NCBI RefSeq assembly: GCF_001579845.1
Contig: NZ_CP007440.1
Coordinates: 2,546,001-2,610,000, forward strand
Reading direction: 5' to 3'
Length of the DNA stretch: 64,000 nucleotides
Origin: Rhodoplanes sp. Z2-YC6860
GTDB lineage: Bacteria; Pseudomonadota; Alphaproteobacteria; Rhizobiales; Xanthobacteraceae
The notes beneath the pieces were generated by a model that was given only the letters and a program-made list of their open reading frames with translations, was not told where the DNA came from and did not search any database. The position numbers were made by a program, and so were the translations under genes. Below are positions 1 through 64,000 of the stretch, piece after piece; position 1 is the stretch's first letter; each line of letters opens with the position of its first letter.

Positions 1-1
1 G

Positions 2-61
2 GCGGCCGTTCTGCTGGTGCGCACACTGAAGGACATGATCGTGCGAGCGGCTCATGTCTGA
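2..61 (+). CDS. 3' end of a FAD-binding subunit of a CoxM type (partial)
   Basis: An open frame enters from the left edge and reads AAVLLVRTLKDMIVRAAHV before a TGA that overlaps the start of the next gene by 8 bases. In xanthine-dehydrogenase-family operons the FAD subunit commonly precedes the 2Fe-2S and molybdopterin subunits, and the overlapping junction fits translational coupling. Only 19 residues are visible, so the identity rests on position rather than on any motif. Any other upstream gene read in this frame would look the same. Confidence 0.45.
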   Translation, partial: AAVLLVRTLKDMIVRAAHV

Positions 62-536
62 ACGTCACGACATCGCCTTCACGCTCAACGGCAAGCCGGT
101 CAATGCCACCGTCGATGCGCGGCTCAATCTGGCGGATTTCCTGCGGCATACCTTGCGGCTCACCGGCACCCATGTCGGCTGCGAGCATGGTGTCTGTGGT
201 GCGTGCAATGTCCTCATCGACGGGAGGTCGGCGCGAAGCTGCCTGACGCTGGCCGTGCAGGCCGATGGCGCGCAGGTCGAGACCATCGAAGGGCTGACGG
301 AACACAAGACCATCGCCGACCTGCAGCGTGAGTTCGTCGCGCGAAACGCACTGCAATGTGGCTACTGTACCCCCGGCATGCTGGTCACCGCCGCCGAGCT
401 GCTCGCGCGCGGCAAGCCTGGCCGTCACGAAATCCGCGAGGCTTTGTCCGGCAACTTCTGCCGCTGCACCGGCTATCAGGCTATCGTGGACGCGGTCGAA
501 GCGGTGGCTTTGGCGCGGGCGGGTGCGAAGCCATGA
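54..536 (+). CDS. 2Fe-2S subunit of a xanthine dehydrogenase-family molybdenum hydroxylase
   Basis: This is the small electron-transfer subunit that carries two [2Fe-2S] clusters between the molybdenum site and FAD. The 160-residue length is normal for the CoxS/NdhS type. The plant-ferredoxin-like N-terminal cluster is Cys43, Cys48, Cys51 and Cys63 (CEHGVCGAC core). The helical C-terminal domain has CGYC at 102-105 and CRC at 136-138. The start overlaps the upstream frame, and the stop overlaps the next start as ATGA, so the three subunits are probably translated as a unit. No signal peptide is present, so the enzyme is cytoplasmic. The family is certain; the substrate is not. Confidence 0.95.
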   Translation: MSERHDIAFTLNGKPVNATVDARLNLADFLRHTLRLTGTHVGCEHGVCGACNVLIDGRSARSCLTLAVQADGAQVETIEGLTEHKTIADLQREFVARNALQCGYCTPGMLVTAAELLARGKPGRHEIREALSGNFCRCTGYQAIVDAVEAVALARAGAKP

Positions 537-2908
537 CCGAAGCGAGCGGACCGATCGGACGCAGCACCCCGCGCCGCGACGCCGAGCGGCTGGCGGAGGG
601 CAGGGGCCGCTACACCGACGATCTCGACGTCGCGAACCTGGGTCACATCGCGTTTCTGCGCAGCCCCCACGCGCATGCGCGCATCGTCGCGATCGACACC
701 GCGGCGGCCAAGCAGTCGCCGGGTGTGATCGCTGTTGTCACCGGCGACGACCTCGCGAAGGTCTGCAAGCCCTGGCAGACGCGGCTCGTGCCGTTTCCGG
801 TTCACAGCTCGCCGCCGCAATATCCGCTGGCGCGCGGCGAGGTCTGCTGGCAGGGCGAAGCTGTGGTCGCGGCCGTTGCGGCAACGCGCGCGCAGGCCGA
901 GGACGCGATTGAGCTGGTCGCAGTCGAGTGGGAGGAACTGCCGGCTGTGCCGAGCATCGAGGCGGCGTGCGCGGAACGGGCGCCGACGGTGAACGGTGCC
1001 AAGAGCAGCAACATCGGCCTTGAACACTCCTTCGCGGGCGGCACGCCGGAGCAGGCGTTTGCCGAGGCCGCGGTCGTCGTCGAGCACGACTTCACGTTCC
1101 AACGCCAGACCGGCGTGACGCTCGAGTCACGCGCGATCGTCGCCGAGTTCGATCCGCGCATCCGCCAGCTCACGATCCATCATTCACATCAGGTGCCGCA
1201 TCAGATGCGGGATGTGTTTGCGGCGCAGCTCGGTCTGCCGCTGTCGCATGTCCGCGTCGTGGCGCCCGATGTCGGCGGCGCTTTCGGCATGAAGCTCACC
1301 GCCTATCCGGACGAGATGGCAACAGCCGCCATTGCGGTGCTGCTGGAACGGCCGGTGAAATTCACCGCGGATCGTCTGGAATCGTTCGTCAGCGACATTC
1401 ACGCCCGCGAAGCCAGGATCCGCGGAAAGCTCGCGGTCGATACCGACGGGCGATTGCTGGCGATGAGCCTTTCCATGCTCTCGGGCATGGGCGCCTACAC
1501 CAATTACCCGCGTGGCAGTGTGGGTGAGGGCCTGCAGACCGTGCACATGTCGGCCGCTGCCTACCGGCTGCCGAACTATCGTGGCGAGGTGCGCGGCTAT
1601 TTCCAGAACAAGCCGCCGACCGGCATTTTGCGTGGCGTCGGCCAGCCGATCGCCACCACGGTGACCGAGCAGCTGATCGATCTCGCGGCGCGCAAGCTCA
1701 GTCTCGATCCGGCGGAGTTGCGGCGGCGGAACTATGCCGAGGCCCGAAAGCCGGACGCCAAATCGATTACCGGCATCCTGCTTGGCGAGCTTTCGCTCGT
1801 GCGCTGCCACGAGAAGCTGATGGCGTTGATGGACTACGACGGCTTGCGTCGGCGACAGGCGGAGCTTCGAGAGAAGCGAGTTTATCGCGGCATCGGCCTG
1901 TCGGTGTACATCGAGCAGACCTCCGTCGGGCCGGTGATCTACGGACCGCTGCAGGTCCGCGTCTCGGCCAACGAGACGTGCCGGCTGTCGCTCGAGCAGG
2001 ACGGCGGCATTCGCTGCGAAACCAGCATCACCGATCAGGGCCAAGGCACGGGGACCGCGCTCACCCAGATCATCGCACAAGAGCTGGGCGTGGAGCCCTT
2101 CTCGATCGAAGTCAGGAGCGGCGACACCGCGACGGCGCCGATGGGCGGCGGCGCCTGGGCGTCGCGCGGCACCTCGCTCGGCGGCGAAGCCGCGCTTCGT
2201 GCGGCCCGCGCGTTAAAGCAAAACATTTTGTCGATCGCCGCATCCATGCTGCAGGCCGACGCCGCCACGCTTCGGCTTGAGGGAGGCACGATCCTGAATT
2301 CCGCAGGCCTTGCGCAGATGACCGTCGCCGATATTGCGACGGCGGCGTTCTATCGTTCGCATCTCGTGCCGATGGCCGAATTGCCACCGCTTGAGATCAC
2401 CGAGACCTTCGTGCCGCGCGCGACACCTTATATTTCGGCCAACGGCATCCACGCCGCCCATGTGGAGGTCGATATCGATCTGGGCACCGTCCGCATCCTG
2501 GACTATTGGGTGGTCGAGGACTGCGGCCGGGTGGTCAATCCGCTGCTGGTCGACGAACAGATCCGCGGTGGCGTGGTGCAGGGCATCGGCTCGGCGCTGT
2601 ACGAGCAGTGCATCTATTCGAGCGAAGGCCAGCTCGAGAACGGCAGCCTGATGGACTACCTCGTGCCGATGGCCGGTGAGATGCCCGACATTCGTATCGC
2701 CCATGTCGAAACGCCGACGCCCGCGACCACGCTCGGCGCCCGCGGCGTCGGCGAAGCCGGCACCGTCGCGGCCGGCGCCGCAATCTGGACGGCCGTCAAC
2801 GATGCGCTTTCGCCGCTCGGCGCGGTGGTGACGTCGCAGCCGATCACGTCGGAGCATGTTCTCGACAGCATCGACGTGGCGCTTGCTGTCGATCGCGCAG
2901 TAGACTGA
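533..2908 (+). CDS. Molybdopterin-binding large subunit of a molybdenum hydroxylase
   Basis: This 791-residue catalytic subunit binds the molybdopterin cofactor and hydroxylates its substrate with water-derived oxygen. The ATG at 533 is preferred over an upstream in-frame ATG at 356 because it overlaps the preceding stop as ATGA and the protein then begins at the usual TPRRDAERLAEGRGRYTDD domain. GGAFGMK at 248-254 is the cofactor-binding glycine motif. GVGEAGT places the conserved active-site glutamate at residue 741. The CO dehydrogenase AYRCSFR loop is absent, so this is not a form I CO dehydrogenase. Nicotinate-, isoquinoline- or purine-type substrates are all possible. The creatininase-family gene 39 bases downstream suggests that the hydroxylated product is a cyclic amide. 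Confidence 0.93.
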   Translation: MTEASGPIGRSTPRRDAERLAEGRGRYTDDLDVANLGHIAFLRSPHAHARIVAIDTAAAKQSPGVIAVVTGDDLAKVCKPWQTRLVPFPVHSSPPQYPLARGEVCWQGEAVVAAVAATRAQAEDAIELVAVEWEELPAVPSIEAACAERAPTVNGAKSSNIGLEHSFAGGTPEQAFAEAAVVVEHDFTFQRQTGVTLESRAIVAEFDPRIRQLTIHHSHQVPHQMRDVFAAQLGLPLSHVRVVAPDVGGAFGMKLTAYPDEMATAAIAVLLERPVKFTADRLESFVSDIHAREARIRGKLAVDTDGRLLAMSLSMLSGMGAYTNYPRGSVGEGLQTVHMSAAAYRLPNYRGEVRGYFQNKPPTGILRGVGQPIATTVTEQLIDLAARKLSLDPAELRRRNYAEARKPDAKSITGILLGELSLVRCHEKLMALMDYDGLRRRQAELREKRVYRGIGLSVYIEQTSVGPVIYGPLQVRVSANETCRLSLEQDGGIRCETSITDQGQGTGTALTQIIAQELGVEPFSIEVRSGDTATAPMGGGAWASRGTSLGGEAALRAARALKQNILSIAASMLQADAATLRLEGGTILNSAGLAQMTVADIATAAFYRSHLVPMAELPPLEITETFVPRATPYISANGIHAAHVEVDIDLGTVRILDYWVVEDCGRVVNPLLVDEQIRGGVVQGIGSALYEQCIYSSEGQLENGSLMDYLVPMAGEMPDIRIAHVETPTPATTLGARGVGEAGTVAAGAAIWTAVNDALSPLGAVVTSQPITSEHVLDSIDVALAVDRAVD

Positions 2909-2947
2909 CCGGGAAACAACCCAGGTCGCATTACCCAGGTCGTATCC

Positions 2948-3763
2948 ATGCTGAATTCACGCTGGTGGTGGGATCTCTCGACGCGCGATTTCGCCGCGGT
3001 CGACATGAGCGGGATCGTCGCGGTGCTGCCTGTGGCCGCTGTCGAGCAGCACGGCCCGCATCTTCCGGTCCGGGTCGATGCTGCGATCAATGAAGGCATC
3101 GTCGCGCGGGCCGTCGAGCTGATGCCTGACGCGCTGCCGGCGCTGGTTCTGCCGGCGCTGCCGGTCGGAAAGTCCGACGAGCATTTGGCCTATCCCGGCA
3201 CCCTGACGCTGTCCTACGAGACACTGGCCAAGGTCTGGTTCGAGATCGGCGAGAGCGTGCACCGTGCAGGCTGCCGCAAGCTGATCCTGTTCAATTCGCA
3301 TGGCGGCCAGACTCAGGTGATGGACATCGTCTGCCGCGAGCTGCGGGTGAAGCTCGGCATGTTCGCGGTGGCCTGCTCGTGGTTCCGCGTCACTGAAGCT
3401 GGCGACCTGTTCGACGCGGCCGAGCTTCGCCACGGCATCCATGGCGGCGAGACCGAAACCAGCGTGATGCTGCATCTGCATGGCGATCTGGTCGAGATGG
3501 CGCGCGCCGAGAACTTTGTGCCGAAGTCGGTCGAGATGGAAAAGACCAACGCGATCCTCACGCCGGAGGGCGCGGTCGGCTACGGCTGGCAGACCCAGGA
3601 TTTGCAGGCATCAGGCGCCTGCGGCAATGCGCTGGCCGCGGATGCCAAACGCGGCGCCGAGCTGGTCGAACGCGCGGCGAAGCAGCTTGTTGCACTGATC
3701 GACGAGGTCGCGCGCTTCCCGCTCGACAATATCGTGTCGCGGACGCGGTATTCTGGTTCGTAG
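2948..3763 (+). CDS. Creatininase-family amidohydrolase
   Basis: This 271-residue enzyme belongs to the metal-dependent creatinine amidohydrolase family, whose members open cyclic amides or hydrolyse related C-N bonds. The metal-site motif is clear: VEQHGPHLPVRVD gives Glu33, His35 and Asp44. NSHGG at 116-120 and HGGETETS from residue 165 complete the family pattern. The length matches family members of about 250-270 residues. It follows the molybdenum hydroxylase on the same strand and probably shares its transcript. It could equally be a formamidopyrimidine deformylase-like or MftE-like member; the sequence alone does not settle the substrate. Confidence 0.88.
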   Translation: MLNSRWWWDLSTRDFAAVDMSGIVAVLPVAAVEQHGPHLPVRVDAAINEGIVARAVELMPDALPALVLPALPVGKSDEHLAYPGTLTLSYETLAKVWFEIGESVHRAGCRKLILFNSHGGQTQVMDIVCRELRVKLGMFAVACSWFRVTEAGDLFDAAELRHGIHGGETETSVMLHLHGDLVEMARAENFVPKSVEMEKTNAILTPEGAVGYGWQTQDLQASGACGNALAADAKRGAELVERAAKQLVALIDEVARFPLDNIVSRTRYSGS

Positions 3764-3790
3764 TCTTGCCAGGTTTTCCGGTTGTCCTCC

Positions 3791-3995
3791 GCCACGAGCC
3801 ACAAGGGCGGTGTCATCGCCGGGCACAGCCGTCCGAAGGACGGCGTCGCTTGCTCGCCTATGACCCGGCGATCCATGAGCGGCCGCAGCGCGGACAATCG
3901 TAAGAGGATACTTTGTCGTGCGACCGGATGGACCCGCGGGTCAAGCCCGCGGGTGACAGCGTGCGTGTTGGATGAGTGTGCTTCCAAGCAAGCGG
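3791..3995. repeat. Dispersed intergenic palindromic repeat, copy A
   Basis: This stretch between two converging genes has no plausible gene. It contains nested hairpins: GCCGTCC-GAA-GGACGGC at 3828-3844 and ACCCGCGGG-TCAAG-CCCGCGGGT at 3932-3954. Closely similar text recurs at 20639-20802 and 25388-25549, with the same order of blocks (GTCAT.GCCGGGC, CCGGC.ATCCATGAGCG, ATGGACCCGCGGG). The hairpins could end transcription from both sides. Confidence 0.85.
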
Positions 3996-4008
3996 AACCG
4001 CGTTCTAG

Positions 4009-4857
4009 CTAGACAGCCTCGTTGGCCGTCATGGCATGCCGCAGCGCCGCCGACACGAATCGGCAGCGCTCGTTGTAGAACGTCGAGGTGCGGTATTCCT
4101 CGTTGCGCGGATAATGTGCTTCGATCGGGATGTCGGCGCTGATCCGCCCGGGCCGCGCGCTCATCACCACGATGCGGCTCGACAGATACACCGACTCGTA
4201 GACGCTGTGGGTCACGAAGATCACCGTCAGCCCCTGCTGCGCGAACAGCTCCAGCAGGTCGTCGTTGAGTTTGATGCGGGTGATCTCGTCGAGCGCGGCG
4301 AAGGGTTCGTCCATCAGCAGGATCTTCGGACGGGTCACCAGCGCGCGGGCGATCGACACGCGCATCTTCATGCCGCCGGAGAGCTGCCTCGGATGGGCAT
4401 CGGCAAAGGCCGACAATCCGACCATGGCCAGCGCTTCGTCGATCCGCTCCTGCGCATCGCGCTTGGTGACGCCGGTCAGCAGCAGCGGCAGATGCACGTT
4501 GTCGGTGACGGTGCGCCAAGGGAGCAGCGTCGGTTCCTGGAAGACGAAGCTCAGCGCCGGCTCCGCGGTGCCCATCGCGTCATAGGCCGATTGCGGCCAG
4601 TCGATGGTGCCTGCGGAGGGCGGCGACAGATTGGCGATCAGCTTGAGCAGCGTCGATTTTCCGCAGCCGGATGGCCCCAGCAGGCTGACGAACTCGCCCG
4701 GCCGGATCGTCAGGTCGATGCCGGCGAGCGCTGTCACACCGTTGTTGAAGGATTTCGAGATGCCGGCGAGCCGCAACAGCGGTCGTCCTGACGCAGCCTG
4801 GGCTGCCGGATCGGCAGCAGCGGTGTCAGGCACGAGCTTGAGCGGCGCGGCTGTCAT
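4009..4857 (-). CDS. ABC transporter ATP-binding protein (NitT/TauT type)
   Basis: This 282-residue ATPase should power import with the permease at 7332-8135 and the binding protein at 8284-9282. Walker A GPSGCGKST is at 61-69, the Q-loop Gln in FVFQEP near 107, signature LSGGM at 159-163, Walker B ILLMDE at 179-184 and the switch His near 217. The ATG at 4857 is chosen because it overlaps the stop of the oxidase gene by four bases; the open frame upstream is only a shadow of that gene. The family carries nitrate, sulfonates, taurine, thiamine precursors, phthalate and similar anions. The oxygenase genes in the same operon favour an aromatic or heterocyclic acid. Confidence 0.95.
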   Translation of the reverse strand: MTAAPLKLVPDTAAADPAAQAASGRPLLRLAGISKSFNNGVTALAGIDLTIRPGEFVSLLGPSGCGKSTLLKLIANLSPPSAGTIDWPQSAYDAMGTAEPALSFVFQEPTLLPWRTVTDNVHLPLLLTGVTKRDAQERIDEALAMVGLSAFADAHPRQLSGGMKMRVSIARALVTRPKILLMDEPFAALDEITRIKLNDDLLELFAQQGLTVIFVTHSVYESVYLSSRIVVMSARPGRISADIPIEAHYPRNEEYRTSTFYNERCRFVSAALRHAMTANEAV

Positions 4858-6239
4858 GGGTTCTTCGGCACAAAGCTTCGCATCTTGCCTGGATTGAGCA
4901 AGCCCATCGGATCGACCTCGTGCTTGAAGCCGAGCTGGTCGGCGTCGACGCGCTTGTAGCGGCTGCCGTCCTCGAGCGTGATCACATGGGGATCGGCGAT
5001 CATGACGCCGCAGGATTCGTAAGTCTTGACGATCTCGTAGAGCCGTTCGCGCGAGCGATAGTGGATGACCGGCAGGCCGCTCGCGGTCATGACACCATTG
5101 ATGCGCAGGAATTCGAGATGCTGCGTCACCTCGCCCTCGAACTTCTTGCCGACCTCGGTCACCGCCTCGACCAGCCGGTCGTGCGGATAGAGGCACTGCA
5201 GATAGGTCACGCCGCGATCGACCTTGAGCTGCTGCAAGGTCGTGTGGTTCCAGGTGTGCTCATAGAGCGGCACCTTGTTCAGCACGTCTTCGGCCGGCTG
5301 CTTGTAGGTCAGCTTGCCCTTGAAAGACTCCAGCAGCGTCTCGAAACTTTCCAGCGACATCTCGCCGATCATGGCGAACAGGACGCTCTTGCCATCCGGA
5401 CAGTGGGGCCGGTACGCCGCGAAGTTCTGGGGCAGCGGCCACTCGATCGGGGAGATGAGCTTCTTGGTGATGCCGTCGGCCATCGCGATGGTGCGCCCGA
5501 AGCGCACGGCTTCGATGAAGTCATCAAAAGCGACGATCACGTCGATCCAGGGCAGCGCCGGCGCGAGCGGCATTTCCAGGACGGTGATGATGCCGGTCGT
5601 GCCATAGGCGCGGCTGATCTTCTGTGCGGCGTCACCGCGGAGCTCGATCACGCGGGGCTTTTCCTCCAGCGTCACGATGCGGGCGGCGAGAATGTTGCCG
5701 GGCTCGCGCAGTCCGCCATAGGTGACGCTGCCGGCGCCGCCCGAGCCGCCTGCCACAAAGCCGCCGATCTGGGACGCGCGCTTGGTCGAAGGGTGCATCC
5801 GCAGCTCCCAGCCGTTCGGCCGGGTCGCGGCGTCGATATCCCATATCTTGGCGCCGGCCTCGACGCGGATTTTTCCAGGCTTCTGCCACTCGATCTTGTT
5901 GAACATCGACATATCGAGCACGACGCCGCCGTCCATCGGCACGCACTGCCCGTAATTGCCCGTGGCGCCGCCGCGCGGTGTGAGCGGAATGCGGTGCCTG
6001 GCGCAGGCCGCGGCCACGCGAATGACTTCGCTCTCGTCCTTCGGCGTGACGATCACGTCGGCGAGCTTGTCCTTCAGCTCCTCGTTCAGGATCGGGCTAT
6101 ACCAATAATAATCGCGCGAGCGCCGCTTCAGATCGGTGGCATCCATGGTCCAATCGATTCCGGCGATATCGGCCAGGAAGCGTTCGATTGGATAACGGCC
6201 GGTGCCTTGCTCCCGGGCGAGCGCAGTGCCTTGCGACAT
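4854..6239 (-). CDS. FAD-linked oxidase (PCMH/VAO superfamily)
   Basis: This 461-residue flavoprotein has an N-terminal PCMH-type FAD-binding domain. The dinucleotide-binding loop RGGATGNYGQCVPMDGG lies at 89-105, and the C-terminal part ends in the usual YKRVDADQLGFKHEVDPMGLLNPGK block. Family members oxidise 2-hydroxy acids, alcohols or amines and pass electrons to oxygen or a partner. The gene lies in the middle of a leftward operon, 9 bases after the Rieske oxygenase gene and overlapping the ABC ATPase by four bases. It could act on the same imported compound as the oxygenase. It is not a flavodoxin-reductase-like partner for that oxygenase, because no ferredoxin or NAD-binding motif is visible. 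Confidence 0.88.
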   Translation of the reverse strand: MSQGTALAREQGTGRYPIERFLADIAGIDWTMDATDLKRRSRDYYWYSPILNEELKDKLADVIVTPKDESEVIRVAAACARHRIPLTPRGGATGNYGQCVPMDGGVVLDMSMFNKIEWQKPGKIRVEAGAKIWDIDAATRPNGWELRMHPSTKRASQIGGFVAGGSGGAGSVTYGGLREPGNILAARIVTLEEKPRVIELRGDAAQKISRAYGTTGIITVLEMPLAPALPWIDVIVAFDDFIEAVRFGRTIAMADGITKKLISPIEWPLPQNFAAYRPHCPDGKSVLFAMIGEMSLESFETLLESFKGKLTYKQPAEDVLNKVPLYEHTWNHTTLQQLKVDRGVTYLQCLYPHDRLVEAVTEVGKKFEGEVTQHLEFLRINGVMTASGLPVIHYRSRERLYEIVKTYESCGVMIADPHVITLEDGSRYKRVDADQLGFKHEVDPMGLLNPGKMRSFVPKNP

Positions 6240-6248
6240 GACAGGTCC

Positions 6249-7304
6249 TTATTCCGCAGCGATGGCCGGAACCTTATCGCCTGCGTTGCGCGTCGCATAG
6301 ACCTCGGCCTCGCCGTGATCCTCGAACAGCTTCATCAGGCGCTTGCGCATGATCATGCCGGGGCGGTCGGAGACCATGTGCGCCTCGACGCGGCGGCCCA
6401 TGTCCATCGTCGCGTCATAATCGGTCGACTCGATGATGTCCTTGTCTTCCCGGGTGATCTGGAAGTCCCAGTCGATCAGCTCCTTGGCCGGGCAGTCGGC
6501 CTCGGTGTCGTTGCGGTAGAGCCACTGCACAACCATGATGTGGCTGTCGTCGATCGGCGTCGCCGAATTGAAGATGATGTGGCGCAGCCCGCTCGGATAT
6601 TCGATGTCGAGCTTCCGGCAGAACGGCATGTACCACTTGTTGCGCATGTGGCGCTTGGTGGTCGGGTCGGTGGTGCCGGAGATGCGGTGCTGCACCGGCG
6701 GGTTGGCGACGGTGATCAGCGTCTCGGCCTCGAAGCCGTAATCGGTCTCGACGATCTCGTATTTCTCGGGCAGCGGCTGGTTGAGCTGGCCGAACGTGCC
6801 CTTGTGCACGAAGGCGAAGTGCGCGTTGTCGAACGAGTTCTCCATCAGCCGGAACGCCGAGGTGTTCCACACCTCGTAGAACTGCGGGATGCGGCGGAAC
6901 TTGGGATCGTGCTCCTCGTCGGCATCGAGGATCGGTGCGAGCGGCTCCTCGAGCGCCACCCAGGCGTAGCCGTAGCGGCTTTCGCAGTGATAAGCCGGCG
7001 TGGAGAGGTTCGGCACCTCCTGCTGCACCGGAAACTGCGGCACGTGGGTGAGCTTGCCGGTGCGGTCATAAGTCCAGCCGTGATAGCCGCAGACGATCTG
7101 GCCGTCGTTCATCCAGCCCTTGGAGAGCTTGGAGGTGCGGTGGCAGCAGCGATCTTTCAGTGCGGCCGGCTGGCCCTCCTTGTCGAGGAACAGGACGATG
7201 TCCTCGCCGAGCAGGCGGAACGGCTTCGGGCCGTCTTTGAGGTCTTCGAGCGCCATCACCGCATACCAGAAGCGGCGCAGCACGTTCTGTTGGGTTGTGA
7301 GCAT
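6249..7304 (-). CDS. Rieske non-heme iron oxygenase, aromatic ring-hydroxylating or demethylase type
   Basis: This 351-residue terminal oxygenase belongs to the vanillate demethylase/phthalate dioxygenase branch. The Rieske cluster ligands are Cys53-x-His55 and Cys72-x2-His75 (CGYHGW). The mononuclear iron motif ENSFDNAHFAFVHKGTFG supplies His162 and His167, with Asp159 as the electron-bridging residue. The length fits single-subunit (alpha3) oxygenases of 340-360 residues. It lies between the permease and the FAD-linked oxidase. Such enzymes need a flavin/2Fe-2S reductase, which is absent from the window, so electrons must come from elsewhere. The likely substrate is an imported aromatic or N-heterocyclic acid. 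Confidence 0.94.
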   Translation of the reverse strand: MLTTQQNVLRRFWYAVMALEDLKDGPKPFRLLGEDIVLFLDKEGQPAALKDRCCHRTSKLSKGWMNDGQIVCGYHGWTYDRTGKLTHVPQFPVQQEVPNLSTPAYHCESRYGYAWVALEEPLAPILDADEEHDPKFRRIPQFYEVWNTSAFRLMENSFDNAHFAFVHKGTFGQLNQPLPEKYEIVETDYGFEAETLITVANPPVQHRISGTTDPTTKRHMRNKWYMPFCRKLDIEYPSGLRHIIFNSATPIDDSHIMVVQWLYRNDTEADCPAKELIDWDFQITREDKDIIESTDYDATMDMGRRVEAHMVSDRPGMIMRKRLMKLFEDHGEAEVYATRNAGDKVPAIAAE

Positions 7305-7331
7305 ATTTCAGTCCTCCGGCTTGTTTCGTTT

Positions 7332-8135
7332 TTAAGCTTCGCTCTCGGCCATGCTGTCGTGCCAGGTGCCGAGCGCCAGTCGCGACAGCATCACCATGGC
7401 GAGAAACAGCGTGATGCCCGCGACCGTGATCAGGAACAGCGCCGCAAACATCCGCGGAATTTCGAGCTGGAAGCCCGATTGCAGGATTTCATAGGCGAGT
7501 CCGGTGTTGCGGCCGCCGGTGCCGGCGACGAACTCGGCGACTACCGCGCCGATCAGCGCCAGGCCGCTGGAGACGCGCAGTCCGGCGAAGAAGAACGGCA
7601 GCGCGCTTGGGATGCGAAGATAAATGAGCTTCTGCAGCCGCGACGCGCGGTTCACCGCGAACAGGTTCTGATGGCCCTGGTCGACGCTGCGCAGCCCCAC
7701 GGTGGTGTTCGAAATGATCGGGAAGATCGCGATGATCGTCGCACAGATCACCAGGGCGAGCTGGGTGTCCTTGACCAGGATGATGATCAGCGGAGCGATC
7801 GCAACGATCGGCGTCACCTGCATGATGATGGCGTAAGGGAACAGGCTCCGTTCGATGATCGGGCTCTGCACGAACAGGAAGGCCACGGCCGAGCCGATCA
7901 CCACCGCGAGCGTCAGCGCGATCAGCGTGACGCGCAGCGTCACCCACAGCGCCCGCATCAGCACCGGCGTGTCCGACACGAACACCGAGGCGATCTGGCT
8001 CGGCGCCGGAAACAGATAGGACGGGATGGAGAAGATACGGCAGCCCGCCTCCCACCCCGCGATCACCAGCACGCCGACGATCAGCGGCGGCAGGATGTCG
8101 GCGATTTTCTTGCGGGCTGTCGTGCCGGTTGTCAT
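7332..8135 (-). CDS. ABC transporter permease (NitT/TauT type)
   Basis: This 267-residue inner-membrane permease has about six hydrophobic segments and a C-terminal EAA-like loop (RIPSALPFFFAGLRVSSGLAL) that contacts the ATPase. It is of the SsuC/TauC binding-protein-dependent type. The ATG at 8135 follows a 148-base spacer that holds a palindromic repeat, so expression relative to the upstream binding protein may be lower. The gene is followed 27 bases later by the Rieske oxygenase gene, which puts uptake and catabolism in one operon. Confidence 0.93.
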   Translation of the reverse strand: MTTGTTARKKIADILPPLIVGVLVIAGWEAGCRIFSIPSYLFPAPSQIASVFVSDTPVLMRALWVTLRVTLIALTLAVVIGSAVAFLFVQSPIIERSLFPYAIIMQVTPIVAIAPLIIILVKDTQLALVICATIIAIFPIISNTTVGLRSVDQGHQNLFAVNRASRLQKLIYLRIPSALPFFFAGLRVSSGLALIGAVVAEFVAGTGGRNTGLAYEILQSGFQLEIPRMFAALFLITVAGITLFLAMVMLSRLALGTWHDSMAESEA

Positions 8136-8166
8136 GTTTGTGCTTGGTGTTTCGCTTTCGCCGCCG

Positions 8167-8271
8167 TCATTCCGGGGCGCGCCAAAGGCGCGAACCCGGA
8201 ATCCAGTTCCAGCGGCAGTCTTTGCTTGTCTGGATTCCGGGTTCGCTTGCTTCGCAAGCGCCCCGGAATGA
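8167..8271. repeat. Nested palindromic intergenic repeat inside the transporter operon
   Basis: Outer arms TCATTCCGGGGCGC (8167-8180) and its complement (8258-8271) enclose inner arms CGAACCCGGAATCCAG (8191-8206) and its perfect complement (8230-8245). The RNA would fold into a long stem. Elements with CATTCCGGGGCGCG and CCCGGAATCC are common between genes in Bradyrhizobium-related genomes. Sitting between the binding-protein and permease genes, it could stabilise the upstream mRNA part or attenuate the downstream genes, as REP elements do. Confidence 0.88.
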
Positions 8272-8283
8272 CCGCCGATAGAT

Positions 8284-9282
8284 TCAACGCGACGTGATCT
8301 TCAGATCCTTCACAAACTCCGTCGTAAAACCCTTCTTCCAGTCGGTGTCGGCTGCCAGCAGGCCTTCCTGCACCATCAGGTCGTAGGTCGCTTTCCAGCG
8401 CGCCTCGGTGATGATGCCCATTCCCATGGTCTTGGCGTCGCCGCCGTCGGCGACTTCGAGCTCGTTCAGCCGCTTGATGCCGAACGCGATCTGCTCGGCG
8501 CTCATCTTCGGGTTGTCGGCTTGGATCAGCGCGTTGGCGGGCGAGGGGTCGCCCTTAAGATAGCTCTTCCAGCCTTCGATCGAAGCGCGCACGAAGCGGC
8601 GCGCGACGTCCGGACGCTCGGCCGCGAACTTGCTCTGGGCCACCATCGTGGTGCCGTAGGGCGGATAGCCGTAATCGGCCATCAGGAAGAACTTCACCGG
8701 CACGCCCTTTTGCATCGCCTGGAACGGCTCCGACGACGGATAGGACTGCTGCACGATGTTCTTGTCGTTGAAGAACGGCTGCAGGTTGAACGTGTAGGCC
8801 TGGGTCTGCGCGTCGGTGTAGCCGAACTTGCGCTTCATCCACGGCCACCACGAGGTGCGGCCCGGCGTCGCGACCAGGATGGTCTTGTCCTTCATGTCGT
8901 CGAGACCCTTCACGTCATCATGCGTCATGATGCCTTGCAGGTCCTTCTGGAACGACGTCGCGATGGTGATGACCGGCAGCCCCTTGGCGATCGAATTGAG
9001 GACCTGGAAATCGTAGCCCATCATCACGTCGGCCTCGCCGGCGAGCAGGAGCTGTAAGCCGTTCACCTGCGGGCCGCCCATTTTGATGGTGACGTCGAGG
9101 CCGGCCTTCTCGTAAATCCCCGCGGCCTTCGCCTGATAGAAACCGCCGTGCTCGGCCTGCGCGTACCAGCTCGTGAGAAACGTGACCTTGTCTGCGGCGT
9201 TCACGGCGCTGCTGATGATTGACAGAGCCGCGGCTGTGGCAAGGCATGTGAACCCAAGACAAGCGAACCGAAAGCGCGACAT
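8284..9282 (-). CDS. NMT1/THI5-like ABC transporter substrate-binding protein
   Basis: This 332-residue periplasmic protein should capture the substrate for the permease and ATPase downstream. A cleavable signal peptide is visible: MSRFRF, a hydrophobic core to about residue 24, then SAVNAAD. The mature part opens with KVTFLTSWYAQAEHGGFYQAKAAG, the NMT1-family N-terminus. The ATG at 9282 is preferred to an upstream in-frame ATG because a GAGGA ribosome site lies about 8 bases before it and the signal peptide starts there. It is the first gene of the leftward operon, divergent from the LysR gene. The ligand is not known; relatives bind thiamine precursors, nitrate, sulfonates or aromatic acids. 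Confidence 0.93.
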   Translation of the reverse strand: MSRFRFACLGFTCLATAAALSIISSAVNAADKVTFLTSWYAQAEHGGFYQAKAAGIYEKAGLDVTIKMGGPQVNGLQLLLAGEADVMMGYDFQVLNSIAKGLPVITIATSFQKDLQGIMTHDDVKGLDDMKDKTILVATPGRTSWWPWMKRKFGYTDAQTQAYTFNLQPFFNDKNIVQQSYPSSEPFQAMQKGVPVKFFLMADYGYPPYGTTMVAQSKFAAERPDVARRFVRASIEGWKSYLKGDPSPANALIQADNPKMSAEQIAFGIKRLNELEVADGGDAKTMGMGIITEARWKATYDLMVQEGLLAADTDWKKGFTTEFVKDLKITSR

Positions 9283-9411
9283 GGTGTGTCCTCTGAAAAA
9301 CGTTGCGATGACGCCGCGGCTTTCAGCGGCGCAGGCTCGCCCCCGAGCCTCTCTTGACATCAGGATGGGCAATTTGAATGTTTGTAAAAAGCATCAATTT
9401 TCGCCTTGAGT

Positions 9412-9428
9412 GATGCCTTCGAGGCATC
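9412..9428. promoter_or_regulatory. Perfect palindrome with T-N11-A core, probable LysR-type operator
   Basis: GATGCCTTCGAGGCATC is a perfect 7-3-7 palindrome, and its core ATGCC-N5-GGCAT has the T-N11-A shape of LysR-family recognition sites. It lies about 86 bases before the lysR start and 130 bases before the start of the divergent transport operon, as expected for an autoregulated divergent pair. Confidence 0.65.
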
Positions 9429-9459
9429 GATGGCGAAGCCTTATGCAGCCCGATGAAAG

Positions 9460-9479
9460 TGCGGGCAGCCCGCATTTTT
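9460..9479 (+). promoter_or_regulatory. GC palindrome followed by a T run in the lysR leader
   Basis: TGCGGGC-A-GCCCGCA (9460-9474) is a perfect palindrome followed by five T residues, 34 bases before the lysR ATG. It has the form of an intrinsic terminator in the lysR leader, or of a second regulator site. The one-base centre means a real hairpin would lose the innermost pairs. Confidence 0.35.
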
Positions 9480-9513
9480 CGAGGATCGGCGGCGCAGCCG
9501 CGGAGAACGAGCC

Positions 9514-10428
9514 ATGTTGCACTCCCGCCTGCTGAAATACCTCGACGAGGTCGCCCGCCTGGGCTCGATCCGGAAGGCTTCGGCGCGGCTCAATGTTGCC
9601 TCTTCGGCGATCAACCGGCAGATCCTGGCTTTGGAAAATGAGCTGGGAACCCCGATTTTCGAGCGCATGCCACGCCGTCTGCGGCTCACCGCGACCGGCG
9701 AAGTGCTGATCGCCCATGTGCGCGAGACGCTCAAAGGTCATGCCCGAGTCGAATCGCACATCGAGGCATTGAAGGGCCTCACCCGCGGCGAGGCCACCAT
9801 CGCGACCATGAACGGGCTCGCGGCGGGGCCATTGCCGCGCTTCCTCAGCGGCGTTCTCGATGCGCATCCGCGCGTGCATATCCGGCTCCGCGTGCTGCCG
9901 CTCGATCAGATCACCAACGCGGTGCTGACGGGTGAGGCCGATCTGGCGCTGACCTACAATCCGGTCTCGAGCGCCGGCATCCGCATCGTCGCGAGCTACG
10001 ATCTGCCGATCGGCGCAGTGGTGTCGGCGAAGCATCCGCTCGCCAAGCGGCGGCAGGTGCGGCTCGCCGACTGCGCCGAGTTTGCCATGGCGATTTCCGA
10101 CCACTCCATGACGATCAGGCCGGCGGTCGATCTCGCCTTTACGCATGCCAACATTCCGTTGCATCCGACCATCGAGACCAATTCGATCGAGTTCATGAAG
10201 AAGATCGCGCGAAGCGGCCAGGCGATCACATTCCTCAATCCTGTCGATGTCGCGGAGGAGGTCGGGGCCGGCGAGCTCCGCCATCTGGAACTGCAGGAGA
10301 TGGCCGGGCATCCGATCGCGCTTAAGCTGATGGTCCGTGCGCGGAGCGCGCTGGACACGTTTCCGAGCCTCGTGGTCGAGGAGCTGCGCAAGGCGATGCC
10401 GCGGCTCGATCCGGTTGACGCGGATTGA
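9514..10428 (+). CDS. LysR-family transcriptional regulator
   Basis: This 304-residue activator/repressor has an N-terminal winged helix-turn-helix at about residues 3-62 (VARLGSIRKASARLNVASSAINRQI, then LENELGTPIFER). An effector-binding domain of the periplasmic-binding fold fills the rest. The length is standard. It is divergent from the NMT1-Rieske operon across a 231-base region holding a perfect T-N11-A palindrome, so it most likely controls that operon in response to its substrate. The genes from 10517 rightward may also answer to it. Confidence 0.94.
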   Translation: MLHSRLLKYLDEVARLGSIRKASARLNVASSAINRQILALENELGTPIFERMPRRLRLTATGEVLIAHVRETLKGHARVESHIEALKGLTRGEATIATMNGLAAGPLPRFLSGVLDAHPRVHIRLRVLPLDQITNAVLTGEADLALTYNPVSSAGIRIVASYDLPIGAVVSAKHPLAKRRQVRLADCAEFAMAISDHSMTIRPAVDLAFTHANIPLHPTIETNSIEFMKKIARSGQAITFLNPVDVAEEVGAGELRHLELQEMAGHPIALKLMVRARSALDTFPSLVVEELRKAMPRLDPVDAD

Positions 10429-10516
10429 CTGGCCGACTGCTTGGCATGGCGCTTGCCTGAAATAGCAGCAATTGCAAAGCTCGCCGCATCACACAGGAGC
10501 GAGAGTCAGCCCGCCA

Positions 10517-11896
10517 ATGCCATCCCGGTTTTCCGATCTCGTCTGGCCTGACACGGCGTCCTACCGGATCGCCAATGCGCGCATTCCGCTTTGCTTTGTG
10601 GCCGCTCCGCACGGCTTTGCGCCGCAAGATCGCGAGCCGGACCGCGAGGACGGCACGGCGCTGATCGACATCCTGATCGACAATGGCCGGATCGAACGGC
10701 TGATATCTGCGGGAACATCTCCGGCCGATGAGCGACCATCCGTCGATCTGAACGGCCGCCAGGTGTGGCCGATGCTGGTCGACGCGCACACCCATCTCGA
10801 TCGCGGCCACACCGTGGTGCGCTCGCCCAATGCGAGCGGCACCTTCAAGGATGCGGTGCTGGCCACCGCGGCCGACCGGAAGAAATGGACGCACGAGGAT
10901 CTGCTGACGCGGATGAGCTTTGGCATCCGCAGCGCCTATGCGCATGGCGTTTCGGCGATCCGCACGCATTTGGATTCGGTGCCCGAGCAGGCGCAGCGGA
11001 GCTGGCCGGCGTTTCGCGAGATGCGCGAAGAGTGGAAGGGCCACGTCGCCCTGCAGGCGGTGTCGCTCTTGCCGATCGACCTCTTCCGCGGCGATTGGGG
11101 CGATCAGCTCGCCAAGCTCGTTGCCGAATCCGGCGGCGTGCTCGGCGCGGTGACGCGCGCCGCCGCCCAGAGCAGCCATGGTGCGCCGCTCGACGATCTC
11201 GACTCGCTGCTCGACCGGCTGTTCGGGCTCGCGGCGCGTTATGATCTCGACATCGACCTGCATGTCGACGAGACCAACGATCCGCGCTCGGCAGCGCTGC
11301 CTTATGTGGCGCGCGCGGCGCTGCGCCACAATTATCGCGACCGCGTGACCTGCGGGCACTGCTGCAGCCTCGCGGTGCAGCCTGACGACGAGGCCGACCG
11401 CACCATGGACCTGCTGGCGCAAGCCGGCGTCAACGTGATCACGCTGCCGACCGTCAATCTCTATTTGCAGGACCGTGGCGGCGGCCGCACGCCGCGCTGG
11501 CGCGGCGTCACCCTGGTGCATGAGATGCGAAAGCGCGGCGTCACGGTGGCCGCGGCCGGCGACAACTGCCGCGACTGCTTCTACGCCTACGGCGATCACG
11601 ACATGATCGACACCTTCCGGCAGGCGGTGCGGATTCTGCACCTCGACCATCCGCTCGCCGAGGCGCCCGCGCTCGTCGGACCTGCGCCGGCGCGCATCGC
11701 CAGGCTCACGGAGCAGGGCCGCATTGCCGTCGGCGCCCCGGCGCGGCTGATCGCGTTCAACGCGCGCACGCTCAACGAGGTGGTGTCGCGGCATCAGGCC
11801 GACCGCGTCGTGATCGACGGCAAGCGCAGCCAGGCCCGCGTGCCGGACTATTCCGAGCTGTGGGACGACGCGCTCGTGTCCGGCACGCAAGCATAG
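10517..11896 (+). CDS. Cytosine deaminase-like amidohydrolase
   Basis: This 459-residue metal-dependent hydrolase has the CodA-like pattern. VDAHTHLDRGHT carries the first HxH ligand pair, DLHVDETND carries a His and the catalytic-site Glu, CGHCCSL carries the third His, and AAGDNCRDCFYAYGDHDM carries the metal Asp. Members deaminate cytosine, isoguanine, creatinine-like or triazine rings. The ATG at 10517 is taken as the start; a TTG at 10472 would add 15 residues. A CAGGAGCG site precedes the ATG by roughly 15 bases, which is longer than ideal. The ligase gene starts 8 bases after its stop. The neighbouring allophanate hydrolase supports a role in releasing ammonia from an N-heterocycle. 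Confidence 0.88.
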   Translation: MPSRFSDLVWPDTASYRIANARIPLCFVAAPHGFAPQDREPDREDGTALIDILIDNGRIERLISAGTSPADERPSVDLNGRQVWPMLVDAHTHLDRGHTVVRSPNASGTFKDAVLATAADRKKWTHEDLLTRMSFGIRSAYAHGVSAIRTHLDSVPEQAQRSWPAFREMREEWKGHVALQAVSLLPIDLFRGDWGDQLAKLVAESGGVLGAVTRAAAQSSHGAPLDDLDSLLDRLFGLAARYDLDIDLHVDETNDPRSAALPYVARAALRHNYRDRVTCGHCCSLAVQPDDEADRTMDLLAQAGVNVITLPTVNLYLQDRGGGRTPRWRGVTLVHEMRKRGVTVAAAGDNCRDCFYAYGDHDMIDTFRQAVRILHLDHPLAEAPALVGPAPARIARLTEQGRIAVGAPARLIAFNARTLNEVVSRHQADRVVIDGKRSQARVPDYSELWDDALVSGTQA

Positions 11897-11904
11897 AGCC
11901 TCTC

Positions 11905-13422
11905 ATGTTGATGCATCAGCTTCTCTATGACGGGGCGGCGCGCAATCCCGACAAGATCGCGTTTCGCTGGGTCGACCGCGACCGCACGCTGACCTTCAGC
12001 CAGGCCGCGGTGGAGATGGAGCATTTCGCGGGCGCGCTGCATCAGCTCGGCGTGCGCAAGGGCGACCGCGTCACGATCTTCGCCCACAACGGCATGGACT
12101 ACTTGCTTGGTCTGTTCGCCTGCTGGCGCATCGGCGCCATCGCGGCGCTGGTCAACATCCGCTTTGCCGACGAGCTCGACTATTACTTCGCCGACCACGA
12201 GCCCAGCGTCGTGATCTACACCCACGACATGGCGGAGCCGGTGAAGCGTGCCGCGGCAAGCGTGAAGACCATCCGTGCGCTGGTCTGCATGGACGGTCCA
12301 CAGCCCGGCGCCGAAAGCCTGCCGGCCTTGCTCAGCGCCAAGCTGATGCCGCCGCCCGATCCGGCCGACGAGAGCGCGATCGCGCATCTGTCTTATACGT
12401 CGGGCACCACCGGAAAGCCCAAGGGCGCGTGCCTCATGCACGAGCCGACCATGCGGGCGGCGAACTGCATCGCCGAGCGGCTGCGCATCACCGGCGATGA
12501 TGTGTCGTTCGGGCCGACCGCGCTTTCCAGTTCCTATCAGCTGGTCGGCAATCTCCTGCCGCCGCTGCATCGTGGCGTGACCGTCAACGTGATGGGCCGC
12601 TGGACGCAAAGCTCCGGCTGGGACGCACTCGACAAGACGGCGTCGACCATTCTGGTCGCCAATCCCACATTGCTCGCCGAACTGCTGCTGGAATCGCGGA
12701 CGCGCGGACGCATGCCGCAGCGCCTGCGGCTCACGGTGTCCGGCGGCGCGCCGGTGCCGCCGACGCTGAAGCGCGCCTTGCGCGACGAATGGAAAATGCC
12801 GCTCGCCGAAAGCTACGGCCAGAGCGAGCTCGGCGGCTTCATGGCGCTGGGCGATCCGGTCCTCGCGTCCGACGAGAAGTTCGGCGCGGCTGGGCGGCCG
12901 CTCCCTGACAAGGAGGTCCGAATTCTGGACGCCGACGGCACCGAATGTCCGATCGGCGAGGTCGGCGAAGTGTGCCTGCGCGGCGGTTTCATGGAGTGCT
13001 ACTGGGGCAAGCCCGACAAGACTGCCGAGGCGCTGCGCGGCGGCTGGCTGCACTCGGGCGACGCCGGCTCCATGGACCGCGACGGCTATATCACCATGCG
13101 CGGGCGCTTCGCCGAACTGATCAAGGTCGATGGCCGCACCTGGTTTCCGCGTGACGTCGAAGAGGCGCTGTGCACGCAAGATGGTGTCAAGGAGGCCGCG
13201 GTGGTGGCGCTGCCTGATAACAAGCTCGGCCAGCGGCCGGTTGCCTACATTACGACCACCAACGGCGCGGTCGATCTCGCGAAGCTCAAGCAGGCGATCG
13301 TGCCGCTCGTGACTTACGATCTCGCGCCGCTTACCATCAAGAGCGTGGCGGCCTTCCCGATGACGCCGACCGGGAAGATCGCCAAGGCTGAACTGCGGCA
13401 GAGCGCCCTCGCGGAGGGCTGA
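11905..13422 (+). CDS. AMP-forming acyl-CoA synthetase/ligase
   Basis: This 505-residue adenylate-forming enzyme activates a carboxylic acid to its CoA thioester. The P-loop-like motif LSYTSGTTGKPKGA is intact, followed by YGQSELGG (A5) and GWLHSGDAGSMDRDGY (A7). GRFAELIKVDG is the hinge, and PTGKIAKAEL carries the C-terminal catalytic lysine. The start is set at the ATG at 11905, just after the amidohydrolase stop; an in-frame frame upstream overlaps that gene and lacks a separate site. The acid is unknown; the context suggests one released after ring opening of a heterocycle. Confidence 0.93.
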   Translation: MLMHQLLYDGAARNPDKIAFRWVDRDRTLTFSQAAVEMEHFAGALHQLGVRKGDRVTIFAHNGMDYLLGLFACWRIGAIAALVNIRFADELDYYFADHEPSVVIYTHDMAEPVKRAAASVKTIRALVCMDGPQPGAESLPALLSAKLMPPPDPADESAIAHLSYTSGTTGKPKGACLMHEPTMRAANCIAERLRITGDDVSFGPTALSSSYQLVGNLLPPLHRGVTVNVMGRWTQSSGWDALDKTASTILVANPTLLAELLLESRTRGRMPQRLRLTVSGGAPVPPTLKRALRDEWKMPLAESYGQSELGGFMALGDPVLASDEKFGAAGRPLPDKEVRILDADGTECPIGEVGEVCLRGGFMECYWGKPDKTAEALRGGWLHSGDAGSMDRDGYITMRGRFAELIKVDGRTWFPRDVEEALCTQDGVKEAAVVALPDNKLGQRPVAYITTTNGAVDLAKLKQAIVPLVTYDLAPLTIKSVAAFPMTPTGKIAKAELRQSALAEG

Positions 13423-13446
13423 TCGCGTGAGAGAGGTGGGGCTTTC

Positions 13447-15234
13447 TTGGCTGAGACCGTCGACGCGATCGTTGCCGCGCACCGCGCCGGAAGGCTGACG
13501 CCACGCGAAACCGTCGCGCGCAGTTATGCGCGGCTGCGCGCGTACGACGATCCCGCGCTGTTCATCAGTGTGCGCGACGAGGCCGAGGCGCTGGCCGAGG
13601 CCGATGCGATTGCCAAGACACATGCTGACCGTCCGTTGTTCGGTGTGCCGGTCGCGATCAAGGACAACATCGACGCCGGAGGTCTTCCGACCACCGTGGC
13701 CTGTCCGGCGTTCTCGCATAAGCCCGCCCACGACTCGACCGCGGTGGCGCGGCTGCGCGCAGCGGGCGCCATCGTCATCGGCAAGACCAATCTCGATCAG
13801 TTCGCGACGGGTCTGGTCGGCGTGCGCTCGCCCTACGGCGTGCCGCGCAATCCGTTCGATCCGGCTGTCATCCCGGGTGGCTCGAGCTCCGGCTCGGCGG
13901 TGGCGGTCGCGGCCGGCATCGTGCCGCTTGCGCTCGGCACCGACACCGCGGGCTCCGGCCGCGTGCCGGCCGGGCTGAACAACATCGTCGGGCTGAAGCC
14001 GAGCCTTGGCCTCGTCTCGACCGCGGGCGTGGTGCCGGCGTGCCGCACGCTCGATTGCGTTTCGGTGTTCGCGCTCACGACCGACGACGCCTGGACCGCG
14101 CTTGCCGTCATGGCCGGGTCCGACAAGGCCGATCCCTATTCGCGGCCGCGCCCGCTCGGGGCGCCCGGGGCGATGGGACAGAGCATCCGGCTTGGCGTGC
14201 CGATCGCCTCGCAGCGGCTGTTCTTCGGCGATCAGGTGGCGGCCGGGATTTATATGAAGGCCATCGAACGCTTCGCCGCGCTTGGCGCGACGATTATCGA
14301 GACCGATATCGAGCCGCTCTACGAGACCGCGCGGCTCCTCTACGAAGGCCCGTGGGTCGCCGAACGTTATCTCGCGATTAAATCGCTGCTCGCGTCGTCG
14401 CCGGATGCCATCCATCCGGTGACGCGCAAGATCATCCTCGACGGCGCGCGGCCGACCGCGGCGGATACGTTCGCGGCCTATTACGAGCTCGAAGAGCTGC
14501 GCCGCGTCCGCGACGCGATCTTCGGCGGCATCGACGCGCTGCTGCTGCCGACCGCGCCGACGGTCTACACCGTGCAGCAGGTGCTGGCCGATCCGATCGG
14601 GCTCAACAGCCGGCTCGGCACCTACACCAACTTCGTCAATCTGCTCGATCTCTGCGGCCTGGCGCTGCCGGCCGCGATGCGTGGCGACGGCGTGCCATCG
14701 GGCGTGACGCTGCTGGCGCCCGGCGGGCACGATGCGTTCCTCGCCTCGATCGGCCGCGTGTTCCATGCCGACACCGCGCTGCCGCTCGGGGCACTGAAGC
14801 TTGCGCAGCCGCCACTTGCGCCGCTATCGCGGGCACCCGCGCCAAACGAAATCGCGCTGGCGGTGGTCGGCGCGCATCTCTCCGGCCTGCCGCTGAACCA
14901 TGAGCTGCGCAATCTCGGCGCGCGGCTGTTGCAGGCCACCTCGACCGCGCCGGACTACAAGCTGTTCGCGCTCCCCGGCGGCCCGCCGCGGCGGCCCGGA
15001 ATGCTGCGCGTCGCCGCCGGGCAGGGCAGCGCCATCGAACTGGAAACCTGGGCGATGAGCGCCGAAGCTTTCGGCCGCTTCGTCGCGAACGTGCCGCCGC
15101 CGCTCTCCATCGGTACGCTCAAGCTTGCCGACGGCAGCGCCGTCAAAGGCTTCCTGGTCGAGGCCGAAGCGATCACCGGCGCGCAGGATATTTCCGGCTT
15201 CGGCGGCTGGCGCGCCTACATGGCGAAAGCCTAG
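13447..15234 (+). CDS. atzF: Allophanate hydrolase
   Basis: This 595-residue two-domain enzyme hydrolyses allophanate (or the 1,3-dicarboxyurea formed by AtzEG) to ammonia and CO2. The N-terminal amidase-signature domain has Lys72 (VAIKDN), the cis-serine in GGSSSGS (144-150) and the nucleophile Ser170 in DTAGSGR. The C-terminal domain from about residue 455 has the AtzF-specific GHL-type fold, with AVVGAHLSGLPLNHELRNLGA and GFGGWRAYMAKA at the end. The TTG at 13447 is the start supported by a GAGAGG site. No urea carboxylase gene is present, which argues for a triazine/biuret-type feed rather than the urea amidolyase route. Confidence 0.93.
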   Translation: MAETVDAIVAAHRAGRLTPRETVARSYARLRAYDDPALFISVRDEAEALAEADAIAKTHADRPLFGVPVAIKDNIDAGGLPTTVACPAFSHKPAHDSTAVARLRAAGAIVIGKTNLDQFATGLVGVRSPYGVPRNPFDPAVIPGGSSSGSAVAVAAGIVPLALGTDTAGSGRVPAGLNNIVGLKPSLGLVSTAGVVPACRTLDCVSVFALTTDDAWTALAVMAGSDKADPYSRPRPLGAPGAMGQSIRLGVPIASQRLFFGDQVAAGIYMKAIERFAALGATIIETDIEPLYETARLLYEGPWVAERYLAIKSLLASSPDAIHPVTRKIILDGARPTAADTFAAYYELEELRRVRDAIFGGIDALLLPTAPTVYTVQQVLADPIGLNSRLGTYTNFVNLLDLCGLALPAAMRGDGVPSGVTLLAPGGHDAFLASIGRVFHADTALPLGALKLAQPPLAPLSRAPAPNEIALAVVGAHLSGLPLNHELRNLGARLLQATSTAPDYKLFALPGGPPRRPGMLRVAAGQGSAIELETWAMSAEAFGRFVANVPPPLSIGTLKLADGSAVKGFLVEAEAITGAQDISGFGGWRAYMAKA

Positions 15235-15267
15235 ATATTTTTTCGTGCGGCGAACCCAACCATCGTC

Positions 15268-15348
15268 ATGGCCGGGCTTGTCCCGGCCATCTCGATTAGG
15301 GATGCATTGTGCTCACCTAAGCGGTATGCCCGCGACAAGCGCGGGCAT
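15268..15348. terminator. Pair of hairpins between convergent atzF and the amidase gene
   Basis: Two stem-loops are visible in the 150-base gap: ATGGCCGGG-CTTGT-CCCGGCCAT (15268-15290) and ATGCCCGC-GACAAGC-GCGGGCAT (15326-15348). They lack long T runs. They lie exactly where the two transcripts converge, so they could act as bidirectional terminators or mRNA 3' barriers. Their text is of the dispersed-repeat type. Confidence 0.55.
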
Positions 15349-15385
15349 GACGGCGGAGTTTGATGTTACCGCTGTGGAAAGTACT

Positions 15386-16768
15386 CTAAAACTCAGGTTT
15401 CGGCGCGACGGCGACGCCGCTCTGCTCCAGCTTTTCGGCCACCCGCAATGCCAAATCTTCGCGCCACGGCGCCGCGATGATCTGCACCCCGATCGGCAGC
15501 GGCGACAAGGGGATGGGTGCTGCCACCACCGGCAAACCGATGAACGAGATCGGCTGCGTGTAGACGCCGATATTCGGCCGCAGCAGCATCTCGACGCCGT
15601 CGAGCACGAATGTCTGCTGGCCGATCTTCGGCGCGGTGGTGGGCGTTGCCGGCGCCAGGATGATGTCCACCTCGCCGAACAGCTTCAGCACTTCGCCGCG
15701 ATACCAGCGCCGGAATTTCTGCGCCTGATTGACGAGCGCGGCCGGCACCAGCGCGCCGGCGATGAGCCGGTCGCGCACCGCGGGGTCGAAATCGCGCGCC
15801 TGCTTGCGCAGGCGTTCGAGATGCAGCGCCGCGCCCTCGGTCGCGGTGATCACGTAAGCGGCCGACCGCGCGCGTTCGGCTTCGGGGATCTCGATCTCGC
15901 GGGTGACGCCCAGCGCCTTGGTGACAAGCTTCATCGCCTCGCGCGTTTCGGCCGATGCGCCCTTTCGGAAATAGCCGCCCGCGACCGCGATCCGCAGGCC
16001 GTCGATGCCGTGGTTGAGCGTCGGCAGCGCGGCCTCAACCGGACGATCGGCGCAGGCCGCGTCGTCGGCGTCGGGCCCCTGCATGACATCGTAGGCGAGC
16101 GCCAGATCCTTCGTCGTCCGCGCGAACGGTCCGAGATGGTCGAAACTCGCAACGAAGGGAAAGCTTCGCGCCCGCGACAGCCGGCCATACGTGGGCTTCA
16201 GCCCGAAGATGCCGCAGAACGACGACGGCACTCTAATTGACCCGTTGGTGTCTGAACCCAGGGCGAGCGGCACGAGTCCGCCCGCAACGGCGCCGCCCGA
16301 TCCGCTCGACGAGCCGCCGGTCATGTGCGCGATATCGTGCGGGTTGTGCGCATTGCCGTCGTGCACGTTCTCGCCGGTGAAGTCGTAAGCGTATTCGCCC
16401 ATGTTGAGCGCACCGACCAGCACGGCACCGGCGGCCTCAAGGCGTTCAATGAGCGTCGCGTCGCGCCCGGCAGGCTTGTGCTTGCGGTTGATCTTGGAGC
16501 CGGCGCGGGTCGGCAGTCCTTCGACATCGAACAGGTTCTTTACCGCGAACGGCACGCCCGCAAGTGGCCCGAGAGGCTGGCCCTCGCTCCGCGCCTTGTC
16601 CAGGGCTTGAGCCTTGGCCCGCGCACGCCCGGCCGTGACATCGGTGAAGGCGTTGAGCGTCTTGTTGAGGCTCTTGATGCGGGTGAGGGCTGCTTCCGTG
16701 ATCGAAAGCGCGCTGCGCTCGCCATTCTGAACGAGGCGCGCGATCTCCGAGGCGCTGGTCCATTCCAT
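15386..16768 (-). CDS. atzE: AtzE-like amidase (1-carboxybiuret hydrolase catalytic subunit type)
   Basis: This 460-residue amidase-signature enzyme has Lys77 (AVKNLFD), the GGSSSGSGG loop at 151-159 and the nucleophile Ser177 in GSDTNGSIRVPSSFCG. The ATG at 16768 starts the MEWTSASEIA region; the open frame farther upstream overlaps the small partner gene. The assignment as AtzE rather than GatA rests on the DUF4089/AtzG-like gene 10 bases upstream and the allophanate hydrolase gene facing it. AtzE with AtzG removes ammonia from 1-carboxybiuret and feeds AtzF. A generic amidase acting on another urea-like compound remains possible. Confidence 0.83.
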   Translation of the reverse strand: MEWTSASEIARLVQNGERSALSITEAALTRIKSLNKTLNAFTDVTAGRARAKAQALDKARSEGQPLGPLAGVPFAVKNLFDVEGLPTRAGSKINRKHKPAGRDATLIERLEAAGAVLVGALNMGEYAYDFTGENVHDGNAHNPHDIAHMTGGSSSGSGGAVAGGLVPLALGSDTNGSIRVPSSFCGIFGLKPTYGRLSRARSFPFVASFDHLGPFARTTKDLALAYDVMQGPDADDAACADRPVEAALPTLNHGIDGLRIAVAGGYFRKGASAETREAMKLVTKALGVTREIEIPEAERARSAAYVITATEGAALHLERLRKQARDFDPAVRDRLIAGALVPAALVNQAQKFRRWYRGEVLKLFGEVDIILAPATPTTAPKIGQQTFVLDGVEMLLRPNIGVYTQPISFIGLPVVAAPIPLSPLPIGVQIIAAPWREDLALRVAEKLEQSGVAVAPKPEF

Positions 16769-16778
16769 GCTGCGGGCC

Positions 16779-17057
16779 TCAGGCTTTGAACACGGGCGCG
16801 GGCTCTGCCTCGTCGGGCAGGGCAAAGGCCGTGACGGTCGCGCCGTGGCGCAGCGTGATATCGAGATGCGTTCGCACCGCCGGCATCCAGGCTTTGTCGA
16901 CAGCGAGCCCAAGCGCGCGTGCGCCGGAGACGATGAAATCGTCGAGCGCGTGCGCCGATTTCGGCGCTGCGGTCGCGCGCTTTTTGGCCTTTACGGATTT
17001 GCGGGTTTTGGGCGATGGCCGGCTCCGCGGCTTCGGCTTTTGCGGACGTCGCGGCAT
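16779..17057 (-). CDS. atzG: AtzG-like small subunit (DUF4089) with basic N-terminal tail
   Basis: This 92-residue protein ends with the AtzG/DUF4089 pattern: LDDFIVSGARALGLAVDKAW, then AVRTHLDITLRHGATV and the ending LPDEAEPAPVFKA. The family is GatC-like and stabilises the AtzE amidase. Unusually, the first 35 or so residues form a tail rich in Lys, Arg and Pro. The ATG at 17057 has a GGAG site 8 bases before it; an ATG at 17105 would add 16 residues. It lies 10 bases upstream of the AtzE-like gene on the same strand, so the two are probably co-translated in a complex. Confidence 0.82.
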   Translation of the reverse strand: MPRRPQKPKPRSRPSPKTRKSVKAKKRATAAPKSAHALDDFIVSGARALGLAVDKAWMPAVRTHLDITLRHGATVTAFALPDEAEPAPVFKA

Positions 17058-17240
17058 CGGTGGTGCTCCATGAGTGCGGTTGAAGGACGTCGTTGGGTTT
17101 GGCAAAGCTTATGCCAACTGGCGTCGCAGCATAGCACCGATTCAGGGCTGGACATTCGCGAGGCGCCACGCCCTCAAGCCTACAAAACAGGCGGCGTCCT
17201 CAATCCCGGGACTCACACTTTATATAAGGATGAGTCGCCA

Positions 17241-18173
17241 CTACCGCATGGCGCCGGCGCGAATCGGCCGCTCCGTCACGGTCTGCGGCCGGCGGAATTC
17301 CTGCATGACGCGTTCGATATCGCTGTGGGCCGGAAGCCCGGCCTCGTTGCCAAGGTGCTGGATCTTGAACGCGGACGCCGCCGCGGCAAAGCTGAAATGC
17401 TCCTCCCAGCGCTGGCTCTTGTTGCGCAGATACGAATAGACGTAGGCGCCGTGGAAAACGTCGCCCGCGCCGCTGGTGTCGCGCACGCGCGCATGCGGCA
17501 CCGGGAACGCCGGCGAAAGCTGGACGGTGCCGCTCTCGTCGTACCAGAGGAGGCCAAGCTCGCCGAGCGTCACGCCGCCGATCCTGCAGCCGCGCTCCTT
17601 GAGATAGTTCAGCGTGTCCTCGGGCGATTTGTCCATCTGCTCGCAGAAACGCTCCGCCACCACGGCGACGTCGATGAATGCGAGCAGTTCGTGAGTGTTC
17701 GAGCGCAATCCGCCGCCGTCGAGCGACGTGAGAATGCCGGCCTTGCGGCAACGCTGTGCGTAGAACAGCGCGGCGTCGGCCTGATGCCCGTCGATATGCA
17801 ACGCGCTGCAGCCCTGCAGGTCGAGTTTGGGGAATGGCTCCAGATAGCCATCGTCCCGGCAGCGCACGATCGCGCGCTTGTTGCCCTTGGGCATGACGAA
17901 GGACAGCGAAGACCGCGTGACGTGCCGCACATGCAGATGCACGTCGTATTTCGCCGTCATGTCGAGAAACATGTTTCCGAGCCAGTCGTCGGCGTTGGTG
18001 GTGATCAGATCGGGCTTGATGCCGAGCTTGGCGCAGGCGAAGGCCGCGGTCACCGCATTGCCGCCGAATGATACCGCATAGTCCGAGGCCACGGACTTCT
18101 CGTCGCCCTGCGGGATGTGATCGGCGATGAAGGTGACGTCGATGTAGGTCTGACCGATGAAGAGGGCTTCCAT
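17241..18173 (-). CDS. PfkB-family carbohydrate or nucleoside kinase
   Basis: This 310-residue kinase has the ribokinase-family N-terminal signature FGGNAVTAAFACAKLG (37-52) and the C-terminal DTSGAGDVFHGAYVYSY motif, whose GAGD supplies the catalytic base and anion hole. The length is normal. It phosphorylates a sugar, sugar acid or nucleoside with ATP in the cytoplasm. It stands alone between the AtzGE pair and a divergent DUF1993 gene. No sugar-specific neighbour helps to choose a substrate. Confidence 0.9.
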   Translation of the reverse strand: MEALFIGQTYIDVTFIADHIPQGDEKSVASDYAVSFGGNAVTAAFACAKLGIKPDLITTNADDWLGNMFLDMTAKYDVHLHVRHVTRSSLSFVMPKGNKRAIVRCRDDGYLEPFPKLDLQGCSALHIDGHQADAALFYAQRCRKAGILTSLDGGGLRSNTHELLAFIDVAVVAERFCEQMDKSPEDTLNYLKERGCRIGGVTLGELGLLWYDESGTVQLSPAFPVPHARVRDTSGAGDVFHGAYVYSYLRNKSQRWEEHFSFAAAASAFKIQHLGNEAGLPAHSDIERVMQEFRRPQTVTERPIRAGAMR

Positions 18174-18324
18174 TCCGGCCTCGTCTTGAACCGCTTCCAG
18201 TCGCCCCAGCCGGACGCGCCCGACCCGGGGCAGTCTTTATCAAATAGGAGCAGCCGGAAAAGGTTCCCAGGGGTACCAAAGCGCTCGCGTTCGGCGATAA
18301 TCGGCTTTCTCTTCCGAAACCCGA

Positions 18325-18840
18325 ATGGCCCCGATGTACCATCCAGTGATTTCACAATGCATTCAGAACCTGAAGTGCCTGGAGACCTGTCTCGACAAGG
18401 CCGAGCAGCACGCCGCCGCCAAGAAGTTCGACGTCGGCGTGCTGATGACGAGCCGCCTCGCGCCCGACATGCAGCCCTTCATCTACCAGGTCCAAAGCGC
18501 CTGCGATTACGTCAAGGCCGCGGCCGCCTGGCTCTCAGGCCAGAGTCCGCCCAGGCATGAGGACAACGAGCAGACGGTCGACGAACTGCGCGCGCGCATC
18601 CGCAAGACCGTCGCCCTCGCGGAGAGCATGAAGGAGGCGCAATACGCCGGTGCGAGCGAGCGTAAGGTCAAACTCTCATGGGCACCCGGCAAGGTCATCG
18701 GCGGCGAGGACTACCTGCTGCAGTTGACGATCCCCAACACCTTTTTCCACTTGGCGATGGCCTATGCCATCCTCCGCCACAACGGCGTCGATGTCGGCAA
18801 GCGGGATTTCCTAGGGCCGGTCAATTTCGTCGACGCTTGA
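18325..18840 (+). CDS. DUF1993 family protein
   Basis: This 171-residue cytoplasmic protein has the DUF1993 pattern: a helical start (NLKCLETCLDKAEQHAAAKKFD), LAPDMQPFIYQVQSACDYVKAAAAWLSG, and a C-terminal TIPNTFFHLAMAYAILRHNGVDVGKRDFLG. The fold resembles the DinB-like helical bundle, but no function is established. ATG codons at 18325 and 18334 are both possible. It is monocistronic, divergent from the kinase gene and followed 40 bases later by a Tat-exported amidohydrolase. Confidence 0.85.
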   Translation: MAPMYHPVISQCIQNLKCLETCLDKAEQHAAAKKFDVGVLMTSRLAPDMQPFIYQVQSACDYVKAAAAWLSGQSPPRHEDNEQTVDELRARIRKTVALAESMKEAQYAGASERKVKLSWAPGKVIGGEDYLLQLTIPNTFFHLAMAYAILRHNGVDVGKRDFLGPVNFVDA

Positions 18841-18880
18841 TCGGCGTTACGATGTGCCGCCCTCGACACGGAGAGGAGCC

Positions 18881-20635
18881 ATGAAGCGGCGTGAATTCAT
18901 CAAAGCGTTTGGCGCGGCGGCCGCGGCTTGGCCGTTCGCCGCGAACGCGCAGCCGCTGTCGGCATCGGTTGGCGATTCACGCTCTGCGGATCTCATCATC
19001 TCAGGTGGCAACATCCTGACGCAGAATCCGTCGGAACCCGTGGTGCAAGCCCTCGCGGTGAAAGGCGAACGCATCCTTGCCGTCGGCGCGGCTGGTGACA
19101 TCGCGTCGTTGCGCGGGCCGCAAACCCGATTGATCGATCTGGCGGGCCGTACCGTATTGCCGGGCATCATTGATGCGCATGCGCATATGGAGCGGGAAGC
19201 CCTCAAAGAGCAGCGAATTTCATTGGCGGGGCTGCGGTCGGTCGGCGATATCCTGAATGTGATCCGGACTGCGGTTCAGCGTGCCAAGCTTGGCGAATGG
19301 ATCGTGACGATGCCGGTCGGCGATCCGCCGTATTACTTCGGCGGCCCCGAGGTTCTGACTGAACGCCGCATGCCGTCGCGGTCCGAGCTGGATCGCGTCG
19401 CGCCGGACAATCCGGTCTATATCTCGGGATCGTTCAACAATTGGGGCGAGCCGCCCGGCTATTCGGCGCTGAACAGTCTGGCGCTGCGCATCAGCGGCAT
19501 CACCGCCGCGACGGTGCCGACCTGCTCTGGTGTCGAAATCGTCAAGGACGCCAGCGGTGAGCCGACGGGCCTCATCATCGAAACCAACGACCGGCCGACG
19601 GTCGAGTTCGATCTGCTGAAGGCTGTCCCAAAGTTCACCTGGCAGCAGCGTCTCGACGCCATTCGCGCCTCGATGAAGCTCTACAACGCGGTCGGGACCA
19701 CAAGCGCGTATGAGGGGCACGGCTCGTCCCCCGAAACGCTGGCGCTCTATCGCGCGCTTTGGGAGCGCGGCGAGCTCAGCGTGCGAATGTCGCTCGTTGT
19801 GAGCCCGACCTGGACCAACAGCGCGCAGGCGATGCGGGACCTTCGCGATCTGCTTCCCTATGCGAGCGGGCAGGGGTTGGGCGATCGTTGGCTCCGTGTC
19901 TCCGGCGTCTTCATTGGTCAGTCTGGAGAGAAGGCCTTCCGCGATGCCTCGCTCGCTGCGCTGCCTGACACTGGCTGGTCCGGCTTCGTCGAATACGCCA
20001 ACACGTTGAGCGAATATCGTGATTATGTGATGACGGCTGCGGAGCTTGGATTCCGCGTGCATTCAATCGCGGCGAACAATCTCGACAAGGTGCTTGCGAT
20101 CTGGGCGGAGGCGGACGAGCGCTTCAACATCAAGCAGAAGCGCTGGGTCATCGAACATCTGGCGATCGTCAAGCCCGCCGAGGCTGCAATGATCAAGCGC
20201 CTGGGCGTCCACGTGACGACCATCCCCAGCAAGACGTTCTGGAAACGCGGCCCAAGGCTGGCGACCCAAGCAGGTAATGCAGAGTTCGTCACACCGCACC
20301 GAACCTTCCTCAACGAGGGCATTCCCAACGCCATCGGCACGGACAACGTGCCCTACAGCCAGTTCTTTCCGCTGTGGAACGTGACAACGCGGCAATGCCG
20401 GAACGGTGAGGTTGTTGGTCCCGGGCAACGGTTGACGGTTGCGGAGGCGCTGCCGCTGTTCACGCGCGAGGGCGCCAGGCTGTCATTCGATGACCAGAAG
20501 GGCACGTTGCGCGCCGGTATGCTGGCTGATTTCGCCGTACTCGATCGCGATTTGATGTCGACGCGGTTGGATGACATCAAGGATATCCGTGCGCAGACGA
20601 CCGTGGTCGGAGGACGGATCGTCCACGAGGCATGA
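18881..20635 (+). CDS. Tat-exported amidohydrolase (YtcJ-like)
   Basis: This 584-residue metal-dependent hydrolase is preceded by a Tat-type signal: MKRREFIKAFG followed by a short Ala-rich core and AANAQP. The ATG at 18881 has a GAGAGGAG site and starts exactly at the twin-arginine region; an earlier in-frame start lacks one. The amidohydrolase pattern includes DAHAHME (HxH) and the long YtcJ-type insert region with GSFNNWGEP and STRLDDIKDIRAQTTVVGGRIVHE at the end. YtcJ-like enzymes hydrolyse amides or formylated amines; the substrate is unknown. Periplasmic export is unusual among cytosolic amidohydrolases, but this subgroup often carries such signals. Confidence 0.9.
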   Translation: MKRREFIKAFGAAAAAWPFAANAQPLSASVGDSRSADLIISGGNILTQNPSEPVVQALAVKGERILAVGAAGDIASLRGPQTRLIDLAGRTVLPGIIDAHAHMEREALKEQRISLAGLRSVGDILNVIRTAVQRAKLGEWIVTMPVGDPPYYFGGPEVLTERRMPSRSELDRVAPDNPVYISGSFNNWGEPPGYSALNSLALRISGITAATVPTCSGVEIVKDASGEPTGLIIETNDRPTVEFDLLKAVPKFTWQQRLDAIRASMKLYNAVGTTSAYEGHGSSPETLALYRALWERGELSVRMSLVVSPTWTNSAQAMRDLRDLLPYASGQGLGDRWLRVSGVFIGQSGEKAFRDASLAALPDTGWSGFVEYANTLSEYRDYVMTAAELGFRVHSIAANNLDKVLAIWAEADERFNIKQKRWVIEHLAIVKPAEAAMIKRLGVHVTTIPSKTFWKRGPRLATQAGNAEFVTPHRTFLNEGIPNAIGTDNVPYSQFFPLWNVTTRQCRNGEVVGPGQRLTVAEALPLFTREGARLSFDDQKGTLRAGMLADFAVLDRDLMSTRLDDIKDIRAQTTVVGGRIVHEA

Positions 20636-20638
20636 GTG

Positions 20639-20802
20639 ACCGCGAGCCACAACGGCGGTGTCATCGCCGGGCTTGGCCCGGCGATCCATGAGCGCGTGCG
20701 GTAACGGCAGTCGTAAGAGTGTTCTTCGATGCGTAACCGTATGGACCCGCGGGCGACAGCCTTCGTGTTGCGCGGGTGTGCTTCCAAGCCAACGTAAAAC
20801 GC
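20639..20802. repeat. Dispersed intergenic palindromic repeat, copy B
   Basis: This is the same block order as the repeats at 3791-3995 and 25388-25549. It lacks the inner GCCGTCC-GGACGGC hairpin and the second half of the ACCCGCGGG arm. It contains GCCGGGC-TTG-GCCCGGC near 20666. It fills the gap between two converging genes and may serve as a terminator. Confidence 0.82.
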
Positions 20803-20811
20803 CGCAGCCGC

Positions 20812-21888
20812 CTAAACCGCCTTCAGCTTCGCGGCGGCTTCCACATTCACCAGCGGGATCACCTCGCGGCCGAATTTTTCCACGCCGTCGATCATCGGCG
20901 TAAACCGCGTCATCATCGTATCGATGCCGATCTCTTCGTATCGTCGCAGCCGCTCGGCGACGAATTCCGGTGTGCCGACCAGGCCGGCGCCGAGTGCGTT
21001 GACCATGCGGTCGAGAGCCACGGCGTTGCGTTCGGCGTCCTCCGCCTGCCGCTCGGCCTCGTCCTGGCTGTCAGCCACGATGATCTGCGGATTGATCGCG
21101 AAACGAAGTTTGCGGCCGTGCGAGGCGGCAAGCTCGCGCATGGCTGCAACGTCGGCCGCCATGCGCGCGATGTTGGTTTCAAAGTTGCGGAAGCCCGGCT
21201 TGTATTCGGCGAACCAGACGTCGCCGTATTGCGCGATCAAGGCCTTGCCGTCGGGCGCGCGGCTCGCCGCATAGATCGGCGGGTGGGGGAGTTGGCTGGG
21301 CTTTGCGACCACATCGCCAGGGTCCGGCATCACCACCTTGCCGTCGGCGCCCTGCATCGCGGCCTGGACATGGGCGCGGTAGAACGCACCGTCGAAATTG
21401 AAATCGGGATCGGTCCACAGCCCCTTGATCACCGCGATGTACTCTCCCATGCGCGGGTAGCGCTCGCTGTCGCCGATCCAGGTGCCGTTTGAGAACAGCT
21501 CGAACTCCTCCATCCACCAGCCGTTGACGATGTTGAGCGCGGCGCGGCCGCCGCTGATGCGATCGAGACTCGAGGCCATCTTGGCCACCACCTGCGGCGA
21601 CACCATACCGGGATGCACCGCGACCATGAGCTCGATGCGCTTCGTCACCATGGCGAGCGCGGAGGCGAGCACCCAGGCTGACAGGTCCGGGCCGAGATAG
21701 CGCTCGGCGATCAGCGTGGTGTGGAAGCCGAGCTCGTCTGCGCGCCGCACCACGTCGCAGGCGTGCTCGAAGGTGCCGTCGCGCGCCCCGGCCAGATTGG
21801 GCACGGCTTTGATCTCGGCCAGCGCGCGGTCCATGCGCGGCTCGGGCCGGATGGTGTGTGGCAGCGGAGTCCAGATTCCAAAATGCAT
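20812..21888 (-). CDS. LLM-class flavin-dependent monooxygenase
   Basis: This 358-residue enzyme has the bacterial luciferase-like barrel of the alkanesulfonate monooxygenase branch. It opens with MHFGIWTPLPHTIRPEPRMD, then ADELGFHTTLIAERYLGPDLSAW, then SSLDRISGGRAALNIVNGWW, the usual flavin/substrate region. Such enzymes use FMNH2 from a separate reductase to cleave C-S, C-N or other bonds. It is divergent from a binding-protein and SDR pair, so an imported organosulfur or amine compound is a reasonable guess. No flavin reductase gene is nearby. Confidence 0.9.
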   Translation of the reverse strand: MHFGIWTPLPHTIRPEPRMDRALAEIKAVPNLAGARDGTFEHACDVVRRADELGFHTTLIAERYLGPDLSAWVLASALAMVTKRIELMVAVHPGMVSPQVVAKMASSLDRISGGRAALNIVNGWWMEEFELFSNGTWIGDSERYPRMGEYIAVIKGLWTDPDFNFDGAFYRAHVQAAMQGADGKVVMPDPGDVVAKPSQLPHPPIYAASRAPDGKALIAQYGDVWFAEYKPGFRNFETNIARMAADVAAMRELAASHGRKLRFAINPQIIVADSQDEAERQAEDAERNAVALDRMVNALGAGLVGTPEFVAERLRRYEEIGIDTMMTRFTPMIDGVEKFGREVIPLVNVEAAAKLKAV

Positions 21889-21994
21889 GGCGCGTCTCGA
21901 TGCCGCTCCGGATCGGTATAGGTCTTGCCTGCCTGCTTTGTTAGCTTATGCAAGAACACGGCGCAGAACAGCCGGCTGTCCCTGGAGATTTTCG

Positions 21995-22987
21995 ATGTCT
22001 CGTCTGCGGTGGCTGCAAATCCCATGCCTGTGTCTAGGCCTATGTTTCGGCCCGGCGACGCTGTTTGCCGCGATGTCGGCTCCGGCACAGGCGCAGACGA
22101 AAATCACGGCGGGTCTGGTGGCGCACGGGCCGCCGCAATGGCCGCAATACATCGCCGATGAGTTCGGCTGGCACAAGGAAGCCGGCATCGAGATGGATTA
22201 CATCACGGTCGGCGGCGGCGGTGCCCAGCAACTGGCCGGCGGCTCGCTCAACGTCGCCCATAGCGGCTATCCCGACTTTGCCCGCGCGGCCATGCAGGGC
22301 GCAGATGAAAAGATCATCCTGAGCGACATCACCGCCTCGCCCTATGGCGTTTTCGTCAAGCCCGGGATCAAGCAGATCGCCGATCTCAAGGGCAAGATCG
22401 TCAGCATCGGCGGGCCGAACGACATCACGCTGATCTACATCAAGCCGTTTCTGGCATCGGCCGGCCTGAAAACGACGGATGTCGACTTCGTCTATGCCAA
22501 GGCCGCGGGCGACCGTTTCTCGGCGTTGCTCGCGGGCGCGGTCGATGCATCGATCCTCAACCCGCCGACCTACTCCAAGGCGACGGCCAAAGGGCTGACC
22601 AATCTCGGCGATACGGCGACGTTCGCACCGAACATTCCGTTTACGGTGTGGGGCGCCAACATGACCTGGGCGGCGAAGAACCGCGATCTCATGACAGCCT
22701 TTGCCCGGACCTACCGGCGTGCCGTGAAGTGGCTGTACGATCCGGCGAACAAGGCCAAGGCGATCGACATCCTGGTGCGGCACGCCAAGCAGGATCCGCA
22801 GGATTCGGCAGAGGCCTATGATTTCCTGGTCACCAAGCTCAAACTGTTCAGCCTCGACGGCGACGTTCCGGATGCGACCTACGACAAGATGGCCGACGGA
22901 TTGGCCGACATCGGGATTGCGAAGAAACCTTATCCGCCGAAGTCGGCCATCTTCGACGGCAGCTTCGTGCAGGCGGCGGCAAAATGA
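21995..22987 (+). CDS. ABC transporter substrate-binding protein, NitT/TauT/SsuA type
   Basis: This 330-residue periplasmic binding protein has a long signal peptide to about residue 33 (APAQAQ), then KITAGLVAHGPPQWPQYIADEFGWHKEAG. The ATG at 21995 follows GGAG by 8 bases; the frame upstream overlaps the divergent monooxygenase gene. No permease or ATPase is adjacent, so it is an orphan that could use the transporter at 4.0-9.3 kb or one outside the window. Its stop overlaps the start of the following SDR gene as ATGA. Confidence 0.9.
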   Translation: MSRLRWLQIPCLCLGLCFGPATLFAAMSAPAQAQTKITAGLVAHGPPQWPQYIADEFGWHKEAGIEMDYITVGGGGAQQLAGGSLNVAHSGYPDFARAAMQGADEKIILSDITASPYGVFVKPGIKQIADLKGKIVSIGGPNDITLIYIKPFLASAGLKTTDVDFVYAKAAGDRFSALLAGAVDASILNPPTYSKATAKGLTNLGDTATFAPNIPFTVWGANMTWAAKNRDLMTAFARTYRRAVKWLYDPANKAKAIDILVRHAKQDPQDSAEAYDFLVTKLKLFSLDGDVPDATYDKMADGLADIGIAKKPYPPKSAIFDGSFVQAAAK

Positions 22988-23787
22988 CGACAAGACGGCT
23001 TGACGGAAGAGTGGCGCTGATCACCGGCGGCGGCGGCGAGATCGGCAGCGCGATCGCGAAGCGGTTTGCTTCGGAAGGCGCCGCAGTCGCGATTGGCGAT
23101 CTCGAGCCGGCCAAGGCCGAGGCCACGGCCCGCGCGGTGGTCGAGGCCGGTGGCCGCGCCAGCGGTTTCGGCGTCGATGTGGCGAACGAAGCAAGCGCTA
23201 AGGAAGCGGTGAAGCGCGCCATTGCGGCCTTCGGCCGGTTGACCACGCTGGTCAATGTGGCCGCAACGGTGACGCCCGATGGCACCGTGGAGACGCTGAC
23301 GCTTCAGCAGTGGAACGAAGCGCTCGGCGTCAATCTCACCGGCGCCTTCCTGATGTGCAAATTCGGAGTGCCGGAGCTGCGCCGTGCCGGCGGCGGCAGC
23401 ATCATCAACATCGCGTCGCAGCTCGGTCATCTCGGCGTCGCGTTGCGTTCGCCCTACTGCACCACCAAGGCCGCGCTCATCCACTTCACGCGAATTCTCG
23501 CGATGGACCATGCCGGCGACAACATCCGCGCCAACACGATCTCGCCGGGCTTCATCCTGACCGAACGCTCCAGCGCGCGCTCGGGCGGCAAGGACAAGGC
23601 CAAGGCCCGCATGGGTCCGACGCATCTGACCAATCGCCCGGGCGAGCCCGAGGAGATCGCAGCCGGCGCGGCCTATCTCGCATCGGACGACGCCTCGTTC
23701 GTCACCGCGACGGACCTTCTGATCGACGGCGGATATGTCGCCTTCAAGGGACGCATCGGACCGGAGGGCCGGCCGGTTCTGCCGTAA
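22984..23787 (+). CDS. Short-chain dehydrogenase/reductase
   Basis: This 267-residue classical SDR has the dinucleotide-binding motif TGGGGEIG (14-21), NVAA at 91-94 in place of the usual NNAG, and catalytic Ser145, Tyr158 and Lys162. Asp39, after the second strand, suggests NAD(H) rather than NADP(H). It probably oxidises or reduces an alcohol/ketone derived from the compound bound by the upstream protein. The gene is translationally coupled to that binding protein. The IS630 element begins 82 bases downstream. Confidence 0.92.
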   Translation: MTTRRLDGRVALITGGGGEIGSAIAKRFASEGAAVAIGDLEPAKAEATARAVVEAGGRASGFGVDVANEASAKEAVKRAIAAFGRLTTLVNVAATVTPDGTVETLTLQQWNEALGVNLTGAFLMCKFGVPELRRAGGGSIINIASQLGHLGVALRSPYCTTKAALIHFTRILAMDHAGDNIRANTISPGFILTERSSARSGGKDKAKARMGPTHLTNRPGEPEEIAAGAAYLASDDASFVTATDLLIDGGYVAFKGRIGPEGRPVLP

Positions 23788-23869
23788 CGCAAGCAGCAAA
23801 AATTCGCTTTGCATTCTTGCAAATCACGAGTAGACGCGAATTTGCCTCGTTCGTTGAGGGCGTCGACTA

Positions 23870-24916
23870 GAGCGGTTCACTTCTTTTCTGAATCGCTGGG
23901 GATTCCGCTGGGCTTCGAATTGTGATTCAAGCTGCTGGCTGGGTTGGAGGCCAGCAGCTCATGACCCGACCTCTGTCCAATGATCTGCGTGAGCGTGTCG
24001 TTGCGGCGGTGCGGAACGGTGAGAGCTGCCGGACGGTGGCTTCGCGGTTCGGCGTGGCGGTGTCGTCGGTGGTGAAGTGGTCTCAGCGCTATCGGACGAC
24101 TGGCTCAGTGTCGCCGAGCAAGATGGGTGGATATCGCAAGCCGGTGCTCGATCCGCATCGGGCCTTCATCCTGGAGCGCATCAGACAGACCCCGCATCTG
24201 ACCCTGCATGGGCTGAAGGACGAACTTGCCGCGCGTGGGGTAAAGGTCTCGCACAATGCCGTGTGGCTGTTCCTGCGGCGCGAAGACCTGCGGTTCAAAA
24301 AAAACACTGTTCGCGCTTGAACAGGCCCGGGCCGACATCGCCCGCAGACGAAAGCGCTGGCGATCCTGGCAGGCCGGTCTCGATCCACGGCGTTTGGTCT
24401 TCATCGACGAAACCTGGATCAAGACCAGCATGGCCCCACTGCGCGGATGGGGACGCAAGGGCGATCGCCTGCGAGCTTACGCGCCGCATGGTCATTGGCG
24501 GACGCTGACCTTCCTCGGCGCGCTCCGCCACGACGGCCTCACAGCCCCTTGCGTGTTCGATGGCCCGATCAACGGCGAGTGCTTCCGAGCCTATGTCCAG
24601 CAGCAACTCGTTCCCGCACTGAAGGCCGGCGATATTGTCGTCATGGACAACCTCGGAAGCCACAAGGCTGCCGTGCTGCGACAGATCATAAGAGCAGCCG
24701 GAGCCAGGCTCTGGTACCTGCCGCCCTACTCGCCGGACCTCAATCCGATCGAGCAGGCCTTCGCCAAGATCAAACATTGGATGCGCATGGCTCAAAGGCG
24801 CACCATCGACGATGTCTGGCGCCAAATCGGCAGCCTCGTCACAACCATAGGCCCCCGCGAATGCAGCAACTACTTCGCAAACGCCGGATACGCTTCCGTC
24901 AAATTGTGAACCGCTC
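23870..24916 (+). mobile_element. Complete IS630-family insertion sequence with TA target duplication
   Basis: The element is 1047 bases long. Its ends are the inverted repeats GAGCGGTTCAC (23870-23880) and, on the right, GTGAACCGCTC (24906-24916). Both are flanked by TA (23868-23869 and 24917-24918), the duplicated dinucleotide typical of the IS630/Tc1 group. It carries one transposase gene split across two frames. The insertion lies between the SDR gene and a gene-free stretch and breaks no recognisable gene. Confidence 0.95.
23961..24909 (+). CDS. IS630-family transposase, read through a +1 frame change at an A8 run
   Basis: The first part (ATG 23961 to a stop at 24318-24320) has the helix-turn-helix DNA-binding half (TRPLSNDLRERVVAAVRNG, then TVASRFGVAVSSVVKWSQRY). 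The second part has the DDE catalytic half: Asp in LVFIDETWIK, Asp in VVMDNLGSHKA and Glu in YSPDLNPIEQAF. The two frames join smoothly at LRFKK-TLFALEQ, where the DNA has eight A residues (24297-24304). Moving from the first frame to the second needs a +1 (or -2) shift there. Several IS630 members use programmed shifting at A runs; otherwise this copy carries a one-base insertion and is dead. A GGAGG lies 11 bases before the ATG. Confidence 0.9.
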
Positions 24917-24918
24917 TA

Positions 24919-25832
24919 GGGACGTCTATTTGGCGGAGCGAGGTGTGGCGCCTGCAGGCGTGGCTCGTGACCACGTCCCAGGGTGTGAGGTCATTGTCCG
25001 TCCCCGATGAGGGGGCCGCCTTCAGTGGCAGGGCGCGGTCGGGTGAAAGCGGGCGCAAATGCCCCCTGGAGCATGGTGGGTGAGAGCCCAGCTGTCCGAT
25101 CGAATCTCGAACGGTGGCCTCGCAACAAATCGCCACAGTGGAGCGCCGGGAGGCGAGCGGACCTGATCGCAAAGGTCCGCGGGCGCCCTCGCAAAGCGCC
25201 CAGCTATCTGCGCCGTCTCGGCGCTCCGCTCCCTCACTCTGTGAGGGGAAGGAAAAAGAGAGAGGCGCTGGCCCCGCGCCTGCTTTGAAGGGGCCGATGA
25301 ATCACGCCTGGATGAATGTTGACGTGACGCGTTTAGGAGCGCGGGCTGTTTGATGTGTGAATCGATGATCACCACCGCTGGCCCCCAGGCGGGGTCATTG
25401 CCGGGCATAGCCGTCCGAAGGACGGCGTCGCTTCGCTCGCCTATGACCCGGCAATCCATGAGCGGCTGCAGAGAAGGCAATCTTAAGTGCGTGCGTCGTT
25501 GCGTCACCGGATGGGCCCCCGGGTCAAGCCCGGGGGTGACGACCACCATTGTTGATGGAGGGAAGCGGCGTTGTCCTTTTGAGATCACGGCGCGGCTGAG
25601 TGACACATGAGTCGGAAGGACAACGAAGTGAGATGCTGCGACCGCTCCCATTTTTACGGAAAGCGGAAAATCCCGCGCAACCCCACTGTCACATTGCTTG
25701 TTCAGTCATAGCTTAGAAGCGGTCTATTCTCCCATGCACGCCCGCAACAAGACGGGCCAGGGACGGCAAGCCAACATTGGTACTTAATTACTCCACGGCT
25801 GCGCTCGCAGCACGTGCCATCGGAGTTCAACA
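24919..25832. other. Gene-free stretch between the IS element and the second molybdenum hydroxylase
   Basis: No open frame here has family features or a plausible ribosome site. The left part (about 25010-25280) is patchwork text of direct and inverted short repeats, including CCCTCAC-TCT-GTGAGGG near 25232. A copy of the dispersed palindromic repeat occupies about 25388-25549. The last 150 bases before the 2Fe-2S gene are less GC-rich (GTTCAGTCATAGCTTAGAAG, and ATTGGTACTTAATTACTCC) and are the likely promoter region of that operon, although no convincing -35/-10 pair was found. Confidence 0.6.
25388..25549. repeat. Dispersed intergenic palindromic repeat, copy C
   Basis: This copy aligns block by block with the one at 3791-3995. 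It has GCCGTCC-GAA-GGACGGC, CCTATGACCCGGCAATCCATG, and a GC-rich stem CCCCCGGG-TCAAG-CCCGGGGG. The stem has changed on both arms relative to copy A (ACCCGCGGG). Such compensatory change suggests that the folded form matters or that copies are replaced as units. Confidence 0.85.
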
Positions 25833-26351
25833 ATGAACGATGCACCATCGGGAACGGCGACCAAACCCGCGGCGTCGCCCCAAGCGGTTTCGGTCAATCT
25901 CACGATCAACGGTCAGCGCCACAGCCTCACGCTCGACCCGCGCACCACGATCCTCGATCTGCTTCGCGAACAGCTCGACCTCACCGGCACCAAGAAAGGT
26001 TGCGATCAGGGCCAGTGCGGCGCCTGCACGGTGCTGATCGAGGGCCGGCGGGTCAATTCGTGCCTCACGTTTGCGGTCATGCATGACGGTGCGGAGATCA
26101 CCACCATCGAGGGGCTCGCGAGGGGCGGCACGCTGCATCCGCTGCAGCAGGCCTTCATCGATCACGACGCCTTCCAGTGCGGCTACTGTACGCCCGGACA
26201 GATCTGTTCGGCCGCAGGTCTCCTCGCGGAGGGCCGGGCGAAGACCGCGGAGGAAATTCGCGAGCTGATGAGCGGCAACATCTGTCGATGTGGCGCCTAC
26301 ACCAACATCGTCGCGGCGATCCAGCAGGCGATGGAGCGGGGGCGGCCATGA
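25833..26351 (+). CDS. 2Fe-2S subunit of a PaoABC-type aldehyde/xanthine oxidoreductase
   Basis: This 172-residue subunit carries two [2Fe-2S] clusters: Cys57, Cys62, Cys65 and Cys77, then Cys116, Cys119, Cys151 and Cys153. It has a 20-residue N-terminal extension but no twin-arginine signal, unlike the periplasmic E. coli PaoA, so the complex is probably cytoplasmic. A CGGAG site precedes the ATG by 7 bases. The stop overlaps the next start as ATGA. The order small-FAD-large is that of the yagTSR/paoABC type. Confidence 0.94.
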   Translation: MNDAPSGTATKPAASPQAVSVNLTINGQRHSLTLDPRTTILDLLREQLDLTGTKKGCDQGQCGACTVLIEGRRVNSCLTFAVMHDGAEITTIEGLARGGTLHPLQQAFIDHDAFQCGYCTPGQICSAAGLLAEGRAKTAEEIRELMSGNICRCGAYTNIVAAIQQAMERGRP

Positions 26352-27364
26352 TCGAATTCCAATACTCGCGCGCCGACGACGTCGCGGACGCCGTGCGGCT
26401 GATGGCAGGCCTTCCGGGCGCCAAGTTCATCGCCGGCGGCACCAACCTGATCGATCTGATGAAGATGGATGTCGAGAAGCCGGCCACGCTGATCGACATC
26501 ACACGGCTGCCGCTGCGGCAGGTCGAAGACACGCCAAACGGCGGCTTGCGCATCGGCGCGCTCGTGCGCAACACCGACGCCGCTTATCATCCTCTGGTCG
26601 AGCAGCGCTATCCGGTGCTGTCCAGCGCCATCATGGCGGGTGCTTCGCAGCAGCTCCGCAACATGGCGTCGGCCGGCGGCAATCTTCTCCAGCGCACGCG
26701 CTGCGCCTATTTCTACGATACGGCGACGCCCTGCAACAAACGCGAGCCAGGCAGCGGCTGCTCGGCGCTGCAGGGCCACAACCGCATTCACGCCATCCTC
26801 GGCGCGAACAATGCCTGCATCGCAGTGCATCCGTCGGACATGTGCGTGGCGCTCGCGATCCTGGAGGGAGCGGTTCACGTCACCGGCCCGTCCGGGAGCC
26901 GCAGCATTGCGATCGCGGATTTCCACCGGCTGCCGGGAGATACCCCGCAGCGCGACACCAACCTCGATGCCGGCGAGATCATCACTGCGATCGAGCTGCC
27001 GCCGAAGGGTTTCGCGAAGAACCACACCTACCTGAAAATCCGTGACCGGTTATCCTACGCGTTCGCGCTGATCTCGGTTGCGGTCGGCCTCGAAATGGAC
27101 GGCGACACCATCAAGGAAGGGCGCTTCGCGCTCGGCGGCGTCGCCCACAAGCCGTGGCGCGACAAGGAGGCTGAAGCTGCGTTGCGCGGGCAACCCGCCA
27201 ACGCCACGACCTTCGTTCGTGCGGCGGATGTGTTCCTGCGCGACGCCAAAGGCTACGGCCACAACAACTTCAAGATCGATCTCGCGCGCCGAACCATTGT
27301 GCGCGCGCTCACGCAGGCTGCGCGCGGCACGCCGCAGGTGCAATCGTCCAAAAAGATCGCCTGA
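26348..27364 (+). CDS. FAD-binding subunit of the PaoABC-type oxidoreductase, with a four-cysteine insert
   Basis: This 338-residue medium subunit binds FAD through KFIAGGTNLIDLMK (27-40) and SAGGNLLQRTRCAYF (108-122). Four cysteines (119, 129, 138 and 157) lie in the insert CAYF...CNKREPGSGC...C. In E. coli PaoB and in 4-hydroxybenzoyl-CoA reductase an equivalent set holds an extra [4Fe-4S] cluster. The ATG at 26348 overlaps the stop of the previous gene; an earlier in-frame start would run inside it. The protein passes electrons from the 2Fe-2S clusters to FAD and then to an acceptor. Confidence 0.93.
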   Translation: MIEFQYSRADDVADAVRLMAGLPGAKFIAGGTNLIDLMKMDVEKPATLIDITRLPLRQVEDTPNGGLRIGALVRNTDAAYHPLVEQRYPVLSSAIMAGASQQLRNMASAGGNLLQRTRCAYFYDTATPCNKREPGSGCSALQGHNRIHAILGANNACIAVHPSDMCVALAILEGAVHVTGPSGSRSIAIADFHRLPGDTPQRDTNLDAGEIITAIELPPKGFAKNHTYLKIRDRLSYAFALISVAVGLEMDGDTIKEGRFALGGVAHKPWRDKEAEAALRGQPANATTFVRAADVFLRDAKGYGHNNFKIDLARRTIVRALTQAARGTPQVQSSKKIA

Positions 27365-27372
27365 GAACCCCC

Positions 27373-29601
27373 ATGACCCAATATATCGGCACTGCCACCT
27401 CCCGCATCGACGGGATCGCCAAGGTCACCGGCGCCGCCAAATACGCCGCCGACTTCAACGCGCCGGGATTGCTTTACAGCTGGGTCGTCGGCGCGACCAT
27501 CGCCAAGGGCCGGATCACGAGCATCGATCGCAGCGCCGCCATGCGGGTCAAAGGCGTGGTCGACGTGCTGGCGCACGACAACCGTCCGCAGATGCCGGAC
27601 AACGACGAGGCCTATCACGACGACGTGGCGCCGGAAGGCTCGCCGTTCCGGCCGCTCTACGACGACAAGATCATGTTCAACGGCCAGCCGATCGCGCTTG
27701 TGGTCGCGGAGACGTCGGAGGCGGCGCGGTACGCCGCGTCGCTGGTCAAGGTGGAGTACGCGCAGGAGGCCCATGTCACCGACGTGTTCAAGGAGCGCGA
27801 TGCCGCGACGCCGATCAAGATACCGAGCGATCCGGGCGCAGCTGCATTCGCACCGCAAAAGCCGCGCGGCAACGCGGATCAGGCACTCGCGGCTGCAGCC
27901 GTGCGCCAAGAGGCCGAGTATTACGTTCCGAGCGAATATCACAATCCGATGGAGCTTTATGCTTCGACGGCGATCTACGAAGCCGGCGGCAAGCTGACGG
28001 TCTACGACAAGACCCAGGGCGTGCAGAACGTCCAAAGATACCTGTGCGGCGTGTTCGGCTTGAAGCCCGACGACGTGCGCGTGATGGGCGCGTTCATGGG
28101 CGGGGGCTTCGGCTCCGGTCTGCGGCCGCAGTTCCAGGTGCTCCTGGCGGTGCTCGCGGCCCGCGCGTTGAAGCGTTCGGTGCGCGTGATGCTGACGCGG
28201 CCGCAGATGTATGCGCTGGGTTATAGGCCCGCGATGATCCAGAAGGTCGCGCTCGGCGCCAATGCCGGAGGCACGCTCGATGTCATCGCGCACGACGCCG
28301 TCACGACGACCTCGCAGTACGAGGATTTCTACCGGCAGGAGACCGGCTGGTCCGGGCTCCTGTACAAAAGCGCCAACGCGAAATACGCGCACAAGCTCGC
28401 GCACCTCGACATGGCCACGTCGTGCGACATGCGCGCGCCGAGCGCCACGACGGCGCTCTTTGCGCTGGAAAGCGCGATGGACGAACTCGCGATCCGTCTC
28501 AGGCTCGATCCGGTGGAGCTGCGCCTGCGCTGCTATTCGGATCGCGATCAGCACGAAAACAAACCCTTCAGCAGCAAGGCGCTGCGCGAATGCTACCGCC
28601 AGGGCGCCGAGGCGTTCGGCTGGAGCAAGCGCAATCCCGAGCCGCGCTCGATGCGGGAGGGCAAGGACCTCGTCGGCTGGGGCATGGCGACGGGCGTCTG
28701 GGAGGCGCTGCAGGTGCCGATCACGGTGCGCATCGCGCTCGGCGCCAACGGTCATGCCGAGGTCGCCTGCGCGACGTCGGACATCGGCACCGGCACCTAC
28801 ACCATCATGGCGCAGGTCGCGGCCGACATGCTGGGACTGCCGCTCGACAGCATCAGCATCAAGCTTGGCGATTCGAGCCTGCCGCAGTCGCCGGTCGAGG
28901 GCGGGTCATGGATCGCCGCATCGGTGTCGAACGGCATCGCGACCACGGCCGGCGCGATCCGCGACGAGCTGCTGCGTCTCGCCCAGAAAATCCCGAACTC
29001 GCCGCTGGCGAATGCCGCGCCGGACGATGTCACGCTTGCGGACGGCAAGCTCGTGAGCAAGCGCGACGCATCCCGGTCGGTGTCGATCGCCGACGCCATG
29101 CGCCAGGGCGGCGTTGACCGTATCGAACAGGAAAAGACCACCAACCCGACGCAGGATCAGGCGAAGGCGCACAACACGCATTCGGCGATCTTCATCGAGG
29201 TCAAGGTGGACGAAGAGATCGGCGTGGTCCGCGTCACGCGCGCGGTGTCGGCCGTTGCCGGCGGGCGCATCCTCAACACCAAGACCGCGACGAGCCAGAT
29301 CCTGGGCGGCGTGGTGTGGGGCATCGGCATGGCGCTGCACGAGGCGGTCGTGATCGACCACAAGTTCGGCCGCATCATGAATGCCAACATCGCCGAATAT
29401 GTCGTGCCGGTGCACGCCGACATTCACGACATCAAGGTGATCTTTGTCGACGAGCCGGAAGACAGCAATCCGCTTGGCATCAAGGGGCTCGGCGAGATCG
29501 GCATCGTCGGGGTCGCGGCGGCGGTCGCCAACGCGGTTTATCACGCGACCGGTAAGCGCGTGCGCGATCTGCCGATCACGCTGGACAAGGTGACGGCGTA
29601 G
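27373..29601 (+). CDS. Molybdopterin large subunit of the PaoABC-type oxidoreductase
   Basis: This 742-residue catalytic subunit begins with RIDGIAKVTGAAKYAADFNAPG, contains the cofactor-binding MGGGFGSGLRPQFQ motif near residue 242, and ends with IKGLGEIGIVG, which places the active-site glutamate at about residue 708. The length matches PaoC (about 730). The usual products are carboxylates from aldehydes or hydroxylated rings. It completes a three-gene operon. No XdhC- or MocA-like maturation gene is in the window, so the cytosine-dinucleotide cofactor must be inserted by factors encoded elsewhere. Confidence 0.94.
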   Translation: MTQYIGTATSRIDGIAKVTGAAKYAADFNAPGLLYSWVVGATIAKGRITSIDRSAAMRVKGVVDVLAHDNRPQMPDNDEAYHDDVAPEGSPFRPLYDDKIMFNGQPIALVVAETSEAARYAASLVKVEYAQEAHVTDVFKERDAATPIKIPSDPGAAAFAPQKPRGNADQALAAAAVRQEAEYYVPSEYHNPMELYASTAIYEAGGKLTVYDKTQGVQNVQRYLCGVFGLKPDDVRVMGAFMGGGFGSGLRPQFQVLLAVLAARALKRSVRVMLTRPQMYALGYRPAMIQKVALGANAGGTLDVIAHDAVTTTSQYEDFYRQETGWSGLLYKSANAKYAHKLAHLDMATSCDMRAPSATTALFALESAMDELAIRLRLDPVELRLRCYSDRDQHENKPFSSKALRECYRQGAEAFGWSKRNPEPRSMREGKDLVGWGMATGVWEALQVPITVRIALGANGHAEVACATSDIGTGTYTIMAQVAADMLGLPLDSISIKLGDSSLPQSPVEGGSWIAASVSNGIATTAGAIRDELLRLAQKIPNSPLANAAPDDVTLADGKLVSKRDASRSVSIADAMRQGGVDRIEQEKTTNPTQDQAKAHNTHSAIFIEVKVDEEIGVVRVTRAVSAVAGGRILNTKTATSQILGGVVWGIGMALHEAVVIDHKFGRIMNANIAEYVVPVHADIHDIKVIFVDEPEDSNPLGIKGLGEIGIVGVAAAVANAVYHATGKRVRDLPITLDKVTA

Positions 29602-29631
29602 GACAGTGCGGGGCGCCGGCCTGATGCCTGA

Positions 29632-30135
29632 TCAGCGCCGGCGTCTCCTTCGCGGGATATCCGGATCGTCAGGTTCGTCGTCTGCGCTCGCCATGGCAGC
29701 CGCGTCGGTGGCGGCGGCCGGGGCGCCGTTGAACATCGCAAAGCTCGCGGTGCGGTCGGCAAGCGACAGCTCGATCTGGCGACGCTCGATCTTGGTCACC
29801 TTCCAGCCGCCGATGTCGTCTCCGACGCGGACGCCGACGATCCTGTCGCCGTTGGCGCGGACCATCGCGCGCGCGCCGCCGGATTCGGACACGATGCCGT
29901 ACAGCGCCACTTGCGGTGGCTGTGGCGGCGGTGCGGGCGGAGGCGGCGGCGCTGCGGCCACCCGAGGCGGTGCGGGCGGCCGCCGCTGGGCCGAGAACAG
30001 CGGTCGTTCGCGCGTCGTCGAGAGACCTTCGAGCGATTGCGCGGCGAGCGGATTGGCCGCCTGTTGCGCGGCCGCGCCGGTGCAGAAAGCGAGCGGCAAC
30101 AAGGCGGCGACGGCGATGATAATGCGCGGGATCAT
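29632..30135 (-). CDS. gspC: GspC/PilP-like type II secretion protein, minimal form
   Basis: This 167-residue protein has an N-terminal export signal (MIPRIIIAVAALLPLAFCTGAAAQQ), a proline-rich linker (near residues 57-75), then a small domain with the HR-type pattern: YGIVSESGGARAMVRANGD, VGVRVGDDIGGWKVTKIE, ELSLADRTASFAMF. The HR domain of GspC contacts the secretin N0 domain. No PDZ domain is present, and the N-terminus looks cleavable rather than a membrane anchor. It is the last gene of the leftward gsp operon and overlaps gspM by four bases. The assignment rests on the HR-like pattern and position; PilP-like is the alternative. The C-terminus ends in six arginines. Confidence 0.68.
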   Translation of the reverse strand: MIPRIIIAVAALLPLAFCTGAAAQQAANPLAAQSLEGLSTTRERPLFSAQRRPPAPPRVAAAPPPPPAPPPQPPQVALYGIVSESGGARAMVRANGDRIVGVRVGDDIGGWKVTKIERRQIELSLADRTASFAMFNGAPAAATDAAAMASADDEPDDPDIPRRRRRR

Positions 30136-30731
30136 GCGGTGCCCTTCCGCCACAGAGCGCGGATGCCCAGAGTCACGCGCAGCACGGGATCCGGCCGCGC
30201 GCTTCCCATGCCGGCGTTCGGCAGCTGCACCGCGACCGAGTCGACGAACACGTAAGGCGTGCCGGTCTCGAGCTGATAGAGCAGCGTCTGCAGCGCGCCG
30301 ATCGTTGTGGTCAGTGTTGCCTGCAGACGGATGGTCTCGGGTGAATCGTCGCGGCTGGTGGGCTGTACGCCGGAGGACACGACCTCGGCATTCTGCGCCG
30401 TGGCAAGCTGCGCGAGATAGGCCTGCAACTCGGCGCCGGCGAGGCCTTGCGTCTGCGTGGTCAGAAACGCGCTGGCCGGCGCCGCGGGATTGCGCACCGG
30501 TCCGCGGCCCTTGGCGCCGCCGCCGACTCGTTTCTCAAGCTGCGCCAGCGCGTCCTGCTTCTCGCCGAGCTCGGCCAGCGCCTCGGAGCGCACGCCCAAC
30601 GACCACGTCACGGCGGTGACGCAAAGGATGACGACCGCAGCCACAATCGAAAGCGCGACGAGCTGTTCGCGATTGAGTCCGGGATCAAACTTCTTGAGGT
30701 CGAACGTCTTGAGATCGAATTTGAGCGACAT
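30132..30731 (-). CDS. gspM: Type II secretion protein GspM
   Basis: This 199-residue inner-membrane platform protein has a short charged N-terminus, one membrane helix (VALSIVAAVVILCVTAVTWSL), a coiled-coil (LAELGEKQDALAQLEKRVG) and a periplasmic ferredoxin-like C-terminal domain. The ATG at 30731 is chosen because it follows the gspL stop almost directly; the longer frame overlaps gspL. An Ala/Gly/Pro segment follows the coiled-coil. It pairs with GspL to connect the ATPase to the pseudopilus. Confidence 0.85.
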   Translation of the reverse strand: MSLKFDLKTFDLKKFDPGLNREQLVALSIVAAVVILCVTAVTWSLGVRSEALAELGEKQDALAQLEKRVGGGAKGRGPVRNPAAPASAFLTTQTQGLAGAELQAYLAQLATAQNAEVVSSGVQPTSRDDSPETIRLQATLTTTIGALQTLLYQLETGTPYVFVDSVAVQLPNAGMGSARPDPVLRVTLGIRALWRKGTA

Positions 30732-30732
30732 G

Positions 30733-31788
30733 TCACTTCCCGGCGAAATTGAGCCGCCGCTCCTGGTTGGCTTCGATGTTGAAGGTGAACAGGCCGGACT
30801 CGGCGGAGCGCGTGGTGGCGGCCGAGAACCGCACATTGGCGAAATGCCCCGACTGCTCCAACGGCGCGATCAGCGCAGGTGCGTCGCTGGTAAGGCCGGT
30901 GATGCGCAGCAGTCCCTTTTCGAGGCGGAAGTCGGTGAGGTATGCGGTGTCGGGCAGCGCGCGCGACAGGCCCTCCAGCGCGAACACCGCCGAATAGGAG
31001 GTCTCCTTGAAAGCCCAGGCGCGCTCCGGCAGCGGCAGCGCGGCGAGCGCCTGCGGCGAGCGTCCGACCTGCAAGAGCCGCTGCAGAGTCCGCGAGCGGG
31101 TCGTGGTCTCGTCGAGATTGCCTGCCATCGAGGTGGCGCTCCACAGCGCCCAGGTGCTGATCGCAGCGCTCAAGACCACCGTCGCGGCGAGCGCGCCGCC
31201 GGCCGCAAAGCGCGCGGTGCGCAGCTGCTGGCCCGAGTCGCTCGCCTCGCGCGACCACAATGGAATGGGCGGCCGTTCCGGTGCCGCGGTTTTGCGCACG
31301 GTGATCTGATCGAGTTGCAGCCCTGCCGCACGAAGCTCGTCGCGCGTGTTCTCGACGGCGCTGCGCGGCGCGACGGAAATCTGCACGTCGAGCGATCCCG
31401 GATCGCTGACATTCGGATGGGCTTCGAAGCCGTAGATCGCGTCCTGCGGCGGCCACGGCGACAGCCGGTCAATCTGGTTGCGCACGATGCCTGAAAGATA
31501 CTCACGGGCCTGTGCCGGGACCTTGATGGTGCGCAGCACGACCTCTTGCTCCGGCATCTCGAACACGACGAAGGCCTGCTTGACGGTTTTCGCCAATTCG
31601 CCCGGAAGGCCCGAGCCGATCGGTGTGATGGCGCCGAGCTTGCCGTCGCGATGGCGCTGCCGCAGCGTAAGACGGCCGTTGTCGCGCATCACCACAATGG
31701 ATTGTCGGGCACGCCACCTCGACCAGCACTCCAAAAGAAGTGCGGCGAGCACATCCAGCCATCGCGTGATCAAAGTTGCGACATTCAT
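30733..31788 (-). CDS. gspL: Type II secretion protein GspL (PilM/PilN-like)
   Basis: This 351-residue platform protein has an N-terminal actin-like cytoplasmic region (VVMRDNGRLTLRQRH to about residue 170), a membrane helix at about 190-215 (FAAGGALAATVVLSAAISTWAL), and a periplasmic ferredoxin-like domain with PilN-type LEGLSRALPDTAYLTDFRLEKGLLRITGLT. It binds GspE and GspM. The layout fits the alphaproteobacterial short GspL forms that mix PilM and PilN features. Confidence 0.87.
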   Translation of the reverse strand: MNVATLITRWLDVLAALLLECWSRWRARQSIVVMRDNGRLTLRQRHRDGKLGAITPIGSGLPGELAKTVKQAFVVFEMPEQEVVLRTIKVPAQAREYLSGIVRNQIDRLSPWPPQDAIYGFEAHPNVSDPGSLDVQISVAPRSAVENTRDELRAAGLQLDQITVRKTAAPERPPIPLWSREASDSGQQLRTARFAAGGALAATVVLSAAISTWALWSATSMAGNLDETTTRSRTLQRLLQVGRSPQALAALPLPERAWAFKETSYSAVFALEGLSRALPDTAYLTDFRLEKGLLRITGLTSDAPALIAPLEQSGHFANVRFSAATTRSAESGLFTFNIEANQERRLNFAGK

Positions 31789-31792
31789 GGGA

Positions 31793-32776
31793 CTACCATT
31801 TGGCCAGAGCCGCGGGCCAGGGATTCCACGCCAGGACGCGATAGGGTTGAGCGTCTTGCGATGACAGAACGATGACAGCCTGTGCCGCGGCCGAATAACC
31901 GTCTGCGACCCGGGCCTGAATCACCACCGATGCGACCTTCTTGCCGTCGGCGATGACGTAAGCCTGGGCACCGCCCAGCATCGAGAGCAGTTGCGACCCG
32001 TCGCCGGACATGTTGCGGCGGGCATCGATGAAATTGGCCACGCTGTCGTCGTTCAGGCCAGGGAGGGCGGCGAGCACCGCGGGCGACGCGCTGAGGGCGT
32101 TGAGCTTCTCGCCGCCGAATACGGTGACATAGGGCGCCGCCGCGGCAACGAGCTCCGGTGTCACGCCGGGCACGTTGAGCAACTGGCGAATGTCGGTGAA
32201 TGGCATCACCTTCGATGAAGCCTTGTCGTTTTTGCCCCGCGGGGTTGTCTGGCTTTGGCCGTTCGTCTGCTGGTTCTGAGCCGTTGCCTGCGGGCTTTGA
32301 CCGGTGGTGGCGGCCGCGTCGCCGGCGTTCTGTGCGGTTGTCGCTGGCGTCTGCGACGCTTGCGGCGGCGCGCCGCCATTCGCAGTCCGCCAGTTGACGA
32401 TGCTGCGCGCAATGCCGTCGGCATTTTCCGCGCGAACGCGGCGCAGCATCGAAGCCAGCACCTCGACCGGCGCCTTGCCGATATCGATCCGGCCGCCCTC
32501 GTCGGTGACGCGCACGCGAATCTGGCCGGTGGAAAGCCGGAACGCCATCTCGCTCTCGAGCAGCGGCCGATCCTCCGGCAGACGAGCGACCACACCGGCG
32601 GCCGTTTCGAGACCTGCCGTGAGCAGCGCGTCGGCGCGCAGGCGATCGCGATCGACGGTCACGATGCCGGCGAACTCGCGGAATGTCACGGACGTGGCCA
32701 TGGCGAGGGCCGACAGCAGCGCGACGGTCCACAACACCGCCACCAGAACGACGCCACGGCGAGGATCGGTTCGCAT
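31793..32776 (-). CDS. gspK: Type II secretion minor pseudopilin GspK
   Basis: This 327-residue pseudopilin caps the pseudopilus tip. The prepilin site is RRG-VVLVAVLW near residues 6-16; as usual in GspK, the +5 glutamate is missing (Ala here). The helical SAM-like region includes DEGGRIDIGKAPVEVLASMLRRV. Residues about 132-189 form an insert rich in Gln, Thr, Asn and Ala, absent from textbook GspK. The start overlaps the gspJ stop by one base (TGATG), so translation is coupled. It lies in the usual J-K-L order. Confidence 0.9.
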   Translation of the reverse strand: MRTDPRRGVVLVAVLWTVALLSALAMATSVTFREFAGIVTVDRDRLRADALLTAGLETAAGVVARLPEDRPLLESEMAFRLSTGQIRVRVTDEGGRIDIGKAPVEVLASMLRRVRAENADGIARSIVNWRTANGGAPPQASQTPATTAQNAGDAAATTGQSPQATAQNQQTNGQSQTTPRGKNDKASSKVMPFTDIRQLLNVPGVTPELVAAAAPYVTVFGGEKLNALSASPAVLAALPGLNDDSVANFIDARRNMSGDGSQLLSMLGGAQAYVIADGKKVASVVIQARVADGYSAAAQAVIVLSSQDAQPYRVLAWNPWPAALAKW

Positions 32777-33540
32777 CAGTCGGCGCCCTCGTCGTGGCTG
32801 GCTGCTGTCTTGTTGTCCGGCTTCCGCTCTGGCTTGGCGTCAGGTTTGGATTCGTCGTCCTTGCAGGTCGGACCGCTGAGAGCGCAGTTCATCTTCAGAT
32901 CGGAGCGCAGCCGGAATTCGGCGCGCGGCAGGATGTCGATGCCGCTGCTGCGATCGCGGATGACGAGCCGGACGGATTGCGGGATGCTGTCCTGGTCGGA
33001 CCAGCTCGAAGTCCAGTTCAGCCGCCCGTCATGTCCGGCCTTGCTGAATGAGAAGGACATGTCGTAGTTGCCTTCGATCAGCATGACCGGGTCCCGGAGC
33101 GGGATATCGCCGAAGCGATCGCTCGGTCCGCGCCACGGCGCGCGACGGCGAACGAGCCGCGTCACGTCGCCGGCGGGCTCGATCGAGAGGCTGACGATCT
33201 CTTCGCCACGCGGGCCGGCCGCGATGCCCGCGCCGCTGACGAAGGCGACGCTGCCGCCGGAGGCCGTGAAAGCGACGCCGCTGCTGGCGTCGGTCGCTCT
33301 TTGTACGAAACGCGCCGCGGCGAAATCGCCGGCGACGCGTTCGACGGCGAGCACCAGGCGGTCGGCGGTGGTGACGGTGCGCGTGCCACGGTCGAAACCC
33401 CAGACCACATTGCGGATGAGGCCGGCCATTGCGACGAAGATCACGGCCGTGATGGCGAGCGCCGCCAGCGTTTCCACCAGCGTGAAGCCGCCGCAGCGCA
33501 GCTGCAGACGGTATTTGCCTGGATGAGGTGTTGTTGTCAT
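32776..33540 (-). CDS. gspJ: Type II secretion minor pseudopilin GspJ
   Basis: This 254-residue pseudopilin has the prepilin cleavage site CGG-FTLVETLAAL, with cleavage after Gly18, Phe19 at +1 and Glu23 at +5. A hydrophobic helix follows to about residue 45. The body includes the GspJ pattern GNYDMSFSFSKAGHDGRLNWTSSW. The C-terminus is Lys/Asp/Glu-rich (KDDESKPDAKPERKPDNK). It forms the tip complex with GspI and GspK. It overlaps the gspI stop by four bases. Confidence 0.92.
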   Translation of the reverse strand: MTTTPHPGKYRLQLRCGGFTLVETLAALAITAVIFVAMAGLIRNVVWGFDRGTRTVTTADRLVLAVERVAGDFAAARFVQRATDASSGVAFTASGGSVAFVSGAGIAAGPRGEEIVSLSIEPAGDVTRLVRRRAPWRGPSDRFGDIPLRDPVMLIEGNYDMSFSFSKAGHDGRLNWTSSWSDQDSIPQSVRLVIRDRSSGIDILPRAEFRLRSDLKMNCALSGPTCKDDESKPDAKPERKPDNKTAASHDEGAD

Positions 33541-33986
33541 TGCTGGCGCTTCAACAATCTGACGGTTTCAGCGCGCACCGCCTGGCCAGGAGCCCACGAA
33601 ACGCTCGCGGCAATACGGAACGGCGTCCATTGCGGCGCAGAGCCGTCGGAGCCGCCAGGGGGCTTGTTGCTCTTCGGAGCCGTATCGATCAGCGTTACGA
33701 CGCCAAGATCAAATGGACGCGCCTCGACGCTCCAGTGCAGGCCATCGGTCTCGCCGTCGCGAAAGGTCAGCATGCGCGTACGGTCCGGCGCCTCGTCGAG
33801 CAGCGAGCGCAGCAGCACCTGCGCGGCGATGCGGCCGCGCGGATTGTCGAGAAGGCGCCGCGACTGAAACATCATCGGCACGATCACCGACGCGAAGGCG
33901 AGCAGAAGCGCGAGCGCCACCAGCGCTTCGATCAGCGTGAAGCCGGATCGCGCGCTGCGCGCGCTATAGTTGACGGACCACGACAC
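33537..33986 (-). CDS. gspI: Type II secretion minor pseudopilin GspI
   Basis: This 149-residue pseudopilin has a 15-residue basic leader ending in SARSG-FTLIEALVAL, with Glu at +5, and a hydrophobic helix. The C-terminal part includes DGLHWSVEARPFDLGVV, a GspI-like beta-strand region. The gene overlaps gspH by 23 bases and gspJ by four. The length is about 25 residues more than common GspI proteins, because of the leader and a PKSNKPPGGSDGSAP loop. Confidence 0.9.
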   Translation of the reverse strand: MSWSVNYSARSARSGFTLIEALVALALLLAFASVIVPMMFQSRRLLDNPRGRIAAQVLLRSLLDEAPDRTRMLTFRDGETDGLHWSVEARPFDLGVVTLIDTAPKSNKPPGGSDGSAPQWTPFRIAASVSWAPGQAVRAETVRLLKRQQ

Positions 33987-34407
33987 TGCCGGTGTACCAG
34001 TTGACGCTCACTTCGTAAGTGGCCTGCTCGCGCGACAGCCGCAGCACAACGCCGGTCGACGCGCCGTCCGGCTGGAAGCGGACCAACGCAAGTCGTCCCG
34101 AGCGTGTTGCGTCGCTGCCGAGCACATCGACCACCACATCGGTTGGAATGCGGACCTGGCCGCCGCTGTCACCGAACAGGAGACGTTCGCGGCCGTCGAG
34201 CGACACCTGCCGGGAGCTTGCCGTCAGAATCGCGCCGAGCCGTTCGCGGCGCATCAGCGCCGCGGTCTGTAGCGAGACCGCATGAAGTTGCGCGCGTCCG
34301 GTGCCGCGCGAGGTCGTCACCGCAAGCGCCGAGACCAGGGCGATGATCAGCATCACCGCCATGACCTCAAGAAGAGTAAAGCCGGCCTGAGCTTTAACGG
34401 ACGACAT
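33964..34407 (-). CDS. gspH: Type II secretion minor pseudopilin GspH
   Basis: This 147-residue pseudopilin has the leader MSSVKAQAG and the site G-FTLLEVMAVMLIIALVSALAV, with Glu at +5. The C-terminal half is a beta-rich GspH/FimT-type domain (LDGRERLLFGDSGGQVRIPTD). The ATG at 34407 gives a short typical leader and overlaps gspG by 14 bases; an ATG at 34437 would add ten residues. Confidence 0.9.
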   Translation of the reverse strand: MSSVKAQAGFTLLEVMAVMLIIALVSALAVTTSRGTGRAQLHAVSLQTAALMRRERLGAILTASSRQVSLDGRERLLFGDSGGQVRIPTDVVVDVLGSDATRSGRLALVRFQPDGASTGVVLRLSREQATYEVSVNWYTGSVVVRQL

Positions 34408-34861
34408 TCGAGATGTCAGCGGCGTTGCCGTTGCCACCCTCGCGTCCGTCGGAGCCGAGCGATGTGATCTCGTAGGGCGGCGTCTGCTCGCCGGCCACGC
34501 GATATTGATAGGCGTGGCCCCATGGGTCGTTGGGCACGCGGCCGCCTTTCACATAAGGCCCGTTCCAGACTTCGATGCCCGTGGGCCGCGTCGCCAATGC
34601 CTCGAGCCCTTCCGAAGACGTGGGGTAGCGGCCGGCGTCGATGTAGAACAGGTCGAGCGACGAACTGAAGCTCTCGATTTGGAGCTTGGCGGTCTTGACG
34701 CGCGAGTCGCCGAGATAAGCGAGCACGCGCGGCCCCACGAGACCCAAGATGAGGCTGATGATCGTGAGCACGACAAGCATTTCAACGAGGGTGTAGCCGT
34801 CGCTGGCTGCGGACCAGATGCGGCTGCGCTTGGCGATGTTGTACTGGCGCTGGCTGTTCAT
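34394..34861 (-). CDS. gspG: Type II secretion major pseudopilin GspG
   Basis: This 155-residue major pseudopilin forms the secretion piston. The prepilin site reads SDG-YTLVEMLVVLTIISLILGLVGPRV: Glu27 at +5 is present, but the +1 residue is Tyr instead of the usual Phe or Met. The rest has the GspG hallmarks SRVKTAKLQIESF, LDLFYIDAGRYPTSSEGLEAL and GPYVKGGRVPNDPWGHAYQYR, and the calcium-site region EITSLGSDGREGGNGNAADI. The leader is long (22 residues). It overlaps gspF by four bases. Confidence 0.95.
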   Translation of the reverse strand: MNSQRQYNIAKRSRIWSAASDGYTLVEMLVVLTIISLILGLVGPRVLAYLGDSRVKTAKLQIESFSSSLDLFYIDAGRYPTSSEGLEALATRPTGIEVWNGPYVKGGRVPNDPWGHAYQYRVAGEQTPPYEITSLGSDGREGGNGNAADISNVVR

Positions 34862-36066
34862 AGGGCAAGCTCCGTGATGCTCAGAAGCGCGCTCATGATC
34901 GACACGATCAGAGCGCCGATGACGACGCTGACAAGAATGATGGTCGCGGGTCCGATCGCCCCCATCAGCCGGTCGAGGCCTATGCCCAGCCGGTGTTCGT
35001 AAAACTGCGCGGCGTGCCGCGTGATCGCCGGAAGATCACCGGTCTCGTCGCCGACCCGAAGCATGCGGGCGGCGAGCGGCGGCAAGAGATCGGATTCGGA
35101 TAGCGCCTCGGCGAAGCGGCGGCCGTTGCGCACCTGATCGTGGACACGGTCCACTTCGGCGACGTAACGCGGTTCGGTGACGACGTCGCGCAGCATCTTC
35201 AGCGCGGCGGGCAGCGCGACACCGTTCTCGACCAGGAGCCCAAGCGTGCTGATGAGTCGCGCGGTGCGGCGGTCGCGCATCGGGCCGGAGATGCCTGGGA
35301 GTGTCGAAAGCATTGCGACCATCCGGCCGCGGTTCTCGCGCCGGCTGAAGATCAGCCAAAGCACCAGGACCCCGATGATGATGGAGCCAAGGAACAGGTT
35401 GAGATTGGCGGTGAGCCAGGTCGAAGCGTTCAGCACAAAGGCTGCGCCGGCATTGAGCTTGCCGCCGAGATCGCGGAACACCGGCTCGAACTGCGGCACC
35501 ACATAGAGCAGAAAGAAGAACAGGATCAGCACCGCAGAGCCGACGAGGAACAACGGATAGCGGATCGCCGAATTGATGCGATCGCCAAGGAGTTCCTTGC
35601 GTGTCCGATCGGCAACGATGGCTTGCAGCACGGCGTCAAGCTTTCCGGAGGCTTCGCCCGCCCTTACCATCGCAACATAAATGGGTTCGATGATGGTCGG
35701 ATGACGTTCCAGCGCTTCGGCGAAGCCGTCGCCCGCTGCGATCGAGGAGCGCAGCCCGGCGGAAAATTTTGCCACGGTTTTGCTGCCGTTATCGTCGGCA
35801 AGAGTTTGCAGCGCTGCTTCCAGCGTCAGTCCGGAACCGACCAGCAAAGCGAGCTGGCGAAGGAAGATGGTAATATCGCGCGCGTTCGCCTTTTTGACGT
35901 TCCAGCCGCTCGATCCGAGAATGCCTTTGGAGGCAGTTTCGGTCTCGATCGGCAGATGGCCGAGATATTCGATCCGGCGCAGAACCTCTTCGCGCGACGG
36001 CGCTTCGACCTCGCCAATGACGACTTCGCCGGCCCGGGTGAGTGCGCGATAGCGGAAATGCGGCAT
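34858..36066 (-). CDS. gspF: Type II secretion inner-membrane platform protein GspF
   Basis: This 402-residue polytopic platform protein starts MPHFRYRALTRAGEVVIGE and has two repeated cytoplasmic GspF domains (LLVGSGLTLEAALQTL and LLVENGVALPAALKML), each followed by membrane segments. The length is standard. It transmits GspE action to the pseudopilus. It starts four bases after gspE and overlaps gspG. Confidence 0.95.
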   Translation of the reverse strand: MPHFRYRALTRAGEVVIGEVEAPSREEVLRRIEYLGHLPIETETASKGILGSSGWNVKKANARDITIFLRQLALLVGSGLTLEAALQTLADDNGSKTVAKFSAGLRSSIAAGDGFAEALERHPTIIEPIYVAMVRAGEASGKLDAVLQAIVADRTRKELLGDRINSAIRYPLFLVGSAVLILFFFLLYVVPQFEPVFRDLGGKLNAGAAFVLNASTWLTANLNLFLGSIIIGVLVLWLIFSRRENRGRMVAMLSTLPGISGPMRDRRTARLISTLGLLVENGVALPAALKMLRDVVTEPRYVAEVDRVHDQVRNGRRFAEALSESDLLPPLAARMLRVGDETGDLPAITRHAAQFYEHRLGIGLDRLMGAIGPATIILVSVVIGALIVSIMSALLSITELAL

Positions 36067-36070
36067 CGCC

Positions 36071-37744
36071 TTACAGGCTCATGGTCACGCGGAACACTTC
36101 GTCCAATGTCGTCATACCGGCGCGGCACTTGGCGACGCCGTCCTCGGTCATGGTGGTCATGCCTTCTCGGCGTGCGACCGCTTCCAAGTCGGCGGCGTCG
36201 ATTTTCGGACCGATCGCCCGGCGAACCTCCGGGCCGATCTCCATCACCTCGAACACGCCTTTGCGTCCGCGGAAACCGATGCCCCCGCAATAGTCGCAGC
36301 CTTTGGGCTGGTACACGGTCTCGCCTGCTTTGAAGCCCAGCGTTTCGTAACGGTAATCGGCTGCAATCTCTTTGACTGTCAGCTCATGCCGCACGCGGCA
36401 ATGCTCGCACAGCACGCGCACCAGACGCTGGCCGATGATGGCGCGCACCGAAGAGGCCAGGAGGAAACTCTCAAGGCCCATATCGATCATCCGGGGGATC
36501 GCTCCTGCGGCGGTGTTGGTGTGCAGCGTGGTCAGCACCAGATGGCCGGTCAAAGCGGCGTGCACGCCGATATGCGCGGTCTCGGCGTCACGCATCTCGC
36601 CGACCATGATGACGTCGGGGTCCTGGCGCAGGAACGAGCGCAGCGCCGATGCGAAGGTCAGCCCGATGCTCGGATGCACCTGGGTCTGGTTGATGCCGGG
36701 AATTTGATATTCGACCGGATCTTCGATGGTGAGGATCTTGCGGCTGGTCTGGTTGATCACCGCGAGCGAGGCGGCGAGCGTCGTGGTCTTGCCGGAGCCG
36801 GTCGGGCCGGTGACGATCAGCATACCGAACGGCGCGTCGAGCGTGTGGCGCAGCTTGGTTTCGTCCGCCGCCGACAGCCCCACCTGATTGATGGCGACGA
36901 AACCCGAGCCCTTGCGCAGAAGCCGGACTACCGCGCTCTCGCCGCCCATGGTCGGCATGGTGGCAACGCGCAGGTCGATCTCGGCGCCGCCCACCACGAT
37001 CTTGGCGCGGCCGTCCTGCGGCATGCGCCGCTCGGTGATGTTGAGCCCCGACATGATCTTGAGGCGCGACAGGATACCTTTCGCCATGGCGATCGGGGGC
37101 GAGGCCACCGGTTTCAGCATGCCGTCGACGCGGATGCGAACCTGCAGCGTGTTGCCGAACGGCTCGATGTGCAGATCGGTACCGCGCTGGTCGACCGCCA
37201 TTCGGAGGAGGTCGTCGAGCGCCCGCACCACGGGCGCGCCGCGCGCCAGATCGCGCAGATCGTCGATGTCGTCGTCGCCGCGCGGCGCGTTGGCTTCCGC
37301 CGGGGCAGCGGTTTGCTCCGCGCCGAGCGAGGTCGCGAGCGCTGCGTCGATGTCCTCGGCAGTGGCAACCGCGAGCGCCACCGGCTGTTGCAGCGCGAGC
37401 TCGGTAGCCCGGAGGGTTTCGTTGTCCACGGGCGTAGCAACCGCGAGAGCAAGCGTTCCGGCCGCATCCTCATAGGGAAACAAGCGTCCCTCGCGGAGGA
37501 ACCGGGCCGAGAGCTTGCTGCCAGCGAAGCGTCCACCGACCAGTTCGCCGCGATTCACGCGCCTGCAGCGATAAAAAGCTGCGAGCTCATCGGCAAAGGC
37601 CGATTGGGTAAGCTTTGTCAGGCCAACCCAGTCAATATCGTTCTGCGCGTCGAAACGACGCGAATTGCTTCCGCCATCAAGCGCCTGTTGCTCACGCAGC
37701 ACGCCTTGACGAGCGAGATGGTCGATGAACTCGCTATGCAACAT
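36071..37744 (-). CDS. gspE: Type II secretion ATPase GspE
   Basis: This 557-residue AAA-like secretion ATPase has an N-terminal N1E/MshEN-like domain, Walker A VTGPTGSGKTTT near residues 308-319, an Asp box (LTIEDPVEYQIPGINQTQV), Walker B region DPDVIMVGEMRDAETAH, and His box LTGHLVLTTLHTN. The zinc-binding CxxC pair is intact (CEHC and CDYC), as in true GspE. It drives pseudopilus assembly. It is the first gene of the leftward operon and faces the phosphatase gene across 307 bases. Confidence 0.96.
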   Translation of the reverse strand: MLHSEFIDHLARQGVLREQQALDGGSNSRRFDAQNDIDWVGLTKLTQSAFADELAAFYRCRRVNRGELVGGRFAGSKLSARFLREGRLFPYEDAAGTLALAVATPVDNETLRATELALQQPVALAVATAEDIDAALATSLGAEQTAAPAEANAPRGDDDIDDLRDLARGAPVVRALDDLLRMAVDQRGTDLHIEPFGNTLQVRIRVDGMLKPVASPPIAMAKGILSRLKIMSGLNITERRMPQDGRAKIVVGGAEIDLRVATMPTMGGESAVVRLLRKGSGFVAINQVGLSAADETKLRHTLDAPFGMLIVTGPTGSGKTTTLAASLAVINQTSRKILTIEDPVEYQIPGINQTQVHPSIGLTFASALRSFLRQDPDVIMVGEMRDAETAHIGVHAALTGHLVLTTLHTNTAAGAIPRMIDMGLESFLLASSVRAIIGQRLVRVLCEHCRVRHELTVKEIAADYRYETLGFKAGETVYQPKGCDYCGGIGFRGRKGVFEVMEIGPEVRRAIGPKIDAADLEAVARREGMTTMTEDGVAKCRAGMTTLDEVFRVTMSL

Positions 37745-38051
37745 CTGACGCTGTCGGGTTACGCCCCAAATTCATAAGGCAGTTTTGCGACAGTCTTTTG
37801 AAGGTGCGGTCAGCAATTCACGCCCACGTGCTGGCGCATCCTGTTACCGGCTTACACTTTGATCACACATTCGATTTTCTTTCGGCATGTGGTGCGTGCC
37901 GAATCCGAAGCGTCACAAATCTCCATCAAAGTTTCGCTGCGCGCCGCGTACACGTAACTGTCATGCGGCCGCAATACGGTCCGGCCCGGTGGCTGTTTGG
38001 GGGCGAAGTCTGCTTATCGACTGATTTCGCGTAGAGTTGCAGGCCAGTGGA
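37745..38051. promoter_or_regulatory. Divergent promoter region between gspE and the phosphatase gene
   Basis: This 307-base gene-free region must hold the promoters for both arms of the secretion locus. It is less GC-rich than its surroundings around 37855-37885. Half-sites CTGTTA (37841), CTTACA (37851) and ATCACA (37862) lie 10 and 11 bases apart and loosely resemble the CTGTCA repeats of a Pho box, and a CTGTCAT occurs at about 37959. No clear sigma-70 pair was found. Confidence 0.5.
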
Positions 38052-40034
38052 ATGTACCTGACGCGCGCTGTTCTCCGCGTAGTAGGCACGCTTGTCTTTA
38101 TGGTGGCGCTGCTTGCGGCGCCATGCGCGCATGCGGCCTGCGAGCTGGGACCGGCCGGCGCGATCCGGCACGTGGTTCACATCCAGCTCGATAGCGTGCA
38201 GTTTCAGCGGGATAATCCCAATGTCCCGTCCGACCTCGAGCAGATGCCGCACCTGCTCGGCTTTTTGCGCGACAACGGTACGCTCAGCACCAATCACCAC
38301 GTGATGCCGGCGGCGCAGACCGCGACGAATTTCCTCACCATCCTGACCGGTGTCTACGGCGACCGGATGGGGATGCCGATCGGGGATAGCTACAAATATT
38401 ACAAGAGCGATGGCAGCATCGGAACGGCGAGTTCGTTCGCTTATTGGACCGGCACGGGCGGCGATGGTGCGCCGCAGATGCTCGCCGACACGGGCAAGAC
38501 CTTTCCGGCACCATGGGTGCCGCTGACGCGGGCGGGATGCGATGTCGGCTCGTTCGCGGTGCCCAATATCGGTTTGGACGGCGTCGCGGTTCACTGCGCC
38601 CGGGGCAGCGCGATTTGCGGCGGCACTGGCGCGGTTGCCGACGTGTTGCCGGATGAGCCCGGCGGTTATCCGGCGTTTGCGGCCTTGTTCGGCCATTCTG
38701 CGGTTCAGCGCACGATCGCGGCGGGCCGCTCGATTCTTGATCTCGATGGCAATGCCATTCGCTTCCCCGACAGCGGCAGCGCCGCGACTGTTCTCAATCC
38801 ATCGGCGTCGCAATCGCTGGGTTATGCAGCAGCCTTGCTGGAGGCCGGCGTGCCCGTGGTTTCGGTTTTTATCGCCGATCCGCATGAGCAGCGCCGCAGC
38901 GGCTCACGCGCGATAGGCCCCGGTGAGGCGGGCTACGTAGCGCAGCTTGCGGCTTACGACGCAGCCTTTGCGACGTTTTTCCGCAGGCTCGCCAGCCACG
39001 GCACAGACCCGACCAACACCTTATTTGTCGTGACGGCCGTCAACAGCAGCCATTTCGTTGGCGGTCCGCCCGAGCCTGCGAGTTGCGACGGCCTCAGCGT
39101 GCCTTGCGGCTATGGCCGGGTTGGCGAGATCGAGGTGGCGCTTGATCGAATGCTCGCGACGCAACGCCGCAATGTCACGACTTTCGATATTCATTCCGAT
39201 GGAGCGCCGGCCTTTTACATCCAGGGCAATCCCGGTGCGACCGATCCTGTCGCACGCACGCTGGCCCAGGATGCGGGCAGGCTCACCGCGGTCAATCCGA
39301 TCACCGGAAAGACCGACACGCTGGTCGCGTTCCTCGCCGACCGCGCGGAGCTGAAGCTCCTGCACATGGTCACGGCGAGTCCTGCGCGCACGCCGAGTTT
39401 CGTCATGTTCGGCGATGCCGATTACTATTATCGCAACGCCGGGCGGATCACCGACTGTGCGCTGCCACCGGCCTGTGTACGGCAGAACTCCGGATTTGCC
39501 TGGAATCGCGGTGGCATCCAGCCGCCGGTCGCGGCGTCCTGGCTTGGAATGGCCGGTCCCGGTGTGCGGCGGCTCGGCATCGTCCACGACGTGTTCTCGG
39601 ATCACGCCGATATCCGGCCCACCACCATGGCGCTGCTGGGCCTGAAAGACAGTTACGTCCACGACGGCCGCGTGCTGGTGGAATTCCTCGACAATCGCGT
39701 TATCGCCGCGGCCGCACCGCAGCGTCTGCCGTTCATCAGATTGGCTCGCGCCTACAAGCAGCTCAACGCGCCGTCCGGCTCGCTCAGCCGCAACAGCCTC
39801 GTCTGGGCGACGCGGGCCATCAAGGCAGGCGACGCCACCTATGCCGATTATCTTTCGAAGATCGAGCCTGTCACCGCGTTTCGCGACGCTCTGGCTCGCG
39901 ACATCAAGCTGCAGTTGGCGGAACCGGTGTTTGCCGGCCGTCCGCTCGATCCGCAGAACGCGGACGTTCTTTTGGCAAGAGCCGGCGCGCTGCTCGACGA
40001 TGTCGAAGAGTTCGCAGGCGAAGCGATGCGCTGA
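38052..40034 (+). CDS. Secreted alkaline-phosphatase-superfamily protein, likely T2SS client
   Basis: This 660-residue protein has a Sec signal peptide (MYLTRAVLRVVGTLVFMVALLAAPCAHA, cut before ACELG). The N-terminal part VVHIQLDSVQF, NPNVPSDLEQMPHLLGFLRD and TATNFLTILTGVYGDRMG follows the pattern of phosphodiesterase/alkaline-phosphatase-like enzymes: a metal Asp, then a Thr-containing nucleophile loop. A second metal-site-like region is VVTAVNSSHFVGG, where an expected Asp-His is Ser-Ser-His. The ATG at 38052 is preferred to a TTG at 38037. It sits between gspE and gspD, 26 bases before the secretin start, so it is a strong candidate for secretion through this system. The enzymatic reaction is not proven. 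Confidence 0.75.
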   Translation: MYLTRAVLRVVGTLVFMVALLAAPCAHAACELGPAGAIRHVVHIQLDSVQFQRDNPNVPSDLEQMPHLLGFLRDNGTLSTNHHVMPAAQTATNFLTILTGVYGDRMGMPIGDSYKYYKSDGSIGTASSFAYWTGTGGDGAPQMLADTGKTFPAPWVPLTRAGCDVGSFAVPNIGLDGVAVHCARGSAICGGTGAVADVLPDEPGGYPAFAALFGHSAVQRTIAAGRSILDLDGNAIRFPDSGSAATVLNPSASQSLGYAAALLEAGVPVVSVFIADPHEQRRSGSRAIGPGEAGYVAQLAAYDAAFATFFRRLASHGTDPTNTLFVVTAVNSSHFVGGPPEPASCDGLSVPCGYGRVGEIEVALDRMLATQRRNVTTFDIHSDGAPAFYIQGNPGATDPVARTLAQDAGRLTAVNPITGKTDTLVAFLADRAELKLLHMVTASPARTPSFVMFGDADYYYRNAGRITDCALPPACVRQNSGFAWNRGGIQPPVAASWLGMAGPGVRRLGIVHDVFSDHADIRPTTMALLGLKDSYVHDGRVLVEFLDNRVIAAAAPQRLPFIRLARAYKQLNAPSGSLSRNSLVWATRAIKAGDATYADYLSKIEPVTAFRDALARDIKLQLAEPVFAGRPLDPQNADVLLARAGALLDDVEEFAGEAMR

Positions 40035-40060
40035 GCGTCACGCCGTTGGAGAGTATCGAG

Positions 40061-42514
40061 ATGAAGATCGCACATGAGCTTTCAAGCGGACAGGCGCAAA
40101 GGCCTGCGCGCAACATGGCGCGCGCTGTATCGGCTGGCTTGGTTGTGGCGCTTCACTTGGTGCTCGTGAGCTGCTCCAGCATGGATAATGTCGTCGATTT
40201 GCCGAAGCGGAACGGCGTGACCGACCCGATTCGTGATGCCGATCTTCGCGCCCGTGCACCGGAACGCACGGATTCGCGATTCAACAGTGTCGTGCAGAAA
40301 TATCTCCGACCTTTGATCTATCCCGCCGCCGACACCGATCCGCCGGCCGCGCAGACGCCCGGCGCGGATCCTTCGGATTCCGTAAACGCCGGCGGTGCCG
40401 CGATCGGCGGCACGCCTGCTCCGGGAGTGACGAACACCACCGCCGGTATCGAAATCAATTTCGAAAACGCCAACATCCAGACCGTCGCCAAGACCCTGAT
40501 TGCCGACACGCTCGGGCTGAATTTTGCGGTCGACACCCGCGTGCAAGGGACCGTGACCCTCGCGTCGGCCGCGCCGGTCCCACGCAAGGATTTGCTCGCG
40601 GTGTTCGAGAGCGTATTGCGCATGTCCAATGCCGGTCTGGTGCGCGACAAAAATCTCATCCGCATCGTGCCGCTGCCTGAGACCGCCGGCTCCGGCAAGG
40701 TGACGATGCTGGGCTCGGGTGAGGCGGGCTTCGGGGTGACCATCGTGCCGCTGCGTTATGTGTCGGCCACGACTGTCTCCAAGACCGCGGAAAATTTCAT
40801 GGCGCGGCCCGGCGCGATCCGCGTCGATCAGGCGCGAAACGTGATCCTGGTGCAGGGCACCTCAGCGGAGCGCCAGACCGCGATCGATATGATCTCGACC
40901 TTCGACGTGGAATGGCTGCACGATCAGTCGGTCGGCATTTATCCGTTGAAATCGACCTCGGCCGAGACGCTGATCAAGGAGCTGGAGCGGGTGTTCGACT
41001 CCGGCGAGAACGGACTTGGGCAGGGCGCCATCAAGTTCCAGCCGATCTCACGCATGAACGCCGTGCTGGCCGTGGCCCGCAGCCCCAAGATGATCGAGCG
41101 GGTGACCCAATGGGTCCAACGGCTCGACCGCTCCGACACCGGCGGGACAACGGTGCGTGTCTATCACCTGAAAAACGGCAGCGCACAGCGCCTCGCCAAG
41201 GTTTTGAACGATATCTTCGTCGGCCGCGGTGGCGCGGGCACATCTGGCGACACCGCTGCGAGCCAGATCGCGCCGGGCCAGAATGCCAGCCAGTCTCGGC
41301 TCGACTCACTCAACACCGGCTCGAGCTTCCAGCAGCAGGGCAGCAGCGGAAGCAGCTCGACGACGACCACCACGAGTTCGAGCAGCAGCAACAGCGGCGG
41401 TTTGAGCCGCCCGACCCAAGGGGGAGACTTCGATTCATTTGGCGGCGACAAGGACGGCGGTCCAGATGGTGGCGGTGGGGGTGGCGGCGCGCTGCCGCGC
41501 GGCGTATTCACCAATGTGCGGATCACCGCCAACCTCGCGGACAATTCACTGGTGGTCTATTCGACCCAGGAAGACTATCGCGTTATCGAGCGGTCGATCC
41601 GCGAGCTCGACCGGCCACAGATGCAGGTAGCGATCGACGCGACGATCGCCGAGGTCACGCTGACCGACAATTTCCAATTCGGCATTCAAAGCTTCCTCAC
41701 CAGCAAGAATGTCGGTCTGGGCACCAACAAGGGATCGAGCCTCTACACGCCGAGCGCCACCGCGGGCGGTTCCACCACGAGCACCGATCCGACCACGGGC
41801 CTGCAAACGGTGGTACAGCAGGCGTTCCTGCAGCGCGTGTTGCCGGGCTACAATCTGCTGCTCGGATCGGAGGCGCAGCCGACCGTCATCCTGAATGCGC
41901 TGTCGAAGCTGACCGACGTGAAGGTGCTTTCGGCGCCGTCGCTGGTGGTGATGGACAATCAGCCGGCGCTGTTGCAAGTTGGCAACGAAATCCCGCTGTC
42001 GACAGGCTCGGCCACGGTGCTGACCGGCTCGAACACGATCGTCAACACCATCGAGCGGCGCAACATCGGCGTCATCTTGAAAGTGTGGCCGCGGGTGCGC
42101 GCCAACGGCGCGATCCAGCTCGAGATCGAGCAGGAAATCTCCAACGTTGCCAATCCGAACGATCCTACCAATGCTCTTACGCCCACGCTGACGCAGCGCC
42201 GCGTCCGCTCGACCATCGCTATCCAGAGCGGGCAGACCGTGCTGCTCGGAGGCCTGATCTCCGAGCAGACCAGCGATACCTCGACAGGGCTGCCCGGGCT
42301 GCGCGAAATCAAATATCTCGGCGATCTGCTTGGCAACACCGCCCGCGACAAGCAGCGTCAGGAAATCATCATCTTCGTCCGGCCACGATTGATCCGTAAC
42401 TCGGTCGATGCGGAGAGCGTGGCCGAGGAGTTCCGCGACCGCCTGGAAACCATGCGCAGCACACGGGCGATCGTCGGGGGCACGGCGGCGGTGCTGCCAC
42501 CCAAAACAAGATGA
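40061..42514 (+). CDS. gspD: Type II secretion secretin GspD, lipoprotein-type
   Basis: This 817-residue outer-membrane secretin has N0 (IEINFENANIQTVAKTLI), N1-N3 repeats (VTIVPLRYVSATTVSKTAENFM; VGIYPLKSTSAETLIKELERVF; TTVRVYHLKNGSAQRLAKVL) and the secretin barrel (VKVLSAPSLVVMDNQPALLQVG and SGQTVLLGGLIS). The N3 loop holds a Ser/Thr/Asn and Gly-rich low-complexity stretch. Near the N-terminus the sequence LHLVLVSCSS has the form of a lipobox, with Ser at +2, which favours the outer membrane. An in-frame ATG at 40115 would give a clean 20-residue lipoprotein signal. No GspS pilotin is nearby. Confidence 0.96.
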   Translation: MKIAHELSSGQAQRPARNMARAVSAGLVVALHLVLVSCSSMDNVVDLPKRNGVTDPIRDADLRARAPERTDSRFNSVVQKYLRPLIYPAADTDPPAAQTPGADPSDSVNAGGAAIGGTPAPGVTNTTAGIEINFENANIQTVAKTLIADTLGLNFAVDTRVQGTVTLASAAPVPRKDLLAVFESVLRMSNAGLVRDKNLIRIVPLPETAGSGKVTMLGSGEAGFGVTIVPLRYVSATTVSKTAENFMARPGAIRVDQARNVILVQGTSAERQTAIDMISTFDVEWLHDQSVGIYPLKSTSAETLIKELERVFDSGENGLGQGAIKFQPISRMNAVLAVARSPKMIERVTQWVQRLDRSDTGGTTVRVYHLKNGSAQRLAKVLNDIFVGRGGAGTSGDTAASQIAPGQNASQSRLDSLNTGSSFQQQGSSGSSSTTTTTSSSSSNSGGLSRPTQGGDFDSFGGDKDGGPDGGGGGGGALPRGVFTNVRITANLADNSLVVYSTQEDYRVIERSIRELDRPQMQVAIDATIAEVTLTDNFQFGIQSFLTSKNVGLGTNKGSSLYTPSATAGGSTTSTDPTTGLQTVVQQAFLQRVLPGYNLLLGSEAQPTVILNALSKLTDVKVLSAPSLVVMDNQPALLQVGNEIPLSTGSATVLTGSNTIVNTIERRNIGVILKVWPRVRANGAIQLEIEQEISNVANPNDPTNALTPTLTQRRVRSTIAIQSGQTVLLGGLISEQTSDTSTGLPGLREIKYLGDLLGNTARDKQRQEIIIFVRPRLIRNSVDAESVAEEFRDRLETMRSTRAIVGGTAAVLPPKTR

Positions 42515-42609
42515 CGAGCGGAGACGAGGTCCGAACTGCGCAGGAACGACGATGAGGTGGTGCGCTGACCGGGATCGACAACAGCGAAAGCGCCTGGCCT
42601 GCGATCGAT

Positions 42610-43155
42610 TTGCGTCCCGATTTGCGCATTCTGCTCGCGGGTTCCGCCGTGGTTGCGCTGGTGTCCGTGGCGAGCCTGCCGTTGTCGCTGGCGTTGGCTT
42701 CGATTGCGCTCGGCGCGCTGATGATCGCGGGCGCGGACATCGACGCGCGTGCCTATCTGCTGCCCGACTTCGTGACGCTCGGTGGGTTCGTTTGCGGTGT
42801 GCTCGTGCAATTCGCCCTCGATCCCTTCAGCCCGACGGAGGCCGCGGGATTGGCATTGGCGCGGGGGGCCGGGACCGCGCTGGTGCTGGCTCTGGTGCGG
42901 TGGGGCTATGCCTGGAGCCGCGGGCGGGAAGGCATCGGCCTTGGCGACGTCAAGCTTGCGGCCGCGATCGGAGCCTGGCTGCCGGTCGAAGCGATTCCGC
43001 TTTGCTTTCTGCTGGCGACCGGCGCAGCCTTTGTCGCCGTGCTGTTCGCGCGATTTCGCGGCGAAAGCCTCGACCGGGCGACGCGGATTCCGTTCGGCGC
43101 ATTTCTGTGCCCATCGCTGTGGCTGATCTTCTTCTTCTGTGCGCTGGTGGAGTAG
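42610..43155 (+). CDS. gspO: Short prepilin peptidase (A24 family) lacking the methylase domain
   Basis: This integral-membrane peptidase of about 181 residues cleaves the Gsp prepilins. Both catalytic aspartates are present: Asp in MIAGADIDARAYLLPD and Asp in GIGLGDVKLAAAIG. The N-terminal methyltransferase/zinc domain of GspO/PilD is missing, so it resembles CpaA/TadV-size enzymes. The start is uncertain: a TTG at 42610 is the only standard start in the frame, but a good GAGGTGG site lies upstream of a CTG at 42565, which would add 15 residues (the frame is open from 42556). It follows gspD on the same strand. Confidence 0.85.
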   Translation: MRPDLRILLAGSAVVALVSVASLPLSLALASIALGALMIAGADIDARAYLLPDFVTLGGFVCGVLVQFALDPFSPTEAAGLALARGAGTALVLALVRWGYAWSRGREGIGLGDVKLAAAIGAWLPVEAIPLCFLLATGAAFVAVLFARFRGESLDRATRIPFGAFLCPSLWLIFFFCALVE

Positions 43156-43208
43156 GAGTGCAGGGGTCTCGTCGCAATTGAGAGGGCGTCTGGCGGACGC
43201 GCTTCGAG

Positions 43209-43871
43209 ATGAAATGGAGCGGCTTGTTCTCAACTGAATCCGCGCGGCTTGCGGCTCGCCTTGCCGTGGTGCCGGCCGGTTTGGCGTTCCTTGCGATGAC
43301 GGGCTCTTGCGCCGGGGCGGCTAGTCTCGGCATCGCGACGCTGAAGAGCGGCGATGTCGCGATCGTGCTAGCCGGCGACATTGCCGGCGGCGATGGCGAC
43401 GCGGTCGAGGCACTCATGAAGGAGACCAACGACCGCGGCAAGCTCGTTGCGGCGCTGCGGCTCGATTCGCTCGGCGGGAGCCTCGCCGAGTCGGTGAAGA
43501 TCGCCGAGCTCGTGCAACGCACCAAGATCGCGGTCGTGGTCGGCTCGAAAGCGCGATGTGCTTCGGCCTGCTTTCTGATTTTCGCCGCCGGCACCGAAAA
43601 GTTCGTGGGTTACGGCGCCGAGATCGGCGTGCACGGCGCGTCCGACCAATACGGCCGGATCACCCCGCGGGCTGCGGCTGCCACGGTGTCGATGGCGCGC
43701 ATGGTCCGCGAATTCGGCGTGCCGCCCGGCATCGTGGAGAAGCTCGTCGTGACCGGACCTGATGAAATCGTCTGGCTCAGCGTCGGCGAACTGCGTTCGA
43801 TGGGTGCCGTCGTGACCGGACAGCCGCGCGTATCGCTGCCGATCGTTACCGAAGCGCCGGCATCGGGATGA
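43209..43871 (+). CDS. Exported ClpP/crotonase-fold protein (COG3904-like)
   Basis: This 220-residue protein has an N-terminal signal or anchor (LAVVPAGLAFLAMTGSCAGAAS). It then has a ClpP-like fold: LRLDSLGGSLAESVKIAELV, and KARCASACFLIFAAGTEKFVG, the place of the catalytic Ser in ClpP-type proteases. The family is described as predicted periplasmic proteins, with no proven activity. It lies 53 bases after the prepilin peptidase gene and converges with the next gene, overlapping it by 26 bases. A role in secretion is possible from position only. Confidence 0.8.
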   Translation: MKWSGLFSTESARLAARLAVVPAGLAFLAMTGSCAGAASLGIATLKSGDVAIVLAGDIAGGDGDAVEALMKETNDRGKLVAALRLDSLGGSLAESVKIAELVQRTKIAVVVGSKARCASACFLIFAAGTEKFVGYGAEIGVHGASDQYGRITPRAAAATVSMARMVREFGVPPGIVEKLVVTGPDEIVWLSVGELRSMGAVVTGQPRVSLPIVTEAPASG

Positions 43872-44295
43872 AGCCGTGGCGATCCTGCGAACGCTCGCCG
43901 GCGCTCACCGGGTGCGCGATATAGGAGCAGCCGCCGGCTGCGGCGCGGAAGGGCGTCCATTGCGTGATCGTCCAGGCTTTGATCCCTTCGAGCAGTTCGC
44001 CGGAAATCACACATTTGTTGCCGTATGGCATCACCACCATGAGATTGTAGCAGCCGGGTTCGATGTCCTTGATCGTGAACGTCTTCGACGTCCAGATCGG
44101 CGTCCAGGCGATCTGATTGTTGCCCCAGTTCTTGGCCCAGCACGGCGACATATAGAACTGGTCGATCGTCACGCCGGACTTGTTCACCAGAACGAACTGG
44201 GCGCTGCTGGCAGCCCTCAATGGCGCGCTATCGGCGGATGTCAGCGGCAGGGCCGCGAGCAGCGCTGCAAGCACCAGGGAACAGAACCGTACCAT
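43846..44295 (-). CDS. Small secreted protein of unknown function
   Basis: This 149-residue protein has a clear signal peptide (MVRFCSLVLAALLAALPLTSADSAPL). The body has FVLVNKSGVTIDQFYMSPCWAKNWGNNQ, and four to five cysteines (SPCW, GCYN, KCVI, GGCSY) that could form disulfides. Proteins with a similar N-x-SG, I, Y-x-SP, WG pattern are frequent in Bradyrhizobium-type genomes without known roles. The C-terminus overlaps the converging gene by 26 bases. It is bounded upstream by a MITE-like repeat. Confidence 0.7.
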   Translation of the reverse strand: MVRFCSLVLAALLAALPLTSADSAPLRAASSAQFVLVNKSGVTIDQFYMSPCWAKNWGNNQIAWTPIWTSKTFTIKDIEPGCYNLMVVMPYGNKCVISGELLEGIKAWTITQWTPFRAAAGGCSYIAHPVSAGERSQDRHGFIPMPALR

Positions 44296-44367
44296 CGATC
44301 ACTCTCGAACTTGCCGCGCTCGAAAGATCGGATTGTACGGCCAACCAGATGACGGATATGTGACGGC

Positions 44368-44495
44368 TAGGGTCTGCTTCAACTTCGTTGAATTAGACCC
44401 GTCGCTCCTTACTCTGGTTAGGCATGATCTTTTCCGAAAACCGCTTCACACCCCGGATCAAGTCCGGGGCAGGCCTTTTCGGGATCATGCCTTAG
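44368..44495. repeat. MITE-like CTAG-bounded repeat, copy F (left of the enamidase gene)
   Basis: The element runs from TAGGGTCTG to CATGCCTTAG. It shares at least three blocks, in inverted order, with the copy at 45691-45794: the palindrome GGGTCTG.TTCAAC-TTC-GTTGAA..AGACCC, then GTCGCTCCT.ACTC..GTT, then TTTCCGAAAACC.CTTCACA and TTTTCGGGATCATGCC. This copy has an extra CCCCGGATCAAGTCCGGGG hairpin. Its right end supplies the stop codon of the neighbouring amidohydrolase. Confidence 0.85.
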
Positions 44496-45676
44496 CTGAA
44501 GTCCCGCGTGACTCGCGATGATGTCACGCGCGCCTTGCGCGTCGTGCCCGGCGTGTTGCGGCTTCTGCCGACGAAGCGCGGCACGCCCGCGGTCATCACG
44601 GCGCCGACCGCGGCGATGTCGCCGTGCTTGATGGCGGCAAGCGCCGTGGATTGCGTGCCGCCGTCGGGCGCATCAAGCAGCACGATATCGGCGGCCTTGC
44701 CGGGTGTGAGGAAGCCCGAGTCGAGGCCGTAGACCTTCGCGTTGCTGCCCGAGGCCGCGCAGATGAAGCGCTCCGGCGCCATGTCGGTGAGGCTCGAACA
44801 GTGCGCGATGGTGTAGAGCATGCCGAGCGGCATGATGCCGCTGCCGGTCGGAGTGTCGGTCGCGATGATGAAGCGGTCGAAGGCGTTGTGACGCTCGGCA
44901 AGTCGCGCGCACAGGAGCGTGGTGCGGAGATTTCCCGCGGTGCAGACTTGAAGCGCGATCTGCGATTCGAGAATGACGCGCTCGAAGTCCGCATCGGGCA
45001 TCGCGGTCGGGCCGCCATTGATGTGAAACGACACATGCGGGTGCATCTTCAGGAGATGATCGCCCGTGATGGCCCCGGAGCCCGGAATGGAGGAGCCGCC
45101 GGTGTGGCAGGTGGTGAGGAGGCCTGCGGCCTTGGCGTCGGCGACCAGCGGCACGTAGTCATAGGCAGTCTTCACCGCGCCGAAGCCCGCCTTGGCGAGC
45201 GTGACGCCCTTGCGCTTCAACTCGTCGAAATCCGCGCGCGTCAACCCTGGCTCGAGGATCACCGAGCCTGCGACGACGCGCATGCCACCCGGCCGGTAGC
45301 TTGCAAAACAGCGCTGAGCCGCGAGCGCCAAGGCCTTGACGCCCTCCGGATCGCTCGGCCGCCCCGGGACATGCACCTCGGAGGCCGAGATGCATGTGGT
45401 GGTGCCGCCGTGCACGTAGCTCTCCAGATAGCCCACGGTGTTCTGCCGCGGCGTGAAGTCGCCGAACGTGATGTGGACGTGGGAGTCGATCAGGCCGGGG
45501 ATCGCCGTCATGCCGCCGGCGTCGATCACGACGTCGGCGGCCTCGACCGCCTGCGTCGAGGCGGTGCCGACCGAGACGATGCGGTCGCCGTCGGTAAGGA
45601 TGGTGTCGCCCGTGGCGAGTGGATTTTTCCAATCGCCGGAAACGATCTGACCCAGGTTGACGATCGCGGTCTTCAT
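44492..45676 (-). CDS. Amidohydrolase-family protein, enamidase-like
   Basis: This 394-residue metal-dependent hydrolase has IPGLIDSHVHITFGD (HxH metal ligands), GAVKTAYDYVP (the position of the bridging Lys), CHTGGSSIPG, and the enamidase-type IATDTPTGSGIMPLGMLY motif with the metal Asp. Enamidase of nicotinate fermentation opens 6-oxo-tetrahydronicotinate, so a cyclic amide or enamide is the likely substrate. The ring-hydroxylase-like genes nearby fit that. The last residues (TTRKARVTSSRVTRDFS) and the TAA lie at and inside the edge of a repeat, so the C-terminus may have been altered by insertion. Confidence 0.85.
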   Translation of the reverse strand: MKTAIVNLGQIVSGDWKNPLATGDTILTDGDRIVSVGTASTQAVEAADVVIDAGGMTAIPGLIDSHVHITFGDFTPRQNTVGYLESYVHGGTTTCISASEVHVPGRPSDPEGVKALALAAQRCFASYRPGGMRVVAGSVILEPGLTRADFDELKRKGVTLAKAGFGAVKTAYDYVPLVADAKAAGLLTTCHTGGSSIPGSGAITGDHLLKMHPHVSFHINGGPTAMPDADFERVILESQIALQVCTAGNLRTTLLCARLAERHNAFDRFIIATDTPTGSGIMPLGMLYTIAHCSSLTDMAPERFICAASGSNAKVYGLDSGFLTPGKAADIVLLDAPDGGTQSTALAAIKHGDIAAVGAVMTAGVPRFVGRSRNTPGTTRKARVTSSRVTRDFS

Positions 45677-45690
45677 GGTTGAACGGCCTT

Positions 45691-45794
45691 CTAGGGCATG
45701 ATCCCGAAAAGTGTGAAGGGTTTTCGGACAAGATTATGCCCAACAAGAGTGAGGAGCGACGGGTCTGATTCAACGAAGTTGAATCAGACCCTAG
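45691..45794. repeat. MITE-like CTAG-bounded repeat, copy G (right of the enamidase gene)
   Basis: This 104-base element starts and ends with CTAG. It contains a perfect palindrome of two 14-base arms (GGGTCTGATTCAAC at 45761-45774 and its complement at 45778-45791) around GAA. Its terminal sequences GGCATGATC and (reverse) GGTCTGATT are imperfect inverted repeats. It is inverted relative to the copy at 44368-44495. Its right end contains the stop codon of the HpaB-family gene. Confidence 0.85.
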
Positions 45795-47257
45795 TGAGCG
45801 GGCAATTGGTATCCTGCCATCATGTCGTCGACGAGCTTGGTCGCACCGGTCCAGTCGAAGGTGCGGAAGCTATGCCCGCAGGTGACGAAGCGCGCACCCG
45901 CATAGAACATCTCATATTGCGTATGGCGCGAGCCGAACTCGGAGCCGATCGCGTCCCAGGCGAGCTTGAGGAACTTGACCTTGTTCTCCGGCGTCATCTT
46001 CGCCGACTGCTGCGTCAGCTCGATGATCTTGCGCAGCGCCGGATCGGCGAAATCGAGCACCGATGACGGCAGCATGATCAGCGCTCCACCGGAGAGCTCT
46101 CGCAGCATATTGACGACGCGCGGATAAAGCTCCTGGGTCAGGACCTGCGCCGAATACATGAAGTGCCGGTTCGGCACCCAGTACTCGCCGCGCATGTTTC
46201 CCTCGATTTCCATTCCGGCCATCATGGACTGGACCATGCTGACGTGGGCGGCGAGGTAGCCGAGCTGCTCACGCACGGGAGGCATGGCGTTGGTGCCGAT
46301 CGCTTCGGTGAGCTTGTAGCCCATCCCGATCAGGAACTTGATCTTCACCGAAAGGCGGATCTGCGCCTGGTAGTTCTGATAGGCATGGCCCGGCGTGTCG
46401 TGGAACTGGGCGCGGCACGTGTCCGTGTCCTTGTAAACGAAGACGCGCTCCCAGGGCACTTTCACATCGTCGAAATACATCAGCGCGTCGTTCTCGTCGA
46501 AGCGCGCCGAGATCGGGTTGTCGAACATCGAGACCGCGGACGCCTCATAGGATTTCCGCGAGAGCACGCGCAGCCCCTTGGTGTTCATCGGCAGCGCGCA
46601 CGAGAAGGCGAGGCGCTCCTCGCCGGGCCGGAGCGGCTGGAGATTTGCGACGAACACCTCGTTGGCCATGATCGAGCTGGTGCCGAGCATCTTGGCGCCG
46701 CGGATGGTGATGCCGGACGAGTCTTCGTCAACGATGGCGGCCACGAGGTCGGGCGCCTGATCGCCCCAGTCCTTGCCGCGCTCGGCTTGCGGATTGATGA
46801 TCACATAAGTGAGGAAGTAGTCGTTGCGGCTCGCTTCTTCGAAATAGTCGGCCAGCGCCTTGGCGCGCTCCTCGCCGTTTGCCTGTTTCTTGAAGACCTC
46901 GATGCCCATCCGCTGGCCGACCAGCGCAGAGGCGAGGTGGTCGGGCGAGCGGCCCATGAAGCCGGCAGACAGTTCGGCCCAGGCCTGCATCGCCTTCCGG
47001 CGCTGCACCATTTCGGCATGGCTCTTCGGCATCTGCCAGGCACGATTGACGCGTCGATTGGCGCCATCCGGCTTGAAGGTCATCAATTCGATGTTTTCAG
47101 GCTTTGCCTGGAAATCGTAGAGCGCGGCCGCCGAGCGCACCGAGTTCTTGAACGCCGGATGCTCGGTGACGTCCGGCACCACCTTGCCGTCGATGTAGAC
47201 GGTGCGGCCGTCCTTCAGCGATTTGATATGTTCTGCGCCGGTCTTGCACACCGTCAT
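45791..47257 (-). CDS. 4-hydroxyphenylacetate 3-hydroxylase family flavin monooxygenase (HpaB-like)
   Basis: This 488-residue protein has the HpaB fold: an N-terminal DGRTVYIDGKVVPDVTEHPAF, a central ITIRGAKMLGTSSIMANEVFV, VPWERVFVYKD, and a C-terminal helical domain with FDWTGATKLVDDMMAGYQLPAH. It lacks the Cys-x3-Cys and His-x-Cys ligands of the 4-hydroxybutyryl-CoA dehydratase branch. It therefore should be an FADH2-dependent monooxygenase that needs a separate flavin reductase, which is not in the window. It follows the AA_synth-family gene by 36 bases and probably shares its promoter. The stop codon lies in the edge of a repeat. Confidence 0.9.
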   Translation of the reverse strand: MTVCKTGAEHIKSLKDGRTVYIDGKVVPDVTEHPAFKNSVRSAAALYDFQAKPENIELMTFKPDGANRRVNRAWQMPKSHAEMVQRRKAMQAWAELSAGFMGRSPDHLASALVGQRMGIEVFKKQANGEERAKALADYFEEASRNDYFLTYVIINPQAERGKDWGDQAPDLVAAIVDEDSSGITIRGAKMLGTSSIMANEVFVANLQPLRPGEERLAFSCALPMNTKGLRVLSRKSYEASAVSMFDNPISARFDENDALMYFDDVKVPWERVFVYKDTDTCRAQFHDTPGHAYQNYQAQIRLSVKIKFLIGMGYKLTEAIGTNAMPPVREQLGYLAAHVSMVQSMMAGMEIEGNMRGEYWVPNRHFMYSAQVLTQELYPRVVNMLRELSGGALIMLPSSVLDFADPALRKIIELTQQSAKMTPENKVKFLKLAWDAIGSEFGSRHTQYEMFYAGARFVTCGHSFRTFDWTGATKLVDDMMAGYQLPAH

Positions 47258-47293
47258 GGTCGGCTCCGTCTTTCTGCAAATCTTTTGTCGCGG

Positions 47294-47866
47294 TCAAACC
47301 AGACCGTCGACGCCTTTGATGTCCGCAACGGCAAGCCCGCCGACGCGATGATTCGGCCGTCCGCGGTTGGCATAGGCCACGATGATCGCAAGCTCGTTGG
47401 GTAGAGGCGCGTCGGGCAGCGTGATGGTGATGCCGTCGTAATTCGAGCGCACGTAGAGCGCGTCCTTGTGAGCGAGCGGAATATCGATGGTGGCGCCGGG
47501 TGCGACGCGCTTGGTGAGGGAGGAGATCCACGCCTTGCCGCCGCCGGCGGCCTCACGCATCACGTTGCCGAACACCGTGGTCAGCATGGCCACGACGTGC
47601 TCCTGCTCGCCGTTCATGCCGACCAGCCCGGCCTTGCCGTAACTCTCCGGCTTGTGCGGTCGGAGCAGCGTCATCGCCAGGCTGCTGATGTGTTTGCCGA
47701 CCGCGGCGCTGGCTGCCGTCAGGGAGCTCAGGTCGCGCTCGTAACGGCCGGCGAATGGATTGTCGAGCACGGCCACCACCGCGACCTTGCGCAGCACCGG
47801 CTCGACGCGCTGGCCGGCCTCCTGCGCGACTTCGTCTACGAAAGCCAGCGTGCGCTTGATCTGCAT
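47294..47866 (-). CDS. AA_synth (DUF1185) family protein
   Basis: This 190-residue protein has the family pattern: VVAVLDNPFAGRYERDLSSL, SYGKAGLVGMNGEQEHVVAMLTTVFG, and APGATIDIPLAHKDALYVRSNYDG. The family is called amino acid synthesis by homology only; no reaction is established. The ATG at 47866 has a GAGG site 8 bases upstream, while the longer frame starts in the divergent region. It is the first gene of a leftward pair with the HpaB-like gene and faces the MarR gene. The repeated genomic pairing of such proteins with HpaB-type oxygenases suggests an accessory role. Confidence 0.85.
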   Translation of the reverse strand: MQIKRTLAFVDEVAQEAGQRVEPVLRKVAVVAVLDNPFAGRYERDLSSLTAASAAVGKHISSLAMTLLRPHKPESYGKAGLVGMNGEQEHVVAMLTTVFGNVMREAAGGGKAWISSLTKRVAPGATIDIPLAHKDALYVRSNYDGITITLPDAPLPNELAIIVAYANRGRPNHRVGGLAVADIKGVDGLV

Positions 47867-47977
47867 GCCATGTTCCTCGAATGCCCACCGATGGCCCGGC
47901 GCCATCTCTCCATGGCTTTGCAGATTACCTAACTAACAAAGCTTTTCAAGAAGGCTATTGCGTGTTACACTGAATGC
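47867..47977. promoter_or_regulatory. Divergent control region between the AA_synth-HpaB pair and marR
   Basis: These 111 bases separate two divergent genes. The least GC-rich part (about 47922-47970) holds TTACCTAACTAAC, which reads GTTAGTTAGGTAA on the other strand and contains a repeated GTTAG. MarR-family proteins often bind AT-rich dyads of this kind. No perfect palindrome was found, so the operator is only suggested. Confidence 0.4.
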
Positions 47978-48592
47978 ATGAGCCGGGCTGCCAAAAAGCG
48001 TTCGACCGTGCCCCCCGGACCGGTGCGCGTCGCGCCGGGCAGCAAGCCCGCGCGGGCCCCGCAGCCCAACATACCGCTTACCACCTCGCGGCCGGAGCTG
48101 CTGGAACAGGGCCGGGACCGGCAATTCCGCCATCTGGTCCATGCGCTGTTCGGCTTTGCGGCCCATCATGAGCGCATCCGCTCGGGACACGGCAAGGCGA
48201 TCGGGCTCGCCGGCATCGAGTATACGGTGCTGATCTCGATCGCCCATCTTGCCGTCGACGGTGACGTCAACGTCAAGACCGTGGCTGATCACCTTTATCT
48301 GTCGGGCGCCTTCATCACCGCGGTGACACAACGGCTGCTCAAGCTCGGCATGATCCACAAGAAGACCGACGCCGCCGACCGGCGACGTGTGACGCTTACC
48401 ATCTCCAACAAGGGCCGGTCTGCTCTCGAGCGGCTCGCGCCGATCCAACGCCAGGTCAACGACCTCGAATTCGGCTGCCTCAGCCACGACGAGTTCGCGC
48501 TGCTGACCGGCATCGTCGACCGTCTGATCGACAGCGGCGCCAAGGCGGTGGCCTTGCAGACCTATCTGCTGGCCGAGTTGGGCGAAGGCTGA
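47978..48592 (+). CDS. MarR-family transcriptional regulator
   Basis: This 204-residue regulator has a 35-residue basic Pro/Ala-rich N-terminal extension, then the MarR winged helix: VKTVADHLYLSGAFITAVTQRLLKLGMIHKKTDAADRRRVTLTISNKG (recognition helix and wing). The Asp-Arg-Arg wing is typical. It is divergent from the AA_synth and HpaB-like genes and is followed eight bases later by the stop of the converging dehydratase-like gene. It most likely represses one or both oxygenase operons in response to an aromatic ligand. Confidence 0.92.
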   Translation: MSRAAKKRSTVPPGPVRVAPGSKPARAPQPNIPLTTSRPELLEQGRDRQFRHLVHALFGFAAHHERIRSGHGKAIGLAGIEYTVLISIAHLAVDGDVNVKTVADHLYLSGAFITAVTQRLLKLGMIHKKTDAADRRRVTLTISNKGRSALERLAPIQRQVNDLEFGCLSHDEFALLTGIVDRLIDSGAKAVALQTYLLAELGEG

Positions 48593-48599
48593 GAGGTCG

Positions 48600-50090
48600 C
48601 TAGTTCTTTGGTGCGCTAGAGCCTGCGAGCGCCCGCGCGCGAGCCTTCTTGTCTTCGATCTTCATGCCGCGCGCGATCTGGATGCGCTGCGCTTGCGGCG
48701 AGCCCGCGCCGTGCAGGCTTTCGGTGAGGTAGCCCACTGCATTCCTCCCGATGGTCATGTTCTCGATCAACCGCAGCACGCGCAGCCGGTCGACCGTATC
48801 GACGCCGTCGCGGCCTTGCAGGAACTTGCGCACCAGCGGGCCGACCTCGTTGTTCTGCAAATCCTTCTCGGACGGCATGGTGACGACGAGACCGCCGGCG
48901 ATGTCCTGGGCGAGACGGGAAATCTCGAACGGAAACCGCGTGACGTTGTGCTTGGCGACATTCGACAGCATTTCGTCGTTGAGGTAGGCGCCGGACGCCA
49001 TCGGCTTCGAGCGATAAGCCGCCGCCATGCAGCTCGAATAGATGGTCTCGTTGAGATGCGTCATCTCAACGAGCTTGTCCTTGATGTGGGAGACGCTTTC
49101 GACGCCGTTGTGCGAGGCGGCCTCGGCCGCGGCGCCGATCAGCACGTCGCCGAGACCGGTTTTGCACACGTAAGAGGAGCGATGATAGGTGGTGAAGCGC
49201 TCGACCAGCGTGGCCGCGTATTGCCATTCGCCGTCCATGAACACGTGCTCGTGCGGCACGAACACGTTGTCGAACACGATCAGCGCCTCCTGTCCGGCGA
49301 ACCGCGCATTGCCGGCGTCAAGCTCGCCGCCGTCGACCACGCGGGTGTCGTTGGTCTGGCGCCCGACGACGTAGGTGAGCCCCGGCGCATCGACCCGCAC
49401 CGCGCCGACCACGGACCAGTCGCGGTCGGCCTCGGTCATGCGCATGGTCGGCATGAAGATCAGCCAGTGCGAATTGACCGCGCCGGTCTGATGCAGCTTT
49501 GCGCCTGAGACATAGATGCCCTTGTCGTCGCGGCGCACCACGCGGAGAAACAGGTCCAGGTCCGACTGCTGATGTGGCGCCTTCGAGCGGTCGCCTTTGG
49601 GGTCCGTCATTGCGCCGCCGATCACGATATTGGCGTTCTGGGCGCGCTTGAGGAAAGCGAGGAAACGCTGGTGATAATCGGTGCCGCGCTCGGCATCGAT
49701 GTCGAACGTCACCGAATGGCACGCGCCGATGGCATCGAGGCCGACGCAGCGCTGGAAGCAGGTGCCGGTGCGGCGGCCGAGCTCGCGCTGCATTTCGTGC
49801 TTGGCGACCAGCTCGTCGGCGCGTGTTGGCACATGCAGGAAGCGGTTGGTCTGACAGCCGCCGATTTCGGTGCGGACGCTGCCGAGCTCGGGCCGCTCCG
49901 AAGCGAGCCGGTAGGTCTCGGCCATGGCATTGATCGAGGGCCGGATCACCGGATGGTCGGCGGGCTCAGGCACCCGCTCTCCCATGAAATAGACGTTCAT
50001 CCGCCGACCGCGCAGCGACGCGATGTAGTCGTCTGCGTTGATGATCGGGCGAGAGAAATCGGTCCAGAGCGCTTCGACGTTTTGCATCAC
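48600..50090 (-). CDS. HpaB-fold protein of the 4-hydroxybutyryl-CoA dehydratase (AbfD) branch
   Basis: This 496-residue protein has the HpaB fold but with cluster-ligand-like residues: Cys111 and Cys115 (GTCFQRCVG), His303 with Tyr307, and Cys309 (YHRSSYVCKTGLGDVLIGAA). In 4-hydroxybutyryl-CoA dehydratase the [4Fe-4S] ligands are two cysteines four apart, a His and a third Cys, with an active-site Tyr four residues after the His. The His-Cys distance here is six rather than the seven I recall for that enzyme. Family members dehydrate or isomerise CoA esters by a radical flavin mechanism. It converges on the MarR gene. A plain monooxygenase would not be expected to keep these residues. Confidence 0.82.
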   Translation of the reverse strand: MMQNVEALWTDFSRPIINADDYIASLRGRRMNVYFMGERVPEPADHPVIRPSINAMAETYRLASERPELGSVRTEIGGCQTNRFLHVPTRADELVAKHEMQRELGRRTGTCFQRCVGLDAIGACHSVTFDIDAERGTDYHQRFLAFLKRAQNANIVIGGAMTDPKGDRSKAPHQQSDLDLFLRVVRRDDKGIYVSGAKLHQTGAVNSHWLIFMPTMRMTEADRDWSVVGAVRVDAPGLTYVVGRQTNDTRVVDGGELDAGNARFAGQEALIVFDNVFVPHEHVFMDGEWQYAATLVERFTTYHRSSYVCKTGLGDVLIGAAAEAASHNGVESVSHIKDKLVEMTHLNETIYSSCMAAAYRSKPMASGAYLNDEMLSNVAKHNVTRFPFEISRLAQDIAGGLVVTMPSEKDLQNNEVGPLVRKFLQGRDGVDTVDRLRVLRLIENMTIGRNAVGYLTESLHGAGSPQAQRIQIARGMKIEDKKARARALAGSSAPKN

Positions 50091-50134
50091 GCTCTCCTAG
50101 CGATCTTCACTGTTGTTGCAACGTCGGCGGTGCC

Positions 50135-50269
50135 GACCCTCCCCTGGAGGGGGAGGGTCGACCGCCGAAGCGAAGCGTAGGCGGGCGGGGTGGGGGTGAG
50201 CTTTTTTGCGAAGAGGATCACCCCACCCTGCGAGCTTCGCTCGCGACCCTCCCCCTCCAGGGAGGGTGA
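50135..50269. repeat. Long palindromic intergenic repeat
   Basis: Outer arms near 50136-50160 (ACCCTCCCCTGGAGGGGGAG) and 50244-50267 are complementary apart from one position. Inner arms GGGTGGGGGTGA and TCACCCCACCC flank a centre containing a T6 run. The element fills the gap between the dehydratase-like gene and the cyclase gene. The text belongs to the dispersed CTCCCCCTCC-type repeats of related genomes. Confidence 0.8.
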
Positions 50270-50292
50270 CGGTGCCTATTGCGCTAACAATT

Positions 50293-51390
50293 CTAGCCGC
50301 GCAGCGAGCGGATGTCGAAGGCGGCGATCGGGCGATGGAACCCCTTGAGCTCCAGTTCGCCGATCGCCTCGAACTCGGTCAGCGTCTCGACCGCGGTGTG
50401 CACCTTGCCGTCGACCAGGATCTGGCCGCTCTTCGCCTCGCCACAGAGCCGCGCCGCGAGGTTCACCACGCGGCCGATGGCCGTGTAGTCGAAGCGGCCC
50501 TCCGAGCTGATGCGACCCAGCGTGGCATAGCCGTGTGCAATGCCCATGCCGAAGCCGAGATCGTGCCCGTGCTTGCGCCACTTCGTCGCGAGATCCATCA
50601 CCCGGTTGCGCATCTCGACCGCCATCTTCACGGCGCGCTCGCAAGGATCGGGGCAGGGGATCGGATCGTTGAACAGGATCATGAGGCCGTCCCCGGCAAA
50701 ACGCTCCAGCGTGCCCTCGAAGCTGTTGATGAGACCCGCGAGGCTGCCGTGATACTCGCGCAGCACCGCCATCACCTCTTCGGGCTCGGCGGTTTCGGCG
50801 AAGGCCGTGAAACCGCGCAGGTCGCAGAACACGATGGTGACGTCGCGGCGGTGACTGTCGAGCAGCTTCTCGCCGCCGGAGCTCAAGACCAATTCGGCGA
50901 TCTGCGGGGAGAGGAAACGCTTGAGCCCCGACATGCGTTCGATCTCGCCAAGCTGATCGGCCACGCGTTGCTCGAGGCTTTTGTTGATTTCGGCGATCTG
51001 GTCATGGAGCTGCTTCAGCCGCAGCACCGATTTCACCCGCGCCAGAAGCGCGGTCTGATCAATCGGCTTGGTGAGATATTCGTCGGCGCCGGCTTCGAGC
51101 CCCGCGACCACGTCCTTGCTGTCGGCCTTGGCGGTGCACATGATGATCGGCGTGAAAGGCATGGTGGTGTCGGTCTTCAGCCGCTTGCAGACCTCGATGC
51201 CGTCGATCTTGGGCATCATGATGTCGAGCAGGATCAGGTCTGGCAGATGTTCCTTGGCCGCGGCCAGCGCTTCTTCGCCGTCGGCCGCCTGTTTGAGGTC
51301 GTAGCCATGGGGACCGAGCCGCGCCATCAGGATGTCGCGATTGGTCTCGTTGTCGTCAACAATCAGAATACGTGCCGGGTTATGCATCAC
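50293..51390 (-). CDS. Response regulator with class III adenylate/guanylate cyclase output
   Basis: This 365-residue protein has a receiver domain at about 1-125 with phospho-acceptor Asp56 (LILLDIMMPKIDG) and Lys in YLTKPID. A coiled-coil linker (LKQLHDQIAEINKSLEQRVADQLGEIERM) follows, then a class III nucleotide cyclase domain. The two metal-binding aspartates lie in VTIVFCDLRGFTAF and in the RFAGDGLMILFND segment. Phosphorylation probably controls cyclic nucleotide synthesis. It stands last of four leftward signalling genes with two histidine kinases upstream, so it is likely their output. Confidence 0.93.
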   Translation of the reverse strand: MMHNPARILIVDDNETNRDILMARLGPHGYDLKQAADGEEALAAAKEHLPDLILLDIMMPKIDGIEVCKRLKTDTTMPFTPIIMCTAKADSKDVVAGLEAGADEYLTKPIDQTALLARVKSVLRLKQLHDQIAEINKSLEQRVADQLGEIERMSGLKRFLSPQIAELVLSSGGEKLLDSHRRDVTIVFCDLRGFTAFAETAEPEEVMAVLREYHGSLAGLINSFEGTLERFAGDGLMILFNDPIPCPDPCERAVKMAVEMRNRVMDLATKWRKHGHDLGFGMGIAHGYATLGRISSEGRFDYTAIGRVVNLAARLCGEAKSGQILVDGKVHTAVETLTEFEAIGELELKGFHRPIAAFDIRSLRG

Positions 51391-51442
51391 TCAGAGCCCA
51401 TCAAGAAATGTCGGATTGCAAATGTCTTGTCGTTGAACGTGT

Positions 51443-51808
51443 TCACTTCGGCAGATACTCGCGGATCTTTGCCAGCAGTTGGCGCGGACTGTAGGGCTTC
51501 GTGACATAGGCGTCGCAGCCGGCCTCGCGCGCCTTGCCTTCGTCGCCCGACAGCGCGTAGGACGTCACCACGATGATCGGGATGCTTTTCGTCGCAGGAT
51601 CGGCCTTGATCCGCCGCGTCGCTTCGTAGCCGTCCATGATCGGAAGCTGGATGTCCATCAGGATCAGATCCGGCTTGTGCTCCACCACGGCGGTCAATGC
51701 TTCCTGGCCGTTTTCCGCCTCGACCATTTCGAGATCGACGCTGGCCAGCAGATCGCGCAGGATCTGCCGGTTATCCTCCTGGTCTTCGACCACAAGTATC
51801 TTGGTCAT
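51443..51808 (-). CDS. Single-domain response regulator (CheY/DivK-like)
   Basis: This 121-residue receiver has no output domain: Glu8/Asp9 acidic pair, phospho-acceptor Asp52 ([13 protein letters not shown]), the Ser/Thr in [11 protein letters not shown] and Lys in [12 protein letters not shown]. It acts by protein contact, like DivK. The start overlaps the stop of the upstream histidine kinase by four bases (ATGA), so kinase and receiver are made together. Confidence 0.94.
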
Positions 51809-54800
51809 GACTGTCTCGTTGCCTGTTCGACTTTGATGGGAAGCGTGAGCGAAAACGTGGAGCCTTCGCCGATCTTGGACTCGACCCAGATGCGGCCGCC
51901 GTGCATCTCGACGATGCGCTTGGAGATCGCGAGCCCGAGGCCCGTGCCGCCCTTGGCCTTGGTGATCGAGTTGTCGGCCTGCTGGAATTCCTGAAACAGC
52001 TTCTGCTGATCGGCCTCGGAAATGCCCGGGCCGGTGTCGTGGACCGCGAGATTGTAGGCGCCGTCGCTGGCGGTCGCCTTGATCGACACCTCGCCCTTGT
52101 CGGTGAACTTGATGGCATTGCCGACGAGATTGAGCAGCACCTGCGTCAGCCGCCGCTCGTCGCCGCGGCCGGACGGCAGCTCCTTCGGCATCTCGACGCG
52201 GAAGGCGAGGTTTTTGCTTGCGGCGAGCGGCTCGACCGCGCTGTAGACGCCGTGCACCACGTCCCTGATGGAGTAGCTGTCGAGACTCAGCACCAATTGC
52301 CCGGCCTCGATCTTGGAGAGGTCCAGCACGTCGTTGATCAGGCCGAGCAGATGCTTGCCGTTGCGGGTGATGCGCTCCAGCACGGTCATCATCTTCTCGG
52401 GTGGAGCGCCGTAGACATTGTCCTGAATGAGCTCGGTGTAGCCCAGGATCGCGTTGAGCGGTGTGCGCAGCTCGTGGCTCATGTTGGCCAGGAAGCGCGA
52501 CTTGTGCTCGCTCGCCTCTTCGAGCTGGCGGCTTTTTTTCTGGATCTCGTCGAACAGACGGACGTTCTCGATGGCGATCGCAGCCTGGTCGGCGAAGGTG
52601 GCGACGAGCTCGATCTGCTTCTCGGTGAACGGCCGCACCTCGGACCGCGTCAGGGCCAGCACGCCGACCGGTACGCCTTCGCGCAGCATCGGCACGCCGA
52701 GTATGGTGCGGAAGCCGCCGCGGTCCTGAGCCTCCTTCCAGGTGTATTCCGGATCGGCGTGGACGTCGGGGATATGAACGATTCTGCCATCAACCAAAGC
52801 ACGGCCCGTCGCCGTGTTGCGCTCCGCCTCCACCGGCATGTCCTTGACGTAGTCCAGGAAATCCGACGAGAAACCATAGGCCACCGAGCGATAGAAGCGA
52901 TCGCCCTTCTTCTGAGTGATCGTGCCCATGTCGGCGTCGCACAGATGGCCGGCCGTTCGCAGCAGCGTATCGAGCACGGTATGCAAGTCGAACGCCGAAC
53001 GACTGATGACCTTCAGCACGTCGGCGGTCGCGGTCTGCTGCTCCAATGCTTCGGAAAGATCGTTGGTGCGCTGGCGCAGCTCGTTGAGCAGCCGCGTATT
53101 CTCGATGGCGATCACGGCCTGCGCGGCGAAATTCTGCACAAGCTCGATCTGCTTGTCGGTAAATGGCCGGACCTCCTGACGAAAGATCGCCATGGAGCCC
53201 ACGAGCTTGTCTTCCTTCAGCATCGGCACCAGAAGGAAGGTGCGGGCGCCCCCCATGTCGGCCAGCGCAACAAATGGTTTGTAGCCCGTGATGTAGGCGT
53301 TGTCGGTCCGGATGTCGGCGATGTGAACGAGCGTCTTGGTGCGCACCAGGCGGGCCAAGGGGACATCGCCAGTCGGATAGATGACCGGCTCGCGGCGCCG
53401 CTCTTCGGCGTGAGCCTCAGGCAAGCCATGCGACGCCACCGCGCGGAAGCCCTCGCCCTCGGCGAGCCATAACATGCCGTATCGCGCCTGGCAGATGCGG
53501 GTCGCGTTATCGAGCATCGAGGCGAACACGGGCTCAAGTTCGCCAGGTGTGCGGCTGATGGCGTCGAGCACCTCGCTGGTGGCCGTCTGCTGCTCGAGCG
53601 ATTCGCTGAGATCGTCGGTGCGCTGGCGCAGTTCGTTGAGCAGCCGGGTGTTCTCGATCGCGATCACAGCCTGAGCAGCGAAGTTTTGCACCAGCTCGAT
53701 CTGCTTTTCGGTGAAGGGACGCACTTCCGTGCGGTAGATGACGAATGCGCCGACAAGCTCGTCGTCCCTGCGAAGCGGCACCGCGATGAGCGACCGCGCG
53801 CCGCCATATTCAGCTGCCGGGCCAGGATGCGACTCTGCGGTTTCGTCGTTGGTTTGGACGATCCCTTTCGTCTGGATCAACCTGTGAAGCGGGGTTCCGG
53901 CAAGTCGGATATCGTCGGCCGGCCGGTACGCGCCCCGGCGAAGAAATTCTTCGTAGCGAGACGGCACGTCCACATGGGCAGTCGAGCGGAATTCACCGTC
54001 ACGGCAGAGGAAGAGGACTCCGAATTTGGCCTCGCAGAGCTTGACGGCGTTCTCCAGCATGGCCTGGAACACCGGCTTGAGCTCGCCCGGCGAGCTGGAG
54101 ATGACCCTCAGAACCTCCGACGTCGCGGTTTGCTGCTCCAACGACTCTGTCAGGTCCTCCGTGCGCTGGCGCAGTTCCGTGAGCAGCCGCGTGTTCTCGA
54201 TGGCGATGACGGCCTGAGCGGCGAAGCTCGATATCACCGCGACCTGGTGATCGGTGAACGGTTCGACGCGCCGCCGCGCCACAACCAGAACGCCGATCGT
54301 CTGGCCCTGGCGGATCATCGGTGTGGCGAGAAAGGTGCGGTAGCCGACCTGCTTGGCCCACTCGACATAGGTGTATTCCGGATCGTTCAGAACGTCCGCG
54401 ACTTGGACGGTGCGGCCCTCGAGGAGGGCGCGGCCGACCACGCTGCTGCGCCCGGCGCGCAACGGCATCTGCTTGGTGAGCTCGATCCAGTCGCTTGGGA
54501 ATTGGAAATTGGTGACGTGATAGAAGTTGCCGGATTCACTCGGCCGCGCGATCGACGCCATGTCGGCGTCGCAGAGTCCTGCAGCTTCGCGCGTCAGCGT
54601 GTCGAGCACGGCCTGCAGGTCGTAACCCGACTGACTGATGAGTCTGAGCACGTCGGTGGTGGCTTGCTGCTGTGCGAGCGATTGCGCGAGAGCGCGCTTG
54701 AGTGCTGCCGTGCTTTCGGCCGGTCGCGCGGCGCGCGGGCGCGGCCGGGCTGCCGGCTTGCGTGCCGGCTTCCGTGCGCTCGTCCGTGCCTTCCCCCTGC

Positions 54801-54819
54801 GGCCCTTCACGACCCTCAT
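51805..54819 (-). CDS. Soluble histidine kinase with four GAF domains
   Basis: This 1004-residue kinase has a basic Ala/Pro/Arg N-terminus, four tandem GAF domains (about 65-215, 240-395, 420-580, 605-745), then HisKA with the phospho-acceptor His782 ([18 protein letters not shown]) and HATPase_c (N box [14 protein letters not shown]1 DTGPGIS, G2 [10 protein letters not shown]). The GAF units are separated by almost repeated coils ([20 protein letters not shown]), pointing to internal duplication. No membrane segment is visible, so it senses cytoplasmic signals. The next leftward gene is the single receiver. It resembles the kinase at 54830-57847 throughout the catalytic region. Confidence 0.94.
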
Positions 54820-54829
54820 CCCCGCGGTG

Positions 54830-57800
54830 TCACGACGCCTTTGCTTGTGGCTGACCTTGCGCTTGAACTTGCGCCTGAACCTCGACCGGCAAAGTGAACT
54901 GGAACACCGAGCCCTGGCCCACCTCCGATTCCACCCAGAGCCTGCCGCCGTGCATTTCCACGATCCGGCGCGAGATCGACAGCCCGAGGCCCGTTCCGCC
55001 CTTTTTCTTGGTGGCCGAATTGTCGGCCTGCTGAAATTCCTCGAAGATCTTGGCTTGGTCGGTCTGGGAGATGCCGGGTCCGGTGTCCTTCACCGCCACC
55101 GTGAACGTGCCGTTGTTGGCGCTCGCCTTGATGATGACGTCGCCCTGGTCGGTGAACTTGATGGCGTTGCCGACGAGATTGAGGATCACCTGCGTGAGCC
55201 TGCGCTCGTCGCCGTGGCCCTTCGGCAATTCGCCCGGCGCGTCGATCTTGAAATTGAGACTCTTCGTGGAGGCGAGCGGCTCGACCGCGCTGTAGACGCT
55301 GTAGAGCACGTCCTTCATCGAATAGGCGGTCAGCGACAGCGTGAGCTGCCCGGCCTCGATCTTGGAAAGATCGAGCACGTCGTTGATCAGGCCGAGCAGG
55401 TGACGGCCGTTGCTTTCGACGCGCTTGAGTACGGCCTGCGCCTTTTCCGGCGTGTCGCCATAGATGCCGTCGAGAATGAGCTCGGTGTAGCCCAGGATCG
55501 CGTTCAGCGGCGTGCGCAGTTCGTGGCTCATGTTGGCGAGGAACTGCGACTTGTGCTGGCTCGCGATGGCGAGCTGCTTGCCCTTCTCCTCGATCTCGTG
55601 GAACAGGTTGGCGTTCTCGATCGCCACCACCGACTGGCCGGCAAAGGTTTCCAGGAGATCGATCGTCGATTTCGCGAATTCGCCGGGGTCCCGGCGCCGA
55701 ACCACGAGGGCGCCGGTGATGTGGCCGGGCCGCAGCAGCGGAACGATCAGGAGCGCCCGGTAGCCTTCGCGCAGATTGATGTCGTTGATCCGCGACGGCG
55801 GCTCCTTCTCGATGTCGGGCACCTGCACCGGCTTTCGCTGCATCGCCGCCGGCCCGATATGGGCGTCTCCGGTGCCGATCCTTTTGTCCGTGATGGCGAC
55901 GATCATGTCGTCGCTCATGCCGTAGGTGGCGCGCAGCTTGAACTCCTGACGCTCCTCGTCGAACACGTAAATCGCGCCGGCATCGGTGCGCGACAGCTGC
56001 ACGGCGCGCTGCACGATGGTGGTCAGCACGGTTTCGAGGTCGAGCGTCGAATTGACGGCCTGAGACACCTCGCCGAGCGCCTGCAATTCGCCGACGGAGC
56101 GGGCGAGTTCGTCGGTGCGCGCCCGCAATTCGCTAAGCAAGCGCGTGTTCTCGATCGCGATGACGGCCTGATTGGCAAAATTGGTCACCAGACCGGCTTG
56201 TTTGTCAGTAAATGGACGCACCTCTTGCCGGTAGATCGCGATCGCACCCACCAGATCATCTTCCTTGAGCATGGGCACGGTCAGCAAAGTGCGTGCTCCA
56301 GCAGAGCTGACCAACGTCGAATGCGTCGCTTCGTTTTGGTAGACGGCCTCGGCTTGGACGTCCGCGATCTGCACCGGCTTCTTGGTCTCTGCGACGCGAG
56401 CCAACCCGCTTCCCGGTGCGCCCGGCACAATCGGATTTTGGCGCCTGGCTTCTACATATTCGGGCGGCGCACCGTACAGTGACACAGTGCGGAAGGCGCC
56501 CCCTTCCGCAAGCAGCAAAACGCCGAACTTGGCTTCGCAGATACGCACGGCATTTTGCAAAATTGCCTGGAATACGGGATCGAGGTCACCGGGCGAGCCG
56601 CTGATGACTTGCAGCACGTCTGATGTCGCCGTCTGCTGTTGCAAGGACTCGCTCAGCTCGGACGTCCGCTGCTCGACCTTCTGCTCCAGGCCCGCATAGG
56701 ATTCTTCCAGCCGTCCGGCCATGTCGTTGAACTGGTCGGCGAGCCTTTCCAGTTCGTCGCCGGTCTTGATCGAGATGCGTTGCTCGAGGTTGCCGCTGCC
56801 GATCTGAGCCGCGCCCTCGCGCAACTGCTGGATCGGGATGATCATCTTGCGCGCCAGGAACATGGCGGCGAGGAGCGCGAGCGCCAGGCCGCCGGCGAGC
56901 AGCCAGGCCGAGCGCTGGATCGACACATAGAGCGGCGCATAGGCTTCGTCGATCGGCAGCTCGACGAACATCAGCCAGCGCAGCGGCAGGATCGGCGCAT
57001 GCGCGGTCAGCACCTCGCGGCCCTGGATGTCGCGCACGATCTCGACGCCTTCGCGCGCGGGCCCTTCCGCGGCCTCACTCGCGGCCTTGATGTAGCCGAG
57101 CTTGTACATGTCGGTGTTGCGAAGGACGAGGCTGATGTCCGGATGCGCGATCAACCGGCCGCGGCCATCGATGACGAAAGCCTGGCCCTTCTGGCCGACC
57201 TTGATCTGGCTCACCACCTCCCAGATGAACTTCAGGTTCACCTCGGCGACGCTGACGCCGGCGTCGCGCCGCGCGCCAGCCATGGCGAGCGTCATGTAGG
57301 GCTCGGACTCGCGGCGGAAGTAGACCGGGCCGTAATAGATCTTCTTCGCCACGGCCTCGGTGAACTTCGGGTCCTTGGAAAAGTCGGTGCCGACGCCGAC
57401 CGCATCCATGGCAAGCCGCGACACCCGAAGCTGCTCCTTGCCGCTGGCGTCGAGCTGGGCAAGCTCGGTGATCGCGGGCACCTGGCGGAGCAGCCGCAGC
57501 GCGTCGAACCTGCGCTGCTCGAGCGCGCTCGCGGTCCATGGCAGCTGCGTGGTCCAGCCGATCTGCCCCTCGATGTCCTTGATATACTGGCTGATCTTGC
57601 CGGCCGCAGCGATCGCCTGCTCACGCTGGATGCGGGTCAATGCCTCCTTGTTCTCCTGATAGGAGAACCAGATCTCGAACAGTCCATTGGTGAGAAGCGC
57701 GACCGACACCACCGCGACGAACAGCGCCACGTATTTGCGGAACAGCCGGCTGCCGAAATGGGAGCCCATGCCGTCCGCCGTCCGGCGCAGCAAGCCTGGA

Positions 57801-57847
57801 TCGGGCCGTCTTCCCGCACTGACGACGTCGTTCGTGGTCATTCCCAT
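54830..57847 (-). CDS. Membrane histidine kinase with periplasmic sensor, HAMP and two GAF domains
   Basis: This kinase of about 1005 residues has a transmembrane segment ([23 protein letters not shown]), a periplasmic Cache-like sensor region ([38 protein letters not shown]), a second membrane segment ([20 protein letters not shown]) and HAMP. Two GAF domains follow, then HisKA ([20 protein letters not shown]) and HATPase_c. A Gln/Ala-rich C-terminus ([16 protein letters not shown]) ends the protein. Starts are possible at ATG 57847 or 57841, or a TTG at 57877. It lies ten bases upstream of the other kinase on the same strand, so the two are likely co-transcribed. Confidence 0.93.
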
Positions 57848-58086
57848 CCCGGGCTTAAGGCCTGAAACTCTTGTCAAATTACACGACAGGCCCCAGCCTT
57901 TAAACGGCTTGGATGCGTGAATAGCCCGGTTTTACTATCCGGCGTTTAACCGGTTGCCGCGGCGCGAAAATCCTGCGCGAATGGGGCCAGACTGGAGCCC
58001 GCTGCCGCCCCCGCTGGTCAGCGGTACGGCCTGGAAATTGCATCGGATTTGGGCAGTCAGTCGGGGTCAAAAGCGGGCCGGAAGGG

Positions 58087-61000
58087 ATGTCGGTTCAAGT
58101 CGCGTTAAAGCATGTCACTCGGTATCGGTACGACCGCCCGGTCAGTCTCGGGCCCCAGATCATACGTTTGCGTCCGGCGCCTCACTGCCGCACCGCGATC
58201 CTCGCCTATTCGCTGAAGGTCGAGCCGGCCCAGCATTTCGTCAACTGGCAGCAAGACCCGAACGGCAACTGGCTCGCCCGTTACGTCTTCCCGGAAAAGA
58301 CCAACGAATTTTCGATCACGGTCGATCTCCGGGCCGACATGTCGGTGATCAACCCTTTCGATTTCTTCATCGATCCGATCGCAACCAATTTCCCGTTCGC
58401 TTATCCGAGTGAGTTCAACGAGGAGCTGGCGCCTTATCTCTCCACCGAGGCGGCGGGACCGCTGCTGAAAGCCTATGTCGACGCCGTTCCGCGGAAGCCC
58501 ACGAGCATCGTCGACTTCATCGTTGGCCTCAACCAGCAGCTCCAGCGCGACATCAGATATCTCGTGCGTCTCGATCCCGGCGTGCAGACTCCGGAAGAAA
58601 CGCTGAAGCTCGCCTCGGGATCGTGCCGCGACAGCGCCTGGCTCATGGTGCAGATCCTGCGGCATCTCGGCCTCGCGGCGCGTTTCGTGTCCGGCTATCT
58701 CATTCAGCTCGTGCCGGACCTCAAAGCTCTCGACGGCCCGGCGGGCTCGACTGCGGACTTCACCGACCTGCACGCCTGGACCGAGGTGTATCTGCCGGGC
58801 GCCGGCTGGGTCGGCCTCGATCCGACCTCAGGCCTGCTCACCGGCGAGGGGCACATGCCGCTCGCGGCCACGCCGCATTATCGCGCGGCGGCGCCCATAT
58901 CGGGCGGGGTCGACGCGGCCAATGTGGAGTTCGCGTTCGAGATGAAGCTCACGCGCGTCGACGAGAAGCCGCGCGTCACGTTCCCGTTCTCCGATGAAGC
59001 CTGGCACGCGCTCGACAAGCTCGGCGACAAGGTCGAGGACGATCTCAATGCGCAGGACGTCCGCCTCACCATGGGTGGCGAGCCGACCTTCGTGTCGATC
59101 GACGATTATCAATCGGCTGAGTGGAACACCGCGGCGCTGGGTCCGACCAAGCGCATGCTCGCCGATCAATTGATCCGAAGATTGCGCGACCGCTTCGGGC
59201 CGGGCGGCATGATCCATTACGGCCAGGGCAAATGGTATCCCGGCGAGGAGTTGCCGCGCTGGGCGTTCTCGCTGATCTGGCGCGCCGATGGCAAGCCGCT
59301 CTGGCAGAACGAGGCGCTGATCGCGAGCGAGAAGCCGGTGAAGGCTGCGTCGAGCAATGACGCGCACTGGTTCACGGAGAACCTGGCAGGCCGGCTCGGC
59401 ATCGAGACCAAGCATGTCGTTCCGGCCTTCGAGGATCCGGCCGAGCGGATGATCAAGGAGGGCGCGCTGCCCGCCAACGTCGATCCAGCCGATCCGAAGG
59501 TTGACGATCCACTCGAGCGGTCGCGCATCATGCGCGAGTTCAACCGGCATCTCTCGGTGCCATCCGGCTACGTGCTGCCGGTGCAGCGCTGGAACGCGCA
59601 GGCCGGTGGCGGCTGGATCAGCGAGGTCTGGCAGCTTCGCCGCCAAAGGCTGTTTCTGTTGCCGGGCGACTCGCCCGTCGGCTTCCGGCTGCCGCTCGGT
59701 TCGTTGCCTTATATCGCGCCGGTCGACGAGCCACGGCTGGTGCCGGCCGATCCGTTTGGGCCGCGCGGGGTCTTGCCCGAGCCCGAGCAGCTCGCGCGCG
59801 CTTACGCGACCAACGGCGGCAGTTACGTGCCGCCGCGCGTGCCATCGGGCTACGGTGTCATGCCGTTGCCAAGCTCGCCGCAGGGCGTTCGCCCGGTGCG
59901 CACCGCCATCGCGGTCGAGCCGCGGGACGGCACGCTTTGCGTGTTCTTGCCGCCCGTCGAACGGCTCGAGGACTACCTCGAGCTTCTCGCCGCGGTCGAG
60001 GCGAGCGCCGCCGAGCTGAACCTTCCGGTGCATGTCGAGGGCTACCTGCCGCCGCCCGATCCGCGGCTGCGCGTCATCAAAGTCACGCCCGACCCTGGCG
60101 TCATCGAGGTGAACGTGCATCCGGCCGCGTCATGGCGCGAGGCGGTCGACATCACCCGCAGCCTCTACGAAGAGGCGCGGCTTTCGCGGCTCGGCACCGA
60201 CAAGTTCATGATCGACGGGCGCCACACCGGAACCGGCGGCGGCAATCACGTCGTGCTCGGCGGCGACAGCCCGGCCGACAGTCCGTTCCTGCGCCGGCCC
60301 GATCTGCTCAAGAGTCTGGTCATCTATTTCCTGCGCCATCCGTCGCTGTCTTATCTGTTCTCCGGGCTGTTCATCGGCCCGACCAGCCAGGCGCCGCGGC
60401 TCGATGAGGCGCGGCAGGACCTGCTTTACGAGCTCGACATCGCGCTCTCGATGGTGCCGGCACCGGGGCCAGGCGAAGCGCCGCGGCCGTGGCTGGTTGA
60501 CCGGCTGTTCCGCAATCTCCTGGTCGACGTCACTGGCAACACGCACCGCACTGAAATCTGCATCGACAAGCTGTTCTCGCCGGATGGTCCGACCGGGCGG
60601 CTCGGCCTCGTCGAATTCCGCTCTTTCGAGATGCCGCCCGACGCGCGCATGAGCCTCGCGCAGCAGGTGCTGCTCCGCGCGCTGGTCGCCTGGTTCTGGC
60701 GCGAGCCGCAGCACGGCACATTGCCGCGCTGGGGTACGGCGCTGCACGACCGCTTCATGCTCGGCGAGTTCGTCTGGCAGGATTTTCTCGGCGTGCTCGA
60801 TGACCTGCGCCACGCCGGATATCCGATGGAGTCCGTCTGGTTCGACGCGCAGCGTGAGTTTCGTTTTCCGTTCTATGGCACGGTGCAGGCCGGAGGCGTC
60901 AATCTCGAACTGCGCCATGCGCTCGAGCCGTGGCACGTGATGGGGGAGGAAAGCACGGGCGGCGGCACCACGCGCTTCGTCGACTCTTCCGTCGAGCGGT

Positions 61001-61413
61001 TGCAGGTTCGCGTCGACAATCTCAACCCGCAACGCCATGTCATCGCCTGCAACGGCCGTCGCGTGCCGATGGCGCCAACCGGCCGAAGCGGCGAATATGC
61101 CGCGGGCGTCCGCTTCAAGGCGTGGAACCTGACATCGGCGCTGCAACCGACCATCGCGGTGCATTCGCCGCTCACCTTCGACATTTACGACACCTGGAAC
61201 GGTCGGTCGCTCGGCGGCTGCGTCTATCACGTGGCGCATCCGGGCGGCCGCAACTATGAGACCTTCCCGGTCAACGCCTATGAGGCGCAATCCCGCCGTC
61301 TTGCCCGCTTCGAGACCAAGGGGCATACGCCGGGTACGTTCACGATTCCCGCGGAGGAGCGCTCGCTGGAATACCCCATGACGCTCGACCTGCGCCGGCC
61401 GACTCAGATTTGA
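58087..61413 (+). CDS. Transglutaminase-like protein with a C-terminal DUF2126 domain
   Basis: This 1108-residue cytoplasmic protein begins with a bacterial transglutaminase N-terminal beta domain ([20 protein letters not shown]) and a transglutaminase core: Cys180 in GSCRDSAWL, His229 in DLHAWTEVY and Asp245 in LDPTSG. The large C-terminal part is a DUF2126 domain ([19 protein letters not shown], then [21 protein letters not shown]). A GGAAGGG site precedes the ATG. It is the first gene of a rightward set with an ATP-grasp/alpha-E gene and another transglutaminase-like gene. Comparative genomics predicts that such sets build or modify peptides; the reaction is not established. Confidence 0.93.
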
Positions 61414-61422
61414 TGCTTCCGT

Positions 61423-63945
61423 ATGGCTCAGCCCGGCATTGCCCAGCAAGAAGGTGCTGATACGAGCGCTGGCCAAAGCGCCGAGTTCGGGCCGTTGCTC
61501 GCGGGCTATCACTGCCTTTATCCGCGTGTCTTCGACGAGATGATGGATCACGCCGGCCACGTGCGCGAGCACTGGCGGCCGTTTTTGTCCATGCTGATGG
61601 CGCTCGGGCCTGACGAGGTGAACCGGCGCTTCTCGGCGGCCGACCGGCAGCTGCGCGACTCCGGTGTGTTCTATCGGGTCTACGAGGATCCCGAGGGCGC
61701 GGTGCGGCCGTGGCCGTTGAGCCACGTGCCGCTTCTGATCAACCAGGCTGAATGGCAGGAGCTGCAGGCTGGCCTGATCCAGCGCGCCGAACTGCTCGAA
61801 GCCATTCTCGCGGACATCTATGGGCCGGCGAAGCTCGTGAGCGAAGGCCGGTTGCCTGCCGCAGTCGTCGCCGGCAATCCGGAATTCTTGCGGCCGATGG
61901 TCGGCGTCAAGCCGCGCGGCGACGCCTACTTGCGCTTCTACGGAGTCGATGTCGGCCGCTCGCCCGATGGGCGCTGGTGGGTGCTGGGCGACCGGACGCA
62001 GGCGCCGTCGGGCGCGGGATTTGCCCTGGAAAACCGCCTCGCGCTGTCGCGCGCCATGCCGGATATCTACACGTCGCTGCATGTCGAGCGGGTCGCCGGG
62101 TTTTTCCAGGCGTTCCAGGCGTCGCTTGCGTCGCTCAATCATCGCGATGACTCGCCGATCTGCGTGCTGACGCCGGGGCCGCTCAACGAGACCTATTTCG
62201 AGCACGCCTATCTGGCGCGCTATCTCGGTCTGCTGCTGGTCGAAGGCGAAGACCTCGCCGTGCAACACGACGGTGTGTTCATCCGCACCGTGTCGGGGCT
62301 GAAGCGCGCCGAGGTGTTGCTGCGCCGTCTCGATGCCGACTTTGCCGATCCGCTGGAGCTTTCCGCCCGCTCGCGCCTCGGCGTGCCGGGCCTGGTGCAG
62401 GCGGTGCGCGACGGCACGGTTGCGATCGCGAATGCGCTCGGCTCCGGTGTGGTCGAGGCGCCGGCCATGTTGAGCTTCCTGCCGGCGCTGGCGTCTGCGG
62501 TGCTGGGGCAGGAGCTGAAGCTGCCGAATGTCGCGACCTGGTGGCTCGGCGATCCCACGGTCCGCGACGATGTCCTGAAGCGTTTCGACGAACTGGTGAT
62601 CGCGTCCGCGTTTTCCGGCGATGCACCGGCGCACATCGATCGCAAGGTCGCGCTCGGCCGCGACCTTGACGCGAAGGCTCGTGCGCAGATCGTCGAAGCG
62701 ATCGGCCGTCGCGGCATCGACTTCGTCGCCCAGGAGGCGGTGAAGCTTTCGACCACGCCGGTCTGGGCCAACGGCCAGCTGGTGCCAAGGCCGTTCATCC
62801 TGCGGTTGCTGGTCGCGCGCACCAATGACGGTTGGCGCGTGATGCCCGGCGGGTTTGTACGGATCGCCGACGATCTCGACGCGCGCGCTGTCAATCTCCA
62901 GCAGGGCGGCCGCACCGCGGACGCCTGGATCCTGTCCGACAAACCGGTGCCGCAGACCACACTGCTGCCGACGCCCGACCGCATCACCATCAACCGCCAG
63001 ACCGGCGCGCTGCCGAGCCGTGCCGCCGCGAACCTGCTCTGGCTGGGCCGTTATGTTGAACGCGCCGAAGCGACACTTCGCCTTGTGCGCTCGTTGATCA
63101 ATCGCGCATCCGACACCTCACCCGAGGCGGGCGAGCTGATTGCCGACATCGCGGGGCTGCTGCGCGCTTGGGGCGCCGTGCCGGAAGCGATGCTCAGCGC
63201 CAAACCGGCGCTGCTCGCGGCCGCAGCGCTGCAGCAGCGCGAGTTGCCGGGTGCGCTGCCGCAACTCGTTCGTTCTGCACAGAACGCGGCGTCCGTCATC
63301 CGCGACCGCTTCTCGCCGGATGCCTGGCGGGCGCTGACCGATCTCGTCGAGATGATCAACGCGCCGTTCGAGCAGGGTCCGAACGAGAGCGCGATCTTCG
63401 ATCGCATCAACGCAGCACTGCGCATCGTCGCGGCTTTCTCCGGGCTGGAGCAGGAGAATATGAGTCAGCTCGCGGGCTGGCGGTTCCTGGAGCTCGGCCG
63501 CCGCATCGAGCGGACGCTTGCCACCTCGCGCTTCATCCGGCAGTTCGCCTTCGGCACACCCGCGGAAGGCTCGCTCGACGTGCTGCTGGAGCTCGCCGAC
63601 AGCCAGATCACCTACCGGCTGCGCTACGTCATGGTCGCGGCCCGTGCGCCGGTGATCGATCTCGTCGCGCTCGATCCCAACAATCCGCGCTCGATCGTGC
63701 ACCAGCTGACGCGGATCGAGACGCATCTTGCCGCGCTGACAAAAAGCGACGACGGGAGGCTGTCGCCGCCAGAGCAGGTCGCGACCGTGCTCACCGCAAA
63801 GCTTCGCACCGCCGATGTGGCTCAACTCGACGAGGGTATGTTGATCGAAGCCGAGAACGCGCTGATGCGGCTCTCCGACGTGATCGGCTCGACCTATTTC
63901 ACCACGCAGCATCGCTCCGAGGCTCAGCACGAGGCGCATGCATGA
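61423..63945 (+). CDS. Circularly permuted ATP-grasp ligase fused to an alpha-E domain
   Basis: This 840-residue protein joins a circularly permuted ATP-grasp domain (about residues 30-490; KPRGDAYLRFYGVDVGRSPDGRWWVLGDRTQ and LTPGPLNETYFEHAYLARYLG) with a helical alpha-E (DUF403) domain at about 530-830 (ANLLWLGRYVERAEATLRLV, DVIGSTYFTTQHR). ATP-grasp ligases form amide bonds from carboxylates and amines with ATP. In many genomes the two parts are separate neighbouring genes. It starts ten bases after the DUF2126 gene, and its stop overlaps the next start as ATGA. Confidence 0.92.
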   Translation: MAQPGIAQQEGADTSAGQSAEFGPLLAGYHCLYPRVFDEMMDHAGHVREHWRPFLSMLMALGPDEVNRRFSAADRQLRDSGVFYRVYEDPEGAVRPWPLSHVPLLINQAEWQELQAGLIQRAELLEAILADIYGPAKLVSEGRLPAAVVAGNPEFLRPMVGVKPRGDAYLRFYGVDVGRSPDGRWWVLGDRTQAPSGAGFALENRLALSRAMPDIYTSLHVERVAGFFQAFQASLASLNHRDDSPICVLTPGPLNETYFEHAYLARYLGLLLVEGEDLAVQHDGVFIRTVSGLKRAEVLLRRLDADFADPLELSARSRLGVPGLVQAVRDGTVAIANALGSGVVEAPAMLSFLPALASAVLGQELKLPNVATWWLGDPTVRDDVLKRFDELVIASAFSGDAPAHIDRKVALGRDLDAKARAQIVEAIGRRGIDFVAQEAVKLSTTPVWANGQLVPRPFILRLLVARTNDGWRVMPGGFVRIADDLDARAVNLQQGGRTADAWILSDKPVPQTTLLPTPDRITINRQTGALPSRAAANLLWLGRYVERAEATLRLVRSLINRASDTSPEAGELIADIAGLLRAWGAVPEAMLSAKPALLAAAALQQRELPGALPQLVRSAQNAASVIRDRFSPDAWRALTDLVEMINAPFEQGPNESAIFDRINAALRIVAAFSGLEQENMSQLAGWRFLELGRRIERTLATSRFIRQFAFGTPAEGSLDVLLELADSQITYRLRYVMVAARAPVIDLVALDPNNPRSIVHQLTRIETHLAALTKSDDGRLSPPEQVATVLTAKLRTADVAQLDEGMLIEAENALMRLSDVIGSTYFTTQHRSEAQHEAHA

Positions 63946-64000
63946 TCTACGACGTCCGGCAGTCGACGACCTACCACTATGCGTCGCCGGTTACGGTCGC
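63942..64000 (+). CDS. Transglutaminase-family protein, N-terminus only (partial)
   Basis: The frame starts at the ATG at 63942, overlapping the previous stop by four bases, and reads MIYDVRQSTTYHYASPVTV to the right edge. That matches the start of the bacterial transglutaminase N-terminal beta domain (compare TRYRYDRPV in the gene at 58087). Position after an ATP-grasp/alpha-E gene is the usual place for such a protein. The rest lies outside the window. Confidence 0.8.
   Translation, partial: MIYDVRQSTTYHYASPVTV

Follow-up and report, generated by a model that had tools for sequence, protein, structure and literature searches.

Secretins are usually described together with a pilotin, and the client of the Hxc type II secretion system (T2SS) of Pseudomonas aeruginosa is the DING-type alkaline phosphatase LapA. 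HxcQ, the Hxc secretin, is presented in passages of PMC3542185, and again in part of PMC3521999, as a lipoprotein that reaches the outer membrane without a pilotin. Sections of PMC6617341 already give both HxcQ and the XpsD secretin of Xanthomonas a lipoprotein signal with a lipobox, which makes the idea of a liposecretin less novel. T2SS genes occur in many alphaproteobacteria, Bradyrhizobium included, and the Caulobacter system is associated with phosphate starvation (both from passages of PMC2996285). A review (PMC10128026) proposes that the mitochondrial ancestor, itself alphaproteobacterial, had a T2SS, so the way in which alphaproteobacteria target the secretion pore bears on the mitochondrial-ancestor question. 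The terms pilotin, lipoprotein and alphaproteobacteria are all absent from the main text of PMC6668835, and titles and abstract openings revealed no account that treats liposecretins as typical of a lineage or places them in the T2SSs of alphaproteobacteria, a survey that left subscription literature mostly uncovered and is no proof of novelty.

Here we analyse a T2SS in a 64,000-nucleotide stretch of DNA, hereafter called the window (positions 2546001–2610000 of an 8.19-Mb, single-contig host genome). An earlier note on this DNA had read the locus as an alphaproteobacterial parallel of Hxc, with a lipoprotein secretin, no pilotin and a phosphatase as client. We consider it likely that the locus encodes a T2SS of the Xps and alphaproteobacterial lineage in which GspD is lipidated, carried by the Lol pathway and self-anchored, with no need of a PulS/OutS or AspS pilotin, and in which the exported neighbour is the candidate cargo. 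The interest lies beyond the single locus, in a lineage-wide lipobox pattern: a large lineage with its own lipid signal alters what is to be expected where a genome shows no pilotin gene.

Gene content and architecture of the locus

Profile searches with Pfam and NCBIfam models revealed a near-complete T2SS at 29632–43155, laid out in two divergent arms. The minus arm comprises ten genes, gspE, F, G, H, I, J, K, L and M, then a small PilP/GspC-like gene. The plus arm encodes an exported 665-aa protein, then gspD, then an A24 prepilin peptidase. The features are as follows.

29632–30153, minus: small GspC/PilP-like gene, 173 aa (PF04351 16.1 bits, NF041515 36.1 bits, neither reaching its cut-off)
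30132–30731, minus: gspM, XpsM type (PF10741 75.5 bits; NF040576 XpsM 113.1 bits, above the cut-off of 60)
30733–31788, minus: gspL-like gene with a PilN domain (PF05137 48.6 bits, above cut-off)
31793–32776, minus: gspK (PF21687 26.8 bits, barely above the cut-off of 26.2; NF037980 53.4, below 130)
32776–33540, minus: gspJ, from N-methylation motif and position (TIGR01711 20.6 bits, below cut-off)
33537–33986, minus: gspI, from N-methylation motif and position (family matches below cut-off)
33964–34437, minus: gspH, XpsH-like (NF047827 63.2 bits, below the cut-off of 160; N-methylation motif)
34394–34861, minus: gspG, major pseudopilin (TIGR01710 132.4 bits, above the cut-off of 88.85)
34858–36066, minus: gspF (TIGR02120 264 bits, below the cut-off of 424)
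36071–37744, minus: gspE ATPase (TIGR02533 543.8 bits, below the cut-off of 630.25)
37745–38036: divergent intergenic region, with CTGTCAT at 37958–37964
38037–40034, plus: exported phosphodiesterase-like protein, candidate client (PF01663 E 0.2, below cut-off; Sec-type leader by eye)
40061–42514, plus: gspD secretin with lipobox, alternative start at 40115 (TIGR02517 446 bits, above 351.35; tree)
40163–40174, plus: lipobox LVSC, Cys codon 40172–40174, Ser at +2 and +3 (sequence; aligned Cys in relatives)
42610–43155, plus: A24 prepilin peptidase, 181 aa (PF01478 57.3 bits, above cut-off)

The T2SS core is present: GspD, GspG and the PF01478 peptidase score above their cut-offs, and GspE and GspF score strongly yet below theirs. 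GspD carries N0, Secretin_N and Secretin domains. Against the Xps-specific models, XpsM exceeds its cut-off, while XpsH and XpsF (224 against 650) stay below. The assignments of gspI and gspJ draw mainly on gene order and the leader motif, and no PDZ domain appeared among the Pfam matches of the small GspC/PilP-like gene. The earlier note's account of two divergent arms holding the core genes, gspD and a prepilin peptidase is borne out for a near-complete set, its GspC-like member being recognised by weak matches. The system is real and ordinary-looking, and its secretin should work like HxcQ and XpsD.

Several other features of the host DNA were seen alongside. Besides the window gspD, the genome has three more secretin genes, whose open frames are 504–549 aa long. 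A24 is the sole domain detected in the prepilin peptidase, and directly after that gene lies another (43209–43871), whose product has a leader and weakly resembles ClpP/NfeD. Elsewhere in the window are two molybdopterin xanthine-dehydrogenase-like large subunits (356–2908 and 27373–29601) and a DUF2126 amidoligase/transglutaminase gene adjoining a circularly permuted ATP-grasp/Alpha-E gene (58087–63945).

The GspD lipobox in the window and in relatives

The leader of the window GspD, ARAVSAGLVVALHLVLVSC, is followed by SSM, so that the lipobox reads LVLVSC before SSM. Two start codons are available, and both yield the identical Cys. ATG 40115 gives a 19-residue leader that passes a PROSITE-type lipoprotein rule; ATG 40061 gives a 37-residue leader and has GGAGAG seven bases upstream. 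The better ribosome-binding site thus belongs to the start whose leader is long, which speaks against a lipid anchor. From the Cys to N0 there are 92 residues, and 39 residues follow the secretin domain.

The lipobox is not peculiar to the window gene. Among the 297 genomes of our order sample, 48 encode a GspD above cut-off. We read GspD from 55 other places above cut-off and from one just below, leaving out three lower, nearly full-length ones; 54 of these 56 have a lipobox, the exceptions being L025 and the odd L022. Our named relatives, which include Bradyrhizobium, Rhodopseudomonas, Xanthobacter, Mesorhizobium, Hyphomicrobium and Inquilinus, are a sample of near relatives. Four of the best 80 named loci listed have no usable gspD frame, and 74 of the other 76 carry a lipobox. 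A stricter rule, applied to the named relatives among the best 80 listed together with the window and two Methylosinus plasmids, gave 73 of 79; only one of its six misses (L214) clearly lacks a suitable Cys.

Across all 248 GspD genes, lipoboxes number 153, a count obtained with rules of our own that were adjusted after inspection of the data. Four genes of one family (L046, L047, L053 and L059), whose leaders we judged Sec type, had passed the first rule and were excluded by demanding at least 40 residues between Cys and N0. With the PROSITE-type rule there is agreement in 134 of 155 cases (the 153 plus two assigned by eye), and it also accepts 5 of the 93 others. The phylum sample among these genes, made up of 30 best-scoring ones, 53 picked by class or family and 30 lower-scoring ones, gives no estimate of prevalence. 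In E. coli, an Asp at position +2 keeps a lipoprotein in the inner membrane; none of the 153 lipobox rows has one, and the window has Ser there. The tail past the secretin domain also differs, with a median of 35 residues in lipobox rows against 75 in the others (248 genes).

In nearly all relatives examined, the Cys occupies the same aligned site while the flanking sequence varies. A lipobox arising by chance is unlikely given this conservation, and the LVSC followed by Ser-Ser that the earlier note had pointed out at the GspD N-terminus is confirmed. We find highly improbable the view that signal peptidase I processes GspD and that its Cys is there by accident. L025 and L214, which have no lipobox although both fall within the lipobox group, are points in favour of such a view; a position shared so widely despite varied flanks speaks against it. 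The window secretin is very probably a lipoprotein, judging by its leader and its relatives, and the lipid-anchor signal seems to be a general trait of the lineage and not an isolated copy of the Pseudomonas Hxc system.

GspD phylogeny and the pilotin question

We built a GspD tree from the core running from N0 to the secretin domain, leader excluded, with a midpoint root and no outgroup. Rows at least 60% identical to a kept row were thinned, leaving 113 (L106 was thinned out, and L264 was too short). The tree has two groups, divided by a branch with an SH-aLRT of 100. Of 64 rows in the first, 62 have a lipobox (60 by rule; L211 and L262 by eye), and 47 of the 49 rows in the second have none. 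An earlier 107-row tree gave the same split (42/43 and 63/64). L214 and L025, rows of the lipobox group without a lipobox, represent possible losses.

The window GspD falls in the 64-row group together with the XpsD-type L105, and its nearest row, at 61% over 571 columns, comes from a Methylosinus plasmid. The name XpsD-type for L105 comes from its operon, where XpsM scores 164.7 bits against a cut-off of 60 (L227), no record being named XpsD; in its relative L106, the operon includes XpsH at 217.6 bits against 160 (L228). L037, which falls in the 49-row group, is called HxcQ-like by inference rather than from a record name, as it combines a lipobox with a T2SS locus that has FecR- and FecA-like neighbours, which we take to be a trait of the hxc locus.

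Similarity scores give a comparable picture. Alphaproteobacterial GspDs are nearest to the window GspD (588 bits for the order relative L016), and the best match outside them is XpsD-type (L105, 296 bits over 678 columns). BLAST against L037 gives 44 bits in one direction, covering the N-domains only, and E 3e-32 in reverse, where the XpsD-type gene of L228 reaches 2e-78. We rejected the 44 bits as a measure of distance, since BLAST skipped the secretin domain in that direction. Ordinary Sec-type GspDs (L041 and L047) reach 171 bits. A PDB sequence search with GspD returned 27 general secretin and GspD matches.

These results bear on whether the locus is a close relative of Pseudomonas Hxc, the two forming one liposecretin family, spread vertically or horizontally, with a phosphatase client. 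The HxcQ-like and window secretins do share a lipobox and a long linker between Cys and N0 (77 and 92 residues), and in an AU test on a 52-row subset, placing L037 with the liposecretins is not rejected (p 0.196, lnL 12.4 lower). Such kinship is nevertheless quite unlikely in our estimation, as L037 is a weaker match than the XpsD-type genes, Sec-type GspDs also score 171 bits, and in both trees L037 sits within a mostly Sec-leader group (a 17-row set in the 107-row tree and a 10-row set in the 113-row tree) with an SH-aLRT of 100. In the tree that the earlier note had put forward as a check, the HxcQ-like row does not group with the window GspD, subject to the AU result. What survives of the proposed Hxc parallel is a lipobox secretin with no recognised pilotin; the scores, the tree and the XpsM model argue against a specifically Hxc kinship. 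Score, tree and subunit models (XpsM above its cut-off, an XpsH-like match below) place the window T2SS with the Xps-type and alphaproteobacterial systems, almost all of whose secretins carry the lipobox in our sample, rather than with Hxc.

A broader scheme can be put forward tentatively, with the balance slightly against it: proteobacterial T2SS secretins would divide, at the midpoint root of their tree, into two lineages, one lipid-anchored and comprising the alphaproteobacterial and Xps-type secretins, the other with Sec leaders, in which pilotins arose late and locally; the Hxc lipid would have been gained separately. If this is true, lipid self-anchoring would be the standard means of outer-membrane targeting in half the family and no oddity of Hxc.

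The absence of a pilotin, which the earlier note had reported for the vicinity, extends to the whole 8.19-Mb genome for the two pilotin Pfam families: neither PF09691 nor PF16549 has a match at E≤10, a search whose reach does not take in unrelated pilotins such as TPR proteins. The same two families score above cut-off in E. coli, our positive control. Across 80 control genomes, PF09691 matches 3 and PF16549 matches 2, one of the latter below cut-off. All five matches lie within the 38 genomes picked for a Sec-type GspD, and the other 42 have none. Since 33 of those 38 likewise have neither family, pilotin absence is weak evidence, and we rejected it as proof of self-piloting.

The same scarcity, with PF09691 in 3 and PF16549 in 2 of 80 T2SS genomes, means that a helper could escape both families. 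The anchor could then be real and yet merely stabilise the pore, with targeting dependent on an unrecognised helper such as a TPR/Sel1 lipoprotein. In the Bradyrhizobium locus L173, a Sel1-repeat gene does separate gspD from the phosphodiesterase-like gene, and PA3611 might bind lipoprotein secretins according to a passage of PMC3542185. Another passage there, citing Viarre 2009, has HxcQ reaching the outer membrane without a pilotin, and the window GspD is short in the tail region to which pilotins bind in PulD; we regard a required helper as unlikely. For a lipobox secretin with no recognised pilotin, self-piloting appears to be the best reading.

The exported neighbour and comparison with known systems

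The exported protein has its Met codon at 38052 and a leader ending in APCAHA, followed by AC. The single Pfam match of the window protein is the sub-threshold one to PF01663 (E 0.2); relatives L160 and L173 match the same family at 2.5e-3 and 2.9e-4, both below cut-off. NCBIfam gave no match, and a PDB sequence search gave none at E≤1. An AlphaFold2 model from 3 rows has a mean pLDDT of 36.3 and is unusable for fold. The window copy has AVNSSHF in the place of the PDENDHF shared by three relatives, a change of D-H to S-H. PDENDHF is presumably the metal site of the alkaline phosphatase superfamily, and if it is, the window copy may work less well or differently.

This protein is rare. The window is alone in having it among 199 genomes of the order and is joined by one genome, G195, among 398 of the phylum; the plasmid collection has none, and the best 80 named loci listed have two, both Bradyrhizobium (L160 and L173). 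In all four copies seen, the gene adjoins gspD or lies within about 1 kb of it, a linkage that is partly by construction for L160 and L173, which were gathered via gspD, and free of that bias for the genome-wide finds (the window and G195). In G195 it starts about 950 bases past the gspD match, and in L160 and L173 the two genes are separated by an open frame. The neighbour is best described as a rare phosphodiesterase-like exported protein, for which the label phosphatase would be a guess. Of the phosphatase client that the earlier note had proposed, the part that stands is a gene for an exported protein lying between gspE and gspD; the label itself is weak, given the PF01663 E-value and the changed motif residue.

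The region between gspE and gspD contains a recurrent heptamer, CTGTCAT. It is present in 22 of the 65 loci, in 29 copies, whereas 40 shuffles gave 1.75 on average and never more than 5; the shared descent of closely related loci inflates this enrichment. The window has one copy, between gspE and the exported-protein gene. In a Bradyrhizobium subgroup, two conserved outward-facing blocks contain the heptamer (L160, L173 and L231 are among the loci with it). With PhoB considered as a candidate regulator, 7 of the 65 loci have paired half-sites scoring at least 11/14, compared with 0.9 on average and 3 at most in shuffles, and none of the 65 has a full Pho box between gspE and gspD, the best being 12/14. 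Searched in four genomes, longer motifs recovered the site at the T2SS of G195 and otherwise three scattered ones, no more than a backward control; the window's own site was unmatched, and no regulon was seen in the four. A perfect Pho-box-like direct repeat, CTGTCATCGTTCTGTCAT, lies on the minus strand at 31861–31878, in the 3' end of gspK and upstream of gspL; within coding sequence it may be chance.

Turning to mechanism, we infer lipidation, Lol transport, self-piloting and a cargo role from the gene content, the conserved lipobox, the phylogenetic group, the short tail and the lack of a match to two pilotin families. GspD would be synthesised with a signal-peptidase-II leader and lipidated on the Cys after LVS. 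The Lol pathway would then carry it to the outer membrane, where its own lipid would hold it via the linker of about 92 residues ahead of N0. With its short C-terminal tail, it would not need a PulS/OutS or AspS pilotin. The pseudopilus, powered by GspE and GspF, would drive periplasmic cargo through the pore, and the most likely local cargo would be the product of the exported-protein gene that lies between gspE and gspD.

How does this system compare with those described? The Pul/Out GspDs share the N0, Secretin_N and secretin domains, but have a Sec leader and a pilotin-binding C-terminal S-domain (passages of PMC3542185) in place of the lipobox and short tail of the window. Hxc resembles the window in its lipobox secretin and the lack of a recognised pilotin, and its phosphatase client may be set beside the phosphodiesterase-like neighbour; it differs in that the HxcQ-like L037, named by inference, lies in the other tree group and is a weaker match. 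Xps comes closer. The xps gene order, seen in part in L228, shares with the window the EFGHIJKLM series and a small GspC-like gene; XpsM exceeds its cut-off, and there is an XpsH-like subunit. The secretins agree in lipobox, short tail and tree group, although GspD identity is 27–32%. In Xps, gspD stands at the operon end, whereas in the window it diverges from gspE, with the phosphodiesterase-like gene between them.

The T2SSs nearest to that of the window are on two plasmids of one Methylosinus strain, pMSC49a and pMSC49c (L225 and L226), which have TPR, substrate-binding and haemagglutinin-like genes close by and, on pMSC49a, a sigma factor gene adjoining gspD. The plasmid gspD is about 60% identical to the window gspD over the 76% matched. 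In these plasmids and in Bradyrhizobium, gspE–gspM run divergently from a gspD with a Cys leader, as they do in the window.
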